Positions 1-64,000 of a stretch of 64,000 nucleotides of DNA are shown one piece after another. Source of the DNA: a bacterium (GTDB lineage: Bacteria; Myxococcota_A; Bradymonadia; UBA7976; UBA1532); the NCBI GenBank assembly GCA_030426085.1, contig JAUHYW010000051.1:1-64000 (forward strand), written 5' to 3'. How positions within the stretch are numbered: position 1 is the stretch's first letter; each line of letters starts with the position of its first letter. Below the pieces are notes generated by a model, which was not told the DNA's origin, did not search any database, and worked only from the letters and a program-made list of their open reading frames with translations. The translations under genes were made by a program, and so were the position numbers.

Positions 1-352
1 GGCGGGGGGTCGGGGGCCCAGCGGGCTCGGGGCTGCCCGGCGGCAGGCCCCGGATGCGGCCGGGGCGGGCCGGCGGGCGGGGCGCGGGGCGCGCCTCACC
101 CGGATCGGCGGCCTCGACCGTGGGCGATCCGGCCTCCCGCTCGGCGGCCTGCTCGGCGGCCTTCTCGGCCTGGCGGGCGGCGGCGGCCCGGGCGGCGAGG
201 ATCCGGGCCCGCATCTCCGGCGGCAGGTCGTCGGGGTTGCTGGTGTAGTGCACCGCCCCGTCCTTCTCGTAGCGCCACGGCTGGCCGGCGGCGGGGGCGG
301 CGAGCAGCAGCCCGACCGAGGCGAGGGCGAGGGGGAGGGCGAGCCGTCTCAT
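1..352 (-). CDS. Exported DUF4124-like protein, 3' end outside window
   Basis: The start codon (minus strand, 350-352) overlaps the stop of the ABC1 kinase gene as ATGA, so the two are translationally coupled. The reading frame stays open to base 1, so the protein is truncated by the window edge (117 codons visible). It begins with a Sec signal peptide (about residues 1-22, MRRLALPLALASVGLLLAAP), followed by a short segment with WRYEKDGAVHYTSNPDDLP. That is the look of the DUF4124 family, small periplasmic domains that start with a W/Y-K-D-x-G-x-x-xYT/SD pattern. A long Ala/Arg/Glu-rich helical stretch and a Pro/Arg-rich tail follow. Function is unknown. The start is supported by the signal peptide and the overlap. 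The DUF4124 assignment is from motif memory only. Confidence 0.7.
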   Translation of the reverse strand, partial: MRRLALPLALASVGLLLAAPAAGQPWRYEKDGAVHYTSNPDDLPPEMRARILAARAAAARQAEKAAEQAAEREAGSPTVEAADPGEARPAPRPPARPGRIRGLPPGSPEPAGPPTPR

Positions 353-2061
353 CGGGGCTCCCGCATGCGCTTCAGCCAGCGCAGCAGCACCCCCAGCCGG
401 ATCTTGCCCAGCCGGCCGTAGGCGACGTGCCACCCGACCAGGGCCCCCGAGAGCAGCAGGCTGACGAACAGCCCGAACCACACCCAGCCGTTGGTGGTGC
501 CGTCGGGGTCGTCGGGGCGGAACGCGGCCACGATGAAGGTGCCCACCAGCGCGCCGGCGGCCAGCAGCCCCAGCACCAGCCGGGTCCCCAGGTCGTTGAG
601 CGAGCGCCCCAGCTTGTCGATCTCGTCGTGGGCCAGCCGGATGGTCAGCCGCCCCGACCCGAGGTCGTTGACGAGCTGATGCCCCAGCAGCGGCAGCTCC
701 TGCACCCCGTCGATGAGCCCCACCGCCGCCCGCATCGCGAGCTGCTTGACCGCCTGCGGCCCGTACTGCTCGGCCATCAGCGTGCGGGCGTAGGGCAGGA
801 TGGTGGTGGTGATGTCGAGGTCGGGCTTGAGGCTGCGCACGATGCCCTCGATGGTCACCGCGGCCTTGGCCAGCAGCGCGTAGTCCGGGGGCACCCTGAT
901 CTTGTAGCGGATGGCGGTGTCCATCAGCTCGTTGACCAGGGTCGTCGCGTCGACCTCGTCCAGCCGCCGTACCAGATAGCGGGCCATCAGATCGGCCACC
1001 ACGTCCCGGAACTCGGCCAGGTCGACCCGCTCGATGGGGCGGCCGATGCGGTAGATGAGGCGGGCGGTGGTCTCGGCGTCCCGCCCGGCGATGGCCATCG
1101 AGAGCTGGATCAGGTTGCGCTGCATGTTGGCCGTCAGCCGCCCGGCGAGGCCGAAGTCGAGCATGCAGATGCGCCCGTCGGGGGTCACCAGCACGTTGCC
1201 CGGGTGCGGGTCGGCGTGGAACAGGCCGTCCTGGAAGCCCATCTGGAACGCGATGTCGAGCACCGTGCGCAGTGTGCCCTCGACCGCCGCCTCGTCGGCG
1301 TCCTCGGCCCAGGCGGTGATCTTGCGGCCCTCGACGAAGTGCATCGTCAGCACCGCCCGCCCCGAGAGGTCGTCGACGATGGCCGGCACCAGCACCCGGG
1401 GGTCGTCTTCGAAGTTGGCCCCGATCGCCCGGGCGTTGCGGGCCTCGACGGTGAAGTCGAGCTCCTGGAGCAGCGCCGCCTCGAACGCCCGGACCACCTC
1501 CACCGGCTTGTACAGCCCCGCCTCCTGGATGGTGGCGTCGACCAGCCGGGCGAGCAGGTACAGCAGGTCGAGGTCGGCCCGGATGGTGCGGGTGATGTTG
1601 GGCCGCTGGACCTTGACCACCACCGCGGTGCCGTCGGGCAGGGTCGCCCGGTGCACCTGGGCGATCGAGGCGGTCGCCAGCGGCGCCGGGTCGATGTCGG
1701 CGAGGTGGTCGCTGACCGGCCCACCCCACGCCTCGACCAGCGTGGCCTCGATGACCTCGTAGGGCAGCGGCTCGACGTCGTCCTGCAGCCGGGCCAGCTC
1801 GGGCTGATAGCGGCTGGGCACCAGATCGGGCCGGGACGACAGCACCTGCCCCAGCTTGATGAAGGTCGGGCCGAGCGCCTGGAGCAGCTTGCGCAGCCGC
1901 TCGGGGCCGGTCAGCCGGGCGGCCTCGGCCCGCACCGTCGGATCGTCGGCGTCGAGCTGGCCCTCGCTCAGATCGGCGGCGATGCCCCGGTAGCCGTGGC
2001 GGGCGAGCACCCGGGCGATCTCCCGCAGCCGGGCCAGATCCTGAGCGGCGATGCGCAGCAT
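349..2061 (-). CDS. ABC1/UbiB family atypical kinase-like membrane protein
   Basis: 570 residues, the usual length for the ABC1/AarF/UbiB family. The diagnostic KxGQ motif is at 69-72 (FIKLGQVLSSRPDLVP), followed by the Ala-rich nucleotide loop ASIAQVH (131-137) that replaces the kinase Gly-rich loop, and an invariant-type Lys at about 150 (VVVKVQRP). The catalytic block HADPHPGNVLV and the metal-binding LDFGLAG come next. Two hydrophobic segments at the C-terminus fit a membrane anchor. Family members are atypical ATPases that support ubiquinone or other quinone/lipid biosynthesis. Given menB in this window, a menaquinone or membrane-lipid role is possible but is inference. The gene precedes the DUF4124-like gene with an ATGA overlap. 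Confidence 0.93.
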   Translation of the reverse strand: MLRIAAQDLARLREIARVLARHGYRGIAADLSEGQLDADDPTVRAEAARLTGPERLRKLLQALGPTFIKLGQVLSSRPDLVPSRYQPELARLQDDVEPLPYEVIEATLVEAWGGPVSDHLADIDPAPLATASIAQVHRATLPDGTAVVVKVQRPNITRTIRADLDLLYLLARLVDATIQEAGLYKPVEVVRAFEAALLQELDFTVEARNARAIGANFEDDPRVLVPAIVDDLSGRAVLTMHFVEGRKITAWAEDADEAAVEGTLRTVLDIAFQMGFQDGLFHADPHPGNVLVTPDGRICMLDFGLAGRLTANMQRNLIQLSMAIAGRDAETTARLIYRIGRPIERVDLAEFRDVVADLMARYLVRRLDEVDATTLVNELMDTAIRYKIRVPPDYALLAKAAVTIEGIVRSLKPDLDITTTILPYARTLMAEQYGPQAVKQLAMRAAVGLIDGVQELPLLGHQLVNDLGSGRLTIRLAHDEIDKLGRSLNDLGTRLVLGLLAAGALVGTFIVAAFRPDDPDGTTNGWVWFGLFVSLLLSGALVGWHVAYGRLGKIRLGVLLRWLKRMREPR

Positions 2062-2109
2062 GGGCGCATTGTGGAGCAGCGGCCGGGCCGTGTCACGTCG
2101 CCGGCCGGT

Positions 2110-3228
2110 TCAGCGCAGGGCCGGCTCGGGGGCGCCGACCGGCGCCGGGGCGGACTCCGGGGTCCGCCCCATGCGGCGCATCCAGCGGAAGTGCGAGGCC
2201 AGCGCGGCCCGCACGGTGGGGTTGCAGCGGTACTTCAGGCCGTGGTCGGCGGCGGTGGCGGCCACGATCTTCGCCAGCTCGGGGTAGTGCACATGGCAGA
2301 TGCGGGGGAAGAGGTGGTGCACCACCTGGAAGTTGAGCCCGCCCAGGTACCACGTCGCCAGCGGGTTGTCGGGGGCGAAGTCGACCGTCGTGGCGAGCTG
2401 CAGCTCGGCCCAGTCCAGCTCGAGCCGGCTGCCGTCGGTGGGCGGCACCACGAAGTCGGCCTCCTCGACGCAGTGGGCGAGCTGGAAGACCACCGCCAGC
2501 GCGATGCCGCAGACGAAGGCCGAGACCAGCCAGAACAGCGCCGCGGTGCCCAGCCCGAAGATCAGCGCCGGGATCACGATGGCCCAGGCGTGGAAGATGA
2601 TCTTGCCGACGACGAACTCGGCCAGGTCCCGGCCCTTGGGGCGGGCGAACGGCACGTCGTTGATGTGGCCCCGCATCATCTGGGCGTAGTCGTCCATGAG
2701 GTGCCACTTGATGGCGATGAACCCGTAGAGCGGCCACATGTACCACTGCTGCATCCGGTGCATCGGCAGCCAGTCCTGGCCCGGCGCCATGCGCAGGAAG
2801 AAGCCCGCCTCGAGGTCGTCGTCGACCCCGACCACATTGGGGTGGCTGTGGTGCACCCGGTTGTGCTTGTGGCGCCAGAGGTAGCTCGACCCGCCGATGA
2901 TGTCGAGCACGAAGCCCATGCCCCGGTTGACCCGCTTGTCGGTGGAGTAGGCGGCGTGGTTGCCGTCGTGCATCACCGAGAAGCCCAGGCCGGCCCAGAA
3001 CAGGCCCAGCGGGATCCCGAAGCCCAGGATCGCGATCCAGCCGCCGTCGCTGAGCCAGAAGCCGCCCACCATCAGGGCGAAGCCGGCCATCAGGGCCACG
3101 CTCTTGCGCCACATCCGGGCGTCGCCGTGAGTGTCCTTGCCGGTCTCGGTGAACCACGCGTCGACCCGCTGCCGCAGGTCGCGGTGGAAGTCCGAACCCC
3201 CGCGCATTCGCAGCCCTTCGATCTTCAT
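2110..3228 (-). CDS. Membrane fatty-acid desaturase (acyl-lipid/acyl-CoA type)
   Basis: 372 residues from the ATG at 3228, which has a G-rich ribosome site (AGGGGGG) just upstream. An upstream in-frame extension lacks a site and is Arg/Pro-rich, so I rejected it. Three histidine boxes give the di-iron site: HDGNH (87-91), HKHNRVHH (120-127) and QVVHHLFP (301-308). The Q-x-x-H-H third box is typical of front-end (delta-5/delta-6-like) and related desaturases, but the N-terminal cytochrome b5 domain of eukaryotic front-end enzymes is absent. Two pairs of hydrophobic segments lie between the boxes (about 44-85 and 205-250). It should introduce a double bond into membrane acyl chains using O2. 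Position specificity cannot be read from sequence. It is divergent from sodC. Confidence 0.92.
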   Translation of the reverse strand: MKIEGLRMRGGSDFHRDLRQRVDAWFTETGKDTHGDARMWRKSVALMAGFALMVGGFWLSDGGWIAILGFGIPLGLFWAGLGFSVMHDGNHAAYSTDKRVNRGMGFVLDIIGGSSYLWRHKHNRVHHSHPNVVGVDDDLEAGFFLRMAPGQDWLPMHRMQQWYMWPLYGFIAIKWHLMDDYAQMMRGHINDVPFARPKGRDLAEFVVGKIIFHAWAIVIPALIFGLGTAALFWLVSAFVCGIALAVVFQLAHCVEEADFVVPPTDGSRLELDWAELQLATTVDFAPDNPLATWYLGGLNFQVVHHLFPRICHVHYPELAKIVAATAADHGLKYRCNPTVRAALASHFRWMRRMGRTPESAPAPVGAPEPALR

Positions 3229-3517
3229 TGGGAACCCCCCTGACTTCGACAGCGCGCCCGCTGCCGGTGCGATCTGGTGGCGGACGCCGCGTCCGCTGAC
3301 GGGGCCCACATTGGGGAAACGCGGCGGCCGTCGCCACATCCCGAGGCGGCTTTGACAAAGCGATGACGAAAGCGATGACGAGCGCCCGGCCGGGGCAGCG
3401 TGCCCCGATCGGCGGCGGCCGGCGGCGACTCGCGCCCCGCTCGGGGCCGGCAGCCCGCCGCGCCGGGGGTGGAGCGGCGCTTGCAGAATCGCCGGTCGCA
3501 CCAGACAGGAGGCACCC
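3229..3517. other. Divergent intergenic region between desaturase and sodC
   Basis: 289 bases with no convincing gene. It separates two genes with oxidative links (an O2-using desaturase and a superoxide dismutase) that are transcribed away from each other. It holds a perfect 12-bp tandem repeat (3357-3380) preceded by TTGACA at 3352-3357, and an AGGAGG ribosome site for sodC at 3507-3512. No good -10 box sits 16-18 bases after the TTGACA, so a promoter is not proven. Confidence 0.6.
3357..3380. repeat. Perfect 12-bp tandem direct repeat (possible operator)
   Basis: AAAGCGATGACG occurs twice back to back in the divergent region, roughly 130-140 bases from both start codons. The first copy overlaps a TTGACA at 3352-3357. 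Adjacent identical 12-mers at this spacing (about one helical turn) are a common layout for a dimeric regulator, but no known regulator site was recognised. Confidence 0.5.
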
Positions 3518-4210
3518 ATGAACCGACTCATCCGCACGACCGCCCTCGCCCTGCTGACCGCCGGCGGCTTCGCCTGCGCCCCCGAGTCCCCCGACGCCGA
3601 TCAGCCCGGCATGGACCGCGAGGCGTCGACCGCGGTCACCGGGCAGCGGGGGCTGACCGCCGCGGAGCGGGCCGAGCAGGCGACCGTCACCCCCACCGCC
3701 CCCGCGGTGGAGAGCGCGCCGCTCGAAGACCCCGGGGCCCGGGTGCCGCTGCCGGTCACCCGGCTGATGACCGTGCTCGACCCCACCGAGGGCCACGCGG
3801 TCACCGGCGAGCTGGCCTTCGTGGCCACCGACGCCGGGCTGAAGATCGAGGGCGAGTTCGAGGGGCTGCCCGCCGGGCGGCACGCGTTCCACATCCACCA
3901 GTTCGGCGACTGCTCGGGGGCCGACGGCAAGACCGCCGGCACCCACTTCAACCTCCGGGGCAGCTCGGAGAACCCGCCGAAGGACATCGACCGCATCACC
4001 GGCGACCTCGGCGAGCTGGTGCCCGACGACGACGGCTACGCGAAGATCGAGGCCACGGTGCCCGGCGCCCGCATCGACGGCCCGTACAGCGTCATCGGGC
4101 GGGCGGTGATCGTGCATGCCAAGGGCAACGACCCCGACTCGCCGCCCATCGGCGCGGCCGGCGCCCGGCTGGCGTGCGGCGTGATCGGCATCGCCCGGGC
4201 CGCCCGCTGA
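3518..4210 (+). CDS. sodC: Cu/Zn-type superoxide dismutase lacking two Zn ligands
   Basis: 230 residues with a clear AGGAGG site 5 bases before the ATG. The signal sequence ends at Cys20 (GGFAC), so it is probably exported and perhaps lipidated, though the lipobox is imperfect. About 55 low-complexity residues lead to the SOD fold. Copper ligands are present: His125 and His127 (FHIHQFGDC), bridging His143 (GTHFN) and His200 (IVHAKG). The disulfide Cys132-Cys220, active-site Arg217 and Asp163 (GDLG) are also kept. The two other zinc-ligand histidines are replaced: by alignment, Glu151 and Ile160 sit where human SOD1 has His71 and His80. The loop between His200 and Arg217 is shortened. This pattern resembles Cu-only SODs. 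It should dismutate periplasmic superoxide. Confidence 0.93.
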   Translation: MNRLIRTTALALLTAGGFACAPESPDADQPGMDREASTAVTGQRGLTAAERAEQATVTPTAPAVESAPLEDPGARVPLPVTRLMTVLDPTEGHAVTGELAFVATDAGLKIEGEFEGLPAGRHAFHIHQFGDCSGADGKTAGTHFNLRGSSENPPKDIDRITGDLGELVPDDDGYAKIEATVPGARIDGPYSVIGRAVIVHAKGNDPDSPPIGAAGARLACGVIGIARAAR

Positions 4211-4246
4211 AGCCGCCCGCTCACCGGGCCGTCGCTCACCGGGGGC

Positions 4247-4990
4247 TCAGCGCCCCGGCTCGGTGATGATCCGCACCCCCTTGGGGGGGCTGAACTTGAA
4301 GGCGGCGTCCTTGATGCCGGTGTTGGTCTTCACGTTGGAGAAGACCACCTGGTTGGTGTTGCCCACCGGGTCGACGACGGTGCTCGAGCGCACCGCGAAG
4401 GTCTGCCGGTCGACCTTGAGCAGCAGCGACTGGTAGTCCCCCGCGTGGCGCCGGGGGATCAGCTCGACGGTGTAGATGTCGGCCGGGCTCTGCATCAGCC
4501 GGGCGTCGAACTCGTCGGCCAGCTTGCCCCGCCCGCTCATGAACGTCAGCGCCACCGGGAGCTGGGACGCCGCCAGGTCGCGGCGGAACGCCTGATTCTC
4601 CTCGGGCTCGTAGACCCACAGCGTCACCCCGTCGGCCACGAAGACCTTGCTCACCGGGCTCTTGTAGTCCCAGCGCATCATGCGCGGCTTCTTGAACAGC
4701 ACCCGCCCCTTCGAGACCTGGGTCCGACCGTAGACTTTGTAGGTGTAGGTCTGGGTGAAGCCGGCCCGGAGGTCGGTGGCGTCGGCGTAGAACGCCTGGA
4801 TGCCGTCGAGCACCCGCTGCACCTCGGTGCTGGGGGGCGGGCGCTTGTCGGGCAGCGGCTCGGCGGGGGCCTTGGGCAGCGCCTTCGGCACCGGCTCGGG
4901 GCCGGGGGTCGGCCCGCCCTGGTCGGCGAGCGCGGGCAGGGCGAGGGCGAGGGCGAAGGCGAGGGCGGCGCAGAAGAAGAGGGGGCGCAT
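4247..4990 (-). CDS. lolA: Outer-membrane lipoprotein carrier protein LolA
   Basis: 247 residues from the ATG at 4990, chosen because a signal peptide (MRPLFFCAALAFALALALPALA) starts there. A longer frame upstream adds only an Arg/Pro-rich shadow. After a Pro-rich linker the LolA fold starts at about residue 55 (VQRVLDGIQAFYADATDLRA, then GFTQTYTYK). It continues with GRVLFKKPRMMRWDY, the DGVTLWVYEP strand and the C-terminal NTNQVVFSNVKTN segment, all typical of LolA. It would shuttle lipoproteins through the periplasm to the outer membrane, which fits the many lipoproteins in this window. It is divergent from the FHA-sigma-54 activator and converges on sodC with 36 bases between. Confidence 0.92.
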   Translation of the reverse strand: MRPLFFCAALAFALALALPALADQGGPTPGPEPVPKALPKAPAEPLPDKRPPPSTEVQRVLDGIQAFYADATDLRAGFTQTYTYKVYGRTQVSKGRVLFKKPRMMRWDYKSPVSKVFVADGVTLWVYEPEENQAFRRDLAASQLPVALTFMSGRGKLADEFDARLMQSPADIYTVELIPRRHAGDYQSLLLKVDRQTFAVRSSTVVDPVGNTNQVVFSNVKTNTGIKDAAFKFSPPKGVRIITEPGR

Positions 4991-5213
4991 GCGGTCTCCA
5001 AAGCGTGGGGTCGGCGCCGTCGGGCGACGTCGGCCGGTCGATGTCCGGCTGTACGTCGGTCGCGCACCGATCGTCAAGGACCGGCCCGGCGACGGGGCCT
5101 CGGGGGGCGCATTCAGCCGGGGCGGTCGGGCCGGAGGGCAACCCCCGCCTCGCCCGGTGGATTCCCCTGTGACCCGATTGACTCACGCCGGGACCCCCCC
5201 TAACGTGACCCCC
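4991..5213. other. Divergent intergenic region lolA / FHA regulator
   Basis: 223 bases with no supported gene. The only notable element is a TTGACT-17-TAACGT pair ending 7 bases before the activator start codon (listed separately). The rest is GC-rich without clear structure. Confidence 0.5.
5178..5206 (+). promoter_or_regulatory. Possible promoter, TTGACT-17 bp-TAACGT
   Basis: TTGACT at 5178-5183 and TAACGT at 5201-5206 have the ideal 17-base spacing. Transcription would start at or next to the ATG at 5214, giving a leaderless or near-leaderless message. This agrees with the absence of a purine-rich ribosome site before that ATG. It could be chance, since only one such match was seen. Confidence 0.35.
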
Positions 5214-6665
<1,452 letters not shown>

Positions 6666-6675
6666 GCGCCGCCCC

Positions 6676-7866
6676 ATGGTCCTCTCCTCCCTGCCCGCCG
6701 TCGCCCTGCTCGCGCCCCTGATCATCGCCCCGGCCGAGCCGGGGCCGAGCGTCGACGCCTTCTTCGACGACTGGTCCGGCCGCCCGCTGTCCCTCTTCGA
6801 TCACACCGCGCAGGGCGAGCGGGACGGCTCCCGCGACCTGGGCGGGCACTGGCGGGTGGCCTTCGACGCCAGCCGGCTGTACCTCGCCGCCGAGGTGATC
6901 GACGACAAGTTCCAGCCGGGCGGGGCCACCGAGGGCGACCGGCTGTACTTCGTCTTCCGCCCCGACGAGGGGCCCCCGCGCACGGTGCAGGTGGTGCTCA
7001 ACACCCTGGAGGTCCGGCCGCCGACGGTGCGGATCGACGACACGCCGTGCCCCGGGTGCAAGGCGGCGGGCACGATGCGGGTCGACGGGTGGGCGGTCGA
7101 GGTCTCGATCCCGCTGATCCAGCTCCCGCTGCACACCGCGGGCACGGTCCGCTCGGCGGCGCTGGTGCACGACGCCGACGCCGACGCCGCGGTGGTCGAG
7201 GGGGTGGCGGCGACCGCCCCGGTGGACGCCGGGCTGCTGCCGACGAAGAAGAACCTGCGGCTCGAGGCCCTCGCGGCGCTGGACGAGGGGCGGGCGATCT
7301 ACCGCGCCGACCGCAAGCCGCTGGGGCTGCCCAAGCGCACGCTGCACGCCGATCTGTACGGCGACCCGTTCCCCGAGGAGGTCCTGATCACCGACGACGA
7401 CGTGGTGCTCATCGGCAAGGATCTGCCCGAGCGGGCGGCCTACATGTTCTTCACCCACGGCTGGCGGGCCGACCCCGAGGTGACCCGGGCCGAGTTCCAG
7501 GACCTGGACGGGGTGCCGGGCGACGAGCTGATCGTCGAGCACAGCGAGTGGTCGGTGCCGGGCGAGGTGCGGGTGGGCATCGTCGAGATCTACGGGCTGC
7601 ACGAGGGCTTCTGGAAGCGGCGCTTCGCCCACACGGTCATGGTCGAGTTCGCCGGCAAGGGGCGAGCGGTGGCCCCGTTCGAGGTGCTGCGGGCCCGGGA
7701 CGGCAAGGCCCACCGGCTCCAGATCGGGGTGGCGGCGCTCGACGGGCTCGAGCGGCGGGACCACTACCGGGTCGACCCGGGCGACTTCTACGCCCCGCCG
7801 GTCCCCATGCCCTGGCAGCGCAAGCGGCCGCTGGTCTTCCGGCTGAAGGGCGAGCGCTGGCGCTGA
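6676..7866 (+). CDS. Exported protein with CBM9-like N-terminal domain
   Basis: 396 residues, starting 10 bases after the regulator and likely in its operon. The first 20 residues form a signal peptide. Residues 25-190 resemble the CBM9/DOMON-type beta-sandwich used for sugar or haem binding: FDDWSGRPL near the start, WRVAFDASRLYLAAEVIDD, then a conserved-looking WAVEVSIPL strand. A CPGC pair (about 119-122) may form a disulfide. The C-terminal half (230-396) has DGVPGDELIVEHSEWS, reminiscent of a VCBS/FG-GAP-like repeat, but I cannot name it. It is predicted to be a periplasmic or surface binding protein. The substrate is unknown. Confidence 0.75.
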   Translation: MVLSSLPAVALLAPLIIAPAEPGPSVDAFFDDWSGRPLSLFDHTAQGERDGSRDLGGHWRVAFDASRLYLAAEVIDDKFQPGGATEGDRLYFVFRPDEGPPRTVQVVLNTLEVRPPTVRIDDTPCPGCKAAGTMRVDGWAVEVSIPLIQLPLHTAGTVRSAALVHDADADAAVVEGVAATAPVDAGLLPTKKNLRLEALAALDEGRAIYRADRKPLGLPKRTLHADLYGDPFPEEVLITDDDVVLIGKDLPERAAYMFFTHGWRADPEVTRAEFQDLDGVPGDELIVEHSEWSVPGEVRVGIVEIYGLHEGFWKRRFAHTVMVEFAGKGRAVAPFEVLRARDGKAHRLQIGVAALDGLERRDHYRVDPGDFYAPPVPMPWQRKRPLVFRLKGERWR

Positions 7867-7880
7867 CCGGGGCGCGTGGG

Positions 7881-7886
7881 TAGAGT
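7881..7886 (+). promoter_or_regulatory. Putative -10 element TAGAGT (TAnnnTG class)
   Basis: TAGAGTGCGC lies 32 bases before the ATG of the lipoprotein gene at 7918. The same TAnnnTG pattern recurs upstream of several other genes in this window at similar distance. No -35 match was found. Confidence 0.3.
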
Positions 7887-7917
7887 GCGCCCGCTCACGC
7901 TCGACCCCGGAGGCTCC

Positions 7918-8856
7918 ATGTTCCCACGCATCGCGACGCTCTGCTGCACCGCGCTGGCGGCGCTGGTCCTGACCGCCTGCCTGCCGGGCGGCAACAACGA
8001 CGAAGACGACCCCGACGACCCGGCCGACATGGGCCCGGCCGACGCCGCCCCGCCCGACGCGGCGCTGCCCACCGTGCCCTACGAGGGCCAGATCGACGCG
8101 CTGCCCGCCGAGAGCACCGTCGACGCCCAGAGCTTCTTCCCGGTGCCCGAGGGCGGGGTGTGGCGCTATCGGCGGCAGACGGCGCAGTGGCAGGACCCGC
8201 CCCCGGTGACCGAGGGCGGCGAGGCGGTGCTGCTCGCCGGCGACGCCGAGGGCGAGTTCGTGCGCCGCACGGTGGTGGTCATCGACCTCGAGGTGGACGG
8301 CGAGGTGCAGAAGGTGCGCCAGATCATCGAGGAGACCTACGTCGTCGAGCCGCCCGAGGCCCAGGCCGGGCCCCGGATCAAGTTCAAGGCGCTCGACATC
8401 GAGGAGCGCACCGTCGACGGCGGGCTCTTCGTGCGCACCGTCAGCCGGACCTACGATCCGCCCTACGACCTCTTCCCCAACGCGTGGCTGACCGGCATGG
8501 TCGGCACCCGGGTCGAGTCGGACATGGTGCGCATGACCGAGGTGGTGCAGCGCCGCGGCGAGGAGGAGGCCGAGCCCACCGAGGGGCTGGTGCCCCTGCT
8601 GGTGCTGACCGACAGCACCCCCAAGATCGAGCCCATGGAGTGCGCCTACCGCGAGGGGCTGTACCAGATCGACGTCACCGACGACTTCACCAACACCATC
8701 AGCCGCACCTACTGGGTCGAGCAGGGGCTGGGCGTGGTGAAGTGGCAGTACCGGGACACCAACAACATCGCCTACACCCTCACCGAGAGCAACGTCGACG
8801 ACCTCGAGGGCACCCCCTGCGACGCGGCGCCCGACGACGAGGCGCCCGCCGAGTGA
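7918..8856 (+). CDS. Secreted lipoprotein of unknown function
   Basis: 312 residues. The ATG at 7918 follows a GGAGG site with 4-5 base spacing and opens a lipoprotein signal (MFPRIATLCCTALAALVLTACLPG), with the lipidated Cys at about residue 21. An Asp/Pro/Ala-rich spacer follows, a style common in Myxococcota lipoproteins. From about residue 65 there is a beta-rich domain with FFPVPEGGVWRYRRQ, FVRRTVVVIDLEVDG and a late YWVEQGLGVVKWQYRDTN strand. That general pattern (a W-rich starting strand and a terminal GLGVVKW strand) is seen in many uncharacterised myxobacterial lipoproteins. Two Cys near the C-terminus may pair. No enzymatic motif was seen. Confidence 0.85.
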   Translation: MFPRIATLCCTALAALVLTACLPGGNNDEDDPDDPADMGPADAAPPDAALPTVPYEGQIDALPAESTVDAQSFFPVPEGGVWRYRRQTAQWQDPPPVTEGGEAVLLAGDAEGEFVRRTVVVIDLEVDGEVQKVRQIIEETYVVEPPEAQAGPRIKFKALDIEERTVDGGLFVRTVSRTYDPPYDLFPNAWLTGMVGTRVESDMVRMTEVVQRRGEEEAEPTEGLVPLLVLTDSTPKIEPMECAYREGLYQIDVTDDFTNTISRTYWVEQGLGVVKWQYRDTNNIAYTLTESNVDDLEGTPCDAAPDDEAPAE

Positions 8857-8886
8857 CGCCGCCCGCCGGGCTCACGGCGCAGTGAC

Positions 8887-9951
8887 TCAGGGCCCGTCGC
8901 TGTCGAGCAGCTCGGCCACCGCGTCGATCGTGATCGCCGCCACCCCCGCCATGAAGCCCGCATCGAGCGTCTCCGGCGTATCGCCGGCCGTGTGGTAGTG
9001 CGGGTTGCGCAGGTCGGCGGTGTCGGTGACCATCACCGCGCCGACGCCCCCGTCCCAGAACGGCGCGTGGTCGCTGCGCCGGGTGTCGGGCAGCGGGTCG
9101 CCCTTGTCGGGCACCGGCAGGGCGAAGACCGGCGGGCGGTCGGGGCCGCTGGCCCGGCGGAAGGCCTCGAGCAGCCCGACGTGCTCCAGGTCGCCGACCA
9201 CCGCCACGAAGTCGCCCACGTCGGGCGCGAGGCCCGGAGGCAGCCCGGGCGGCACCCGCTGGCAGCCCTTCGTCCGGCAGGTGAAGCCGGCCATCTCGAC
9301 CACCACCACCGCCGCCAGCCCGGCCCGCCGGGTGGGGCTGCGGGCGTAGGCCGCGCTGCCCACGAGGCCCTGCTCCTCCTCGTCGAAGAAGACGATCCGC
9401 AGCGGGCGCCGGGTGGGGCGGTCCTTCAGCCGGCGGGCGACCTCGAGCACCACCGCGACCCCCGAGGCGTTGTCGTCGGCCCCCGGCGACCCCTGCACGG
9501 TGTCGAAGTGGGCCGCGACGAGCACCGCCCGAGCCTCGGGGTCGCGGCCGGGGCGGGCGGTGATGATGTTCATGCCGCTGCGGTAGCCGTGCAGGTCGGG
9601 GGTGTAGCCCATGTCGGTCAGGGCGTGGGCGATGACCCCCCGGGCCCGCTGGCGCTGGGCGGGGGTGAAGCGCTCGAAGGCCAGCGCGCGGACGTGGGTC
9701 ATGAGCCGCTCGGGCTCGACGGCGGTGCGCATCGGCGCCTCCGGGGCGGGGGTCTCGGGGGTCTCGGGGGGCCCGGACGGGGCGGCGAGCGCCGGGCCGA
9801 CGGCCTGCACCGCCCGGACCCGATCCAGCCACGCCGCCTGCCGAGCCCGGTGGCGGTCGTCGGCCGCCCGATCGACGAAGAGCCACGCCCCGAGCGCCGC
9901 CACGCCGCAGAACCACAGGGCCGCGAGCAGCCACCACAGCCGGGCGGTCAT
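8887..9951 (-). CDS. Membrane-anchored M28 family metallopeptidase
   Basis: 354 residues from the ATG at 9951, where a signal-anchor begins (MTARLWWLLAALWFCGVAAL). An upstream extension is Arg-rich and lacks support. M28 (aminopeptidase Y/S-like) zinc ligands are visible: AAHFDTVQGSPGADDNASG supplies the HxD and the bridging Asp, FFDEEEQGLVG has the catalytic Glu-Glu pair, and HYHTAGDTPETL holds the final His. A Cys pair in the middle (GFTCRTKGCQ) may form a disulfide. It should remove N-terminal residues from peptides in the periplasm or at the outer face of the inner membrane. It is divergent from the Fe-S oxidoreductase gene. Confidence 0.92.
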   Translation of the reverse strand: MTARLWWLLAALWFCGVAALGAWLFVDRAADDRHRARQAAWLDRVRAVQAVGPALAAPSGPPETPETPAPEAPMRTAVEPERLMTHVRALAFERFTPAQRQRARGVIAHALTDMGYTPDLHGYRSGMNIITARPGRDPEARAVLVAAHFDTVQGSPGADDNASGVAVVLEVARRLKDRPTRRPLRIVFFDEEEQGLVGSAAYARSPTRRAGLAAVVVVEMAGFTCRTKGCQRVPPGLPPGLAPDVGDFVAVVGDLEHVGLLEAFRRASGPDRPPVFALPVPDKGDPLPDTRRSDHAPFWDGGVGAVMVTDTADLRNPHYHTAGDTPETLDAGFMAGVAAITIDAVAELLDSDGP

Positions 9952-10064
9952 CGGCTTCCGCCGGGGGCGCGCCGGGCGCGGCCGCCGCGCTCTCGACACC
10001 GTCGGCGGCCGCGTGATACGCAATTGCACTTTTCGCTCATCCCTGCACCATCCGTGGAGGCTCG

Positions 10065-12143
10065 ATGAACCACCATCCGGTCACCTCGTTCGCGGGCGTC
10101 ATCGGCTTCGGCGTCCTGATGACCGCCGCGGCGATCGCGTTCATCTTCGCCATCAGCCTGCGCTATCGGCAGGTGACCCAGGCGAAGCGCCGCGACGATC
10201 GCTTCTACGACATGCCCGCCCGCATCAAGAACTTCCTGGTCTACGTGATGGGCCAGAAGCGGCTGCCGTCCCACGGGTATCGCTATTCGGGCATCCTTCA
10301 CATCTTCATCTTCGGCGCCTTCGTGGTGCTGTCGGTCGACACCATCAACTTCATCGTCGACGCCCACCTCAAGCTCTTCGACGTGATCCTGCGCCGCCCG
10401 CCGGGGGTGCCGTTCCACCTGCCGTTGAGCAACGGGCCGTATCAGGCGCTGGCCGACACGTTCCGCTTCCTGTGCATGGTCGGGCTGGGCATGGCCCTCG
10501 TGAACCGGCTGATCATCAAGCCGAAGCGGCTGCCGCTGACCCGGGATGCGCTCTACACCATCGCGTTCATCTTCGGGCTGATGTTCTTCGAGGTGCTTCA
10601 GACCGGCTTCGACATGGCGATCACCGGCGCCGATCGGCCCGAGATCTGGTTCTCGGGCATCGTGACCGCCCTCGCGAGCGGGGCTGACCCCGAGACGCTG
10701 ACCACCGGCTACCGGGTCGCGTGGTGGGGGCACCTGGCCACGCTGCTGGCGTTCTCCAACTACGTGCCGTTCAGCAAGCACAGCCACGTCTTCGCCGCCC
10801 CGCCCAACTGGGTCTTCGCCAGCCTCGAGCCCAAGGGCGCCCTGCGCCGGATGGACGAGCTCGATCTGGTCGAGCAGAAGCTCGAGCAGGACCCCGAGTG
10901 GGCCCCCGAGGACCTCTACTTCGGCGCCCGCAACCTCGAGGATCTGAGCTGGAAGCAGATCTTCGACGGGCTGGCGTGCACCGAGTGCGGGCGCTGCACC
11001 GACAACTGCCCGGCCTCGATCTCGGGCAAGCCGCTGCGCCCGATGCACATCATCGTCGACCTCAAGCACCACGCCGAGGATCGCTACCGGGCGGCGCAGC
11101 ACGGCGAGGTGGCCGACCTGCACGCCCCGGAGAACATCCTCGCCGGGGGCGTCATCGACACCGACGTCTTGTGGTCGTGCACCACCTGCCGGGCGTGTAT
11201 GGAGGTGTGCCCGGTGGGCAACGAGCACATCCCCGATATCATCGACATGCGGCGCTACCTGACGATGAACGGCGACCCGGGCTACGGCTCGTCGAAGGCG
11301 CTCAAGGGCATGAAGCGCGACAAGAAGGCCAACCCGTGGGGCCTGCCCCGCCGCGACCGGGGCAAGTGGGCCGAGGACGTCGAGGAGATCGTGCGCGACT
11401 GGGACGACGAGAAGCCCAGCGAGTACCTGTACTGGGTCGGCTGCGCGGGGGCCTACGACGACCAGGGGCAGCGGGTGTCGAAGTCGGTCAGCCGGCTGAT
11501 GCACAAGGCGGGGGTCGACTTCGCCATCCTCGGCAAGCGCGAGGCGTGCACCGGCGACTCGGCCCGCCGGCTGGGCGACGAGAACCTGTTCCGCGAGATG
11601 GCGAAGAACAACATCGCCACCCTCGACGAGGCGGGGGTCAAGAAGATCGTGACCCACTGCCCCCACTGCTACAACACGCTCAAGAACGAGTATCGCCAGT
11701 TCGGCGGCGAGTACGAGGTCATCCACCACAGCGAGCTGCTCAGCAAGCTGGTGGCCGACGGCACGCTCAAGCCCCAGGGCGAGGCGGCGGGGCGGGTGGT
11801 CTACCACGACTCGTGTTATCTGGGCCGGTACAACGACATCTACGACCCCCAGCGGGACATCATCGACGCGCTGCCCGGGGTGGAGCGGGTCGAGCCGACC
11901 CGCACGAAGCGCACCGGGCTGTGCTGCGGGGCCGGCGGCGGGCAGATGTGGATGGAGATGGACATCGGCGAGCGCATGAACTACGTGCGCACCGACGAGC
12001 TGCTCGCCACCGAGCCCAAGGTCATCGCGGTGGGCTGCAACTTCTGCGCGACGATGATCGGGGACGGGGTCAAGGCCCGCAACAAGGAGGAGCAGGTGGA
12101 GGTGCTCGACCTCGCCGAGCTGCTCGATCGGGCGGTCTCCTGA
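10065..12143 (+). CDS. Membrane Fe-S oxidoreductase (ETF:menaquinone-oxidoreductase-like)
   Basis: 692 residues. The N-terminal part has several hydrophobic helices (about 10-35, 75-95, 130-150, 160-185, 220-240) with paired His, like the haem-b NarI/HdrE-type membrane domain. Two [4Fe-4S] motifs follow: Cys305-308-311-315 (CTECGRCTDNCP) and Cys372-375-378-382 (CTTCRACMEVCP). The C-terminus carries two CCG-type domains (HCPHCYNTLKNEY and LCCGAGGGQMW) as in HdrB/GlpC. This architecture matches the ETF:(methyl)menaquinone oxidoreductases that pass electrons from acyl-CoA oxidation through ETF to the quinone pool. No etfAB is adjacent, so the partner is inferred. A GGAGG-type site lies before the ATG. 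Confidence 0.88.
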   Translation: MNHHPVTSFAGVIGFGVLMTAAAIAFIFAISLRYRQVTQAKRRDDRFYDMPARIKNFLVYVMGQKRLPSHGYRYSGILHIFIFGAFVVLSVDTINFIVDAHLKLFDVILRRPPGVPFHLPLSNGPYQALADTFRFLCMVGLGMALVNRLIIKPKRLPLTRDALYTIAFIFGLMFFEVLQTGFDMAITGADRPEIWFSGIVTALASGADPETLTTGYRVAWWGHLATLLAFSNYVPFSKHSHVFAAPPNWVFASLEPKGALRRMDELDLVEQKLEQDPEWAPEDLYFGARNLEDLSWKQIFDGLACTECGRCTDNCPASISGKPLRPMHIIVDLKHHAEDRYRAAQHGEVADLHAPENILAGGVIDTDVLWSCTTCRACMEVCPVGNEHIPDIIDMRRYLTMNGDPGYGSSKALKGMKRDKKANPWGLPRRDRGKWAEDVEEIVRDWDDEKPSEYLYWVGCAGAYDDQGQRVSKSVSRLMHKAGVDFAILGKREACTGDSARRLGDENLFREMAKNNIATLDEAGVKKIVTHCPHCYNTLKNEYRQFGGEYEVIHHSELLSKLVADGTLKPQGEAAGRVVYHDSCYLGRYNDIYDPQRDIIDALPGVERVEPTRTKRTGLCCGAGGGQMWMEMDIGERMNYVRTDELLATEPKVIAVGCNFCATMIGDGVKARNKEEQVEVLDLAELLDRAVS

Positions 12144-12169
12144 GCCCGCCGACGCAGGCCACCCCGGCC

Positions 12170-12208
12170 GACCCGCCCTCGACCGACCCGCCCTCGACCG
12201 ACCCGCCG
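12170..12208 (+). repeat. 15-bp tandem repeat before/inside truD 5' end
   Basis: The unit acccgccctcgaccg occurs twice and then partly a third time, encoding Pro-Pro-Ser-Thr-Asp repeats if translated. It lies between the oxidoreductase stop and the preferred truD start, which argues that it is untranslated or a dispensable leader. Confidence 0.55.
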
Positions 12209-13237
12209 TTGCCGGGCACCCCCGGCTGCCCCCTGCGCACCGCCGCCCTGCCGGGCGTCGGGGGCGCGGTGGGGCCCGATCCGGCCGACTTCCGGGTCGA
12301 CGAGGTCGCGAACTACGCGCCGGACGGCGCGGGCGACCACTGGTTCGTGCGCCTGCGCAAGACCGGGCTGTCGACCCCGGCGGTGCGCCGGGCGCTGGCC
12401 CGGGCGGCGGGGGTCGACGCCCGCGACGTGGGCTTCGCCGGGCGCAAGGACACCCACGCGATCACCACCCAGTGGTTCAGCCTGCCGGCGAAGCCGGGGG
12501 CCGAGGCGCCCGAGATCGCGCCGATCGAAGGGGTCGAGCTGCTCGAGCACGCCCGCCACGGGCGCAAGCTGCGGCTGGGGCACCTGGCGGGCAACCGGTT
12601 CACGATCCGGCTGGTGGGGCTCGACCCCGCCGCCGAGGCCCGCCTGCCGGCGCTGGTCGAGGCCCTGGCGGGGGGCATGCCCAACTACTACGGCGGCCAG
12701 CGGTTCGGGGCCGGCGGGCGCAGCCTTCAGCAGGCGCTGGCCTTCGCCGAGCGGCCCAAGCGCCGGGTGCGCGACCCGCGGTTCCTGGCCAGCGTGCTGC
12801 AAGCGGCGATCTTCAACGCGTGGCTCGGGGCCCGGGTGGCCGACGGGCTGCTCGACGGGGCCCTGGCCGGCGACGTGCTGCGCAAGCGGGCCACCGGGGG
12901 GCTCTTCGTCTGCGCCGATCCGGCGGTGGACGGGGCCCGGGTCGCGTCGGGGGAGCTGGATCCGGCCGGCCCGATGCCCGGGCCCAAGCTGATGCCCGCC
13001 GAGGGCCCGGCCGCCGCCCGGGAGGCCGCCGCCGCCGCCCGCTTCGGGGCCGATCTGCGCCTCGGCGCGCTGCACCGCTTCGCCCCGGGCACCCGCCGGC
13101 CGGCCCGGGTCGTGCCCGAAGACCTCTCGTGGCGCCTCGATCCGGGCGGGGCGACGGTGGCCTTCACCCTGCCGGCGGGGGCCTTTGCCACAGTGGTGCT
13201 CGCCGAGCTGATGCACCCCCCGCCGCCCACAGGCTGA
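12209..13237 (+). CDS. truD: tRNA pseudouridine synthase TruD
   Basis: The frame is open from inside the previous gene but has no ATG. The most plausible start is TTG at 12209, which leaves about 23 residues before PADFRVDEV, as in other TruD proteins. GTG at 12269 and a CTG at 12140 overlapping the previous stop are alternatives. Key motifs are VGFAGRKDTHAITTQWFS, with the catalytic Asp in the GxKDxxA element, and NYYGGQRFG. Between them HARHGRKLRLGHLAGNRF matches the TruD core. With about 342 residues it has the usual length. It isomerises U13 of tRNA-Glu. It lies directly after the oxidoreductase and may depend on coupled translation, as no ribosome site is visible. Confidence 0.88.
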   Translation: MPGTPGCPLRTAALPGVGGAVGPDPADFRVDEVANYAPDGAGDHWFVRLRKTGLSTPAVRRALARAAGVDARDVGFAGRKDTHAITTQWFSLPAKPGAEAPEIAPIEGVELLEHARHGRKLRLGHLAGNRFTIRLVGLDPAAEARLPALVEALAGGMPNYYGGQRFGAGGRSLQQALAFAERPKRRVRDPRFLASVLQAAIFNAWLGARVADGLLDGALAGDVLRKRATGGLFVCADPAVDGARVASGELDPAGPMPGPKLMPAEGPAAAREAAAAARFGADLRLGALHRFAPGTRRPARVVPEDLSWRLDPGGATVAFTLPAGAFATVVLAELMHPPPPTG

Positions 13238-13289
13238 CCGACCGACCGGATAAGGGCGACGGCGCCATGCGGCTCTGCGCCTGATGTTG

Positions 13290-13307
13290 ACCCCCCGTCG
13301 GGGGGGT
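13290..13307. terminator. GC hairpin after truD (possible terminator)
   Basis: ACCCCCC (13290-13296) pairs with GGGGGGT (13301-13307) around a GTCG loop, a 7-bp stem 53 bases after the truD stop and before the lipoprotein gene. There is no T-run, so it would be a weak intrinsic terminator or an RNA-stabilising hairpin. Confidence 0.4.
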
Positions 13308-13310
13308 GGG

Positions 13311-13316
13311 TAGCCT
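13311..13316 (+). promoter_or_regulatory. Putative -10 element TAGCCT
   Basis: TAGCCTGCGT sits just after the hairpin and 46 bases before the ATG at 13362, in the recurrent TAnnnTG pattern of this window. Confidence 0.28.
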
Positions 13317-13361
13317 GCGTACGGGTCACCGGCAGGGGACCCGGACCGAGGGGGGCTCCAG

Positions 13362-15515
13362 ATGCGTGCGACGACTCTCTGCACCCTCATCGCGTTGTGC
13401 GCGGTGGGCTGTACCAGTGAAACCCAGCCGTTCGATCCGGCGGCGCCGACGTTGACGCTGGTCACGAGCGGGCCGTGCGACGGGGAGAACATCGTGCCCC
13501 TCGCCACCGAGGACCAGATCACCGGCACCGATCTGCCGCCGGCGGCCCGGCTGACGGTGACCGGCATCGACGCGGGCAACGCGTCGGGTGATCTGACCCC
13601 CGGCACCCGGGTGACCTTCGAGGTGATCGACCCCGACTCGGAGGAGGATCAGCTCCGGGCGGGCTTCGGCGGCTTCGTCTCGACCCGGGGGCAGGAGATC
13701 CCCGGCGAGCGGGTGGCGAGCGAGGCGATCGAGTTCGTGGGCCGCACCGCGACCGAGAGCTTCTACTGCGTGGGGCCGGGCACGGTCCTCATCCGGGCGA
13801 CGGTGGAGGGCTACGAGCCGGCGGCGGGCGGCGACACCCGCACGCTCGAGACCCGGACCCTGCCGGTGCGCTGCATGGAGCAGATGGTCTACCGCCGTAC
13901 CTGCGAGACCGGCATGGCCCCCGACGGCGGCGGCCCGGTGGGCGACGGGGGCGTCGACCCGACCGACGGCGGCCCGGCCGACGGCGGGGGCGACATGAGC
14001 GACAGCGCCATCAACGCCCCGCCGGGCGAGTTCACCATCAACTTCGTGCCGCCGGCCGACCCCAGCGCGCTGGAGATCGGCGTCCGCGGCTCGGGCCTCG
14101 GCCGCCCCGACAGCGTGCTGCTCCAGTTCCGGGTGAGCCGGCTCGACCAGCCGGTCGTCGGCCGCACGGTCACCTTCGAGTTGCCCGAGAACCGGCCGCC
14201 CAACGTGCGGCTCGTGCCCGACGAGACGATGACCGACGCCCAGGGCATCGCCCAGGTGCGGGTGCTCGCCGGTGAGACCCCGGGGGTGCTGACGGTCAAG
14301 GCCTCGACCACCGACGACGACCCCGAGACGAACGGCGATCAGGAGCCGACCGACCGCTCGGGGGTGGTCGTCATCCGGGGCGGGGTGCCCTCGGCGGGTC
14401 AGATGCAGTTCGAGTGCGATGACCTGATCATCCCGGCGTTCATCACCCGGCACGCCGCCGACGACTGGCGGCTGGGCCAGGCGGAGGACGACGGCACCGA
14501 GTGCACCGTGCAGCTCGCCGACCGGGTGAGCGGCCACGTCGACGCCGGGACCCGGGTGTTCTTCCTCGCCGAGGCGGGCAGCGTGACCCAGCAGGCGCTG
14601 GGCGACGAGACCGGCCTCGCCCGCACCCGGCACCGGGTGGGGCCGCCGGTGCCCTACGACACCGACCCCCTGCCCTACGAGGAGGCCAACGGCTTCGACG
14701 GCGTCTTCAACCCCCGCGACGGGCTGGTGCGGCTGGTGGCGATCACCCGGGGCGAGGAGGCGTTCACCGACTTCAACGGCAACAAGGTCTTCGACGAAGC
14801 GATCGACGTGGTGCTGCCGGGCCAGGACCTCGGCGAGCCGTACGTCGACATCAACGACAACGGGCGGTACGACAACGACGAGAACGCCGGCATCGTCGAG
14901 ACCTTCCGCGACACCAACGGCAACGGGAGCTGGGACGGGCCCAACGACACATGGGACGAGGACGCCGAGATCTGGACCAGCACCCTGGTGCTGTGGGTCG
15001 GCAACCTGCATCGCGACCCGGTCGACCCCGACATCCGGTCGATCTTCAGCTACTGCCTGGGCGACTTCCGCTGCAGCCGGGAGCCGTTCGACGGAACCTG
15101 CCCCCGGTCGGACTTCTACCTCGACTTCGGCGGCACGGTGTTCCTCGAGACCCGCTTCGCCGACCGCAACGGCAACTGCCCCGACGGCTACGAGTCGGCG
15201 AGCAGCAGCATCGAGATCGACGGCGCGCTGGTGGCCGACAGCGAGGGCTTCGACTTCATCAACCGCTGCTTCGTGCGGGTCGACGAGGCCGGCGATCCGA
15301 TCGCCATCCCCCACCCGCTGACCGGTGATCCGGCCTACGTGGTCGGCGACGGCAAGGTCGAGTACCCCCTCGCCACCCGCCACACCTACGCGCTCACCGA
15401 CGACTCGGGCGACGTCGAGGGCCCGGTGGTCTCGCGCGTCGAGGTGACCGTGGAGTATATTGAGGCCGGCGGCGACGTGAACCTGGAGACCTTCGGGTAC
15501 ACGATCTGCCGCTGA
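13362..15515 (+). CDS. Large Ig-like lipoprotein with calcium-loop repeats
   Basis: 717 residues with a lipoprotein signal ending LCAVGC (Cys17). Residues about 35-185 form a beta-rich domain. An Asp/Gly-rich linker (about 186-215) leads to a domain at about 222-325 that resembles the Big-1/invasin Ig fold (QFRVSRLDQPVVGRTVTFE, TDAQGIAQVRVLAG, GVLTVKAST). A region with three Asp-Asn calcium-type loops follows at residues 470 (DFNGNKVFD), 496 (DINDNGRYD) and 517 (DTNGNGSWD), like EF-hand/dockerin or thrombospondin-type-3 loops. Several Cys late in the protein suggest disulfides. It is probably an outer-membrane surface adhesin or structural protein. No enzymatic motif was found. Confidence 0.85.
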   Translation: MRATTLCTLIALCAVGCTSETQPFDPAAPTLTLVTSGPCDGENIVPLATEDQITGTDLPPAARLTVTGIDAGNASGDLTPGTRVTFEVIDPDSEEDQLRAGFGGFVSTRGQEIPGERVASEAIEFVGRTATESFYCVGPGTVLIRATVEGYEPAAGGDTRTLETRTLPVRCMEQMVYRRTCETGMAPDGGGPVGDGGVDPTDGGPADGGGDMSDSAINAPPGEFTINFVPPADPSALEIGVRGSGLGRPDSVLLQFRVSRLDQPVVGRTVTFELPENRPPNVRLVPDETMTDAQGIAQVRVLAGETPGVLTVKASTTDDDPETNGDQEPTDRSGVVVIRGGVPSAGQMQFECDDLIIPAFITRHAADDWRLGQAEDDGTECTVQLADRVSGHVDAGTRVFFLAEAGSVTQQALGDETGLARTRHRVGPPVPYDTDPLPYEEANGFDGVFNPRDGLVRLVAITRGEEAFTDFNGNKVFDEAIDVVLPGQDLGEPYVDINDNGRYDNDENAGIVETFRDTNGNGSWDGPNDTWDEDAEIWTSTLVLWVGNLHRDPVDPDIRSIFSYCLGDFRCSREPFDGTCPRSDFYLDFGGTVFLETRFADRNGNCPDGYESASSSIEIDGALVADSEGFDFINRCFVRVDEAGDPIAIPHPLTGDPAYVVGDGKVEYPLATRHTYALTDDSGDVEGPVVSRVEVTVEYIEAGGDVNLETFGYTICR

Positions 15516-15547
15516 GTCGCCGCTGAACCGATGGCCTCGAGGCGCAT

Positions 15548-16399
15548 GTGCCCCACACCCTCGACCCCGATGGCCCCATCGGGGTGTTCGACTCCGGCCT
15601 CGGCGGGCTGACCGTCGCCGCCGCCCTCGCCGCCCACCTGCCCGACGAACGGCTGATCTACCTCGGCGACACCGCCCGGGTGCCCTACGGGACCCGCTCG
15701 CCGGGCACGGTGGTGCGCTACGCGCTGACCGTCGCCGACTTCTTGCGGGCCCGGGGCATCAAGCTGCTGGTGGTGGCCTGCAACACCGTCTCGGCCCACG
15801 CCATCGGCGAGCTGGCCGAGGGGCAGACGGTGCCGGTGGTGGGGGTCATCGGCCCCGGGGCCCGGGCGGCGCTCGCCGCGTCGAAGGGCGGCGACATCGC
15901 GGTGCTCGCGACCCCGGTGACGGTGACCTCCAACGCCTATCGCCGGGCCATCCGCCGCCGCTCGCCGGGGCGCGCGGTGCACCAGATCGCCTGCCCGCTG
16001 CTGGTGCCGCTGGCCGAGGAGGGCTGGTTCGACCACCCGGCGACCCGGCTGGTCGTGCAGGAGTATCTGGCCCCGCTGGCCGACACGAAGGTTGACACGA
16101 TCATCCTGGGCTGTACCCACTATCCCCTGCTGCGGGAGACGATCCGCGCGACGGTGGACGCCCTGATCGGGCCCCATGTGGCGCTGGTCGACTCGGCGAC
16201 GGCGACCGCCGAGGACGTGGGGTACACGCTCGACCGCCACGACCTGCGGCGCGCCGGCCCGGCCATCGCGCCGCAGATCTGCCTCACCGACCGCCCCCGC
16301 CGGGCGGCCGAGGTGGCGGCCCGGTTCTGGGGCGGCCCAGCGCTGCCCCCCATGGAGCACGTGGACTTGCAGGACCAGACCTCGCGGGACAAGACATGA
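15548..16399 (+). CDS. murI: Glutamate racemase
   Basis: 283 residues from GTG at 15548. The N-terminus IGVFDSGLGGLTVAAAL is the racemase signature. The two catalytic cysteines lie in VVACNTVSAHA and ILGCTHYPLL, and GDTARVPYG is also conserved. It converts L- to D-glutamate for peptidoglycan. It is the first gene of a tight run (murI, unknown, ftsE, ftsX, envC, ctp, yibQ) all on the plus strand with overlaps or gaps under 40 bases, and its stop overlaps the next start as ATGA. A possible start further downstream would cut the signature, so the GTG is preferred. Confidence 0.95.
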   Translation: MPHTLDPDGPIGVFDSGLGGLTVAAALAAHLPDERLIYLGDTARVPYGTRSPGTVVRYALTVADFLRARGIKLLVVACNTVSAHAIGELAEGQTVPVVGVIGPGARAALAASKGGDIAVLATPVTVTSNAYRRAIRRRSPGRAVHQIACPLLVPLAEEGWFDHPATRLVVQEYLAPLADTKVDTIILGCTHYPLLRETIRATVDALIGPHVALVDSATATAEDVGYTLDRHDLRRAGPAIAPQICLTDRPRRAAEVAARFWGGPALPPMEHVDLQDQTSRDKT

Positions 16400-17022
16400 T
16401 CCTCGGCCTGAACACCAACCACGAGTACAGCGGCAAGGTCTACCACGTGCAGACCGAGGACTCGGGCCTCGACAACCCGGTGATCATCACCCACTGCTTC
16501 ATCGGCGGCACGATCATCGCCACCCGCAGGACCGACTACGCCGACGCGGTGGACCGAGACGACCGCGAGGCCCACCTGCGGCGCATCGCCCGGGAGCAGC
16601 ACCGGGGCATGGTGCAGTCGCTCTTCGCCGGCGAGTTCCAGAAGGCGGCCCGGATGGCGGTGATGGGCGGCGGCGCGCGCAGCCGGCCCGAGATCCCGAC
16701 CATCGGCAAGAGCGGCGGGCGCAGCTTCAAGGCGGGCGACTCGGGGGGCCGGAGCGCGCGAGCCCCCAACAAGCTGCCCTCGGGGCCCAAGCGGCCGCCG
16801 CCGCTGCCGGCCCGGGCCGGGGTCGACCGGGCGACGGCGTCGTATGGCGACACCCAGGTCATGGACATCGACGACGCCGACCTCATCGAGGAGGCGCCCG
16901 AGAAGGACGTGGAGCTGTCGATCGAGGGGCCGCTGCAGTTCCCCTCCCGGCTGCTGCGGGCCGACCCGCTCGACCCGGTGGTGCTGGCCTACCTGCTCGA
17001 AGACGACCCCCCGCCCCGCTGA
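16396..17022 (+). CDS. Conserved protein of unknown function between murI and ftsE
   Basis: 208 residues, coupled to murI by an ATGA overlap and followed by ftsE after 15 bases. The N-terminal 85 residues look like a compact beta-rich domain: YHVQTEDSGLDNPVIITHCF then GGTIIATRRTDYAD, then a helix with REAHLRRIAREQHRGM. I recall similar N-termini in other deltaproteobacterial hypotheticals but know no function. Residues about 90-150 are Arg/Gly/Pro-rich and probably disordered. The C-terminal 50 residues are acidic. There is no signal peptide or TM segment, so it is cytoplasmic. Its fixed place between murI and ftsE suggests a role in, or coupling to, division or wall synthesis. Confidence 0.8.
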   Translation: MILGLNTNHEYSGKVYHVQTEDSGLDNPVIITHCFIGGTIIATRRTDYADAVDRDDREAHLRRIAREQHRGMVQSLFAGEFQKAARMAVMGGGARSRPEIPTIGKSGGRSFKAGDSGGRSARAPNKLPSGPKRPPPLPARAGVDRATASYGDTQVMDIDDADLIEEAPEKDVELSIEGPLQFPSRLLRADPLDPVVLAYLLEDDPPPR

Positions 17023-17037
17023 GCGGCGGGGCGCGTC

Positions 17038-17700
17038 ATGATCCGCCTGTTCCACGTCACCAAGCGCTACGGCCGGGACGACCTGGCCCTCGACGACGTG
17101 TCGCTGCGGGTCGAGAAGGGCGGCTTCGCCTTCGTCACCGGCCCCTCGGGCGCCGGCAAGAGCACCCTGCTCAAGCTGCTGTTCGCCGCCGAGCGCCCCA
17201 CCGACGGCCGGATCCTGGTCGCGGGGCACGACCTGAGCCGGCTGCGGGCGAGCAGCGTGCCCATCCTGCGGCGCAACGTGGGGGTGGTCTTCCAGGACTT
17301 CCGGCTGCTCCTGCGGCGCACGGTCTTCGACAACGTGGCGTTCGCCCTCGAGGTGCTCGGCCAGCCTCGCAGCCGCATCCGGCCCCGGGTCGAGGCGGTG
17401 CTGCGCCAGGTGGGCCTGGGGCACAAGATGGACGCCCTGCCCCTGCGGCTGTCGGGCGGTGAGCAGCAGCGGGTGGCCATCGCCCGGGCCCTGGTGGGCG
17501 AGCCGGCGGTGCTGCTGGCCGACGAGCCCACCGGCAACCTCGACGCGGCGCTGTCGCGGGACATCATGGACCTGTTCACCGACGCCCACATCCGGGGCAC
17601 GACCGTGCTGGTGGCGACCCACGACGCGCAGCTCATGCGGGCGGTGGGCAAGCGCATCATCCGCCTGGAGCGGGGGCGGGTGGTCGAGGACGACGGATGA
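17038..17700 (+). CDS. ftsE: Cell-division ABC ATPase FtsE
   Basis: 220 residues, standard for FtsE. Walker A is GPSGAGKST, the Q-loop region reads NVGVVFQDFRLLLRRTVFDN, the signature is LSGGEQQRVAIARAL, and Walker B is VLLADEPTGNLD followed by the H-loop ATHD. The QDFRLL segment is typical of FtsE rather than LolD or MacB. With FtsX it forms the septal complex that uses ATP to switch on peptidoglycan hydrolysis through EnvC. Its stop overlaps the ftsX start (ATGA), as in most genomes. Confidence 0.96.
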   Translation: MIRLFHVTKRYGRDDLALDDVSLRVEKGGFAFVTGPSGAGKSTLLKLLFAAERPTDGRILVAGHDLSRLRASSVPILRRNVGVVFQDFRLLLRRTVFDNVAFALEVLGQPRSRIRPRVEAVLRQVGLGHKMDALPLRLSGGEQQRVAIARALVGEPAVLLADEPTGNLDAALSRDIMDLFTDAHIRGTTVLVATHDAQLMRAVGKRIIRLERGRVVEDDG

Positions 17701-18605
17701 TGCACCGCCTCGCCTGGTTCGGGGCCCAGGCCGCCCGCTCGATCGGCGCCTCGCCGGTGGTGCAGCTCGTCGCGGTGAGCACCATCGCCGTCGCGCTGAT
17801 GGTGCTCGGCGCGGTGGGGGTGGCGCTGGTCAACCTCGACGGCCTCGTCGACCGCTGGCGGGCCGACGCCGATCTGGTGGTCTTCCCCCGGCCGGGCGCC
17901 GCCGAGCTGCCCGCGCTCGCCGCCCGCGTCGAGGCCCTCGACGGGGTCGCCGGCACCCGGACCCTCGACCGGGACGCGGCCCTCGCCGACCTGCGGGCGG
18001 CCTTCCCCGACGACGCGCCCCTGCTCGACGGGCTCGATCGGGCGCTGCTGCCGGCGGTGATCGAGGTCCGCCTCGCCGAGCGCGATCCGGCCCGGCGGGG
18101 CCCGGCGCGGGCCGCGGTCGCCGAGGCGCTGCGGGCGATGCAGGCGTTCGAGGCCATCGACGCGGTGGACGACGGGGCCGACCTCGTCGCCCGGCTCGAG
18201 CGCCTGCGCACCGGGGCCCGGGCCGGGGGCGCGGTGATGGCCGCCCTGGCGCTGCTGGCGGTGGTCTTCATCATCTCGAACACCATCCGCCTGACGCTCT
18301 TCGCCCGCCGCGACGAGCTGGAGATCATGCGGCTCGTCGGGGCCACCGACCTGTTCATCCGGGCGCCGTGTTACCTCGAGGGCGCGCTCCAGGGGGCGGC
18401 CGGCGCGCTGCTGGCGACCGGTGGGCTGTGGCTGCTGATGCGGGCCGTGCCGGCCGACGGGCTGCTCGACGCGCCGTTCGGGGTCGAGGGCGGGCTGCGC
18501 TTCCTGCCGCCCGAGGCCGTCGTCGCCGGGGTGCTCGGCGCGGCGCTGGTCGGGGTGCTGGCCAGCCACCTGGCGACGGGGCGCTTCATCCGGGAGGGCG
18601 CCTGA
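17697..18605 (+). CDS. ftsX: Cell-division permease-like protein FtsX
   Basis: 302 residues with the FtsX layout: a cytoplasmic N-terminus, a TM helix at about 22-45, a periplasmic domain of about 130 residues (ADADLVVFPRPGAAELPALA and onward) that should bind EnvC, and three TM helices at about 180-200, 225-250 and 265-290. The LEIMRLVGATDLFIRAPCYL segment is the family hallmark. It is encoded between ftsE (ATGA overlap) and envC (1 base apart), so the three products should be made together in the inner membrane and periplasm. Confidence 0.95.
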   Translation: MMHRLAWFGAQAARSIGASPVVQLVAVSTIAVALMVLGAVGVALVNLDGLVDRWRADADLVVFPRPGAAELPALAARVEALDGVAGTRTLDRDAALADLRAAFPDDAPLLDGLDRALLPAVIEVRLAERDPARRGPARAAVAEALRAMQAFEAIDAVDDGADLVARLERLRTGARAGGAVMAALALLAVVFIISNTIRLTLFARRDELEIMRLVGATDLFIRAPCYLEGALQGAAGALLATGGLWLLMRAVPADGLLDAPFGVEGGLRFLPPEAVVAGVLGAALVGVLASHLATGRFIREGA

Positions 18606-18606
18606 G

Positions 18607-19686
18607 ATGCGGGCCCTGCTCGCGCTCACCTGGCTCTGGGTCCTGCCGGCGGCGGCCCAGGAGCTGCCCGCGCTGCCGGCCGATCCGACCGCCCGGGCCC
18701 GGGCGCTGCTCGACCGCGAGGCCGACCTGCTCGACGCGCTCGATGCGCTCGACGGCCGCATCGCCGAGGTGGCCCTCGAGCGGGCCGAGCTGGAGCTGGA
18801 GCGCACCCGGCGGGCGGCGGCGCTGCTCGAAGTCGAGGCCCGGCTGGCCGAGGCCCGCGAGGCGCTGAGCGAGGCCCGCTCCACTCTGCGGGTGCGGCTG
18901 CGGGCGCTGACCCGGCTCGACCCGCTCGCCTGGCGCCGGGTGCTGTTCAGCGCGGCGACCCCCACCGACTACCTGCGCCGCCGGGGGCTCCTGCGGGCGG
19001 TGCTGCGGGCCGACGCCGCCCTCGAAGATCGGGTCGCCCGCCAGGAGACGCTGCTGGGGACGCTCCAGGCCGATCGGACCCGGGCGGTGCAGGCGGTGCG
19101 CGCCGCCGAGCAGGCCCTCGGCCGGCGGCGGGAGGCCCTGGAGGACGAGCGGGCGGTGCGCCACGCGCTGCTGGGCATGGTGCGCGGCGAGCGCCGGCTG
19201 GCGGAGCAGCTCGCCGCCGCCCGCCGGGCCCGGCTGGACGCGGTGCCGCTGACGGTGACCCCCGATCGGCGGGCGGGTGTCGCCGCCGAGAAGGGGCGCC
19301 TGCCGGCGCCGGTGAACGGGCGGGTGGTGGTCGGCTTCGGCCCGGTGGCCCACCCCGAGCACGGCACGACCACCTTCAACGGGGGCCTGATCTTCGACGC
19401 GCCCTACGGGGCGCCGGTGCGGGCGGTGCACAACGGGCGCGTGGTCTACAGCGGATGGTATAAAGGCTTCGGGAACCTGGTGATCGTCGACCACGGGGAC
19501 GAAGTGCACACCCTCTACGGCCACCTCTCCGCGATCCGCCGCGCCCGGGGCGAGGACGTCTCGGCGGGGGCCGTGATCGGCGCGGTGGGCGACGCGGGGT
19601 CGCTGCGCGGGCCCCGGCTCTACTTCGAATTGCGGGTGAGCCGCCGCCCGGTCGACCCCGCCCCCTGGCTGCGGAGCGGGCGGTGA
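18607..19686 (+). CDS. envC: EnvC-type murein hydrolase activator (degenerate LytM)
   Basis: 359 residues with a signal peptide (about 1-18), a long coiled coil (about 30-215) rich in Ala, Arg, Glu and Leu, and a C-terminal LytM/M23 domain. The catalytic residues are largely lost: NGGLIF (258-263) stands where active enzymes have HxGxD, and RLYFEL (337-342) stands for HxHFE. His306 in LYGHLS remains. E. coli EnvC shows the same type of degeneration and works as an amidase activator controlled by FtsEX. The position right after ftsX supports that role. The coiled coil is very GC-rich and may be length-variable. The stop overlaps the next start as GTGA. Confidence 0.93.
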   Translation: MRALLALTWLWVLPAAAQELPALPADPTARARALLDREADLLDALDALDGRIAEVALERAELELERTRRAAALLEVEARLAEAREALSEARSTLRVRLRALTRLDPLAWRRVLFSAATPTDYLRRRGLLRAVLRADAALEDRVARQETLLGTLQADRTRAVQAVRAAEQALGRRREALEDERAVRHALLGMVRGERRLAEQLAAARRARLDAVPLTVTPDRRAGVAAEKGRLPAPVNGRVVVGFGPVAHPEHGTTTFNGGLIFDAPYGAPVRAVHNGRVVYSGWYKGFGNLVIVDHGDEVHTLYGHLSAIRRARGEDVSAGAVIGAVGDAGSLRGPRLYFELRVSRRPVDPAPWLRSGR

Positions 19687-20969
19687 GGCGCCGTATCTCC
19701 CTGCGGCTGGCCGGGGCCCTGGCCGGCTTCGCCTTCGTCGGCGGGCTCCGGATCGGCGCGGCGCTCGACCCCGATCCGCCCGCCGCCGAGGCCAGCCGCA
19801 GCGACCGCACCTTCCGGGCGCTGGACGTGCTCACCGAGGTCTACGGCCACATCCAGCGCAACTACGTCGAGCCGGTGGAGCCCGACCGGCTGGTCTACTC
19901 GGCCATCGACGGCATGGTGCAGGCCCTCGACCCCCACTCGGAGTTCCTCTCGCCCGATCACAAGGCCGCCCTGCGCAGCCAGGCCCGGGGCGAGTTCCCC
20001 GGCGTGGGCATGGAGATCGGGCTGCGCGAGGGCGAGCTGCGGGTCATCGCGCCGCTGCCCGGGGCCCCCGCCGATCAGGCCGGGCTGCGGCCGGGCGACG
20101 CGCTGCGGGCCATCGACGGGCGCAGCACCCGGGGCCTGCCGCTCGGCGAGGCGGTGCGGCTGCTGCGGGGCGAGGCGGGCACCGTGGTCGAGCTGCGGGT
20201 CGGCCGGGGCGAGGCGCCGCCGTTCACGGTGCAGGTCGAGCGGGCCGTCGTCCGGATCGACCCGGTCCAGGCCCGGCTGCTGCCCGACGGCTCGGCCCAC
20301 GTCCGGGTGGTGACCTTCCAGCGGGACACCGAGGACCGCCTGCGCGCCGCGCTGGTGCGCCTGCGGGCCGACGCCGGGGGCGCGCTGCCGGGCATCGTGC
20401 TCGACCTGCGCAACAACCCCGGGGGGCTCTTGAACCAGGCCATCGCGGTGGCCGACCTGTTCCTGGGCGAAGGTCAGATCGTGAGCACCCGCGGTCGGGC
20501 GCCGGCCCGGGCGTGGCAGGCGAGCACCCTCGGCACGCTGCCGCCGGTGCCGGTGGTGGTCGTCGTCAACGCGGGCACCGCCAGCGCCGCCGAGATCGTG
20601 GCCGGCGCGCTCCAGGCCCACCGGCGGGCGGTCGTCGTGGGCACCCCCACCTTCGGCAAGGGGTCGGTGCAGTCGATCTACGACCTCACCGACGGGTCGG
20701 GGCTCAAGCTGACCGTGGCCCACTACTTCACCCCCGACGGCCGCTCGATCCAGGCCCGGGGGCTGGCCCCCGACGTCTACGTGGCCGCCGCGGACGCCGT
20801 CGAGCCGCCGCCGCCGGCCCAGCGGGAGGCCGACCTCGACCGCCGGCTGGCCAACCCCGACCCCGCCGCCGAGCCGATGCACGGCCCGCCGCCCCGCCCG
20901 GCCGATCCGGTGCTGGCCCGGGCGGTCGAGGTGCTGCGGGTCGCCGGCATCTTCAGCCGGCGACCGTGA
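19683..20969 (+). CDS. C-terminal processing protease (S41 family)
   Basis: 428 residues from GTG at 19683. An N-terminal signal-anchor (about 1-25) is followed by the S41 N-domain (YVEPVEPDRLVYSAIDGM, LDPHSEFL). A PDZ domain (about 100-190) has GVGMEIGLREGELRV and the typical ADQAGLRPGDALRAIDG. The protease core contains NAGTASAAEIVAGAL, with the Ser of GTAS as nucleophile, and TFGKGSVQ with the general-base Lys. Both catalytic residues are intact. Such proteases trim periplasmic hydrolases and lipoproteins. In many bacteria the ctp gene sits beside envC, and its co-translation here suggests that it controls a wall hydrolase. Confidence 0.94.
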   Translation: MRRRISLRLAGALAGFAFVGGLRIGAALDPDPPAAEASRSDRTFRALDVLTEVYGHIQRNYVEPVEPDRLVYSAIDGMVQALDPHSEFLSPDHKAALRSQARGEFPGVGMEIGLREGELRVIAPLPGAPADQAGLRPGDALRAIDGRSTRGLPLGEAVRLLRGEAGTVVELRVGRGEAPPFTVQVERAVVRIDPVQARLLPDGSAHVRVVTFQRDTEDRLRAALVRLRADAGGALPGIVLDLRNNPGGLLNQAIAVADLFLGEGQIVSTRGRAPARAWQASTLGTLPPVPVVVVVNAGTASAAEIVAGALQAHRRAVVVGTPTFGKGSVQSIYDLTDGSGLKLTVAHYFTPDGRSIQARGLAPDVYVAAADAVEPPPPAQREADLDRRLANPDPAAEPMHGPPPRPADPVLARAVEVLRVAGIFSRRP

Positions 20970-20976
20970 GGAGCCC

Positions 20977-22056
20977 ATGAAGGCGCCGCTCATCGGCTGG
21001 CTCGTCGCCGCGATCCTGGGCGCGGCCCTGGCCCTCACCGGCCAGCGGCTGCTTCAGCCGGGCCCGGCCGAGCCCGCCCCGACGGCCGAGCCGCCCCCCG
21101 CGCCGCCCCCGCCGCCGGCTCCGGCCGATCCGGCGTCGGCCCGGGCGCTGGCGGTGAAGGCGCTGGTCGAGGCCGGGGTGCCCCACGGCGCCATCCGCCA
21201 CGGGGTCTACCCCCTGCGCGGGCCGGGGCGGGCGCCGGCCGAGACCTTGCCCCTGGTGGCCTTCGACTGCCCGGCGGACGGTGGCTGCGCGCCGGTGGTC
21301 GAGGCCCTGGACGCCGCCGCCGTCCCCGCCGGGCTGACCCTGGTGGGCCCGGTGGGCGGCGACCGCCCCGGGCGCCCGATCTTCCGGGCCCTGTCCGACG
21401 GCGAGCGCCCCGCCCTGGCGCTGCGGGCCCAGCCCGCCGGGCCCCGGCTGACGGTGATCGTGGGCGACGTTGGGCGGTCGCCGGCCCTGGTCGACGCCGC
21501 GCTCGCGCTCGACCCCGACGTGACGCTGGCGGTGGCGGCCGACGGGACCGACAGCGCGCAGGTCGCCCGCCGGCTGGCCGAGGCCGGCCGCGAGGTGCTG
21601 GCCCACCTGCCGCTGACCGCCGACGGCGGATCGGCCGACGGGCTTGGCCCGGCCACCGCCCGCCTCGTCGAGCGGGTGCCGGGCGCGGTGGGCGCCGCGG
21701 CGCCGTCGGGGGGCGCGCTGCTCAGCTCGGGCCCGCACGCCGCGGCGCTGCTCGGCGCGCTGGGCGACGAGGGGCTGTTCTTCGTCGACCGCCCGCCGAC
21801 GAGCGGGTCGGTCGCCGGCCCCACCGCCCGGGCCCGCGGGGTGCGGGCGACCGCGGCGACCCATGACCTCGACGCCGACCCCGCCACGCCCATCGAGGCC
21901 CGGCTCAAGGCCATCGAGGTGTCGCTGGTGCTCGACGGGCACGCGGTGGTCACGATCGGGGCCGATCCGGCGGCGCTGGCCGCGCTCCAGCCGTGGCTCG
22001 AGACGCTGCGCCACCGCCGGGTGAGGCTTTTGCGGGCGTCCGAGATCGTGCGCTGA
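20977..22056 (+). CDS. YibQ-type divergent polysaccharide deacetylase, degenerate
   Basis: 359 residues with a GAGGAG site before the ATG, a TM anchor (about 5-25) and a Pro/Ala-rich linker. Residues 155-355 follow the YibQ fold: LTVIVGDVGRSP (158 onward), VTLAVAADG, GREVLAHLPL, LGDEGLFFVDRPPTSGS and a late VSLVLDGHAVVTIG. In active-type members the first strand ends with Asp-Asp and a later loop reads NHMGS. Here these are Gly163-Asp164 and APSGG, so metal binding is unlikely. The order envC-ctp-yibQ is the classic neighbourhood of this family. The role is unknown and probably at the septal wall. Confidence 0.85.
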   Translation: MKAPLIGWLVAAILGAALALTGQRLLQPGPAEPAPTAEPPPAPPPPPAPADPASARALAVKALVEAGVPHGAIRHGVYPLRGPGRAPAETLPLVAFDCPADGGCAPVVEALDAAAVPAGLTLVGPVGGDRPGRPIFRALSDGERPALALRAQPAGPRLTVIVGDVGRSPALVDAALALDPDVTLAVAADGTDSAQVARRLAEAGREVLAHLPLTADGGSADGLGPATARLVERVPGAVGAAAPSGGALLSSGPHAAALLGALGDEGLFFVDRPPTSGSVAGPTARARGVRATAATHDLDADPATPIEARLKAIEVSLVLDGHAVVTIGADPAALAALQPWLETLRHRRVRLLRASEIVR

Positions 22057-22059
22057 CGG

Positions 22060-25000
22060 TCAGCCCACCAGCGCCTCGGCCGCCGCCGCCCGGTCGGGGT
22101 GCCCCATGCGGGTCCACAGCTCGATCGCCAGGGCCGCCGCCTGCCGGGCGCGGGGCGCGTCGCCGGCCTTCAGCGCCTGCCGGGCCCCCTTCTCGCTGAG
22201 CCGGGCGGTGTCCACGTCGCTCAGGTCGCTGCTCTCGAGCAGCGCGGCCAGCGCGGCGCGGTGGGTGTCGAAGCTCTGCCAGTCGCCCGAGGCCGCCGCG
22301 ATCGGCAGCAGCCCCGCCCGGGCCGCGGCCTGGGCCACCCGGGCCCCGTGCGCGCCCAGCTCGGTCAACGCCGCCTCCAGCGGGGCCCAGGCCTCGGTGA
22401 AGCGGTCGGCCTCGAGCAGGGTGAACCCCAGGTTGAGCCGAGCGTAGGTCGCGTTGGCCGCGCCGATGCTCTCGAACAGCTTCAGCGCGGCCCGATAGTG
22501 CTCGGCGGCGGCCTCGAGGTCGCCCGCCTGGCGGGCCAGCTCGCCGTCCATGATGCGGCAGGTGGCCTCGGCGCCCCGGGCCCCGCCGGCCTGGAACGCC
22601 GCCCGGGCCGCCTCGTTGCGCCGGCGGGCGGCGTCGGCCTCGCCCGCTTGCAGGTGGGCCCGGGCCAGCCCGAAGAGGCTGCGCCCCAGCCCCAGCGGGT
22701 CGTCGACGGCGGCGTAGGCCACCCGGGCGGTCTCCAGCGCCGCCGCCGCCCGGTCGCGCTCGCCCTGGCGCAGCAGGGTCAACCCCAGCTCTTCGCCGCA
22801 GGCCGCCCGCAGCGCGGTGTCGTCACCCACCACCTGGACCGCGGCGCGCAGCAGGCGCTCCGAGTCGGCGACCCGCCCGGTGTGGCGGGCGAGCACGCCC
22901 TGCTCGAGCAGCGCCGCCGCCCGCTCCGAGATCCAGCCGTGGCGCAGCGCCGCCGCCAGGGCCCGGGCCGCCGCCCGCTCGGCCTCTTCGGTGCGGGCCT
23001 GCATCCGGGTCAGCCGGCTCTCGAGCAGCCAGCCCCGCCCCCAGCGGGGGTCGGTCCCGGGCAGGATCGCGACCGCCGCCCGCCAGCCGGCGAGCTGCTC
23101 GGCGGCGGCGGCGTAGTCCCCCTCGTCCAGCCGGCGGCGGGCGGCGTCGAGCGCGTGGGGCACCGCCTCGGCCCGGCGGTCGGCGGCCAGGAGGTGGCGG
23201 GCGACCCGCTCGCTGGTCCGGGGCCCCGGCCGGCGGGCCAGCGCCCGGGCGCAGGTGCGGTGCCACAGCGCCAGCCGCCCCGCGTCCCGGGCCCGCTTCA
23301 AGATCGCCTCCCGCAGCATGCCGTGGGCGAAGGCCCACCGCTGGGCCGGGCCCTCGGGACCGCACCGGGCCAGCGCGGCGTCGAGCAGCGCCTCGACCAG
23401 CCCCGGATCGGCCGGCAGCCCGGCCGCGGTGCACACCGCCCGCCACTCGCCGCCGTCGATCTGGAGCCCGAGGGTCGCCGCCAGTTCCAGGGCCCGGGCG
23501 TCGGACCCCGCCCGGTCGAGCCCGGCCCGCTCGGTGAGGAGCTGCTCGATGCGGGCCTGCCACACCGCCCCGAGGTCGTCGGGCAGGGTCGTGCCGGCGT
23601 CGGCGGCCAGGGTGAAGCCGTCGGGGGCCGCCTCGAGCACGCCCCGCCGCACCCAGTCGCCGACGAGCTGCACCGCGAACAGCGCGTTGCCCCCGGTGCG
23701 GGCGTCGATCCGGCGCAGGAGGTCGGGTTGCAGGCCCAGCAGCGCGTCGAGCAGCGCCGGGCGGTCGTCGGGCGCGAGGGGGCCGACCTCGATGCGCACC
23801 GCGTCCCGGGCGTCGAGGGCGGCCAGCCGCTCGACCGCGTCGGGGCGCCGGGGCAGATCCTCGTCGCGCACGGTCAGCACCAGCAGGATCGGGCTCGGCC
23901 AGCGGGCCTGGGCGTCGAGCACATGGGCGCAGAAGTCGAGCGCGTGGCGGTTGTAGTGCGCGTCGTCGAGCACCACCACCAGCGGCCGCTCGGCGGCCAG
24001 CCGCTCCAGGTGCCGCCGCACGATCGCGTATTGCTCCTCGGGCCGGACGGCCCGGGTCGGTCGGGCCCCGCCCCCGGGGTCGACGAGCCGCACCAGCGCG
24101 TCGACCTCCTCGGGGGTGTCGACCCCCAGCGTCGCCAGCATCCGGGTGACGTGCGCCCGCAGCGCGTCGGGCTCGACCTGCACGCAGCGCAGGGCCCGCT
24201 CGAGCATGCCGGTCAGCCCCTGCCCCGGTCCGGGCACCGCCCCGTGCATCGCCCGCAGCCCGCTGGCCGCGCCCAGCTCGTCGGCCCGCTCGACCAGCCA
24301 CTCGGCCAGCCGGGTCTTGCCGAAGCCCGACGGCCCCCGCAGCACCGCGACCTGCGCCGCGCCCCGATCGGCCACCAGCCCCAGCAGGGACCACAGCAGG
24401 TCGCGCTCGGTGTGGCGCCCGACGAACGGCACCCGGCGCAGCCCGAAGAGCCCCAGCCCGACGCCGGCCATCGCGGCGGTCGCCCGGGCTCCAGCGGGCG
24501 CCCGCCAGTCGTCGGGCATCGGCGGCACGCCCGACGGGGAGGCCAGCACCGGCAGCGGGCCGGTCTCGAGCAGGCCGTCGCCGACGTCGACGAAGGTCGG
24601 CGGGCGGCTGTCGACGATCGTGTGGTCGGTGAGCGCGGCCGGATCGATCCCCGGCAGCAGGCCCCCCAGCGACCCGAACGACGGAGGCGGGTGGAGCCGC
24701 GCGTCGTCCGCCGCCGAGCCGGGCAGCCCGGGCCACGAGGCGTCGGCGAACGGATCGGCCAGCGAGCCGGCCATGGAGCCGGGCAGCGAGCCGAAGCTCT
24801 GCGGCGCGGCGTCGGGCGGGTCGTGCATGCTGCGCAGCGCCCAGGCCGCGTCGGCCGCCTTGCGGAACCGCCCCTCGGGGCTCTTCGTCAGCAGCTTGCC
24901 CACCCAGCCCTCGAACGCCGGCGGGACCGGGAACCGGGGCCGCAGCGCGGGCACCGCCTCGGTCATGTGGGCCATCATCGTCGCCAGCGGCCGCCCGGCC

Positions 25001-25692
25001 TCGCCGAACGGCGCCCGCCCCGAGACCAGTTCGAAGGCCAGGCAGCCGAGCGCGTAGAGGTCGGTCCACGGGCCGTGGGCCCAGACCTCGCCCCGGACCT
25101 GCTCCGGCGCCATGTAGTCGGGGGTGCCCACCATGCCGCTCTCGGCGGCCCCCGCCGTCTCCCAGGTGCGCTGGGCGTCCCTGCGGGCGGCGTCGCGGGG
25201 GGTCGCGCCGTGGATCGCGTGGGCCACCCCGAAGTCGGTCAGCTTCAGCGCCCGCCCGTCGGTGGACCACAGGATGTTGTCCGGCTTGAGGTCGCGGTGC
25301 ACCAGCCCCCGGGCGTGGGCGTGGGCCAGCGCGTCGAGCAGCGCGAGCAGGACCGCGCCCACCCGGGACCAGCCCCGGGCCCGGCGCACGTCCAGCGGCC
25401 GCCCGAGGCGCTCCATGACCAGATAGGGGCTGCCGTCGCGCACCCCGTCGAGGCTCGAGCCCGCCACCCGGCCGAAGTCGAGGATGCGGGCGATGCCGGG
25501 GTGCTCCATGCCGGCCATCGCCCGGGCCTCGTTGCGAAACGCCGCCTGGAAGCGGTCCTGCAACGCCCGGCTGTCGGTGATGACCTTGATCGCGACCGGC
25601 CGGCGGTCGACGTGATGGCGGGCGGCCCAGACCTCGCCCATGCCGCCGCGGCCGATGGGATCGGTCAATTCGAACGGGCCGAGCGACATCAT
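22060..25692 (-). CDS. PknK-like Ser/Thr kinase with AAA ATPase and TPR regions
   Basis: 1,210 residues. The N-terminal kinase domain (about 5-275) has IGRGGMGEVW, Lys36 (AIKV), HRDLKPDN (132-139) and DFG (153-155), so it should be active. A linker with Gly/Ser/Pro leads to an AAA/STAND ATPase near 430-700, with Walker A GPSGFGKTRL and Walker B LVVVLDDAHYN. The C-terminal third is made of tetratricopeptide-like helices (AERAAARALAAALRHG, EADRFTEAWAPLEAALTELG and others). This kinase-AAA-TPR layout is known from PknK and many myxobacterial kinases. It may phosphorylate proteins read by FHA activators such as that at 5214. Two adjacent ATGs (25692 and 25689) are possible starts. It converges on yibQ with 3 bases between. 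Confidence 0.94.
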   Translation of the reverse strand: MMSLGPFELTDPIGRGGMGEVWAARHHVDRRPVAIKVITDSRALQDRFQAAFRNEARAMAGMEHPGIARILDFGRVAGSSLDGVRDGSPYLVMERLGRPLDVRRARGWSRVGAVLLALLDALAHAHARGLVHRDLKPDNILWSTDGRALKLTDFGVAHAIHGATPRDAARRDAQRTWETAGAAESGMVGTPDYMAPEQVRGEVWAHGPWTDLYALGCLAFELVSGRAPFGEAGRPLATMMAHMTEAVPALRPRFPVPPAFEGWVGKLLTKSPEGRFRKAADAAWALRSMHDPPDAAPQSFGSLPGSMAGSLADPFADASWPGLPGSAADDARLHPPPSFGSLGGLLPGIDPAALTDHTIVDSRPPTFVDVGDGLLETGPLPVLASPSGVPPMPDDWRAPAGARATAAMAGVGLGLFGLRRVPFVGRHTERDLLWSLLGLVADRGAAQVAVLRGPSGFGKTRLAEWLVERADELGAASGLRAMHGAVPGPGQGLTGMLERALRCVQVEPDALRAHVTRMLATLGVDTPEEVDALVRLVDPGGGARPTRAVRPEEQYAIVRRHLERLAAERPLVVVLDDAHYNRHALDFCAHVLDAQARWPSPILLVLTVRDEDLPRRPDAVERLAALDARDAVRIEVGPLAPDDRPALLDALLGLQPDLLRRIDARTGGNALFAVQLVGDWVRRGVLEAAPDGFTLAADAGTTLPDDLGAVWQARIEQLLTERAGLDRAGSDARALELAATLGLQIDGGEWRAVCTAAGLPADPGLVEALLDAALARCGPEGPAQRWAFAHGMLREAILKRARDAGRLALWHRTCARALARRPGPRTSERVARHLLAADRRAEAVPHALDAARRRLDEGDYAAAAEQLAGWRAAVAILPGTDPRWGRGWLLESRLTRMQARTEEAERAAARALAAALRHGWISERAAALLEQGVLARHTGRVADSERLLRAAVQVVGDDTALRAACGEELGLTLLRQGERDRAAAALETARVAYAAVDDPLGLGRSLFGLARAHLQAGEADAARRRNEAARAAFQAGGARGAEATCRIMDGELARQAGDLEAAAEHYRAALKLFESIGAANATYARLNLGFTLLEADRFTEAWAPLEAALTELGAHGARVAQAAARAGLLPIAAASGDWQSFDTHRAALAALLESSDLSDVDTARLSEKGARQALKAGDAPRARQAAALAIELWTRMGHPDRAAAAEALVG

Positions 25693-25762
25693 CGAGGCAG
25701 GATGCCTGTCGGTCGCGGGGGAAGAAAGGGGGCGGGGGCCGACCGGGCGGTCGGCGCGCGGC

Positions 25763-26236
25763 TCAGGGCTTGTCGGGGGTGGGCTCCATGATCATGTCGG
25801 GGATGATCTTCTGCGGGTCGAGGATGTTCTCCGGCAGGAGCTGCCCGACGGTCTTCCAGTCGGTCGACAGCTTGCCCCAGTCGCCGGGCACCTTCTCGAT
25901 GCTGGGCTTGATCCAGTTGGCGTGGCTCTTCTCGAGGCTGGCGAGGCTGGGCGGGGTCTTGTTCTCGGCGGCGGCGTGGCCCGCGCTGGCGAGGGCGAGG
26001 GCGTCGTCGAGCTTGCCCGCCCGCCGGGCCTGCTGCGCGGCGCGCAGGGCGATGACCCCGGTGCGGAAGGTGGTCTGGGCCTTGGCGTCCTTGGCGGCGG
26101 CCTTGGCCAGGCCGTCCATCAGCTTGATCGCCGACTCGAGCTTGGACTTGACGGCGGCGTCGGTGGCCTTGGCCGAGGCGACGGCGGGCACGAGGAAGAA
26201 CAGGGCGAGCAGGGCGAGCGTCAGGCGACGGGTCAT
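25763..26236 (-). CDS. Small exported helical protein, unknown function
   Basis: 157 residues. The ATG at 26236 was chosen over two upstream in-frame ATGs because a GGAGG site lies 8 bases before it and a signal peptide begins there (MTRRLTLALLALFFLVPAVASA). The mature part is mainly helical and charged, with Ala/Lys-rich segments (KATDAAVKSKLESAIKLMDG, then LAKAAAKDAKAQTTF) and a C-terminal part with two Trp (HANWIKPSIEK, GDWGKLSTDWKTV). I recognise no family. It is probably periplasmic. It lies 70 bases upstream of the kinase gene on the same strand and could be co-transcribed with it. Confidence 0.75.
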   Translation of the reverse strand: MTRRLTLALLALFFLVPAVASAKATDAAVKSKLESAIKLMDGLAKAAAKDAKAQTTFRTGVIALRAAQQARRAGKLDDALALASAGHAAAENKTPPSLASLEKSHANWIKPSIEKVPGDWGKLSTDWKTVGQLLPENILDPQKIIPDMIMEPTPDKP

Positions 26237-26462
26237 GTCGGACCTCCGGGTCATGGGTTGATTCCGGCCGATGGTAGCCCCGCGAACGGGCCGACGCGAG
26301 TTTTGTTCGAAGTCGCGATGTATTCCCGTCATTTTCCGGTGTCCCGACCGGCCCCCGGCCCGTCCGACGTACACATCGGCGACCTGTCATCACGATGTCG
26401 GTGGACAGCCGGAGACCGGGGCAGGCACCCTCGTCCGCTCCACCCGATCGCTCGGAGGCGAG
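26237..26462. other. Intergenic region with AT-richer patch
   Basis: 226 bases between the exported protein (minus) and the isomerase (plus). Bases about 26299-26340 (around gttttgttcgaagtcgcg) are clearly richer in A/T than anything nearby, as expected for divergent promoters. I could not place a convincing -35/-10 pair on either strand. A GGAGG site for the isomerase is at about 26454. Confidence 0.5.
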
Positions 26463-27044
26463 ATGGCCCGCAGACTGGTGCGCTTCTACTACGACATCGG
26501 CAGCCCCTACTCCTATATCGCCGCCCACCGCATCGAAGAGCTCGCCGCCGCGCGGGGGGTCGAGGTCACCTGGCGCCCGCTCCTGCTCGGGGGCGTCTTC
26601 CGCGCGGCGGGCAATACGATGCCCGCGGCGGTGCCCGCCCGGGGGCGCTACATGCTCACCGACCTCCAGCGGTGGGCGTCCCACGCCCACATCCCGTTCC
26701 GCTTCTCGTCGAGCTTCCCCCACAACACCCTGCTCGCCATGCGGGTGCTGACCGCCGCCGACGCCGACGAGCTGATCCCGCTGAGCCTGGCACTGTTCCG
26801 GGCCACCTGGGCCGACGATCGCGACATCGGCGACCCGGCGGTCATCGCCGACGTGCTCGGCGACCGGGCCGAGGCGCTGATGGGCAAGGCCCGCGAGGTG
26901 GGCACCAAGAACCGGCTGCGGGCGACGACCGACGCCGCGGTGGCCGCGGGGGCCTTCGGCGCGCCGACCTTCGTGGTGGGGGACGCCCTCTACTGGGGCA
27001 ACGACCGCCTCGAGTGGGCCCTCGACGCGGCCCGCGATCGCTGA
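26463..27044 (+). CDS. DsbA-fold 2-hydroxychromene-2-carboxylate isomerase family protein
   Basis: 193 residues from the ATG at 26463, which follows a GGAGG site. An upstream open stretch lacks a start signal and family similarity. RLVRFYYDIGSPYSYIAAHR opens the thioredoxin-like fold, and Ser14 in SPYSY is the position that activates glutathione in HCCA isomerase and kappa-class GST. The C-terminus AFGAPTFVVGDALYWGNDRL is the family signature. It lacks the CxxC of true DsbA. In naphthalene degraders it isomerises a ring-cleavage product with glutathione, but no aromatic-degradation genes are near, so the substrate here is unknown. Confidence 0.88.
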   Translation: MARRLVRFYYDIGSPYSYIAAHRIEELAAARGVEVTWRPLLLGGVFRAAGNTMPAAVPARGRYMLTDLQRWASHAHIPFRFSSSFPHNTLLAMRVLTAADADELIPLSLALFRATWADDRDIGDPAVIADVLGDRAEALMGKAREVGTKNRLRATTDAAVAAGAFGAPTFVVGDALYWGNDRLEWALDAARDR

Positions 27045-27050
27045 CGCCGC

Positions 27051-28709
<1,659 letters not shown>

Positions 28710-28800
28710 GCGGGCTCCTCTCGGCCGTCGTTCAACGCAGAGTCACGGCAGTCTACCAGCAAGCGGCCGTCGATGAACCGCCGCGCTGGCCGGAACCTGA

Positions 28801-28806
28801 TACAGT
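28801..28806 (+). promoter_or_regulatory. Putative -10 element TACAGT
   Basis: TGATACAGTGCGC lies 28 bases before the ATG at 28834 in the divergent region with gpmI. It shares TAnnnTGCGC with the site at 7881. No clear -35. Confidence 0.33.
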
Positions 28807-28833
28807 GCGCCGGCCGCGTCCGCCCAGGAGCCC

Positions 28834-29913
28834 ATGGCGACCTCGCAGCCCGACGACCCGCCCGCCGACCTGCTCGCGCTGCTCGCCTGCCCGGTGACCG
28901 GCGAGCCGCTGCGCCTCGCCGGCACCCTGGCCGACGGCCTGCTCACCAGCCCCGCCGGGCGGGCCTACCCGGTCATCGGCGGCGTGCCCCGACTCCTGCC
29001 GCCCGACCTGCTGCGGCCGCTCCTCGAGCGGGCCCACCCCGAGTTCGCCGACCGCTGGCCCGCCGTGCGGGCGACCGTCGCCGAGGCCGCCCCGCCCGAC
29101 CCGGCGGTGCTCGACACGCTCGCCGCCTACGACTACCAGCACGTCGAGCTGGCCGACGCCGCGCTGCCGATCGACGAGTGGCGGGCCACCTGGAGCCGCT
29201 TCCAGCCGGGCATCGAGCCCCGGGCCTTCGCCGGGCAGACGGTGCTGGAGGTCGGCTGCGGTGAAGGGCGCCACGGGTGGCTGGTCGGCGAGCACGCCCG
29301 GCGGCTGGTGGGGCTCGACCTGTCGCGGGGGGTCGAGGTGGCCCGGCTGCGCGACCGCCGGCCGAATACGCTCTACGTGCAGGGCGACCTGCACCGCCCG
29401 CCGCTGCTGCCCGGCGGGTTCGACGCCCTGTACAGCAACGGCGTGCTGCACCACACCCCCGACCCCCGGGCGGCGTTCGACGCGGTGCGCCCGCTCGTGC
29501 GCCCCGGCGGCCGGATCTTCGTGTGGGTCTACGGCCTCGACGGCATGACCTGGTGGTACCGGGCGAGCCACCTCTCCTGGCTGCGCCCGCTGACCAACCG
29601 CCTGCCCCGCCCGGCGCAGGTGGCCGTCGCCGCCGCCGGGACCGCCGCGCTCGAGGCCGCCGTCTGGGCCCCGGCCCGGGCGCTGCGCCGGGTGGGCCTC
29701 GATCCGCTCGCCGCCCGGCTGCCCTTCGCCGACGCCGCCGATCGCCCGCTGCGGGCCAAGCTGCGGCGGGTCTTCGACCGGCTCAACCCCCCGGTGACCC
29801 ACTACCTCGACGCCGACACGCTGCGCGGCTGGATGGCCGATCTGGACGACGTCACCGTCGTCGACGCCGCCGGCCAGGGCTGGTCCGCCCGGGGGCGGGT
29901 ACCCACCGGCTGA
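28834..29913 (+). CDS. SAM methyltransferase with N-terminal Trm112-like domain
   Basis: 359 residues. Residues 12-60 match the Trm112/YcaR-type module (LLALLACPVTGEPLRLAG, then GRAYPVIGGVPRLLP), although only one Cys of the usual zinc set is visible. The class I methyltransferase core follows at about 130-240: VLEVGCGEGRHGWLV, GLDLSRGVEVAR, VQGDLHRPPLLPGGFDAL and SNGVLHHTPDPRAAF. A C-terminal segment (about 235-359) is helical and hydrophobic, like other glycan-locus methyltransferases. It starts the plus-strand set leading to the aminotransferase and rfbBA, so a sugar or glycolipid substrate is likely but unproven. Confidence 0.88.
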   Translation: MATSQPDDPPADLLALLACPVTGEPLRLAGTLADGLLTSPAGRAYPVIGGVPRLLPPDLLRPLLERAHPEFADRWPAVRATVAEAAPPDPAVLDTLAAYDYQHVELADAALPIDEWRATWSRFQPGIEPRAFAGQTVLEVGCGEGRHGWLVGEHARRLVGLDLSRGVEVARLRDRRPNTLYVQGDLHRPPLLPGGFDALYSNGVLHHTPDPRAAFDAVRPLVRPGGRIFVWVYGLDGMTWWYRASHLSWLRPLTNRLPRPAQVAVAAAGTAALEAAVWAPARALRRVGLDPLAARLPFADAADRPLRAKLRRVFDRLNPPVTHYLDADTLRGWMADLDDVTVVDAAGQGWSARGRVPTG

Positions 29914-29932
29914 CGCGCGGCGCCGGACGGGA

Positions 29933-29938
29933 TAGAGT
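29933..29938 (+). promoter_or_regulatory. Putative -10 element TAGAGT
   Basis: GATAGAGTGTGG lies 26 bases before the preferred GTG at 29964 of the aminotransferase gene. It belongs to the TAnnnTG group. The gene may also be read through from the methyltransferase 50 bases upstream. Confidence 0.3.
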
Positions 29939-29963
29939 GTGGTCGGACGACTGTGGGGGCGCC

Positions 29964-31148
29964 GTGCAGATCCCGATCACGAAGCCGTGGTTCGACGACG
30001 ACGACTTCGCCGCCATCCGGCGCCCGCTGGAGACCGGCTGGGTCGTGCAGGGCCCCTACGTGCGCCAGTTCGAGCAGCGGTTCGCCGCCTTCACCGGCGC
30101 CGCCGACGGGGTGGCGTGCAGCTCGTGCACCACCGGCCTGCACCTCGCGCTCGCCGCCCTCGGCCTGGGGCCGGGCGACGAGGTCATCGTCCCGTCTTTC
30201 ACCTGGGTCGCCAGCGCCAACGCCGCGGTCTATTGCGGCGCGACCCCGATCCTCGTCGACATCGACCTCGCCACCTTCAACGTCGACCCGGACGCCATCG
30301 AGGCCGCGATCACCTCGAAGACGAAGGCCATCATGCCGGTGCACCTCTTCGGGCTGGCGGCGGACATGGATCCCATCATGGCCCTGGCCGAAGAGCACGG
30401 GCTGGCGGTGATCGAGGACGCCGCCTGCGGCCTGGGCAGCCGCCACCGGGGGCGGCACGTCGGCACCATCGGCGACTTCGGCGCCTTCAGCTTCCACCCC
30501 CGCAAGGCGGTCACCACCGGCGAGGGCGGCATGCTGCTCGCCCGCGAGACGCGCCACATCGACCGGGCCCGGGTCATGCGGGACCACGGCGCGAGCCGCT
30601 CGGACCACGCCCGCCACCAGGACGCCGACGGCTTCCTGCTCAGCCCGTTCGCCGAGCTGGGCTACAACTACCGGATGACGGACATCCAGGGCGCCCTGGG
30701 CACGACCCAGATGAAGAAGGCGCCCGCGGTGCTCGAGCAGCGCATCGCCCGCGCCCGGCGCTACGACGAGAAGCTGGCCAGCCTCGGCTGGCTGCGCACG
30801 CCGGCGGCGCCCGAGTACGCGACGCACAGCTACCAGTCCTACGTCTGCCTGTTCGCCCCCGAGGCGCCCACCCTCGACGGGTTGCCGAAGCTGCACGCCG
30901 CCCGCAACCGCGTGATGCGCTTCGCCGCCGAGCGGGGCGTCGCCACCCGCCAGGGCACCCACGCGGTGCACGGGCTGGGCTACTACGCCCGCCGGTTCGG
31001 CTACGCGCCGGACGACCTGCCCCGGTCGCTGATGGCCGAGCAGCTCTCGATCACGCTGCCGCTGTATCCGCAGATGACCGACGAGGAGCAGGATCACGTG
31101 ATCGCGGTTCTGAAGGCGGCGTCCGATCGCGGGAGGCGCAGTGCCTGA
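29964..31148 (+). CDS. DegT/DnrJ/EryC1/StrS sugar aminotransferase
   Basis: 394 residues from GTG at 29964, chosen because the family starts with the IPITKPWFDDDDF segment. GTG 29937 is an alternative. PLP is bound by Lys181 in SFHPRKAVTTGEGGM, with the partner Asp in VIEDAACGLGSRHRG. The region VPSFTWVASANAAVYCGATP is the usual sugar-aminotransferase core. It should transfer an amino group to a keto-sugar nucleotide, most likely the dTDP-4-keto-6-deoxyglucose made by the next two genes, with C4 as the usual position for this subgroup. Its end overlaps the rfbB start by 8 bases. Confidence 0.93.
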   Translation: MQIPITKPWFDDDDFAAIRRPLETGWVVQGPYVRQFEQRFAAFTGAADGVACSSCTTGLHLALAALGLGPGDEVIVPSFTWVASANAAVYCGATPILVDIDLATFNVDPDAIEAAITSKTKAIMPVHLFGLAADMDPIMALAEEHGLAVIEDAACGLGSRHRGRHVGTIGDFGAFSFHPRKAVTTGEGGMLLARETRHIDRARVMRDHGASRSDHARHQDADGFLLSPFAELGYNYRMTDIQGALGTTQMKKAPAVLEQRIARARRYDEKLASLGWLRTPAAPEYATHSYQSYVCLFAPEAPTLDGLPKLHAARNRVMRFAAERGVATRQGTHAVHGLGYYARRFGYAPDDLPRSLMAEQLSITLPLYPQMTDEEQDHVIAVLKAASDRGRRSA

Positions 31149-32220
31149 GCGGTCCGACTCCAGCGGGGCCATCCTGGTCACCGGCGCTGCCGGCTTCGTC
31201 GGCTCGACCCTCGCCCGCCGGCTGCGCAGGCGCTGGCCGACCCGCCCGCTGGTCGCCATCGACGCGCTGACCTATGCGGGCGACCGTCAAAGCCTCGCCC
31301 CCCTCGATGGCGATCCGGCGTTCACCTTCGTGCACGCCGACATCGCCGACCGCGAGGCGATGCGGGCGACCTTCGCCGCGCACCGCCCGCAGTGGGTCTT
31401 CCACCTGGCCGCCGAGACCCATGTCGACCGCTCGATCCTCGACCCGCTGGCCTTCGTGCGCACCAACGTCGAGGGCACCGCCTCGCTGCTGCACGCTGCC
31501 CGGCAGGCCTGGGGCGAAGGCCGCGACCCGCGCTTCGTGATGGTCTCTACCGACGAGGTCTACGGCGCGCTGGGGCCGACCGGCGCCTTCCGAGCCGACT
31601 CGCCGCTCGACCCGAGCAGCCCCTACTCGGCGTCCAAAGCAGGGGCCGATCTACTGGCCCTGGCCTGGCACCGGACCTACGGCCTGCCGGTCGTGGTGAC
31701 CCGCTGCTCGAACAACTACGGCCCGCGGCAGTTCCCCGAGAAGCTGATCCCGGTGGTGGTCGGGCGAGCGCTGGCCGGTGAGGTCGTGCCGGTCTATGGC
31801 ACCGGCGACAACGTGCGGGATTGGATCCACGTCGACGACCACGCCGACGGGCTGATCGCCGCCGCCGAGCGCGGCGCGCCGGGCGCGGTGTACTGTTTCG
31901 GGGCCGACAACGAACAGCAGAACCTGGCGCTGGTGCACCGCATCCTCGACGCGGTCGACGGCCTCACCGGCCGCGATGTGGGCGCCAGCCGGGCGCTGGT
32001 GCGATTCGTCACCGACCGCCCGGGGCACGACTTCCGCTACGCCATCGACGCCGACGAGACCCGGCGCGCCCTGGGCTGGGCCCCCCGGGTGTCCTTCGCC
32101 GAGGGCCTGGCCGCGACGGTGCGCTGGTTCATCGACCACGCCGACTGGTGCCGCCGACGACGTGAGGCGGCGAGGCGCTTCGAGGAGGTGTGGTACAGCC
32201 GCCGGGAGGCCGGATCATGA
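31141..32220 (+). CDS. rfbB: dTDP-glucose 4,6-dehydratase
   Basis: 359 residues from GTG at 31141, preceded by GGGAGG. ILVTGAAGFVGSTLA is the NAD-binding motif. The active site shows VSTDEVYGALG, with the Asp-Glu pair and catalytic Thr, and SPYSASKAGADLL with the Tyr-x-x-x-Lys. HLAAETHVDRSI is the RfbB signature. It makes dTDP-4-keto-6-deoxyglucose, the branch point for rhamnose and for deoxyamino sugars. The gene overlaps its neighbours at both ends (8 bases upstream, ATGA downstream). Codon use already looks less GC-biased than the flanks. Confidence 0.95.
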   Translation: MPERSDSSGAILVTGAAGFVGSTLARRLRRRWPTRPLVAIDALTYAGDRQSLAPLDGDPAFTFVHADIADREAMRATFAAHRPQWVFHLAAETHVDRSILDPLAFVRTNVEGTASLLHAARQAWGEGRDPRFVMVSTDEVYGALGPTGAFRADSPLDPSSPYSASKAGADLLALAWHRTYGLPVVVTRCSNNYGPRQFPEKLIPVVVGRALAGEVVPVYGTGDNVRDWIHVDDHADGLIAAAERGAPGAVYCFGADNEQQNLALVHRILDAVDGLTGRDVGASRALVRFVTDRPGHDFRYAIDADETRRALGWAPRVSFAEGLAATVRWFIDHADWCRRRREAARRFEEVWYSRREAGS

Positions 32221-33134
32221 GTCCCGAACCCCCCCCGAAGACCCGGGGCATCCTGCTAGCCGGCGGCCGGGGCACCCGGCTCTATCCGATGACCACGGTG
32301 GTCGGCAAGCACATGCAGCCGATCTACGACAAGCCAATGATCTACTACTCGCTGACCACCCTGCTGCTGGCCGGGATCCGCGAAGTGCTGGTCATCAGCT
32401 CGCCCGAAGACCTGCCTCACCTGCGCGGGCTGCTTGGGGACGGGGCGAAGTGGGGGGTCGACCTGAGCTACGCGGTGCAGCCCGAGCCGCGGGGCATCGC
32501 CGAGGCCCTGGTCATCGGCGAGCCGTTCATCGGCGACGACCGGGTGCTGTTGATGCTCGGCGACAACATCATCTACGGCGGCCTCGACTTCCTGCGACGC
32601 GCGGTGGCAGAGCCGGCCGACGGGGCGACGATCTTCGTCTACCAAGTCAAGGATCCCACCGCGTACGGGGTGGTCGAGTTCGACGAGCGCCTGCGGGCCA
32701 TCTCGTTGGAAGAGAAGCCCGCAGAGCCCCGCTCGTCGTGGGCGGTGGTCGGGATCTACCTCTACGGCCCCGAGTGCGCGCAGCGGGCGCGCACGCTGAA
32801 GCCGTCGGGTCGCGGCGAGTTGGAGGTCACCGACCTCAACCGGACCTACCTCGACGACGGCCGCCTCAGCGTGCGCCGCCTCGGCCGCGGCGTCGCTTGG
32901 TTCGACACGGGCACCCCGGAGAACCTGCTCGAGGCGAGCAACTTCGTGCGCGCGATCGAGACCCGCCAGGGGCTGATCATCGGCAGCCCCGAAGAGGCAG
33001 CCTACCACGCCGGATTCTGTTCGCTGGCCCGGTTCGAATCCAACGTCCGGGGTATGCCCCACTCACCCTATCGCGCGTGCCTCGAACGGGTGCTGCGCGA
33101 AGAGCGGGCCGAGCTGCGCTCGAGACGCGAGTGA
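32217..33134 (+). CDS. rfbA: Glucose-1-phosphate thymidylyltransferase
   Basis: 305 residues. The ATG at 32217 overlaps the rfbB stop. An upstream ATG would only add residues read through rfbB. GILLAGGRGTRLYPMT is the nucleotidyltransferase signature, followed by KHMQPIYDKPMIYYSL, LMLGDNIIYG, SLEEKPAEPRSSWAVVGIYLY and WFDTGTPENLLEASNF, all typical of RfbA/RmlA. It makes dTDP-glucose from glucose-1-phosphate and dTTP, the first step of the pathway. It converges on the minus-strand glycan genes with only 9 bases between, and no terminator is seen there. Confidence 0.95.
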   Translation: MSPEPPPKTRGILLAGGRGTRLYPMTTVVGKHMQPIYDKPMIYYSLTTLLLAGIREVLVISSPEDLPHLRGLLGDGAKWGVDLSYAVQPEPRGIAEALVIGEPFIGDDRVLLMLGDNIIYGGLDFLRRAVAEPADGATIFVYQVKDPTAYGVVEFDERLRAISLEEKPAEPRSSWAVVGIYLYGPECAQRARTLKPSGRGELEVTDLNRTYLDDGRLSVRRLGRGVAWFDTGTPENLLEASNFVRAIETRQGLIIGSPEEAAYHAGFCSLARFESNVRGMPHSPYRACLERVLREERAELRSRRE

Positions 33135-33143
33135 TGGCCCGGC

Positions 33144-34094
33144 TCACGACCGACCGTGACCGCCAGCCGCCGCCAGCCGCCGCAGGGTCTCGCCGACACC
33201 CGTGGTCAAGTCCCCGCTCGGGGTGAAGCCCGCCGACCGGATACGGGCGTCGCATACGTCGTACGAGAGCTGGTTCATGATGCGGGCGTCGACGAGTTCG
33301 ACCATCACGTCGGGCACGGTCGCCCGGATGGCCTCGACCACGTCGTGCACGGTGTGGTTGGCGGTGAGCACGTTGTACACGCGTCCGTCGAAGAGACGCC
33401 GCTCCACGATGTGGGCCACCGCCGCCACCGCGTCTCGCAGGTCGAGGTAGGGCCGCTTCTGGCCGAGCGCGGTGCGCCACACCGTCAGCGGGTGGCCGAA
33501 GGTGGCCTGCCAACAGAACTTGTTGACCGCGGTGTGAAAGCGCATACCCGGCGAGAAGCCGAAGATGGTGCCGAAACGGCAGACGACGTGCTCCAGCCCG
33601 GACGCCTCCGCCAGCGCCGCCAACGCGCGCTCTTCGCTCAGCTTGATCTCGGCGTAGGGCGACTGCGGCGCCAGCTCGTCGGGGCGGCACGCCTCGTCGA
33701 CAACGTCCGCCTGGGTGCCGTAGACGCTGGTCGACGAGGGAAAGACGAGCCCCGCCCCCACCTTCGCGGCCGCTTCTGCCACCCGCCGGGTGCCGCCCAG
33801 GTTGACCCGCTCGGTCTCTGCCCGGCGCTCGAAGCTGCGCGGGGCGTCGGTGAGCGCGGCCAAGTGTACCACCGCGTCGACGCCCTCGAAGAGCGGCTCG
33901 AGCGGATCGCAGGTGACGTCGGCCTCGTGGAAGATGCACCCGGGCGGCAGGTCGAAGAGCGAGCAATAGCGCTGGGTCGACAGATCGTCGATCAGCACCA
34001 GTTCGGCCCCCAAGCGCGTGGGCAGGGTCCGGACGAGCGCGGAGCCGATGTGGCCCAGAGCGCCGGTGATCGCCAGCGTCGTGCGGCCGCTCAC
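33144..34094 (-). CDS. NAD-dependent sugar epimerase/reductase (extended SDR)
   Basis: 316 residues from GTG at 34094, which overlaps the previous stop as GTGA. LAITGALGHIGSALVRTL is the dinucleotide motif (GxxGxxG). The catalytic region has FPSSTSVYGT and SPYAEIKLSEE, giving the Ser and the Tyr-x-x-x-Lys. VVHLAALTDAPRSF is the usual third strand. It belongs to the extended SDR family that epimerises or reduces nucleotide sugars. As no RmlD is obvious, this or the next SDR could be the 4-keto-reductase for the locus sugar. It is the last gene of the minus-strand operon. Confidence 0.88.
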   Translation of the reverse strand: MSGRTTLAITGALGHIGSALVRTLPTRLGAELVLIDDLSTQRYCSLFDLPPGCIFHEADVTCDPLEPLFEGVDAVVHLAALTDAPRSFERRAETERVNLGGTRRVAEAAAKVGAGLVFPSSTSVYGTQADVVDEACRPDELAPQSPYAEIKLSEERALAALAEASGLEHVVCRFGTIFGFSPGMRFHTAVNKFCWQATFGHPLTVWRTALGQKRPYLDLRDAVAAVAHIVERRLFDGRVYNVLTANHTVHDVVEAIRATVPDVMVELVDARIMNQLSYDVCDARIRSAGFTPSGDLTTGVGETLRRLAAAGGHGRS

Positions 34095-35071
34095 GACCCC
34101 TCCTGCGGGCGATGCTCGCGGAACCATGCGCCGGTGCGGGCCAGCCCGTCGCACAGCCCGATCGTGGGTCGCCAGCCCAGCGCGCTCCACGAGCGGCGGC
34201 AGTCGAGCCGGGCGTGACCTACGTCGATCGCCGCGCGGCCGGCAGGCCAGTCGACCAGCGTGACCTCGCCGCCGATGCGCGCGGCGATGGCCCGGGCGGC
34301 GTCGACTACCGCGACGTGCTCCGGGTGACCGACCACCGTCACCTCGCCCCGGGTCGAGCGCCGAAGCCCGACCCGGACGAGCCCCTCGACCGCGTCGGCG
34401 ACGTGCACGATGTTTCGCTGCTGGGTACCCGGCCGGAAGACCGTCAAGCGCTCACCGCGTAGCGCTCGTCCGATGAACCAGCCGAGGAACGACAGCCCCG
34501 GGTCGTGCACCGCCATGCGCGGCCCATAGACGTTGGGCAGCCGCGTCGCGCTCACCTCGAGGCCGTGGCAGTGGGCGTAGATAAGCGCGGTGCGTTCGGC
34601 GAGCATCTTGTGCGCCGAGTAGAGCTCCACCGGCTGCTGGGGATGCCCTTCGTCGGCGACGGCGTCGCCCGTGGGTCCGAGCTGGGTGGTGGTGCCGACG
34701 TGGACCATCGTCGCCGTGGGGTTCACCCGACGCAGCGCCTCGAGCATCGTCGTGGTGCCGGAAGCGTTGATCGACAGGTTCTCGAGTGGCGCCTTCAGCG
34801 AGCGAGCGTGGGCGGTGGTCGCCGCGCAGTGGAAGACCAGATCGACGCCGTCCAGCGCCGCCTCGACCGCCGCCGAGTCGCGGATGTCACCCACGCGCCG
34901 CTCGACGGCGAGCCCGTCCAGGTTGCGCGGGTCGTGGCCGGTGCCCGCCAGCCCGATGTCTAGGCTGCGAACCGCCCCCCCTTCGGCGAGGCAGGCGGCG
35001 GCCAGGTTGCTGCCGATGAAGCCCTCGCCGCCGGTGATCAGGATCCGGCGGGCGGCCAGCCGCCGACTCAT
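34091..35071 (-). CDS. NAD-dependent sugar epimerase/dehydratase (extended SDR)
   Basis: 326 residues. The ATG at 35071 overlaps the preceding stop as ATGA, and an upstream extension is a shadow. ILITGGEGFIGSNLAAACL is the cofactor motif. VHVGTTTQLGPTG stands in place of the usual S/T-S/T-VYG strand, and VELYSAHKMLAER supplies the Tyr-x-x-x-Lys. So the active Tyr and Lys are kept, but the neighbouring segment is unusual. TRLPNVYGPRM and VHVADAVEGLVRVG are family features. A role in modifying a nucleotide sugar is expected. It is distinct from, not a duplicate of, the SDR downstream of it. Confidence 0.88.
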   Translation of the reverse strand: MSRRLAARRILITGGEGFIGSNLAAACLAEGGAVRSLDIGLAGTGHDPRNLDGLAVERRVGDIRDSAAVEAALDGVDLVFHCAATTAHARSLKAPLENLSINASGTTTMLEALRRVNPTATMVHVGTTTQLGPTGDAVADEGHPQQPVELYSAHKMLAERTALIYAHCHGLEVSATRLPNVYGPRMAVHDPGLSFLGWFIGRALRGERLTVFRPGTQQRNIVHVADAVEGLVRVGLRRSTRGEVTVVGHPEHVAVVDAARAIAARIGGEVTLVDWPAGRAAIDVGHARLDCRRSWSALGWRPTIGLCDGLARTGAWFREHRPQEGS

Positions 35072-36189
35072 CGCCCGACCACCGCGCGCACGCCAGCGAT
35101 CACCCGGTCGAGATCGGCCTCGGACATGTTCAGCGCGCACGGCAGGGTCACCGCCCGGTCGCTGATGTCGTACGCAACCGGGTTGAGCGGCCGGTGACTG
35201 GCCTCGAGGCCATAGCACGGCTGGCTCGACAGCGGCCGGAAGAAGCCCCGCGCAGGCACGCCGTGGGCCCGCAGGGTGGCCACGGCGGCGTCCTGGTCGA
35301 GCCCGAAGGCGCGCTCGAATACCACCGACGTGGCCCAGGCGCCGTTGATGCCGCCGGGCGGCTCCACGTTGAGCGTCAGCCCCTCGATGTCAGCCAGCCC
35401 GTCGCGGAAGCGCCGCAGGTGGTGCCGCTTGCGGTCGATGATGGCCTCGATGCGCCTGAACTGAGCCCGGCCGATGGCCGCCTGGATGTTGGACGGAGTG
35501 TACTTGAACGAGACCTCATCGATCTGATAGGTGCGCTGGCGGTTGCGGCCGTGATCGCGCAGGAACATGCAGCGGTCCCACAACGCCGGGTCGTCGACGA
35601 GCAGCATCCCGCCCTCGCCCGTGGTCAGCGTCTTGGTGCGATGGAAGCTGAAGACCGAGCCGACCCCGAACTTGCCCGCGCGCACGCCGCGGTAGACCGA
35701 GCCCAAAGCCTCGGCGGCGTCTTCGATGAGGTGCAGCCGGTGCTTCTCGGCCAGCGCGGCCAGCGCGGTCATGCGCGGCATGTTGCCGTAGAGGTCGACG
35801 GCGATGATGGCCCTCGTCCGTGGGGTGATGCGGGCCTCGGCTGACGCCGGGTCGATGCACCAACCCTCGTCCACATCGCAGAACACCGGGCTGGCGCCGG
35901 CGTGGGTGACCGGCGCCGACGAGCCGATCCATGTGCACTCGGGCAGCAGCACCTCGTCACCCGGACCGACGCCCAGGCCCATCAACAGCAGGTGGATGGC
36001 CGAGGTGCAGTTGGGGGTCATGACACCGTAGCCCCGGCCGTGCCAGGCGGCGAAGTCGGCTTGAAATGCCTCGACGTGGGTGTAGTCATACCACCCGTCA
36101 CGCATGGCGGCAGCCACGAAGGCCACGTCGTCCTCGGTGATCCAGGGTCCGGCGTTGTAGATGGACCGGTCGGACGCTCCGCCTTTCAC
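35068..36189 (-). CDS. DegT/DnrJ/EryC1/StrS sugar aminotransferase
   Basis: 373 residues, start overlapping the previous stop as ATGA. PLP Lys186 lies in SFHRTKTLTTGEGGM. The paired Asp is in HLIEDAAEALGSVYRG, and VLLPECTWIGSSAPVTHAGA is the substrate-loop region. The HRTK-TLTTGEGG form is the one found in perosamine-synthase-like (C4) aminotransferases. It differs from the SFYPTKNLGALGDGG type encoded at 36653-37786, so the locus carries two chemically different aminotransferases on this strand plus one on the other. The product is predicted to be an amino-deoxy sugar nucleotide. Confidence 0.92.
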   Translation of the reverse strand: MKGGASDRSIYNAGPWITEDDVAFVAAAMRDGWYDYTHVEAFQADFAAWHGRGYGVMTPNCTSAIHLLLMGLGVGPGDEVLLPECTWIGSSAPVTHAGASPVFCDVDEGWCIDPASAEARITPRTRAIIAVDLYGNMPRMTALAALAEKHRLHLIEDAAEALGSVYRGVRAGKFGVGSVFSFHRTKTLTTGEGGMLLVDDPALWDRCMFLRDHGRNRQRTYQIDEVSFKYTPSNIQAAIGRAQFRRIEAIIDRKRHHLRRFRDGLADIEGLTLNVEPPGGINGAWATSVVFERAFGLDQDAAVATLRAHGVPARGFFRPLSSQPCYGLEASHRPLNPVAYDISDRAVTLPCALNMSEADLDRVIAGVRAVVGR

Positions 36190-36656
36190 GAATGCACCTC
36201 GAGCGCCCAGTCGAAGTCGATATCCGGGTGGTCGAGCGGCAGCTTCTCGACATCGTCGGGGTCATAGACGTTGTTCTGCAGGTACATCAGGCTGGCCGGG
36301 CCCTGGAGGCAGCGGCAGCCGTGAGCCACGCCGACCGGCACCTTGACCAGCCGCGCCGGCTGGTGGTCACCCAGCAGCATCTCGGCGGTGGCCTTGTGGG
36401 TCGGCGAGTCGGGGCGCAGGTCGCACAGGCCGAGCCGCACGACACCCGCGGCGACGTACCACCAGTCGATCTGCTCGCGATGCAGGTGCCATGCCTTGAT
36501 GACGCCGGTGTACATGAGCGAGTGGCTGAACTGGGCGACGCCCTCGGCAAACAGCGGTAGGGCGGTCCGGGCGAGCTCGCGGAAGAAGCCCCGCTCGTCA
36601 CGGTGGGTCACCAACTCGGCGATCTCGACGCCGGGCATGTCGCGGGGGTCGATCAT
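36186..36656 (-). CDS. RmlC-like cupin (dTDP-sugar 3,5-epimerase family)
   Basis: 156 residues from the ATG at 36656, ATGA-coupled at both ends. The opening THRDERGFFRELAR matches the DxRGxF start of RmlC. AWHLHREQIDWWYV holds a histidine in the place of the catalytic RGLH, and GVVRLGLCDLRPDSPT, PVGVAHGCRCL and DHPDIDFDW follow the family order. At 156 residues it is shorter than RmlC (about 180) and closer to the small sugar cupins. It could be a 3,5-epimerase, a 3-epimerase or a 3,4-ketoisomerase of dTDP-4-keto-6-deoxyglucose. The neighbouring C3-type aminotransferase makes the ketoisomerase option worth testing. Confidence 0.83.
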   Translation of the reverse strand: MIDPRDMPGVEIAELVTHRDERGFFRELARTALPLFAEGVAQFSHSLMYTGVIKAWHLHREQIDWWYVAAGVVRLGLCDLRPDSPTHKATAEMLLGDHQPARLVKVPVGVAHGCRCLQGPASLMYLQNNVYDPDDVEKLPLDHPDIDFDWALEVHS

Positions 36657-37786
36657 GGGTCGTGGTCCTCCGGGTGTCTCTCGATGTCTTGGAAGAAGTC
36701 GCCGATTGCTTCGATGACCCGGTCCTGCTCGGCGATGCCCAGCCCGGGGTGCATCGGGAGCGACAGCACCTCGGCGCAGGCCCGCTCGGTCACTGGCAGG
36801 GCGCTGCCGTCCCTCCAAGCCGGGTGCCGGTGAGCAGGCAGTGGGTAGTGCACCCCCGGACCGACCCCGGCCGCTCGCAGGTGGCCCGCCAGGGCCCCCC
36901 GATGCGCCGTGCGCACGACGTAGAGGTGCCAGGCGTGACCGGCCTTCGGAGCCACGACCGGCAGCTTCAGGGGCACGTCACGCAGCTCTCGTGCGTAGCG
37001 CGCGGCCAGGGCGCGGCGGCAGGCGATCTCACCGTCGAGATGCTTCAGCCCGACCCGCAGAATCGCCGCCTGCAATGGATCGAGGCGGCTGTTGACGCCC
37101 AGCTCGTGGCTCACCCGATCGGCGTCCCAGCCATAGGTCCGCAGCCGGCGGATGCGCGCGGCCAGAGCCGCATCGTCGGTGGCGACCAGCCCCCCGTCGC
37201 CCAGGGCGCCGAGGTTCTTGGTGGGGTAGAAGCTGTAGCAGGCGGCCCGGCCCCACCCGCCGACCGGCCGCCCGCGCCAGGTGGCCCCGTGGGCCTGGGC
37301 ACAGTCCTCGATGAGCGTCACCTCGTGGGCCCGGCACCACGCGAGCAGGCGGTCGAGGTCGATCGGGTGACCGTAGAGGTGGACCGCGACCACCGCCCGG
37401 GTCTTCTCGGTCAGCGCGCCGTCGAGGGCGTCGAGGTCGAGCAGCAGGTGAGTCGGCTCGACATCGACGAAGCGGGGGGTGGCCCCGGCCATCGAGATCG
37501 CGGCGACGGTGGCCACGGCGGTGTGGGCCACCGTGATCACCTCGTCCCCCGGGCCGATATCACAGGCGGTCAGCGCCAGGCGCAAGGCGTCGGTGCCGTT
37601 GCCGACGCCGACCCCGTGGGCCCGGCCGCTCCAGGCGGCGAACTCGGCCTCGAACCCCTCGACTTCGGGGCCGCCGATGTAATAGCCGCTGTCGAGCACC
37701 CGCTGGATGGCGGCGTCGACCTCGACCCGGTGCGCCCGGTAGCGGGCGCCCGGATCGGCGAAGCCCACGGTCAGTGCGCGGCTCAT
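36653..37786 (-). CDS. Sugar 3-aminotransferase, FdtB/DesV type
   Basis: 377 residues from the ATG at 37786, which overlaps the previous stop (ATGA). A GTG two codons upstream is less likely. PLP Lys190 is in SFYPTKNLGALGDGG, the form typical of FdtB, TylB and DesV enzymes, which aminate C3 of dTDP-3-keto-6-deoxyhexoses. VITVAHTAVATVAAISMAGA and LIEDCAQAHGATWRG complete the DegT core. VDVEPTHLLLDLDALD is also typical of that group. Its neighbours are a small cupin and a C-methyltransferase, the gene set expected for a branched 3-amino-3,6-dideoxy sugar. Confidence 0.93.
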   Translation of the reverse strand: MSRALTVGFADPGARYRAHRVEVDAAIQRVLDSGYYIGGPEVEGFEAEFAAWSGRAHGVGVGNGTDALRLALTACDIGPGDEVITVAHTAVATVAAISMAGATPRFVDVEPTHLLLDLDALDGALTEKTRAVVAVHLYGHPIDLDRLLAWCRAHEVTLIEDCAQAHGATWRGRPVGGWGRAACYSFYPTKNLGALGDGGLVATDDAALAARIRRLRTYGWDADRVSHELGVNSRLDPLQAAILRVGLKHLDGEIACRRALAARYARELRDVPLKLPVVAPKAGHAWHLYVVRTAHRGALAGHLRAAGVGPGVHYPLPAHRHPAWRDGSALPVTERACAEVLSLPMHPGLGIAEQDRVIEAIGDFFQDIERHPEDHDP

Positions 37787-38997
37787 CGCCACCCGACCCG
37801 GGGAACGTATGTCAGGAACCGCCCGCCCGCCGCCCGCCAGGCGGCCTCCTTGGCCATGATCTCTTCGGCGTGGTTCCAGGCGAAGAGCAGCGCGTGGCGT
37901 GGTGGGTCGGCGCAGAATTCGGCATAAGACCGCACCGGGATGTGGCTGCCGGGTGTGTAGCGGCCGATCTTGGTAGGGGTGACGTCGCTGATATAGGCCA
38001 GATCGTCGGGCCCCAGGCCGCAGTAGTTGAGCACGGTGGTACTCTTCGAGGTGGCGCCATAGCCCACGAGCGGGCCGTCGGTCTCGCGCACCGCTTCGAC
38101 GAGGGCCTCTTTCGAGGCGGCGACCGCCGCGGCGAAGGTGTCGTAGGTCGAAGGTTCACCCAGCCCGCGGGTGGCCTCTTCGGCAGCGAGGGCGCCGACC
38201 CGCGGGTGGATCGGGCGGGCGCCGCGGTGGGCGAGGGTGAAGCGCACCTCGCCCCCGTGCACCGGCTGACGCTCGGCGTCGATCACGTCGAGCCCGTGGC
38301 GCGCGGCGAGCCCGACGACGGCGGTCAGCGAGAAGTAGTAGACGTGCTCGTCATAGATCTGGTCGTAAGCCGTGCGGGCCAGGATGTCCCCGATATACGG
38401 ATCTTCGAAGGCAAAGACGCCCTTCGGGCCTAGCAACCGGCGCACCCCGTCGAAGACCGCGTCGAGGTAGGGGATGTGACAGACGACGTTGGCCCCGAGA
38501 ATGGCGTCGGCCGGTCCACGGGCGCCGCGGATCTCGTCGGCCAACTCGGCGGTGAAGAAACGGTCGTCGACGTCGAGGCCCAGCCTGCGGGCGGCTTCGG
38601 CCACGTTGCCCGAGGGCTCGACGCCCAGGTGCCGGCCGGCGCCGAAGTGGCGCAGCATGATGCCGTCGTTGCAGCCGAGTTCGACGACGAAGGGATCGTC
38701 GGGCAACCAGCGGGCCTTCACGTCGGCGGCGAACCGGCCGAAGTGGCGGGCCATGCCGACGGAGGTCGACGAGAAGAAGGCGTAGTCGGCGTTGAACATC
38801 GCCGCCTCGTCGACCACGTCGACCAGTTGCACCATGGCGCAGGCCGGGCACATCGCCAATTCGAGCGGGAAGAAGCGCTCGGCGGCCAGCCGCTCGGGGG
38901 TCAACTGCTCGGGGGTGAGAAAGCCATTGGCGATGGGCATGGGCCCGAAGCCGACCACCGGGTGCAGGGCGCTCTCACACAGGCGGCAATGGCTCAT
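37783..38997 (-). CDS. Nucleotide-sugar C-methyltransferase (TylC3/KijD1-like)
   Basis: 404 residues from the ATG at 38997, with ATGA overlaps at both ends. The N-terminal zinc module has Cys4-x2-Cys7 and Cys50-x2-Cys53 (CRLC, CPAC), as in C-methyltransferases that act on dTDP-keto-sugars. The SAM domain shows VVELGCNDGIMLRHF (104-118) and GVEPSGNVAE. QIYDEHVYYFSL is the conserved substrate-side segment with a Tyr-x-x-His-type motif. The C-terminal domain (about 270-404) has LVGYGATSKSTTVLNYCGL, the Methyltransf_14 signature. It should add a methyl branch to a keto carbon, probably C3, of the deoxysugar. Confidence 0.93.
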   Translation of the reverse strand: MSHCRLCESALHPVVGFGPMPIANGFLTPEQLTPERLAAERFFPLELAMCPACAMVQLVDVVDEAAMFNADYAFFSSTSVGMARHFGRFAADVKARWLPDDPFVVELGCNDGIMLRHFGAGRHLGVEPSGNVAEAARRLGLDVDDRFFTAELADEIRGARGPADAILGANVVCHIPYLDAVFDGVRRLLGPKGVFAFEDPYIGDILARTAYDQIYDEHVYYFSLTAVVGLAARHGLDVIDAERQPVHGGEVRFTLAHRGARPIHPRVGALAAEEATRGLGEPSTYDTFAAAVAASKEALVEAVRETDGPLVGYGATSKSTTVLNYCGLGPDDLAYISDVTPTKIGRYTPGSHIPVRSYAEFCADPPRHALLFAWNHAEEIMAKEAAWRAAGGRFLTYVPRVGWR

Positions 38998-41543
38998 GAG
39001 CCTCCCTCCCCGCGTTCGGCGTATGTGCGCGCGTAGCCGTAGCGCCTCGCGACGGGGCCGACCTCGGCCCAGCAGCGAGCGTTCATGTCGGCGCTCCAGT
39101 CGAGAGGGTGGGGGAAGTCGCCGAACCTCTGGGCGTTGAGCTTGCGGCCCAGGATCTCGACGGCTCGGCCGTGGTCGAACCCGTCGAGGCCCAAGAAGCC
39201 GAAGACCGCCTCGATCTCGTCGGGGCCGGCGACGAGGTCCTCGAAACGCACAACCTTGATCCGATTCTCGCCGATGCGGCCTCGGATGCGTTCGATGTGG
39301 CGATAGGTCTCGGCCCACAGCCAGCTCACCTGCTCGAATTGCGGCCGGGAGAGCCACCTCGGACGCCGTGGATCGTCACCGCGAGGGCGCAGCCGGCCGC
39401 TCTCCCAGGCGCCCTGAGCCCGATAGTAGCCCCGGCGCATGCCCGAGCGCACGAACTCGCGCGGGTCGCGCACCAGGATCAGGAAGCGGGCGTCGGGCAC
39501 GTCCTCGGCGATGACGTCGCAGAACGGCGTCATGTTGTGGTCGGTCTCGCCGTGGATCACCCCTGCGTCCCATGCCTCGCGGATGATGCGCCCGCGGCCG
39601 GTCCAGAAGGTCGACCGGCGGTCGATGTCGCCCCAGTAGGCATGCAGCGTCTCCATGATCATAGTGGGCTCGGGGTGGTGCCACACCTTGGCGTTGGTGG
39701 CCATCTCGAGGAGTCTGGCGAGGGTCTGGGTGCCCGAGCGCCCCGTTGACATCACGAAGAACGCCGGGTGGCCGTCGGGTGCGCTGCGCTCGGGCGGCGG
39801 TGGCCGCTCGACGGCGGGGGTGACGGCCGCGCACGCCCGCCGGGTGGCGTCGAGCAGCGTGGCCTCGGCCCCCCGAGCGAAGGGGGAGGGCAGGGTGTAG
39901 ACCAGATGCGAGACGTGAGCCTCGTAGCCCCCTTGTTCGACCATCTCGTCGGCGGGCACGTAGGCTTCGAGGCCGTTGGTGTACCCCAGCACGAAGAGCG
40001 CGTCGTGGCGGGTGGCGAGCAACCGCATTCGGCGGGCGGTGATCGCCATCGGCTCACCGGGCACCAGCGCGAAGGCCACCTCGCCGACCGCCAGGATGCC
40101 CAGCTCCAGTTCGAAGGTCTCGGGGCGCTCGTCGCCGTAGCGCCGGGCCACGGCGGCGGCCCAGTGGCGCAGCATCGCCGGAGGCACCCCTCGATTGTGG
40201 GGCAGGGTGAACGCCTCTTCGCCGATGGGCCCCCCTTGCAGCGGCAGGTTCATCGTCAAGCGTCCGGCGTCCAGCGGGCCCCGGATCGGGGTCAGCGCGG
40301 TCGCGGCGTCGGCGACGGCCTCGGCCATGCGCTCACCGAGGGTGCGGGCATCCTCCGGGCGGCCGATCCAGCCGACGCGCCCGCCCTCGCGGACGCCCTG
40401 CTTGATATCGCCGGCGGCCCCCTGCAGGAAGATCACCCCGTCGGCGGCGCCCGTGTCGACCAGCGTAGCCCGTAGCGCGCCGGGGTAGTCGGCGCCGATC
40501 AACGCCGCCGGACCCGAACCGGTGGGGTGACAGCCGTGGTTGATCATCAACAGGCGCCGCTCGCCGATCGTCACCGCCAGGAGCGGGGTCTCGGTCTCGT
40601 AGTGGGCCTTGGGGGCGGGAGCCATCTCGATCCGGCCGTTCACCGCCCGCCGCCGGTTGAAACCGATGCTGACGGCGGCCCGGCCCCAGGCCAGCTCGGC
40701 GGGGGTCAGTTCGAGATACAGCCGGGGCAGCAGCTTGGTGACGTGGTCGACGACGCCCTGGGCGAAGACCGCGTCGAACCGGCCCAGCCCGGGCACCGCG
40801 TGGCTCACCGTGCCCGGCCCGTAGTGGGTGTGCGAGGCGTTGAGCACCACCGCGGCGGGGTCGATGCCCCACTCGGCGGCCCGATGGCGGATGAGCCGCA
40901 CGAGCTGGGCGTCGAAGCCGAAGATGTCGGCCCCGACGAAGAGCGCCCGGCTGCCATAGCCGTCCTCGAGCAGCAGCGCCTGTAGCTTCAGACGGCTGTC
41001 GACGATGTCGGTGGTCCGCGGCGGGCCGAAGTACCCCTGAAGCTCGACCGCGCCAGCGGGGGTGATGTCGACCTCGGCGAAGGCTGCGCGATAGGGAACC
41101 GGCGGTAGATCGGCGACCGCGCGCGACTTGCCGAAGAGCCCGCGGGCCGTGTCGAGCTCACCCATGGCCTCGGTCAACCGGGCCATCTCATCGAGCAAGC
41201 GCGCGGTCTCGCCGCCGATGGCCAGCCCCTGCTCGAGGTAGCGGGTGGCCTCGGCCAGCCGGTTGGCGCCCCGGGTGATCGCCGACAGGTTGAGCAGGGC
41301 GTCGACCGGGGTGTCACCGATGACCACCGCCTTGAGCAGCAGCCGCTCTGCCCGCTCGGTGTCGCCGGCCCGGTGGGCCATCACCGCGAGGTTGTTCAGC
41401 GCGCCGCCGCAGCCGGGGTCGAGGGCGAGGGCCCGACGGAACAGGCGCCCGGCCTGCTCGAGGTCGCCCCGGGCGAAGAGGCGCTCGCCGTCGGCGACGA
41501 GGCGCACCGCCTGCTGCTCACGCTGCGTACGGATGGGGGTCAT
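38994..41543 (-). CDS. TPR - neutral-ceramidase-like - sulfotransferase fusion
   Basis: 849 residues, with an ATGA overlap to the next gene. Residues about 10-145 are tetratricopeptide-like helices. Residues about 151-575 follow the neutral/alkaline ceramidase fold: FAEVDITPAG, NASHTHYGPG (His238), INHGCHPTG (His339), PGEP (Glu497) and EAYVP (Tyr528). These match the zinc ligands of the Pseudomonas enzyme. The serine nucleophile position (NAGNLSP in that enzyme) is AAGDIK here, so Ser is replaced by Lys381. Residues about 592-845 are a PAPS sulfotransferase: 5'-loop STGRSGTQTLARL (599-611), and VRDPREFVRSG (691-701) for the 3'-phosphate. The protein may cleave or transfer an N-acyl group and sulfate the same glycan or lipid. 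No signal peptide was seen, so it acts in the cytoplasm. Confidence 0.88.
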   Translation of the reverse strand: MTPIRTQREQQAVRLVADGERLFARGDLEQAGRLFRRALALDPGCGGALNNLAVMAHRAGDTERAERLLLKAVVIGDTPVDALLNLSAITRGANRLAEATRYLEQGLAIGGETARLLDEMARLTEAMGELDTARGLFGKSRAVADLPPVPYRAAFAEVDITPAGAVELQGYFGPPRTTDIVDSRLKLQALLLEDGYGSRALFVGADIFGFDAQLVRLIRHRAAEWGIDPAAVVLNASHTHYGPGTVSHAVPGLGRFDAVFAQGVVDHVTKLLPRLYLELTPAELAWGRAAVSIGFNRRRAVNGRIEMAPAPKAHYETETPLLAVTIGERRLLMINHGCHPTGSGPAALIGADYPGALRATLVDTGAADGVIFLQGAAGDIKQGVREGGRVGWIGRPEDARTLGERMAEAVADAATALTPIRGPLDAGRLTMNLPLQGGPIGEEAFTLPHNRGVPPAMLRHWAAAVARRYGDERPETFELELGILAVGEVAFALVPGEPMAITARRMRLLATRHDALFVLGYTNGLEAYVPADEMVEQGGYEAHVSHLVYTLPSPFARGAEATLLDATRRACAAVTPAVERPPPPERSAPDGHPAFFVMSTGRSGTQTLARLLEMATNAKVWHHPEPTMIMETLHAYWGDIDRRSTFWTGRGRIIREAWDAGVIHGETDHNMTPFCDVIAEDVPDARFLILVRDPREFVRSGMRRGYYRAQGAWESGRLRPRGDDPRRPRWLSRPQFEQVSWLWAETYRHIERIRGRIGENRIKVVRFEDLVAGPDEIEAVFGFLGLDGFDHGRAVEILGRKLNAQRFGDFPHPLDWSADMNARCWAEVGPVARRYGYARTYAERGEGGS

Positions 41544-41550
41544 GCCTCTC

Positions 41551-43038
41551 CTATCGACCTTCCGCGGCCGGAGTCGAGCTGGGTTCCGGCCCGCGCAGCG
41601 CCGCGCGGCAGTCGTTGATGGCCCCCCTCAGGCCGGCGTGGCCCGGGCGCAGAAGCGCCGCCTCTTCGAGACGCTGAAGCACCTGCACCGTGCGGCCCCG
41701 CTCGAGCATGTCGTCCGCCGGGGCCTCGCCCTCACCGCCCCAACGCACGAAGCGCAGGCCTCGGCCGACCAGCGCGACGGCCCGCTCGATCTCGGCGTCG
41801 ACCCGTGCACCCAGACGGGCGCCGAGGATGTCGATAGTGCGCTGTGCAGCGACGCCCCGGACCGCGCGATCGAGAGGCATGCGCGAGAGCAGCTCGATGT
41901 GGGCGAAGATCAGGCGGACCATCGGGAGGGTCAGCCCCTCTTGCAGGAACTCGGGGTGGTGCGAACCGATGACGTCGACGTTCTGCTCGTCGTAGGTCTT
42001 CTTGCGCGGCCGGGTCAGCCCCCGGGTGAACAGCACCTCGGGCAGCTGGGCGATGTGGCTGCGCAGGGCCAGCTCGGCGAGGAAGAGGTTGTCGTAAGAG
42101 CGGTAGAGCCGGTGCTGGAAGAGCGCCCTGATCTGCTCGAGTACCGACCTGCGATAGAGGCCGTACCACGCGTTGCACATGCTCAACGTGTCGATGACAT
42201 GCAGGTAGCGGGCGACCGGGTCGGGGTTGGTGGTCGAGATGTCATCGTCGGCGACGCCCAGCGGGGTGCCGTCGGCGCTGACGAGCTGCGTCCGGCTGTA
42301 GACCATGCCCACGTCGGGGGCCTCGGCCATGCGGGCCAGGGCTTTCTCGACGAAGGTCGGGTGGTGGCGGTCGTCGTAGGCGGCCCACATGTAGAACGGA
42401 GCCGTCGAGGACTGCATGACCCGAACGTTGTTCTTGGTGCCGACGTAGCGGATGTCCTCGCCGGTGCGCACGTAACGGATGCGGTCGTCCTGCGCCCGAT
42501 AGCGCTCGACCGTCTCCCGGGTGAGCCGGTCATTGCCCGTGTCGAGAATGATCAGCTCGAGGTCGCCGAAGGTCTGGGCCAGAACTGCCTCGATGACCCC
42601 GGCGAACATGTCCCCCCCGCTGTAGACCGGCAGGCCGACCCCGACGACCGGGTCGCGGCCGGTGTGGACGGCGGGGGACAGCCGCGGCGGCGGGCGGCGC
42701 TCGGTGAGCGTCCACGGGGCGGGGATCTTCGACTCGCGGGTCAGCGACAGGCAACGCCCGAGGTACAGCCGGGCCTCGAGCGTGTCGCCGCGGTCGAGCG
42801 CGAGCGCCGCCAGGGTCAACAGGGGGAGCGCCCCGTTGTCGGCGAAGATCGAGGCCTTGAGCAGCAGCGCCTCGGCCTCGTCGAGTTCGCCGGCGGCGTA
42901 CGCCAGCTGCCCCGCCGTCAGGTGCGCCTCACCGTGGGTCGGTGCGGCCGCGAGCACCTCGCCCAGCGCGTCGATGGCGTCGCCGATACGCCCCTCTTCG
43001 AGCGCGGTCCGGGTCGGGGTGAGCCGCTCGTCGGTCAT
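41551..43038 (-). CDS. TPR-containing GT2 glycosyltransferase
   Basis: 495 residues. Residues about 10-97 are tetratricopeptide-like repeats resembling those of the fusion gene that follows after 7 bases (both contain AExLLLKA-type helices). The GT-A domain spans about 131-330: VVGVGLPVYSGGDMFAGVIE, LELIILDTGNDRLT, KNNVRVMQSSTAPFYMWAA and then YDDRHHP, with Asp222-Asp223 as the metal site. CNAWYGLYRRSVLEQI is the acceptor-side region. The C-terminal 150 residues are helical. It is the only clear glycosyltransferase in the locus. It should add one sugar, but donor and acceptor are not readable. Coupled upstream by ATGA. Confidence 0.9.
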   Translation of the reverse strand: MTDERLTPTRTALEEGRIGDAIDALGEVLAAAPTHGEAHLTAGQLAYAAGELDEAEALLLKASIFADNGALPLLTLAALALDRGDTLEARLYLGRCLSLTRESKIPAPWTLTERRPPPRLSPAVHTGRDPVVGVGLPVYSGGDMFAGVIEAVLAQTFGDLELIILDTGNDRLTRETVERYRAQDDRIRYVRTGEDIRYVGTKNNVRVMQSSTAPFYMWAAYDDRHHPTFVEKALARMAEAPDVGMVYSRTQLVSADGTPLGVADDDISTTNPDPVARYLHVIDTLSMCNAWYGLYRRSVLEQIRALFQHRLYRSYDNLFLAELALRSHIAQLPEVLFTRGLTRPRKKTYDEQNVDVIGSHHPEFLQEGLTLPMVRLIFAHIELLSRMPLDRAVRGVAAQRTIDILGARLGARVDAEIERAVALVGRGLRFVRWGGEGEAPADDMLERGRTVQVLQRLEEAALLRPGHAGLRGAINDCRAALRGPEPSSTPAAEGR

Positions 43039-43805
43039 CGGAGCGACCGCCGCGACTTGGGGCGCTCAGGGGCGAAGGCCAGGTTGCACTTGCGATCGAG
43101 GCGGTGGCTCGGCGGGAAGTGGTCCATCGGCAGCGGCCCGCGTTCACCGAGGTAGGGGCAGTCGAGCAGCGAGCGGTAGATCAGCCGGTAGCCGAGCGCG
43201 GCCATGGCGCCGATCACCGCGCGGCGGTCGAAGAACCACACCGGGATCCGGGCACCGTAGTAGACCTGATGGGTGACGAAGGTCGGGATGTCGCCTGCGG
43301 TGAGCCCGGCCAGGACGAGCAGCCGAGGCTCGAGAGCGACGAAGCGGGCCAGCATGCCTCGCCAGTCGGCGACATAGTGCAGGCTGCTGGCGGCATGCAC
43401 CACGTCGAAGCGGCCGCTGGGCAGCGCGTCGTGGAAGGTCGGCCCGTCGGCGCCGAAGAGTTCGCGCCCCAGCGCGCAGACAGCCGTGGTCTCGACGACG
43501 TGCAGGTCGATCGCAGCGCCGGGCAGGCAGTCTTCCAACGTGGGATATAGCGCCCCGGCCCCCCCGCCGAAGTCGAGCACCGACAAGGGCTCTCCGCGGT
43601 CGACCAGCGGCGCGAGCAGCGCCGGCAGCGGCGAGGTGTCGGTCATGGTCGAGGGGTGCTCGCGGCCGACCGCAGCGCGGGCCGACTCGACCGCCTCGCG
43701 CTGCGCGGCGAGCCAGCGCTCGGAGTGGAAGGCCGCCGGGGTCTCGGGCGCCGGGGGGAAGACCTCGCCGATGCCATCCCAGATGCGGAGCGTGGCCTCA
43801 ATCAT
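43035..43805 (-). CDS. Putative methyltransferase, TIGR04325-like
   Basis: 256 residues, overlapping both neighbours (ATGA downstream, 8 bases upstream). The SAM site is SVLDFGGGAGALYPTL, followed by LHVVETTAVCALGRELF and FDVVHAASSLHYVADWRGML. YYGARIPVWFFDRRAV and the C-terminal HRLDRKCNLAFAP match the LIC12133/TIGR04325 group, small methyltransferases found only in polysaccharide loci. The N-terminus IWDGIGEVFPPAP is also typical. Its substrate is unknown. An O-methyl or N-methyl group on a surface sugar is expected. One of three methyltransferase-type genes in this operon. Confidence 0.85.
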   Translation of the reverse strand: MIEATLRIWDGIGEVFPPAPETPAAFHSERWLAAQREAVESARAAVGREHPSTMTDTSPLPALLAPLVDRGEPLSVLDFGGGAGALYPTLEDCLPGAAIDLHVVETTAVCALGRELFGADGPTFHDALPSGRFDVVHAASSLHYVADWRGMLARFVALEPRLLVLAGLTAGDIPTFVTHQVYYGARIPVWFFDRRAVIGAMAALGYRLIYRSLLDCPYLGERGPLPMDHFPPSHRLDRKCNLAFAPERPKSRRSLR

Positions 43806-44562
43806 GGAGCGCCCTCAGGTAGCCGCCGGGGTTGTTGGTAACCAGCAGCTTGGCCTCGAGGTCGGTGTCGACCGCGAACCGATCGTTCTCCTTCTGCCAC
43901 TCGACCAGCGCGGTGGCCGGGTTGTTGCCTTTGCCCCACGGACGCGGGCGCACCACCGAAGGCGGTTGGCGCTCGATGGTCGTGTCACCGCAGATCAGGT
44001 AGTGCCCCTTGCCCACGAAACCGGACCACGCTCGCAGTTCGGCGAGCACGTGGTCATGGGTGTGGTGCGAGTCGAGGATCACCAGCACGTCGCGGCAGTC
44101 ACCGACGATCTCCCGGACCTCGGCGACCGTCGCTGGATCGGTAGACGAGGTCCGCATGAGGTGCAGCCGCTCTGAGAGCGGGCCCCATCCATTGAGCCGC
44201 TCGAGCAGGTCGTCAGGCATGTAGATGTCGATGCCGATGATCTTCTCGCCGCCGAGCACCTGCATCAGCGTCGAGTAGAACAGCGTCGAGCCGCCCCAGG
44301 CCACGCCGCACTCGATGATGAAGCGGGGGCGGGTGCGGAAGAGAATCTCCTGGGTGGCGAAGAGGTCGCCGGGCACCTGCAAGCACGGCTCGCCGAGCCA
44401 TGTGGTCTGGTGCACCCAGTAGTACTCGCCGGCTCGGATCTTCACATCGAGCGCGTCGGCGAGCAGCTGTTCGTCGGCGGCCATGCGCCGGGCCTGGGCC
44501 TGACGCAGATCCTCGAAGGCCTCGCGGGTGTAGAGCTTCTTGTTCGCGTTCGGGTCGGGCAT
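43798..44562 (-). CDS. CmcI/cephalosporin-hydroxylase family O-methyltransferase-like protein
   Basis: 254 residues. RPRFIIECGVAWGGSTLFYSTLM is the family hallmark (read here in part), followed by IIGIDIYMPDD, LVILDSHHTHDHVLAELRAW and GHYLICGDTTIE. The LDSHHT element carries the metal-binding Asp-His of catechol-OMT-like folds. Despite the name, most members are SAM-dependent O-methyltransferases, including enzymes that methylate rhamnose in glycolipids. The gene overlaps the TIGR04325 gene by 8 bases. Predicted role: O-methylation of the locus glycan. Confidence 0.88.
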   Translation of the reverse strand: MPDPNANKKLYTREAFEDLRQAQARRMAADEQLLADALDVKIRAGEYYWVHQTTWLGEPCLQVPGDLFATQEILFRTRPRFIIECGVAWGGSTLFYSTLMQVLGGEKIIGIDIYMPDDLLERLNGWGPLSERLHLMRTSSTDPATVAEVREIVGDCRDVLVILDSHHTHDHVLAELRAWSGFVGKGHYLICGDTTIERQPPSVVRPRPWGKGNNPATALVEWQKENDRFAVDTDLEAKLLVTNNPGGYLRALHD

Positions 44563-44577
44563 GCGGTCCTCGCAGGT

Positions 44578-45522
44578 TCAGGTGCCAGTGCGCGGTCGGG
44601 TCCGTGCTGCGGACGGTGCGAGCGCGTAGCCGTAGCGCTGCAGGTCGAGACCAACCCGATCGGCCAGCCGCCGGTTGCCGTCGGCGTAGCGCTCCGCGAT
44701 GCGGGCCTGCCACGCGGGGGTCATCCAGTCGCGCATCGCCGGGCCGCCCTCCAGCCAGCGGAGCCACAGGGAGTCGAGCCCGCCTCCGGCGGCACCGCTC
44801 GCCGGCATGAGCGCGGGCCACGCGCTGCGGATCCGGCTCCAGTTGTGGAGCCGGCGGCTGTAGCGACGACGTTCGCGGGGTCCGCCGAGCGCCCGCTCGA
44901 CCACGGCCCGCTCGACGCCTAGCAGTGCCCCCCAGCGGCCAGCGTAGGCCGCCGGATCGGTCAGCAGTTCTTCGTAGATCAACACCTCGACCCGCGAGAA
45001 GCGGGCGGCGTACAGGGCGACGAGCGCGTCGTAGTCGAAACCGCGCAGCGGGCCCATACGGGGGAAGCGCAGGCAGTGCTCCATCCACTCGTCGAAGCCG
45101 ACGAAGCGGCGCCAGTACCGTCGGGGCACACCCTTGAGGTAGGCCCCGTGGTTGACGTACCAGGACGCGATCGCCTGTCGCTGCTCACGCACCACAAGCA
45201 CCACGGTGGCCTCGGGCAGCAGTCGGGCCAGCCGATCTGCACAGACCGTCGGCAGCGGGCTTCGGCTGATGTCTTCGTTGGAGTAGACCATCACCCGCCC
45301 GGCCGCCTCGGCCCGCATCTCGGCGAAGGCGGCTGCGATGGCATCCAGCGGAGCGTAGAGGTCGTCCTCTTCGACCAGCGCGGTGAACAGCGGCGCCTGC
45401 TCGGTCCAGCCGGGGCCGTCCTCGCCCCGGTAGCAGATCGTGTCCCGGGCGGCGAAGAGGCGCCGTTGCAGGCTGGTCGAGCCCGTCTTGTTGGCGCCGA
45501 TGTGCAGCACGACTCGAGCCAT
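44578..45522 (-). CDS. Sulfotransferase family protein
   Basis: 314 residues from the ATG at 45522. GTG at 45528 overlapping the HEAT-gene stop (GTGA) is an equally usable start two codons upstream. The PAPS 5'-loop is HIGANKTGSTSLQRRL (7-22), of the KTGST type, unlike the GRSGT type of the fusion gene. ATVVLVVREQRQAIASWYVN supplies the Arg/Ser pair that binds the 3'-phosphate. VLIYEELLTDPAAYAGRW resembles the late YE/D-L segment. Two unrelated-looking sulfotransferases in one locus predict at least two sulfations or two acceptors. No PAPS synthesis genes are in the window. First glycan gene of the minus operon. Confidence 0.88.
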   Translation of the reverse strand: MARVVLHIGANKTGSTSLQRRLFAARDTICYRGEDGPGWTEQAPLFTALVEEDDLYAPLDAIAAAFAEMRAEAAGRVMVYSNEDISRSPLPTVCADRLARLLPEATVVLVVREQRQAIASWYVNHGAYLKGVPRRYWRRFVGFDEWMEHCLRFPRMGPLRGFDYDALVALYAARFSRVEVLIYEELLTDPAAYAGRWGALLGVERAVVERALGGPRERRRYSRRLHNWSRIRSAWPALMPASGAAGGGLDSLWLRWLEGGPAMRDWMTPAWQARIAERYADGNRRLADRVGLDLQRYGYALAPSAARTRPRTGT

Positions 45523-45524
45523 GG

Positions 45525-47138
45525 TCACGGCTCGCCCATCGCCTGCCGGATCTCGGCCACCGCCTGCCGGGCCAGCTTCGCGATCGCCTCGCCCCCGGTC
45601 TCGGCCAGCGCCTCGAGCACCGGCAGGGCCCGCTCGGCCTCGGCGCCCAGAGCGGCGATCGTGCGCACCACGCCGGCCCGGACCTCGTCGCTGCCCGTGG
45701 CCAGCATCGCCACCATCCGGGGCAGGGCGGCCTTGGCGTCGGCGCCCAGACCGCGCAGGCCCTCCAGGGCGGCGGACTGCACCGCCGCGGCGTCGTCGGC
45801 CAGGGCCTCGGTGAGCGCCTCGGCGGCCCGGGTGGCCGACTCGCCGGCCGACGCGATCTGACCCAGAGCCCGGGCGGCGGCGGCGCGAACGGCAGGCTCG
45901 GCGTCTTTCAGGCGACCGACGAGCGCGGTCAGGTGCGGCCCGGCGGCCTCGCCCAGCCGGCCGATCGAGGCCGCGGCGGCGGCCCGGACCTCGGCCGAGG
46001 TGTCGGCCAGGGCCAGGTCGAGCTCGGGCAGGGCGTCGGTCGCCGCGGCGCCCAGGTCGCCGATGGCGCGGGCGGCGGCGGCCCGGACCTCGGCGGCGTC
46101 GTCGGCGAGGCGGGCCTCGAGCGCGGCGAGCAGCTTGCCCCCCGGCTCGGCGACCGCGGCCAGGGCAGAGGTCGCCGCGGCCCGCACCCGCCCGTCGGCG
46201 TCGGCCAGCGCGGCCTCGATGCGGGGGGTGGCCGAGCGGGCCGCCTCGCCGGCCGCGGCCAGAGCGTCGAGGGCCGCCGCCTCGAGGGCCCCGCTCGATC
46301 GCTCCAGCGTCGCCGCCAGCGGCTCGACCAGCGCCGCCGCCCGCTCGCCGGCGGCCGCCGCCCGAGCCGCGACCAGCCGCAGGTCGTCCTCCAGCCCGGG
46401 GGTGGCTTCGGCGAGGGCCTCCCGCAGCGCGCCCACCGCGTCCTCGCCCTGGCCGACCAGCTCGGCGAGCATCATCTCGGCCCGCTTGCGCAGCAGCAGG
46501 TGGGCCTCGGCGTCGGCCAGGGTGTCGGTCAGCGTCCGCAGCGACTGGGCGTGGTTGGCTTGCAGGCGGGTGATCGCCGACCGGGTCCACAGCCGGACGG
46601 CCGCGCTCTGATCGCCCACCCGGGCGGCCAGGGCGTCGATGGCCTTCTCGGCGGCCGGCCCGATGCGGCCCAGGCTGCGGGCGGCGGCGACCCGGACCCG
46701 GGCGCTCTCGGCACCGAGCAGCCCGATGAGCGCGTCGACCGCGCCGGCCGCCTCGGCGCCCAGGTGCCCCAGGGCGTCGGCCGCGGCGCCGACCACCGCC
46801 GGGTCGGGGTCGCCGAGGACCTTCGTCAGCCCGTCCAGCGCCCCGTCGAGGGCCACCCGGGCCCGGGCGAGGTGGTCCAGCGCGCGGGCGGCGGCGATGC
46901 GGACCCGGGTGTCGGGGTCGTTCAGCGCGGCCCCGATGGCGGCCACCGCGTCGGTGGCGCCCTTGCCGAGCTGCGCCAGCTTCTCCAGCGCGGCGACCCG
47001 GGCCTCGGGCGCGGGCGCCTTCAGCTCGGCCATCAGCCGATCGACCTCTCGAACCTCGGGGGCCTCGGCCGACGGGTCCTTGTCGGTGCAGCCGAGGCCG
47101 CCCACCGCCAGCGCGGCGACGAAGGCGACGATGCGCAT
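45525..47138 (-). CDS. HEAT-repeat lipoprotein
   Basis: 537 residues from the ATG at 47138 with a GGAGG site 7 bases before. The start is a lipoprotein signal (MRIVAFVAALAVGGLGCTD, Cys17). The rest is about 14 HEAT/PBS-lyase-type repeats of 35-40 residues with the pattern DxxxxVRAAAARALGxLG (for example DPDTRVRIAAARALDHLA and TSAEVRAAAAASIGRLG). This makes a long Ala-rich solenoid, a protein-binding scaffold exposed to the periplasm. The DNA is extremely GC-rich (52 of 60 bases in 46201-46260). The stop touches the sulfotransferase start region, so it may be the first gene of the glycan operon, but its function is not obvious from that. Confidence 0.92.
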   Translation of the reverse strand: MRIVAFVAALAVGGLGCTDKDPSAEAPEVREVDRLMAELKAPAPEARVAALEKLAQLGKGATDAVAAIGAALNDPDTRVRIAAARALDHLARARVALDGALDGLTKVLGDPDPAVVGAAADALGHLGAEAAGAVDALIGLLGAESARVRVAAARSLGRIGPAAEKAIDALAARVGDQSAAVRLWTRSAITRLQANHAQSLRTLTDTLADAEAHLLLRKRAEMMLAELVGQGEDAVGALREALAEATPGLEDDLRLVAARAAAAGERAAALVEPLAATLERSSGALEAAALDALAAAGEAARSATPRIEAALADADGRVRAAATSALAAVAEPGGKLLAALEARLADDAAEVRAAAARAIGDLGAAATDALPELDLALADTSAEVRAAAAASIGRLGEAAGPHLTALVGRLKDAEPAVRAAAARALGQIASAGESATRAAEALTEALADDAAAVQSAALEGLRGLGADAKAALPRMVAMLATGSDEVRAGVVRTIAALGAEAERALPVLEALAETGGEAIAKLARQAVAEIRQAMGEP

Positions 47139-47296
47139 GGTGTCCTCCAGTGGCCGCATCGTCGCAGGGCTTCGCCCCCGACGCAAAGGTCCCGTCAGCG
47201 CCTTGACGGGCGGCGCCCCGCGACCGGAGGGCGGGGTCGGTGTATCTTCTCCGGCCATCGGCGCCCGGCCCCGGGCGCGACCCCAGGAGGACCCCC

Positions 47297-48199
47297 GTGC
47301 GCCCGACGATCTCCCCGCTGTTCGACCCCGACGCCTGGAGCCCGGTCGAGGGCTTCGACTTCCGCGACATCACCTACCACCGGGCGAAGGCCCAGGGCAC
47401 GGTGCGCATCGCCTTCGACCGCCCCGAGGTGCGCAACGCCTTCCGCCCGCGGACGGTCGACGAGCTGTTCGTCGCCCTCGACCACGCCCGCCAGACCAGC
47501 GACGTGGGCTGCGTTCTGCTCACCGGCAACGGCCCCAGCCCCAAGGACGGCGGCTGGGCGTTCTGCTCGGGCGGCGATCAGCGCATCCGGGGCAAGGTCG
47601 GCTATCAGTACCAGGAGGGCGACGGACCCATCGACCCGGCCCGCCTCGGCCGGCTGCACATCCTCGAGGTGCAGCGCCTCATCCGGTTCATGCCCAAGGT
47701 GGTCATCGCGGTGGTGCCCGGCTGGGCGGTCGGCGGGGGCCACAGCCTGCACGTCGTCGCCGACATGACCCTCGCCAGCGAGGAGCACGGGCGCTTCAAG
47801 CAGACCGACGCCGACGTGGCCAGCTTCGACGGCGGCTTCGGCTCGGCCTACCTCGCCCGTCAGGTGGGTCAGAAGCGGGCCCGGGAGATCTTCTTCCTCG
47901 GCCGGACCTACTCCGCCCGGGAGGCGTTCGACATGGGCATGGTCAACGCGGTGGTGCCCCACGCCGAGTTGGAGGCGGTGGCTCTCGAATGGGCCGCCGA
48001 GGTCAACGACAAGAGCCCCACCGCCCAGCGCATGCTCAAGTTCGCGTTCAACCTCATCGACGACGGGCTGGTGGGGCAGCAGGTGTTCGCCGGCGAGGCG
48101 ACCCGGCTGGCCTACATGACCGACGAGGCGCAGGAGGGGCGCGACGCCTTCCTCGAGAAGCGGCCCCGGGACTTCCGCCGGTTCCCCTGGTACTACTGA
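47297..48199 (+). CDS. menB: 1,4-dihydroxy-2-naphthoyl-CoA synthase
   Basis: 300 residues from GTG at 47297, with AGGAGG at 47285-47290. In-frame codons upstream have no site. The crotonase core shows RPEVRNAFRPRTVDEL, FCSGGDQRIRG and VVPGWAVGGGHSLHVVADM. MenB-specific parts are TDADVASFDGGFGSAYLAR and the C-terminus GRDAFLEKRPRDFRRFPWYY (seen here as an intact ending). It closes the second ring in menaquinone biosynthesis, so this organism uses menaquinone. No other men genes are beside it. The stop overlaps the convergent DUF421 gene by 7 bases. Confidence 0.94.
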   Translation: MRPTISPLFDPDAWSPVEGFDFRDITYHRAKAQGTVRIAFDRPEVRNAFRPRTVDELFVALDHARQTSDVGCVLLTGNGPSPKDGGWAFCSGGDQRIRGKVGYQYQEGDGPIDPARLGRLHILEVQRLIRFMPKVVIAVVPGWAVGGGHSLHVVADMTLASEEHGRFKQTDADVASFDGGFGSAYLARQVGQKRAREIFFLGRTYSAREAFDMGMVNAVVPHAELEAVALEWAAEVNDKSPTAQRMLKFAFNLIDDGLVGQQVFAGEATRLAYMTDEAQEGRDAFLEKRPRDFRRFPWYY

Positions 48200-48744
48200 G
48201 CCCCGGTCGCCCGCCCGGCGTCGCGCACCCCGTCGAGCAGCCACGGGTCGAGCGGCGTGCCGTCCGGATCGCCGTGCAGCACCGAGATGTCGCCGGTCGT
48301 CTCGAAGACCACCGCCCGCACCTCGCGGGGGTCGAGCACGTTGGCCTCGCGCAGCTTGGCCCGCAGGTCGTCCTCGCTCACCCGGGCCCGGCGCAGGTTG
48401 TCGCGCAGCACCTCGCCGTCGGCCATCAGCAGCAGCGGGCTGTTGTCGGCCAGCGCGGTGAAGGCGCTCGAGCGGCTGCGCAGGAACGACACGATCACCT
48501 GGAGCGCGAACAGCAGCCCCACCGCGAAGACCCCTTGCAGCAGCGGCGGGCTGTCGGTCAGCAGGGTCGACGCCAGGATCGAGCCGATCGCGATGGTCAC
48601 CGCGAAGTCGAAGCCGGTCATCTTCGAGAAGCTGCGCAGCCCGACGAGGCGCACGATGAGCAGCAGGGCGAAGAATACGCCGATGGTGCTCAGGCCGACG
48701 CCGAGCAGCGCGTCGGTCGAGGGCACGATCCAGGACTTCATCAT
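48193..48744 (-). CDS. DUF421 membrane protein (YetF-like)
   Basis: 183 residues with two or three N-terminal TM helices (about 12-32, 45-62, 66-85) and a cytoplasmic DUF421 domain (about 90-183). RLVGLRSFSKMTGFDFAVTI and GSILASTLL are the family signature. PLLLMADGEVLRDNLRRA, VSEDDLRAKLREANV and VRAVVFETTGDISVL follow in the usual order. The family is widespread but has no firm molecular function. Two adjacent ATGs (48744, 48741) could start it. No operon partner. Confidence 0.92.
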   Translation of the reverse strand: MMKSWIVPSTDALLGVGLSTIGVFFALLLIVRLVGLRSFSKMTGFDFAVTIAIGSILASTLLTDSPPLLQGVFAVGLLFALQVIVSFLRSRSSAFTALADNSPLLLMADGEVLRDNLRRARVSEDDLRAKLREANVLDPREVRAVVFETTGDISVLHGDPDGTPLDPWLLDGVRDAGRATGAQ

Positions 48745-48841
48745 TCCTCCGGTGGTGGCGGCGACATCGATGAGAGCCGACGTCGGGCGCCGCCGTCACG
48801 GGGCCCGCGTCGGCGGACGTGACGCGCGCCGTCGCCGCCGC

Positions 48842-48847
48842 TACCCT
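48842..48847 (+). promoter_or_regulatory. Putative -10 element TACCCT
   Basis: GCTACCCTGCACG lies 34 bases before the ATG at 48881, fitting the TAnnnTG group seen upstream of other genes here. No -35 match. Confidence 0.27.
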
Positions 48848-48880
48848 GCACGTCACACTCGATCCCCCACGGAGCACCGC

Positions 48881-49468
48881 ATGACCCTGGCCGAGCGCAT
48901 CCTGGAGCCGGACGCCGACATCGGCGCCCTCGCCGCCTGGCTCGACGGCCTCGACCCCGCCCGCCGCCTCGAAGAGACCCGCGGCCTGGGCCCCAAGGCC
49001 CAGCGCGCCCTGTGGCGGCTGTGCCGGGGCCGGGTGGCGACCCTGGAGGACTTCGTGCCGAAGGGCCGCCCGGCGATGCAGCCGGTGCGCCACTTCGGGC
49101 GCAATACGCTGCCGGCCTTCACCCGCTTCGAGAAGCGCTTCTGCCGCCCGCCCGAGGGGGAGGATCGCTCGACCCTGTGGGGCTACAACGAGGGGGTGAC
49201 CCGCCCGGTGGTCGGGCCGGGCTACTTCGTGGTGCGGGGCACCGACGGCGACAGCCGGGGCGAGACGGTCATCGACTACACCCGGGTGCCGCCGAACAAG
49301 CCCGCCGAGTGGCCCCCGATCAAGTTCAACGAGCGGGGCCTCAGCCGCCTGGTCTACGCCGGCATGCTCGACTTCATGCGCAAGGTCAGCGGGCACGTCA
49401 CCATCGGCCGGGCCTATCGCGGCGGTCGGGAGACCCCCAACTGCTTCGTGCTCTGCCGCGAACCGTGA
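48881..49468 (+). CDS. Unknown protein coupled to SIR2-like gene
   Basis: 195 residues from the ATG at 48881. A longer open frame upstream runs antisense to the DUF421 gene and was rejected. There is no signal peptide. The N-terminal half is helical (LAERILEPDADIGALAAWLD, RRLEETRGLGPKAQRALWRL). The C-terminal half looks beta-rich, with GPGYFVVRGTDGDSRGETVI, DYTRVPPNKPAEWPPIKFNE and RGLSRLVYAGMLDFM. The DYTRVPPNKP segment looks like a conserved motif, but I do not know the family. The stop overlaps the next start as GTGA, so the two proteins are probably made in fixed ratio and may interact. Confidence 0.8.
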   Translation: MTLAERILEPDADIGALAAWLDGLDPARRLEETRGLGPKAQRALWRLCRGRVATLEDFVPKGRPAMQPVRHFGRNTLPAFTRFEKRFCRPPEGEDRSTLWGYNEGVTRPVVGPGYFVVRGTDGDSRGETVIDYTRVPPNKPAEWPPIKFNERGLSRLVYAGMLDFMRKVSGHVTIGRAYRGGRETPNCFVLCREP

Positions 49469-51114
49469 GCCGGCTGCCGCCCCGCCTCGTGCGCCTCCGG
49501 GAAGGGCTCGCCGCCCGCCGGGGGGTGCTCTTCATCGGCCCCGACTTCGAGCACGGGGTGGACGACCTCGACCTCGGCGCGCTGCTCGACGGCCTGCCCG
49601 ATCAGCTCAGCGACGCCTCGGGCTGGGACGGCCTCGACCTCGACGACCGGCTGACGCTCGCCGCCCAGGCGCTCGGCGACGACGGCCTCGCCCGCGCGCT
49701 CGGCGACCGGCTGCCCTCGGTGGAGGTCCTGCCCGAGCGGGTGCGCCCGTTCCACACCCGACTGCTGGGGCTGCCGTTCCCCACCATCGTCGACTGCACC
49801 ATCGGGGGGCTGGTCGAGGCCACGCTGCGCGCCCGGCGGCTGCCCGTGCGGCTGCTCGCCGCCGACGACGACCTCGTGATCCGGCCCGCGCCGCTGCCCG
49901 GGGAGCGCACCCTCGTCCTGCTCCGGGGCGACCTGCTGCTCGGCGACCCGCTGCTGACCCCGGCCCGCCTCGCCGACCTGCCCCGGCTGCGCCCGGCGCT
50001 CTTCGGCCGCCTCGAAGGGGCGGTGCGCCGGGGCCCGGTGATGTTCTACGGCTTCGGCCCCCGGGACACGACGCTGCGCTGGCTGGTCGAGGCCCTCGCC
50101 CCGCTGTCGGGCACCGCGGTGCTCGCGCTGCGGCTGCACAATACGCTGTGGCGCCCCCACTGGGCCGACCGGGGCTTCGAGGTGATCGACGCCCCCGACG
50201 TGGCCCAGCTCGAGGCCCGGGTCGAGCGGCTGTGCGACCGGATCGACCCCCACGTCGAGCTGCCGGGCATCACCGCGCTCATGCAGGAGGTCGGCGGGGT
50301 CGTGCGGCGCACGCTGGGCCCCTCGCCGCAGCTCGCCTGGGCCCGCTCGACGCCGGCCGAGCTCGAGGCGCTCAAGGGCGACGAGATCGGGGGCGTACGC
50401 GACGGGCTGCTGCTGCTCGCCGGCCTCGCCGAGCGGGGGCTGCCCATCCCGCCCGCGCCGCCGGCCCTGGCGGCCGAGGTCCTCCAGCGGGCCAGCGACC
50501 TGCCCGGCGCCCGGCGGGCGGTGGCGCTGGCAGTGCAGGCGATGGATCGGGGCGGCCCGGACGTCGTCGCCGCGGGGGCCGTGGGGCGGGTGCTCAACCG
50601 GATGGGAGACCCCGACCGGGCCCGGGACTACCTCGAGCTGGCGCTCGACCTCGGCGACCCGGACGACACCGCCGCCCGGGCCGACGAGCTGGCCTGGCTG
50701 AGCCGGTGCGTGCTCGACCGGATCGACCGCCTGCGGGCGAAGAAGCGCCAGCGGGCTCAGATGGAGCTGATCGCGACCTTCCTCGCCCATCAGGCCGAGC
50801 GGCTGGCGCTGACCCGGGCCGAGCCGGGGGACGACGAGGGGCTGATGTGGTCGGTGTACTACATCAACCTGCGCCTGGGCCGGCTGATGGGGCTCGCCTC
50901 GGAGCTGGCCGAGGCCGCCGGCGAGGTCTACGCCAACCAGGCCGTCGACCTGCTGGTGCGGGCCGTCGAGCTGGCCCCGTTCAAGCCCGACGCCTACAAG
51001 TTCCTGCGCCCGCTGCTCACCGACCGCCGGGCGGCGACCCACGACCCCCGGCGCTGGATGTCCCTGGTGGCCAGCGCCCCCCCGACGGTGCAGCGCCGGC
51101 TCGGCGGGCGGTAG
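49465..51114 (+). CDS. Degenerate SIR2-like domain protein with helical C-terminus
   Basis: 549 residues from GTG at 49465. Residues about 8-215 follow the SIR2_2 order: RRGVLFIGPDFEHG (19-31) where the family has a G-A-G-x-S loop, FPTIVDCTIGGLVEATL (105-121) where it has TTNYDxLLExAL, VLLRGDLLLGDPLLTPARL (151-169) for the LHGD region, and VMFYGFGPRDTTLRWL (192-207) for the GY-x-LRD-x-FR segment. The Asn of TTN and the catalytic His (LHGD, here Leu-Arg-Gly-Asp) are missing, so NAD hydrolysis is doubtful. Residues about 240-549 are TPR-like helices (PDRARDYLELALDLGDPDD). No TM segment. Possibly a scaffold or sensor derived from a SIR2 enzyme. Confidence 0.75.
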   Translation: MSRLPPRLVRLREGLAARRGVLFIGPDFEHGVDDLDLGALLDGLPDQLSDASGWDGLDLDDRLTLAAQALGDDGLARALGDRLPSVEVLPERVRPFHTRLLGLPFPTIVDCTIGGLVEATLRARRLPVRLLAADDDLVIRPAPLPGERTLVLLRGDLLLGDPLLTPARLADLPRLRPALFGRLEGAVRRGPVMFYGFGPRDTTLRWLVEALAPLSGTAVLALRLHNTLWRPHWADRGFEVIDAPDVAQLEARVERLCDRIDPHVELPGITALMQEVGGVVRRTLGPSPQLAWARSTPAELEALKGDEIGGVRDGLLLLAGLAERGLPIPPAPPALAAEVLQRASDLPGARRAVALAVQAMDRGGPDVVAAGAVGRVLNRMGDPDRARDYLELALDLGDPDDTAARADELAWLSRCVLDRIDRLRAKKRQRAQMELIATFLAHQAERLALTRAEPGDDEGLMWSVYYINLRLGRLMGLASELAEAAGEVYANQAVDLLVRAVELAPFKPDAYKFLRPLLTDRRAATHDPRRWMSLVASAPPTVQRRLGGR

Positions 51115-51156
51115 CGCCCTCGGGCGCAGCCGTCGACGGCGCCGCGGGCGGGGGCC

Positions 51157-52722
51157 TCACCGGCCCGCCCCAGCGCGCCACCCCGCCCTCCACAGCTCGA
51201 ACAGGCTGGCGTTGGGCAGCGGCCGGTAGCCCTCGAGCCCCGCCCGGTGCACGACGACGACGTCCTCGTGCCACAGGCTGACGTAGGGCAGATCGGCCTG
51301 CAGGATGCGCTGCAAGTCGCGGTACACCGCCGCCCGCGCCGCCCGATCGGTGGTGACCCGACCCCGCTCGATCAGGCCGTCCACCCGCGGGTCGTGATAG
51401 GCCCCCCGGTTGCCGCCCCGGTTGGGCGCGTCGGGGGTCGGGATCCGGTCGCTGTGGAACAGCCAATTGTAGAAGTGCGGCTCGCCGGGGTCGGGCCACT
51501 GCAAGGTGTAGAGCTGGAAGTTGCCCGACTTGGCGTCGCTGAGCAGCGTGCCCAGCTCGAAGCCCTGCACGTCGACCCTGATGCCCACCGCTTGCAGGTC
51601 GTCGGCCATCAGCCGCACGAGGTTGCGCCGGAACTTGTCGGTGCTGGTCTTGAAGCTCAGGGTGAACCGGGGCGCGGGCCCCGGCGGGTCGGGGTGCCCG
51701 GCGGCGTCGAGCAGCGCCCGGGCCCGATCGGGGTCGTGGGCGTAGCGCGGCACGTCGTCGGCGTGGGCCCAATGGTTGGGCGCCAGCAGCCCGGTCGACG
51801 GGCTGGCCACCCCGCGGAACTTGTGGGTGATCAGCCGCCCGCGGTCGATGGCGTGGGCGATGGCCCGCCGCACCCGCAGGTCGGCCAGGATCGGGTCGCG
51901 CAGGTTGAACGCGAGGTAGTTGTAGCCCACCCCGGGCACGCTCTGCACGGTCAGGTCGGGCCGGTCGCGCACCGCGTCCACCAGCCGGGGGGTCACCGCG
52001 TTCTGCACCAGATCGGCGTCGCCGCCCATCAGCGCCAGCAGGCGGGTGTTCTCGTCGCGCACCGTGCGCAGCACGAGATACGGGGTGCGCGGCTGCCCCC
52101 GCCAGGCGTGCGCCGAGCGCTTCAGCACGACCTCCCGCTCGCCGTCCCGGGCCTCGAAGGCGTAGGGCCCGGCCCCGATGGGCGCGGTGAGCTGCCCGTC
52201 GGGCCCGATGCGATCGGCCGGCACGATGCCCAGCGAGAGGTCGGAGACGAAGGGCGCGTGGGGCGCGTCGAGGGTGATGCGCAAGCGCTTCTCGCCCAGG
52301 ATCTCCATCGACCGCACCCGGGCGTAGAGCCCGCGGAACGGGCTCTTGAGCTGGGGGTCGACGACGCTGCGGTAGGTGGCCTCGAGGTCCCGGGCGGTGA
52401 CCGGCGATCCGTCGTGGAACCGGGCGTCATCGCGCAGCGTGATCTCGTAGACGGTGGGCGCCGGCTGGTCGATGCGCGCGGCGAGCGCCGGGCGGGGCTC
52501 CATCGCCTCGTTGTGGATCGAGACGACCCCCTCGTACATGAGCTGCACGACCTTGCCGGTCCACGCTCGGGTGTTGAGCCGGGGGTCGAGCGGGCCCCGG
52601 ATCGCCTCGGGGAAGAGCACCGCGATCCGCTGGTCGCGGGGCAGGCGGTCGCCGACGGTGCCGTCGCCCCGGCACCCGGAGACGGCCATCGCGCAGGCGA
52701 TCAAGGCGAAGGCGCGCAGCAT
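51157..52722 (-). CDS. Peptide/nickel-type ABC transporter solute-binding lipoprotein
   Basis: 521 residues, family SBP_bac_5. The lipoprotein signal ends VSGCRG (Cys17). RLNTRAWTGKVVQLMYEGVV, YEITLRDDARFHDGSPVTA, IGAGPYAFEARDGEREVVLK and YNYLAFNLRDPILADLRVRR with RAIAHAIDRGRL are family landmarks. It would bind oligopeptides or a similar ligand in the periplasm for an ABC importer. No permease or ATPase genes are adjacent, so it is an orphan binding protein. It is divergent from dacB, so a link to recycling of wall peptides is conceivable but unsupported. Confidence 0.93.
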   Translation of the reverse strand: MLRAFALIACAMAVSGCRGDGTVGDRLPRDQRIAVLFPEAIRGPLDPRLNTRAWTGKVVQLMYEGVVSIHNEAMEPRPALAARIDQPAPTVYEITLRDDARFHDGSPVTARDLEATYRSVVDPQLKSPFRGLYARVRSMEILGEKRLRITLDAPHAPFVSDLSLGIVPADRIGPDGQLTAPIGAGPYAFEARDGEREVVLKRSAHAWRGQPRTPYLVLRTVRDENTRLLALMGGDADLVQNAVTPRLVDAVRDRPDLTVQSVPGVGYNYLAFNLRDPILADLRVRRAIAHAIDRGRLITHKFRGVASPSTGLLAPNHWAHADDVPRYAHDPDRARALLDAAGHPDPPGPAPRFTLSFKTSTDKFRRNLVRLMADDLQAVGIRVDVQGFELGTLLSDAKSGNFQLYTLQWPDPGEPHFYNWLFHSDRIPTPDAPNRGGNRGAYHDPRVDGLIERGRVTTDRAARAAVYRDLQRILQADLPYVSLWHEDVVVVHRAGLEGYRPLPNASLFELWRAGWRAGAGR

Positions 52723-52781
52723 GCCCGGGTTGTATCAGGTGGCGCTTCAATGTTGCAGGCGGTGCATGCTAGACCGCAGCC

Positions 52782-54260
52782 ATGCGCGCCCCACTCGCCT
52801 GCCTGCTCGCCGCCCTCTTCCTCGCCCCGGCCCTGCCGGCGGACGCCCAGCTCGCCGAGGACGCGCCGCCCGCCGCCTCGATCGGGCGGGGCGATCCGGG
52901 GCTGGTCGAGGCCATCCGCCCGATCCTGGCCGAGAAGGCCATCGCCGGGGCCCGGGTCTCGATCCTCGTCGAGCGGGCCGACGGCGGTCCGCCGCTGTAC
53001 GCCGTCAACCCCGACCTGCGGCTGCACCCGGCCTCGAACACCAAGCTGGTCACCACCGCCGCCGCCTTCGAGATGCTGGGCCCGTCGTGGCGCTGGCGCA
53101 CCGATCTGGCGGCGGCGGGCTACGCCGACGGCAAGGCCGGCACGCTGTACCTCATCGGCGGCGGCGACCCCCGCTTCGTCAGCGAGTCGCTGTGGAAGCT
53201 GGTCGACGACGCCCGCGACGGGGGGCTGGTCGAGGTGAGCGGCGATCTGGTGGTCGACGACGACTACTTCACCGCCGACCGCATGGCGCCGGGCTTCGAC
53301 GACAAGGATCAGGACAGCGCCTACCGGGCGGCGAGCTCGGCGGCCAGCCTGAACTTCAACGCGGTGGTCATCTCGGTGGCGCCGGGGGCCAAGGCCGGCG
53401 AGAAGCCGACGGTCCGCATCCGCCCCGACAGCGGCTACGTGATCGTCGAGAACCGGGCCACCACCGCCGGCAGCGGCCGGGAGCGGCTGACGGTCTCGGC
53501 CCGGGCCGAGGGCGACCGCACCAAGGTCGTCGTCGGGGGGCGCATCCCGGTGCGCCACCGGGGGGTGCGGGTGCGGCGGCGCATCGACGACCCCTCGCTG
53601 TACGCCGGCATGGCGGCGAAGCTGTTCCTCGAGCGGGCGGGCATCCCGGTGAAGGGCGAGGTGAAGCGGGGGTCGGCGCCGAAAAAGCGCCGCCGGCTGG
53701 CCCGGGTGTACTCGGTGTCGCTGGCCTCGGCGGCGGGGGACGTGAACAAGCTGTCGAACAACATGATGGCCGAGACGCTGCTGCGCACCATCGGCCGGGT
53801 GAAGGGCGGCAGCGGCGGGTGGGACGCCGGGACCCGGGTCGTGAGCGAGTGGCTGCGGGAGACGGTCGGCCTGCGGGACGGCTTCCGCTACGTCAACGGC
53901 TCGGGGCTCTTCGGCGAGACGGCGTTCAGCGCCCGGGACATGGTGTCGGTGCTGCGCCACATGCACCGCCGGCGCCCGGCGATGCCGGAGTACGCCGCCT
54001 CGCTGGCCATCGGCTCGACCGACGGCACCCTGCGCCGGCGCATGAAGGCGCTGCAGAAGCTGGGGGTGCGGGCCAAGACCGGCACCCTGGACGGGGTGGT
54101 CTGCCTCTCGGGCTACCTGACCTTCGCCGACGGCACCCCGGGCGCGTTCTCGATCCTGATCAACGACTTCCCCGGCGCGGCGTGGCGCATCTGGGGCATC
54201 CAGGATCGCATCGTCGAGGCCGCCGCCGGGCTGTCCCCGGGGCCGGCCCCCCGCCGCTGA
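52782..54260 (+). CDS. dacB: D-alanyl-D-alanine carboxypeptidase/endopeptidase (PBP4, S13)
   Basis: 492 residues with a signal peptide (about 1-22). The three penicillin-binding motifs are intact: SxxK at Ser85-Lys88 (HPASNTKLVTTAA), SxN at 325-327 (KLSNNMMAETLL) and KTG at 432-434 (RAKTGTLDGVVCLSGY). The S13 insert domain lies between the first two motifs, with SLNFNAVVISVAPG typical of DacB. It trims and cleaves D-Ala cross-links of peptidoglycan in the periplasm. The MLGPSWRWRTDL region also fits. Expressed divergently from the solute-binding lipoprotein, 59 bases apart. Confidence 0.95.
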   Translation: MRAPLACLLAALFLAPALPADAQLAEDAPPAASIGRGDPGLVEAIRPILAEKAIAGARVSILVERADGGPPLYAVNPDLRLHPASNTKLVTTAAAFEMLGPSWRWRTDLAAAGYADGKAGTLYLIGGGDPRFVSESLWKLVDDARDGGLVEVSGDLVVDDDYFTADRMAPGFDDKDQDSAYRAASSAASLNFNAVVISVAPGAKAGEKPTVRIRPDSGYVIVENRATTAGSGRERLTVSARAEGDRTKVVVGGRIPVRHRGVRVRRRIDDPSLYAGMAAKLFLERAGIPVKGEVKRGSAPKKRRRLARVYSVSLASAAGDVNKLSNNMMAETLLRTIGRVKGGSGGWDAGTRVVSEWLRETVGLRDGFRYVNGSGLFGETAFSARDMVSVLRHMHRRRPAMPEYAASLAIGSTDGTLRRRMKALQKLGVRAKTGTLDGVVCLSGYLTFADGTPGAFSILINDFPGAAWRIWGIQDRIVEAAAGLSPGPAPRR

Positions 54261-54382
54261 GGGCCGCACAGGTACCGTCTGTGGGTACGCGCGGACGAAT
54301 CGGTGAAAAAGTTCAGTAGAATGGATCGCAACCGGCGGACGGCCGTGCAGCACGCCCGAACCCGCACTCGGAGGTCCACGCC

Positions 54383-55315
54383 ATGAACCGCAGCCGCTCG
54401 CTCCGCTCCTTCTTCTACGCCGCGCTCGCCCTGGGCGCGGCGTCTCTGTGTCCGGCCCTCGCCGCCGCGGCGCCCGCCGCCGCCGGGGGCTACAGCCTCC
54501 AGCTCGAGGACGCCTACGGTCGGGCGCTGTCGACCTACTACCACCGGGGCGACACCTTCGTCCTGGGTCAGTACGGCTCGCGGTACAACGTGCGGGTCAA
54601 CAACCACACCGGGCGGCGCATCGAGGCGGTGGTCACCGTCGACGGGCGGGACGCGATCTCGGGCGACCTGGGGGATTACGGGTCGCAGCGGGGCTACGTG
54701 ATCGACCCGTACGGCTCGGTGCTCGTCGAGGGCTTCCGCCAGAGCAACAGCAACGTGGCCGCCTTCCGCTTCACCTCGCCCGGCGACAGCTACAGCGGGC
54801 GGCGGGGCAGCGCGCAGCACGTCGGGGTGATCGGGGTGGCGGTCTTCAAGGAGAAGGCGCATCGGCGGCCGGTTTCGGTCGCGCCGCCGCCCCGGCCCCG
54901 CCCCAGCCCGTGGAACGGCGGCTGGCTGGGCGACGCCCGGGGCGAGTCGCGCAAGTCGAGCGCCGACGCGCCGGCCGAGGCCGAGGCGGCCCCGAGCTAC
55001 GACGGCATGCTCGGCGGGCTCGACGCCGACGACGCGCCCGCCGCCGGGTCCGCCCGCCGCTCGGCCCGCCGCCATCGCCCCGCGCCGCGCCAGCAGAACA
55101 ACCTGGGCACCCGCTACGGCGAGAGCCAGTACAGCCCGGTGGTCGAGGTGCCGTTCCAGCGGGCCCGGTCGAGCCGGCCGGACCAGATCCTGTCGCTGTA
55201 CTACGACGACGCCCGGGGGCTGGCCAACCGCGGCATCCAGGTCTACGGCTACGCCCCGCCGCCGCCCGCGCCCGACCCCTTCCCCCGGCGCTACGCCCCG
55301 CCGCCGCCGTACTGA
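54383..55315 (+). CDS. Conserved exported protein, unknown function
   Basis: 310 residues with GGAGG before the ATG and a signal peptide (about 1-28). Residues 30-160 form a beta-rich domain: YNVRVNNHTGRRIEAVVTVD, GRDAISGDLGDYGSQRGYVI, then DPYGSVLVEGFRQSNSNVAA and FRFTSPGDSYSG, ending VGVIGVAVFKEK. I recall this order in uncharacterised exported proteins of several proteobacteria, where it is not functionally assigned. Residues 165-310 are Pro/Arg/Ala-rich, with a central SPVVEVPFQRARSS and a Pro-Tyr-rich end (YAPPPPA and YAPPPPY). It may be a cell-envelope binding domain with a disordered tail. A TAGAAT at 54317 could be its -10 element. Confidence 0.82.
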   Translation: MNRSRSLRSFFYAALALGAASLCPALAAAAPAAAGGYSLQLEDAYGRALSTYYHRGDTFVLGQYGSRYNVRVNNHTGRRIEAVVTVDGRDAISGDLGDYGSQRGYVIDPYGSVLVEGFRQSNSNVAAFRFTSPGDSYSGRRGSAQHVGVIGVAVFKEKAHRRPVSVAPPPRPRPSPWNGGWLGDARGESRKSSADAPAEAEAAPSYDGMLGGLDADDAPAAGSARRSARRHRPAPRQQNNLGTRYGESQYSPVVEVPFQRARSSRPDQILSLYYDDARGLANRGIQVYGYAPPPPAPDPFPRRYAPPPPY

Positions 55316-55354
55316 ATCGGCTCGAGGCGAATCCTCGGGCGCCGTCGGAGCCTC

Positions 55355-55360
55355 TATCCT
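55355..55360 (+). promoter_or_regulatory. Putative -10 element TATCCT
   Basis: TATCCT lies 26 bases before the ATG of the nitroreductase gene at 55386, the same distance as the elements at 28801 and 29933. The bases after it (CGAT) differ from the TG-type sites. Confidence 0.28.
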
Positions 55361-55385
55361 CGATCGCCCGACCCGCCGAGGACCC

Positions 55386-55943
55386 ATGCAGCTCTACGAC
55401 GCCATCCACGCCCGCCGCACGATCCACACCTACGCCGACGCGCCGCTGCCCGATGGGGCCTTCGAGCGCATCATCGAGGCGGCCCATCAGGCCCCGAATC
55501 ACAAGCTCACCTGGCCCTGGCGCTTCACCCGCATCGGGCCCGAGACCCGCCGGGGGACGCTGCTGCCGCTCGGCATCCGGCTCAAGGCGCCGGCCGGGCG
55601 TAAGCCGTCCCCCAAGCTGGTCGAGAAGATCACCGAGAAGCTGATGCACCCCGCCGAGCTGGTGGTGGTGAGCGTGGTGCGCTGCGACGACCCGTTCCGG
55701 GCCCGGGAGGACTACGCGGCGACGGCCTGCGCCATCCAGAACCTCCAGCTCGCCGCGACCGCCGAGGGAGTCGGGGCCAAGTGGAGCAGCGGCGGGCTGA
55801 CGACCCACCCCGAGACCTACGCCGCGGTCGGGATCGACCCCGCGGTGGAGGAGATCGTGGCCTTCATCTGGATCGGGGTGCCGGACAAGGTGCCGTCGAT
55901 CAAGCGCCCGCCGGTCGAGGCCGTGCTGCGCAGCGTGCCCTGA
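55386..55943 (+). CDS. Nitroreductase family flavoprotein
   Basis: 185 residues. DAIHARRTIHTYADAPLP is the N-terminal nitroreductase signature (the Arg-Arg-x-x-R/H FMN-phosphate contact), with AAHQAPNHKLTWPWRF and YAATACAIQNLQLAATAEGVG (read here in parts) as the flavin-binding and dimer regions, and GIDPAVEEIVAFIWIGVPDK at the end. It is a small, single-domain NAD(P)H-dependent FMN enzyme. The natural substrate is unknown. Convergent with the small membrane gene at 55947, 3 bases apart. Confidence 0.9.
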   Translation: MQLYDAIHARRTIHTYADAPLPDGAFERIIEAAHQAPNHKLTWPWRFTRIGPETRRGTLLPLGIRLKAPAGRKPSPKLVEKITEKLMHPAELVVVSVVRCDDPFRAREDYAATACAIQNLQLAATAEGVGAKWSSGGLTTHPETYAAVGIDPAVEEIVAFIWIGVPDKVPSIKRPPVEAVLRSVP

Positions 55944-55946
55944 CGC

Positions 55947-56069
55947 TCAGCCGACCGCCCGCCAGACCAGCCAGCCCACCAGCAGCGCGAAGCCGATGGA
56001 CTGCACCACCGCCAGCGCGGTGAACAGCGGCCGGCCGCGGTCGGCGCCTCGCTGGGGCTCGGGGCTCAC
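55947..56069 (-). CDS. Small single-TM protein coupled to tlpA-like gene
   Basis: 40 residues from GTG at 56069, overlapping the stop of the thioredoxin gene as GTGA. The N-terminus SPEPQRGADRGRPLF is polar and positively charged. Residues 16-38 form one TM helix (TALAVVQSIGFALLVGWLVW), so it should sit in the inner membrane with a cytoplasmic N-terminus. No homolog is known to me. The coupling and the hydrophobic segment argue for a real gene, but it is very short. Confidence 0.5.
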   Translation of the reverse strand: MSPEPQRGADRGRPLFTALAVVQSIGFALLVGWLVWRAVG

Positions 56070-56626
56070 GGGGCCTCGGCGAGCGCGTCGCGGATGCGGG
56101 CCTCGACGTGGGCCTCGATGCCCTCGACGTCGTTGGCCGGCAGCCCCACCTGCACGTCGAACACCCGACCGGACTTGCCGACGACCACCATCGTGGGGAT
56201 GGACTGCACCCGATAGGCGTTGGACAGCGCCTTGTTGCGGGTCTCGAGCAGCACCGGGAAGGTGTAGCCCTGGCGGTCCATCCACCGCTGGAGGGCCTCG
56301 GCCCGGTCGGGCATGACGTCGGTGTTGACCGAGGCGATGGTGACCGCGGGGTCGTCGGCGTAGCGGTGATGCAGCTTCTCGAGCGCGGGCAGCGACTTGA
56401 GGCACGGCGGGCACCAGGTGGCCCAGAAGTCGAGGACCACCACCCGCCCGGTCTGCTCGGCGAGGTCGAACGGCTGGCCCGAGAGCGTCTCCACCGCGAT
56501 CGGGGGCGCGGGGGCGCCCACCTCGGGGCCGCCCCGGTTGCCGAGCAGGGACCACGCCAGCGCCCCGCAGACCACCGCGATCGCGATCCAGCGCAGGGTC
56601 TCGAAGAGCGAGAAGCCGCGGCTCAC
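56066..56626 (-). CDS. TlpA-like membrane-anchored thioredoxin
   Basis: 186 residues from GTG at 56626, overlapping the stop of the upstream barrel gene as GTGA. A signal-anchor (about 9-27, LRWIAIAVVCGALAWSLLG) leads to a thioredoxin domain: VGAPAPPIAVETLSGQPFDL, VVLDFWATWCPPCLKSLPAL with the active CPPC, and QSIPTMVVVGKSGRVFDVQV with the cis-Pro. This is the TlpA/ResA type that reduces disulfides in the periplasm, for example in cytochrome c maturation. No ccm genes are near. It is part of a three-gene minus set with the barrel and the 40-residue protein. Confidence 0.92.
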   Translation of the reverse strand: MSRGFSLFETLRWIAIAVVCGALAWSLLGNRGGPEVGAPAPPIAVETLSGQPFDLAEQTGRVVVLDFWATWCPPCLKSLPALEKLHHRYADDPAVTIASVNTDVMPDRAEALQRWMDRQGYTFPVLLETRNKALSNAYRVQSIPTMVVVGKSGRVFDVQVGLPANDVEGIEAHVEARIRDALAEAP

Positions 56627-57561
56627 AGGAAGAGCGTCAGCCCGGCGGCGAGCAGGTACTCGTCGGTGGCGTCGAGGTTCTGGCGGTACGAGATCGAGAG
56701 CTGGCCCCCGCTCGACCCCTCGCCCCGGGTCAAAAAGCCCACCCCGCCGCCGAACCACGACTGCTCGAGCGCGCCGTCCCACGAGTAGCCCACCCGCAGC
56801 GGCACCACGTCGGCGACGAGCAGCTCGAGGCCGGTGTCGAGCATCACCGCGGTCTCGCCCTTCGGGTGGCGGTCGAAGTCGGCGAGCACGTCCACATCGA
56901 TGACGAAGGCGTCGGCGGTGAAGGCCAGCCCGCCGCCGGCCCGGCGGGGCGCGGCGGGGTCGTCGAGGTGGATGAGGTTCTCGCCCACCAGCCCGATGGT
57001 CAGCCCCTGGGCCACGTCGATGAGCACGCCCGCGTCGAGGGTGAAGCCCTTGAGGTCGTCGGGGTCGTCGACCTCGGGGGCTTCCTCGCCCTCTTCACCC
57101 TCGGCGGCCTTGGCGGTGCGCTCCAGGTGCAGGTAGTGCAGCCCGATCCCGATGTGCACCCGATCGCTGAACGGGTGGGACAGCGAGAGCCGCACGTCGT
57201 GGCCGTCGGTCGCGATCGGGGCGTCCTCGTCGGTGAACTGGTAGCCGTAGGCGACGCCCACCGCGAGCTGCTGCTGGGTCTTGGAGTCGACGATGTTGAC
57301 CCCGGCGACGTTGTGCCCCGCCGCGTCGCGCAGGTACATCACCTGGGCGAAGTAGAGGTAGGCCCGGCTGAGGCCGGCCGGGTTGTGGATCACGGCGCTG
57401 TTGGCCACCGGGTCGCCCCGCACGCCGCCCATCGCGACCTGCCGCGGGTCTTCGAGGAGCTGGGCCGCGGCGGGGTCGGGGCACAGCAGGGCGCACAGGG
57501 CGCACAGGGCGCCGGCGAGCGGGAGGAGGCGGGCGGGGTGTCGCAATTCGGGGGCTCCCAT
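56623..57561 (-). CDS. Outer-membrane beta-barrel protein (PorV/FadL-like fold)
   Basis: 312 residues from the ATG at 57561. No ribosome site is visible, but the signal peptide (about 8-33, ending PAAAQ) starts shortly after. The mature protein opens with LLEDPRQVAMGGVRGDPVAN and SAVIHNPAGLSRA, the pattern of PorV/PorQ-type and related barrels. Alternating strands follow (VRLSLSHPFSDRVHIGIGLH, FTLDAGVLIDVAQGLTIGLV) to a terminal AAGLTLFL. It should sit in the outer membrane. An acidic loop (EGEEGEEAPEVDDPDD) is in the middle. Divergent from the response-regulator gene, 135 bases apart. Confidence 0.85.
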   Translation of the reverse strand: MGAPELRHPARLLPLAGALCALCALLCPDPAAAQLLEDPRQVAMGGVRGDPVANSAVIHNPAGLSRAYLYFAQVMYLRDAAGHNVAGVNIVDSKTQQQLAVGVAYGYQFTDEDAPIATDGHDVRLSLSHPFSDRVHIGIGLHYLHLERTAKAAEGEEGEEAPEVDDPDDLKGFTLDAGVLIDVAQGLTIGLVGENLIHLDDPAAPRRAGGGLAFTADAFVIDVDVLADFDRHPKGETAVMLDTGLELLVADVVPLRVGYSWDGALEQSWFGGGVGFLTRGEGSSGGQLSISYRQNLDATDEYLLAAGLTLFL

Positions 57562-57696
57562 GGCGCCGTTGACCGGTCGGGGCGGCGCATCGTAAACAGG
57601 GCAGTCAGGGCGGCGCAACCGCAGGAGGCGCCGCAGAAATTGCCGACGACGACATTCGCCCCGTCGGCGGCCGGGTCGACCGCGCGGGAGCAGGCC

Positions 57697-59076
<1,380 letters not shown>

Positions 59077-59080
59077 GCCG

Positions 59081-59677
59081 ATGGTCGCCCTGCTCGCCTG
59101 CCTGATCCTGGCGGCGCCGCCCCCGGCGCCCGAGGCCCCCGAGGCGCTGTGGGACGCCGCCCGGGTGGCGCTCGATCACGAGCGGGACGTCGCCGCGGCG
59201 GTGCCCCTGCTGCGGCGCCTGATCGCTGTGCATCCCGACAGCCGGCCGGCCGATCGGGCCCGGGCGACGCTGGCCCGGGTCGAGGCCCTGGGGGACGCGG
59301 CCGCGGCGTGGGCCCTGCCCCCCGCGGACGAGGACCGGTTCGTCGCCGCGCACCCCGCGGCCGGGATCACCCCCCTGGTGGCGCTGCGCCGCTCGACGGC
59401 GCTGCCCGAGGCCGAGGCGCTGGCGCTCTTGCGAGCGCACCGCGGCGACGGGCGCTGGGGCTGGGTCGTCGAGCGGGAGATCGGGCGCCGGCTCTACGTC
59501 GAGGGGCGCTTCGTCGACGCGTGGCGGGCGGCCGACGCCGCGGGGGACGCCGGCCGGGTGCGGGCCTCGCTGCGCATGATCGCGTGGCGGGCGGCGCCGG
59601 GGGTGGGGGTGCTGCTCATCGCCGCCGGGCTGTGGTGGGTCCGGCGCAGGCGCAGGCGCAGGCGCCGGGCTACTTGA
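59081..59677 (+). CDS. Exported helical protein with C-terminal TM anchor, unknown
   Basis: 198 residues, starting 5 bases after the regulator and so likely co-transcribed. A short signal-like start (MVALLACLILAAPPP) precedes a helical region that resembles two or three TPR units (DAARVALDHERDVAAAVPLL, RRLIAVHPDSRPADRARATL). The end has one TM helix (about 170-188, PGVGVLLIAAGLWWV) followed by an Arg-rich tail encoded by a GCGCAG-type hexamer repeat. So the bulk is periplasmic, anchored at the C-terminus. It may be a partner of the regulator's pathway. Function unknown. It overlaps the convergent sulfatase-fold gene by 8 bases. Confidence 0.75.
   Translation: MVALLACLILAAPPPAPEAPEALWDAARVALDHERDVAAAVPLLRRLIAVHPDSRPADRARATLARVEALGDAAAAWALPPADEDRFVAAHPAAGITPLVALRRSTALPEAEALALLRAHRGDGRWGWVVEREIGRRLYVEGRFVDAWRAADAAGDAGRVRASLRMIAWRAAPGVGVLLIAAGLWWVRRRRRRRRRAT
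59643..59667. repeat. Hexamer repeat (gcgcag) in coding end
   Basis: About four copies of gcgcag in tandem encode the Arg-rich tail of the small TM protein at 59081-59677. Such a repeat can slip, which would change the tail length in steps of two residues without a frameshift. It lies just before the 3' end of the sulfatase-fold gene. Confidence 0.5.
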
Positions 59678-61808
59678 AGCCGCGGGACAGGTTGTTGGGC
59701 GATCCCATCTTCGCCTTGTCCCAGTCGTCGGCCCGGGCGAGGAAGACGCTGAGCGGGTCCATCGCGGCCAGCGTGGTCACCACCTTCTGCCCGAACACGT
59801 CGGCCTTCTCGCCGGGGTCGGCCCGCACATCGTAGGCGGTGATCGAGCGCTCGCTGCGCATGATGACCTTGGCCGGCCCCGCCTGGAGCGCGTAGCTGCC
59901 CCGCCCCTGGCTGGCGATGATCGCCCGGGGGTAGACCGGCCCCTGCGCCCCGAGGAACGGCAGCAGGTCGGACCCCTGCACGTCGCCGGGCCGCGCCTGG
60001 CCGAGCAGCGCCTGCATCGTCGGCAGCAGATCGACCCCTCCGGCGCCGAAGGCGGCCTTGCCGGCGGGGAAGACCCCCGGCCAGCGCACCACGAGCGGCA
60101 CGTTGATCAGCTCCTGATGCAGGCTGTGCCCGTGGCCGCACGAGCCGTGCTCCCAGAACTCGTCGCCGTGGTCCGAGCCGATGATGATCAGGGTCTCGTC
60201 GTAGATGCCGGCCGCCTTCAGGTGGGCCACCAGCTCGCCGAACCACTTGTCGTTGAACGCGATCTCGTTCTCGTACAGCGCCTCGATCCGGGTCTGATCC
60301 CGCTGGCTCGGCGGGCGCTTGCGGCCCTTGATCTTGCCCAGCTCGGCCCCCGAGAGGCTCTTCATGTAGCGCCCCTTGTAGCCGCCCTCCCGGTCGTACT
60401 CGTCGATGAACTCTTTGTGCCGGCGGTAGGTGACGTGGGGGTCGCTGGTGCCGATGTAGAGGTAGAACGGCTTCTCCTTGTGGGTATCGATCCACTTCCT
60501 GGCGCTCTTCACCAGCGCCCGGGCGCTGTTGGCCTTGCCCTCGCGGATGGTGTTGGTGAAGTCCTTGGCGGCGAAGCCCTGGTCGAAGTTCCACCGGTCG
60601 CTGACGTAGCCGTTGGCCACGAACCCGCCGGTCCGGTAGCCGGCCGCCTTGAACGCCTCGGCCAGCGTCGTGTGACTGCCCTTCAGCTCGGCCTTGTGGG
60701 TGTAGACCCCGTGCACCGTGGGGTAGGTGCCGGTGAACAGGCTGGCGTGGCTGGCCTTGCTCTCGTTGCCCTGGACCCAGAACGGCTCGAAGACCGTCGA
60801 CTCCTTCGCCAGCGCCGAGAGGTGGGGGGTCTCGACCTTGGGCCGCCCGTTGGCGTTGGGGATGTCGTAGAACGGCAGCTTGTCGGCCCGCAGGGTGTCG
60901 ATGAGCCAGAAGACGACGTACTTCGGCTTCTTCAGGGCCGGCGCCTTCAGGGTGCCCCCGGCGATGCGGGCCCCCTTCAGCGTCACCGGGCCGCCCTCGC
61001 CCCGCAGCATCAGCCGCACCGCCTTGCCGGCGACCGGGTCGAGCGAGAGCGAGAGGCTGGCCCCCCCGCCGAGCCGCTTCGGCTTCTGGCCGTCGAGCTG
61101 GGTGAAGACCTCCACCGTGCCGCCGGCGGCCTCGCCCTTCAGGGTCATGCCCTTCACCGGGGTGACGTAGTAGTCCAGCCCGCCGCCGTCGCTGAGCGCG
61201 AGCGCGTCGCCCTTGACCGGGGCGAGGTTGGTGGCGAGGGGCAGCTCGTCGAAGACCGGGGCCGGCGCGCTCTGGGGCGCGAGGCGCACGAAGCGCACGA
61301 TGCCCGCCGACTTGTGGCCGGCGTGCTCGACGGCGTAGCTGAAGTGCAGCCGGACCTTCACCAGCCCCGGCTTCACCTTGCCCGCCGGGATGGCCACCCG
61401 GTGCACCTGCCAGCCGTCGGTCAGCTCGAGGCTGCCGATCTTGTCGCCCTCGATGAAGACGTCGCACCGCTGGGTGCGGCCCGCGCGCTTCAGCGGCTTG
61501 AACCCGGCCTCGACCGCCAGCGCCTGCCCGGCCTGCTCGGGGCCCACCGGCAGCCAGACGTTGGCCTGCAAGCCGGGCAGCAGCGCGCCGGTGCGGCCGT
61601 CGGCCTGCGTACCGAGCACCCAGCTCCCGTTCATGTCGCGGATGTACTTCACGAAGCCGGGCGCGGCGGCGTCGGCCACCACCCCGTCGCGGTAGACGTG
61701 GGCCAGCGGCGCGTTGGCCACCAGATCGTAGCCGGCGTCGGCCGAGGCGACGGCGGGCAGGGTCGGGCCGGCCAGCAGCAGCGCGGCGAGCAGCATCAGG
61801 CGGTGCAT
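59670..61808 (-). CDS. Exported sulfatase-fold hydrolase with Ser at the Cys position
   Basis: 712 residues from the ATG at 61808, with GGAGG about 6 bases upstream. Longer frames add no signal. A signal peptide (1-22) is followed by a roughly 270-residue beta-rich N-terminal region. The alkaline-phosphatase/sulfatase fold starts at about 297 (YVVFWLIDTLRADKLPFYD; metal Asp304). The nucleophile region is ESKASHASLFTGTYPTVHGV, where Ser350 sits at the position of the Cys of CxPSR in classical sulfatases. SDHGDEFWEHG and HGHSLHQELINVPLVVRWPG complete the metal site. It is predicted to cleave a phosphate or sulfate ester in the periplasm. The Ser form is common in sulfatase-like hydrolases. Confidence 0.88.
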   Translation of the reverse strand: MHRLMLLAALLLAGPTLPAVASADAGYDLVANAPLAHVYRDGVVADAAAPGFVKYIRDMNGSWVLGTQADGRTGALLPGLQANVWLPVGPEQAGQALAVEAGFKPLKRAGRTQRCDVFIEGDKIGSLELTDGWQVHRVAIPAGKVKPGLVKVRLHFSYAVEHAGHKSAGIVRFVRLAPQSAPAPVFDELPLATNLAPVKGDALALSDGGGLDYYVTPVKGMTLKGEAAGGTVEVFTQLDGQKPKRLGGGASLSLSLDPVAGKAVRLMLRGEGGPVTLKGARIAGGTLKAPALKKPKYVVFWLIDTLRADKLPFYDIPNANGRPKVETPHLSALAKESTVFEPFWVQGNESKASHASLFTGTYPTVHGVYTHKAELKGSHTTLAEAFKAAGYRTGGFVANGYVSDRWNFDQGFAAKDFTNTIREGKANSARALVKSARKWIDTHKEKPFYLYIGTSDPHVTYRRHKEFIDEYDREGGYKGRYMKSLSGAELGKIKGRKRPPSQRDQTRIEALYENEIAFNDKWFGELVAHLKAAGIYDETLIIIGSDHGDEFWEHGSCGHGHSLHQELINVPLVVRWPGVFPAGKAAFGAGGVDLLPTMQALLGQARPGDVQGSDLLPFLGAQGPVYPRAIIASQGRGSYALQAGPAKVIMRSERSITAYDVRADPGEKADVFGQKVVTTLAAMDPLSVFLARADDWDKAKMGSPNNLSRGFK

Positions 61809-61884
61809 CGGTCCTCCGGGAGCGGGCGGTACGTACATGTAGCAGTTTGTGCGCAAGGGGCCAACGGGTTTTCCGGGCTCGGGC

Positions 61885-63120
61885 TCAGCCGGGCGGGGCG
61901 ATCCGGTCGAGCGGGCCGTCGGGGCCCAGGGGCAGAACCGGGACGACCTCGCCCGCCTTCCGGGCGGGGGCGCCGACCGGCACGATCACCAGCCCGTCGG
62001 CCCCGGCGAGGCTGGACAGCGCGCCGCTCGACTGGCTGCGGCGGCAGTCGACGTGCAGGGCGCCGTCGACCCGGCGCAGGGCGCCCCGGCGGTACTCCTG
62101 CCGGCCGCGGCCGGGCCTCAAGCCGTGCTCCAGGGTCGCCTCGATCGGGCGCCGGCAGACGGCGGCGTGGCCCATCATGCGCAAGAGCGCGGGGCGCACG
62201 AGCACTTCGAAGGTCACCAGGGCGCTGATGGGGTTGCCCGGCAGGCCGAAGGCGGCGCAGGGGCCGATGTAGCCGAAGGCGAAGGGCTTGCCCGGCTTGA
62301 TGCGCACCTTCCAGAAGCCGAACGCGTCGCCCCCGAGCCTGGCGAGGGTCTGGCCGATGAAGTCGTAGTCGCCGACGCTCACCCCGCCGGTGGTCAGCAG
62401 CGCGTCGGCCCGGGCCGCTCGGCGGATGGCCTCTTCGGTGGCCGCCCGGTCGTCGGGGATGACCGGCAGGATGCGCGGCTCGGCGCCGAGGGCCCGCACC
62501 GCCGCGGCGAGGGCGAGGCTGTTGCCGTTGACCACCTGCCCCCGGGCCGGCTCGCCGCCGTCGACGTCGATCAGCTCGTCCCCGCTGGAGGTGATCGCCA
62601 CCACCGGCCGCCGGATCACGGCCACCTGCGATCGGCCCTGGGCGGCGAGCGCAGCGAGGTCGCCGGGCAGCAGGCTCCGGCCGGCTTCGACCACCGGCTG
62701 CCCGACCCGCACGTCGCTGCCCGCGTGGCGCACGTGCTGGCCGACGGCGCAACCCTCGGTGAAGGTCACCCGGTCGCCGTCCCGGGCGGCGTCCTCCTGG
62801 AGCATCACCCCGTCGGCCCCCGGGGGCAGCGGGGCCCCGGTGAAGATGCGTGCCGCTGCCCCCGGCGGCAGGGGGCGGACGTCGGCCCGGCCGGCGGGGA
62901 TCTCGTCGACCACCGGCAGCGTCGCCCCCGGGCCGGGCACGTCCGCCGCCCGCACCGCGTAGCCGTCCATCGCCGAGTCGTCGAACGCGGGCAGGCGGCG
63001 GCGGGCGACGACGGCCTCGGCGAGCACCCGCCCCGCGGCGTGGGTCAGCTCGACGCGCTCGGCCTCGAGCGGACGGACGCGGTCGAGCATGCGGGCGAGC
63101 GCGGCGGACACGTCGAGCAT
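61885..63120 (-). CDS. moeA: Molybdopterin molybdotransferase MoeA
   Basis: 411 residues, normal length. [19 protein letters not shown] is the N-terminal signature, with the Asp-Asp-Ser that binds the substrate. [52 protein letters not shown] and [20 protein letters not shown] mark the central and C-terminal domains. It inserts molybdate into adenylylated molybdopterin. The SDELI-like site is intact. No other moa or mob genes are near. It is divergent from the partial sigma-54 activator, 118 bases apart. Confidence 0.95.
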
Positions 63121-63238
63121 GGCGGTCTCCGTCGGTGGCGGCGCCGCAGTCTGGCCGACCGCTCCGGCGGGCGCAATGGTCTGCCCTCGGGGGCCCGCCG
63201 GGTTGAGCGCCCGCCCCGTCGCGGGGCATCATGCCGCC

Positions 63239-64000
63239 ATGATCTTCCCCGACCCCGATGACGTCACCATGACCATGGGCGATCCGTCCACCGCGGCCGA
63301 GAGCGGCGACGGCACCGCCCCGGGGCTGACCATCCTGTGGCACCCCGACACGTCCCGGGTCGGGGAGCGGGCGACGCTCGGCCGCCAGACGCCGGTCTCC
63401 CGACTCACCCCCCGCTTCGCTCAGGATCCGTGGGCCAACGGCCGGCCGCTGGGCGATCCGTACGTCAGCCGGGAGCCGGTGGTCATCTCGCTCGGCCAGG
63501 GTTCGGTGCGGATCGAGGGGTCGGCGGTCGTCGACGGGCGGCCGCTGGACGGCGCGGCGACGATCGACGAGGCGGCGTTCGAGCGGGGGGTGGTCATCGA
63601 GCTGGCCCGGCGGGTGCTGCTGCTGCTGCACCGGGTGCCCACCGGCCACAGCCGGGCCCCGCGCTTCGGGCTGGTGGGCGAGAACCCCGCGATGCGCCGC
63701 CTGCGGGACGACATCGCCCGGGTGGGGCCCACCGGGGCGACGGTGCTGGTGCGGGGCGAGTCGGGCTCGGGCAAGGAGCTGGTCGCCCGGGCGGTGCACG
63801 ACGCCAGCCGCCGGGAGGACGGGCCCTACCGGGCGGTCAACGTGGCCGCGGTGCCGCCCACGGTGGCCGCCTCGGCGTTCTTCGGGCACGCCCGGGGCGC
63901 GTTCAGCGGGGCCGATCGCGACCGGGCGGGCTACTTCGGCGAGAGCGACGGGGGCACGCTCTTCCTCGACGAGATCGGGGCGCTGCCCGCCGAGCTGCAG
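63239..64000 (+). CDS. Sigma-54 activator with FHA-like domain, 3' end outside window
   Basis: 254 codons from the ATG at 63239, open to the end of the window. The N-terminal 140 residues resemble a divergent FHA sandwich ([13 protein letters not shown], then [20 protein letters not shown]), as in other myxobacterial activators. It seems to lack the usual SxxH and NG residues of phosphothreonine readers. The AAA+ domain begins with Walker [22 protein letters not shown] and a GAFSGA loop (canonical GAFTGA), followed by [10 protein letters not shown]. The C-terminal part and DNA-binding domain are not visible. Third such activator in the window. The start has no clear ribosome site. Confidence 0.9.

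Follow-up and report, generated by a model that had tools for sequence, protein, structure and literature searches.

A TPR, ceramidase-like and sulfotransferase fusion protein encoded in a glycan operon of a marine Myxococcota bacterium

The fusion gene and its operon

The window, a 64,000-nucleotide stretch of DNA from a marine Myxococcota bacterium, carried on its minus strand a frame of 849 aa that began with an ATG and had no internal stops (Table 1). When the encoded protein was searched against Pfam, Sulfotransfer_3 (PF13469; 49 bits, cut-off 27) and the TPR families TPR_10 (32.5 bits), TPR_2 (31.9) and TPR_19 (30) scored above cut-off; Ceramidase_alk (PF04734) reached 27.9 bits, slightly below its cut-off of 32.1. 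An AlphaFold2 model of the protein (pLDDT 81, pTM 0.82) revealed a neutral-ceramidase fold, with low confidence in active-site loops 340-346 and 378-391. Over residues 147-577 this part matched PDB 2zws from Pseudomonas aeruginosa (Z 30.4, rmsd 3.7, 391 residues aligned), and it also matched human ASAH2 (4wgk; Z 28.9). The TPR part of the model resembled the SPY TPR (Z 18.8) and the sulfotransferase part TPST2 (Z 16.9). Foldseek/VIA matches, taken part by part, were to OGT/SPY TPR, neutral ceramidase and tyrosylprotein sulfotransferase.

The protein is a genuine three-domain fusion. The initial annotation had read three domains in one frame and had called for a structure model; Pfam, the model and Foldseek/VIA agreed with that reading, the ceramidase-like part being recognised by fold, with its Pfam score below cut-off. 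The initial annotation had also known of no described fusion of ceramidase-like and sulfotransferase domains, and a literature search likewise found no description of a TPR-ceramidase-like-sulfotransferase fusion.

The genes surrounding the fusion were annotated with sugar functions, consistent with the earlier description of the locus as a glycan operon. The DegT, 4,6-dehydratase and nucleotidyltransferase genes of the plus-strand block were all retained in genome G001; in G007 the last two immediately precede the fusion. The operon showed no N-acyltransferase.

Table 1. Genes, domains and codons of the glycan operon in the window.
Feature	Position	Strand	Basis
DegT aminotransferase	29937-31148	plus	part of 29937..33134 block
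Sugar 4,6-dehydratase	31141-32220	plus	part of 29937..33134 block
Sugar nucleotidyltransferase	32217-33134	plus	part of 29937..33134 block
NAD-dependent sugar epimerase/dehydratase	33144..34094	minus	annotation
NAD-dependent sugar epimerase/dehydratase	34091..35071	minus	annotation
DegT/DnrJ sugar aminotransferase	35068..36189	minus	annotation
RmlC-like sugar isomerase/epimerase	36186..36656	minus	annotation
DegT/DnrJ sugar aminotransferase	36653..37786	minus	annotation
Sugar C-methyltransferase (Methyltransf_13/14)	37783..38997	minus	annotation
TPR - ceramidase-like - sulfotransferase fusion gene, 849 aa	38994..41543	minus	ORF, Pfam, relatives, model, structure match
PAPS sulfotransferase domain, residues 594-840	39024..39764	minus	Pfam, loop residues, structure match
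Ceramidase-like zinc hydrolase domain, residues 148-574 (fold to 577)	39822..41102	minus	Pfam, 2zws profile alignment, structure match, multiple alignment
Tyr528 codon, zinc ligand (chain residue 448 of 2zws)	39960..39962	minus	profile and multiple alignment
Glu497 codon, zinc ligand (chain residue 411 of 2zws)	40053..40055	minus	profile and multiple alignment
Lys381 codon, amidase-motif Ser position	40401..40403	minus	superfamily alignment
His339 codon, second zinc-ligand His	40527..40529	minus	superfamily multiple alignment
His238 codon, zinc ligand (chain residue 97 of 2zws)	40830..40832	minus	profile and multiple alignment
TPR module, residues 7-144, eight helices (four repeats)	41112..41525	minus	Pfam, model, SPY TPR match
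TPR - GT2 glycosyltransferase	41551..43038	minus	GT2 homologous to C-terminal GT2 of L052
Methyltransferase, TIGR04325 family	43035..43805	minus	annotation
RMNT_CmcI-type O-methyltransferase	43798..44562	minus	42% identical homologue in L052 locus
Second, stand-alone sulfotransferase of operon	44578..45510	minus	annotation

Relatives of the fusion and their loci

A search of other genomes, as proposed in the initial annotation, yielded seven more full-length copies in two phyla. Five came from Myxococcota relatives (40-86% identity), including a congeneric genome whose copy was 86% identical, and two from Desulfobacterales MAGs, in which a GT2 glycosyltransferase or GSCFA domain follows in the same chain. 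As the genome contigs were scanned with two exact peptide patterns, there are at least this many carriers. Their ceramidase-like domains all fell into one clade (support 100/99). In a sample of 395 genomes from the second phylum only Desulfamplus itself was found, and the clade is therefore rare; a plasmid collection held an isolated ceramidase-like domain only and no fusion. The dN/dS ratio was 0.15 for the ceramidase-like part, 0.23 for the sulfotransferase and 0.26 for the TPR, indicating that purifying selection was strongest on the ceramidase-like part. Conservation in the second phylum, there with a GT2 fused on, had been missed by the initial annotation.

In the Desulfobacterales homologue L052, TPR, ceramidase-like, sulfotransferase and GT2 domains form a single chain, and its C-terminal GT2 is homologous to the separate GT2 neighbour in the window (38% over 352 aa). 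Since both are joined in one chain in L052, this Rosetta-stone evidence indicates that the GT2 and the fusion work together. The L052 locus independently retained C-methyltransferase, RmlC-like, RMNT methyltransferase and DegT genes, and also contained a SunS-like GT-TPR; a flagellin gene lay on the same contig, approximately 9 kb from the fusion. The L057 locus encoded a Maf/PseD-like protein and a TPR-GT41, and a TPR-GT41 gene adjoined L053. In four genomes (G011, G004, G007 and G001) the next-best genome-wide TPR match of the fusion was a neighbour in the same locus.

The zinc site and the PAPS loops

Profile alignment equated H238, H240, E497, Y528 and Y540 with chain residues 97, 99, 411, 448 and 460 of 2zws, and superfamily alignment placed H339 and K381 in the second-His and amidase-motif Ser columns, respectively. 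These alignments upheld the zinc ligands named previously (His238, His339, Glu497 and Tyr528). H238, H240, R297, H339, E497, Y528 and Y540 were retained in all eight sulfotransferase fusions. The three Desulfamplus versions of the domain had lost zinc ligands (H339 replaced by Q, E497 by A or G), so the ceramidase-like domain can persist in the absence of the metal site. Desulfamplus magnetovallimortis, a cultured species, has no sulfotransferase part.

The amidase motif of the window protein was GDIKQG, not GDVSPN. In the human enzyme, Ser354 has been placed at the base of the pocket, where it positions Arg257 (review, PMC6952831). The Ser position was occupied by Lys in 10 of the 11 clade members and by Arg in the other. 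Among approximately 40 ceramidase-like domains the zinc shell was almost invariant and the Ser position held K, N, D, E, R, G, T or S; stand-alone proteins varied there as well, with Lys in L068 and L087. With a hypervariable Ser position and a fixed zinc shell across ceramidase-like proteins, Lys381 carries no special weight, and the earlier argument that the missing Ser signalled another chemistry was not supported. Lys381 as a unique catalytic novelty was rejected on the same grounds.

The 5' PAPS loop (FVMSTGRSGTQTL, residues 596-608) and the 3' PAPS loop (LVRDPREFVRSGMRR, residues 690-704) were intact, as first reported; S599, G601, R602, G604, T605, R692 and S700 were invariant in all eight fusions.

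Proposed function and comparison with known systems

No signal peptide, hydrophobic N-terminus or membrane segment was found in any of the eight fusions. PAPS chemistry requires a cytosolic location, and an APS kinase was present in seven of the eight carrier genomes. Flagellin_N scored above cut-off in every carrier searched, a set that left G011 outside; the match in G097 was weak and FlgL-like only. Within the window there was no flagellin, those of its own genome lying on other contigs, and in the own-genome flagellin loci (C11, C154 and C104) no window protein had a TPR-fusion relative. Flagellin-bearing genomes of the same family often had no fusion. The context points to cytosolic protein glycosylation, with flagellin as the probable carrier, because a signal peptide and an operon flippase or polymerase are missing, TPR modules are common to the neighbouring enzymes, and the Desulfobacterales loci hold flagellin (same contig, one locus), Maf/PseD-like and TPR-GT41 genes.

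The reading favoured here, tentatively and at slightly under an even chance, is a TPR-docked zinc de-N-acylase and sulfotransferase that tailors a C-methyl amino-sugar glycan, the carrier probably being flagellin. The fusion would be a soluble, cytosolic glycan-tailoring enzyme, with an N-terminal TPR as the docking site for its protein carrier or partner enzymes. Judged from its conserved zinc shell, the ceramidase-fold domain may act as a zinc amidohydrolase, cleaving off an N-acyl group with metal-bound water and without a catalytic Ser; the C-terminal domain, identified as a PAPS sulfotransferase, would transfer sulfate to the same glycan. This glycan would be a deoxy-amino sugar with C-methylation, which the neighbouring TPR-GT2 would attach and which would be O-methylated as well; flagellin, its likeliest carrier, would receive it in the cytosol, ahead of export, much as with the TPR-docked transferase FlmG. 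A shared TPR module might also bring glycosyltransferase, ceramidase-fold zinc sugar de-N-acylase and sulfotransferase to flagellin, as a modular cytosolic assembly line whose product is a sulfated C-methyl amino sugar; this is less likely than not. The earlier proposal of a TPR-held enzyme that acts on an N-acyl group and sulfates the same glycan remained plausible, and the zinc shell, PAPS loops and glycan context that it named were upheld; the argument from the missing Ser was not, and glycolipid as its substrate class gave way to protein glycosylation.

It is rather unlikely that the same chemistry serves a glycan on a lipid carrier or a surface polysaccharide (LPS, capsule or glycolipid) and not a protein. 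Nucleotidyltransferase, 4,6-dehydratase, DegT, RmlC-like and methyltransferase genes are the ordinary set of an O-antigen or glycolipid operon, and in Azospirillum a stand-alone ceramidase-like gene adjoins an oligosaccharide flippase; however, the annotated operon genes included no flippase, polymerase, ligase or ABC exporter and only one glycosyltransferase, and the Desulfobacterales loci carried the flagellin, SunS-like, GT41 and Maf-like protein-glycosylation genes. It is also unlikely that the ceramidase-like domain serves only as a binding module for glycan or protein, without catalysis, the sulfotransferase alone being active. The absence of the amidase-motif Ser and the Desulfamplus homologues, which keep the domain despite lost zinc ligands, would fit such a module, but the seven site residues are retained in every sulfotransferase fusion, the domain has the lowest dN/dS, and across the superfamily the Ser is dispensable and the zinc shell is not.

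Neutral ceramidases are the closest solved structures (Z about 30), but a true ceramidase whose substrate is a sphingolipid and whose sulfotransferase part yields a sulfatide-like lipid is very improbable given the sub-cut-off Pfam score, the lack of the GDVSPN motif, the cytosolic location and the operon genes that serve sugars. Ceramide or sulfatide metabolism was rejected, as no sphingolipid gene was among the annotated operon genes, the fusion has no signal peptide and the same genome encodes a separate ceramidase (239 bits to the family). A chance or assembly join of neighbouring genes is scarcely credible and was rejected: the myxococcal copies all come from draft metagenome assemblies, but the 86% identical congeneric copy and six others, independent and in two phyla, exclude a join or frameshift between the ceramidase-like and sulfotransferase parts, the domains form one clade and every part is under purifying selection.

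In the fusion, a neutral-ceramidase fold serves an intracellular glycan pathway and is physically coupled to sulfation, one relative adding a glycosyltransferase to the chain. Should the zinc domain prove to be a sugar de-N-acylase, a function would follow for a large set of Ser-less bacterial and archaeal proteins now named 'ceramidase'. Some Ser-less 'ceramidase' proteins adjoin sugar aminotransferases. TPR-programmed editing of protein glycans can also be tested with the fusion; the assembly line, if true, would put the neutral-ceramidase fold to its first sugar-directed use and would yield a sulfated glycan on a bacterial flagellin.

The fusion shares with neutral ceramidase (PF04734; 2zws, 4wgk) the fold, the His/His/Glu/Tyr zinc shell and the second-shell His, Arg and Tyr, but differs in its Pfam score, the lack of the GDVSPN Ser, its cytosolic location, its TPR and sulfotransferase partners and its sugar operon. 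It resembles PAPS sulfotransferases (PF13469) in both phosphate loops and an above-cut-off score; tyrosylprotein sulfotransferase is the nearest solved fold, but identity is about 15% and the fold is common to many sulfotransferases, so the match does not imply tyrosine sulfation. FlmG, a TPR and glycosyltransferase protein, modifies Caulobacter flagellins, which its TPR half binds (PMC7591256). The fusion may work likewise, by analogy only: both have an N-terminal TPR ahead of a glycan-modifying catalytic part and are cytosolic in a flagellated host, although the catalytic parts of the fusion are a zinc hydrolase and a sulfotransferase and its flagellin binding is putative. Stand-alone ceramidase-like proteins (L066 and L112; also L067 and L068), beside DegT and Gfo/Idh/MocA genes, are single domains without TPR or sulfotransferase, but belong to the same superfamily and, like the fusion, combine an intact zinc shell with the absence of a catalytic Ser.

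Domains, relatives and selection

The fusion gene is a genuine frame in an assembly of 178 contigs (10.1 Mb). As the initial annotation had proposed, a Pfam search of the full protein detected TPR repeats and Sulfotransfer_3; Ceramidase_alk was matched only below threshold. Comparison of an AlphaFold2 model (pTM 0.82, pLDDT 81) with solved structures matched each of the three parts to a known fold: residues 3-146 to the OGT/SPY-type TPR (Z 18.8), residues 147-577 to the Pseudomonas aeruginosa neutral ceramidase 2zws (Z 30.4) and residues 586-849 to tyrosylprotein sulfotransferase (Z 16.9).

The same full-length fusion was found in five relatives of the same order (G001, 86%; G011, 57%; G007, 56%; G004, 54%; and G013, 43%, with a shorter TPR part). 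In a scan of named genomes, in which Myxococcales MAGs were the named relatives of the window genome's family, it was also carried by two Desulfobacterales MAGs from a second phylum. These two proteins are longer, with C-terminal GT2 (locus L052) or GSCFA (locus L053; PF08885, 150 bits) domains following the TPR, ceramidase-like and sulfotransferase parts. Three Desulfamplus genomes encode the same ceramidase-like domain without the sulfotransferase; in D. magnetovallimortis it is preceded by GT2 and TPR parts and followed by approximately 370 further residues. A maximum-likelihood tree built from 41 ceramidase-like domains separated the eight fusions and three Desulfamplus homologues from the rest by a branch with 100/99 support. 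Comparison of the window's genome with its congener G001 gave dN/dS values of 0.15 for the ceramidase-like domain, 0.23 for the sulfotransferase, 0.26 for the TPR and 0.60 for the linker of 19 residues; selection acts on all three parts, most strongly on the ceramidase-like domain.

Coordinates of the features discussed
Feature	Position	Strand	Remarks
Fusion gene	38994-41543	minus	849 codons, ATG start
Operon	45510 to 33144	minus	contains fusion gene
DegT aminotransferase, 4,6-dehydratase, nucleotidyltransferase	29937-33134	plus	
Enoyl-CoA hydratase/isomerase-family gene	47297-48199	plus	fixed chromosomal neighbour of fusion locus
Desulfobacterales fusion	L053:2953-6594		GSCFA extension
Desulfamplus homologue	L057:8207-12466		GT2-TPR-ceramidase-like chain, ~370 further C-terminal residues
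Desulfamplus homologue	L056:9017-11485		
Desulfamplus homologue	L055:645-3170		
TPR-module gene near fusion	L049:13624-15321		
TPR-module gene near fusion	L050:12568-13203		
TPR-module gene near fusion	L051:9932-11008		joined to methyltransferase-like part
Ceramidase-amine oxidase fusion	G000:C95:53373-56747 (L046:3374-6748)	plus	window's genome, 1125-aa frame
Its counterpart	G001:C71:153554-156790		
Stand-alone ceramidase-like gene	L066:6772-9305		
Stand-alone ceramidase-like gene	L112:3230-6900		

The zinc site and the serine position

Profile alignment placed H238, H240, E497, Y528 and Y540 on 2zws chain residues 97, 99, 411, 448 and 460, and the superfamily alignment matched Lys381 with the serine of the amidase motif, confirming the residues listed in the initial annotation. 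An alignment of approximately 40 ceramidase-like domains showed near-invariance at both HxH histidines, at the second-His position and at the Glu and Tyr, whereas the serine position held S, T, N, D, E, K, R, G or other residues. Serine loss is therefore a general trait of the wider family, and the earlier suggestion that it signals another chemistry was not upheld, since loss alone does not imply one. It is compatible with ordinary zinc-water amide hydrolysis; a review of the human enzyme describes Ser354 as sitting at the pocket base, where it stabilises Arg257 (PMC6952831). We infer a putative catalytic activity for the window protein. Within the clade, 10 of 11 members have Lys at this position and one has Arg, a pattern suggestive of some local function. 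Two of the three Desulfamplus copies have lost His339 (to Gln) and all three Glu497 (to Ala or Gly); judged by these substitutions, they may be a pseudoenzyme form, perhaps inactive.

The probable sugar product and its proposed carrier

In the operon a second sulfotransferase gene, genes for RMNT-type and TIGR04325 methyltransferases and one for a TPR-GT2 protein precede the fusion; the remaining genes encode a sugar C-methyltransferase, an RmlC-like enzyme, two DegT aminotransferases and two epimerase/dehydratases that are NAD-dependent. The plus-strand genes contribute a further DegT aminotransferase, a 4,6-dehydratase and a nucleotidyltransferase. G001 keeps this gene order, and G007 largely does. 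In the L052 locus the C-methyltransferase (34%), the RMNT methyltransferase (42%), the DegT protein (43%) and the RmlC-like enzyme all have homologues; this locus also has a 4,6-dehydratase and nucleotidyltransferase of the CDP-glucose type, and a fused GT2 resembling that of the window (38% over 352 aa). From these gene families, the most likely product is a C-methylated deoxy-amino sugar that is O-methylated and sulfated. The enoyl-CoA hydratase/isomerase-family neighbour is kept in G001, G004 and G011 at 84-95% identity.

A lipid or a surface polysaccharide is the main rival to flagellin as carrier. Within the operon, no genes were seen that would serve membrane or export steps of glycan assembly, and signal peptides and TM segments were absent from all eight fusions. 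A flagellin gene lies at one end of the L052 contig, approximately 9 kb from the fusion and adjoined by a SunS-like GT-TPR gene; L057 adjoins a PseD-like protein (flagellin modification protein match, below the model's cut-off), and TPR-GT41 genes occur in the L057 locus and immediately before L053. Flagellin_N matches were present in all carriers searched, the sole match in carrier G097 being weak and possibly FlgL. In four Myxococcota carriers the fusion's next-best genome-wide TPR match was a neighbour at the same locus, which fits a shared docking module, and the TPR half of Caulobacter FlmG binds flagellins (PMC7591256). Taken together, these observations favour the fusion as a cytosolic tailoring enzyme of a flagellin glycan; because the window itself contains no flagellin gene, the flagellin step is one that we infer.

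The window's genome has a large flagellin set, with nine Flagellin_N matches (eight above 150 bits) on contigs C11, C154, C104 and C101, several of them in tandem on C11. The L049, L050 and L051 genes each carry a related TPR module and represent sets of TPR-tagged enzymes within one locus.

Other ceramidase-family genes and known systems

A second fusion in the window's genome places a strong neutral ceramidase domain (PF04734, 239 bits) ahead of its flavin amine oxidase part (PF01593, 179 bits). It is 88% conserved in G001, and other relatives match its ceramidase half only; from its domains, it could be a candidate for sphingosine release and oxidation of the sphingosine amine. Stand-alone ceramidase-like genes of haloarchaea and Myxococcota lie beside DegT and Gfo/Idh/MocA oxidoreductase genes (at L112 assigned by eye), an association that is looser in Azospirillum and Natronosalvus (L067, L068), where these genes are farther away. 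Such neighbours hint that the stand-alone branch may act on a sugar or cyclitol amide.

The fold and domain families of the TPR-bearing fusion are already known; no description of their combination was found in the literature searched. In contrast to neutral ceramidases, the window protein falls below the Pfam cut-off and lacks both the serine motif and a secretion signal, so that the name ceramidase should not be applied to it. Its ceramidase-fold, zinc-shell part is joined to a TPR part and a bona fide PAPS sulfotransferase.
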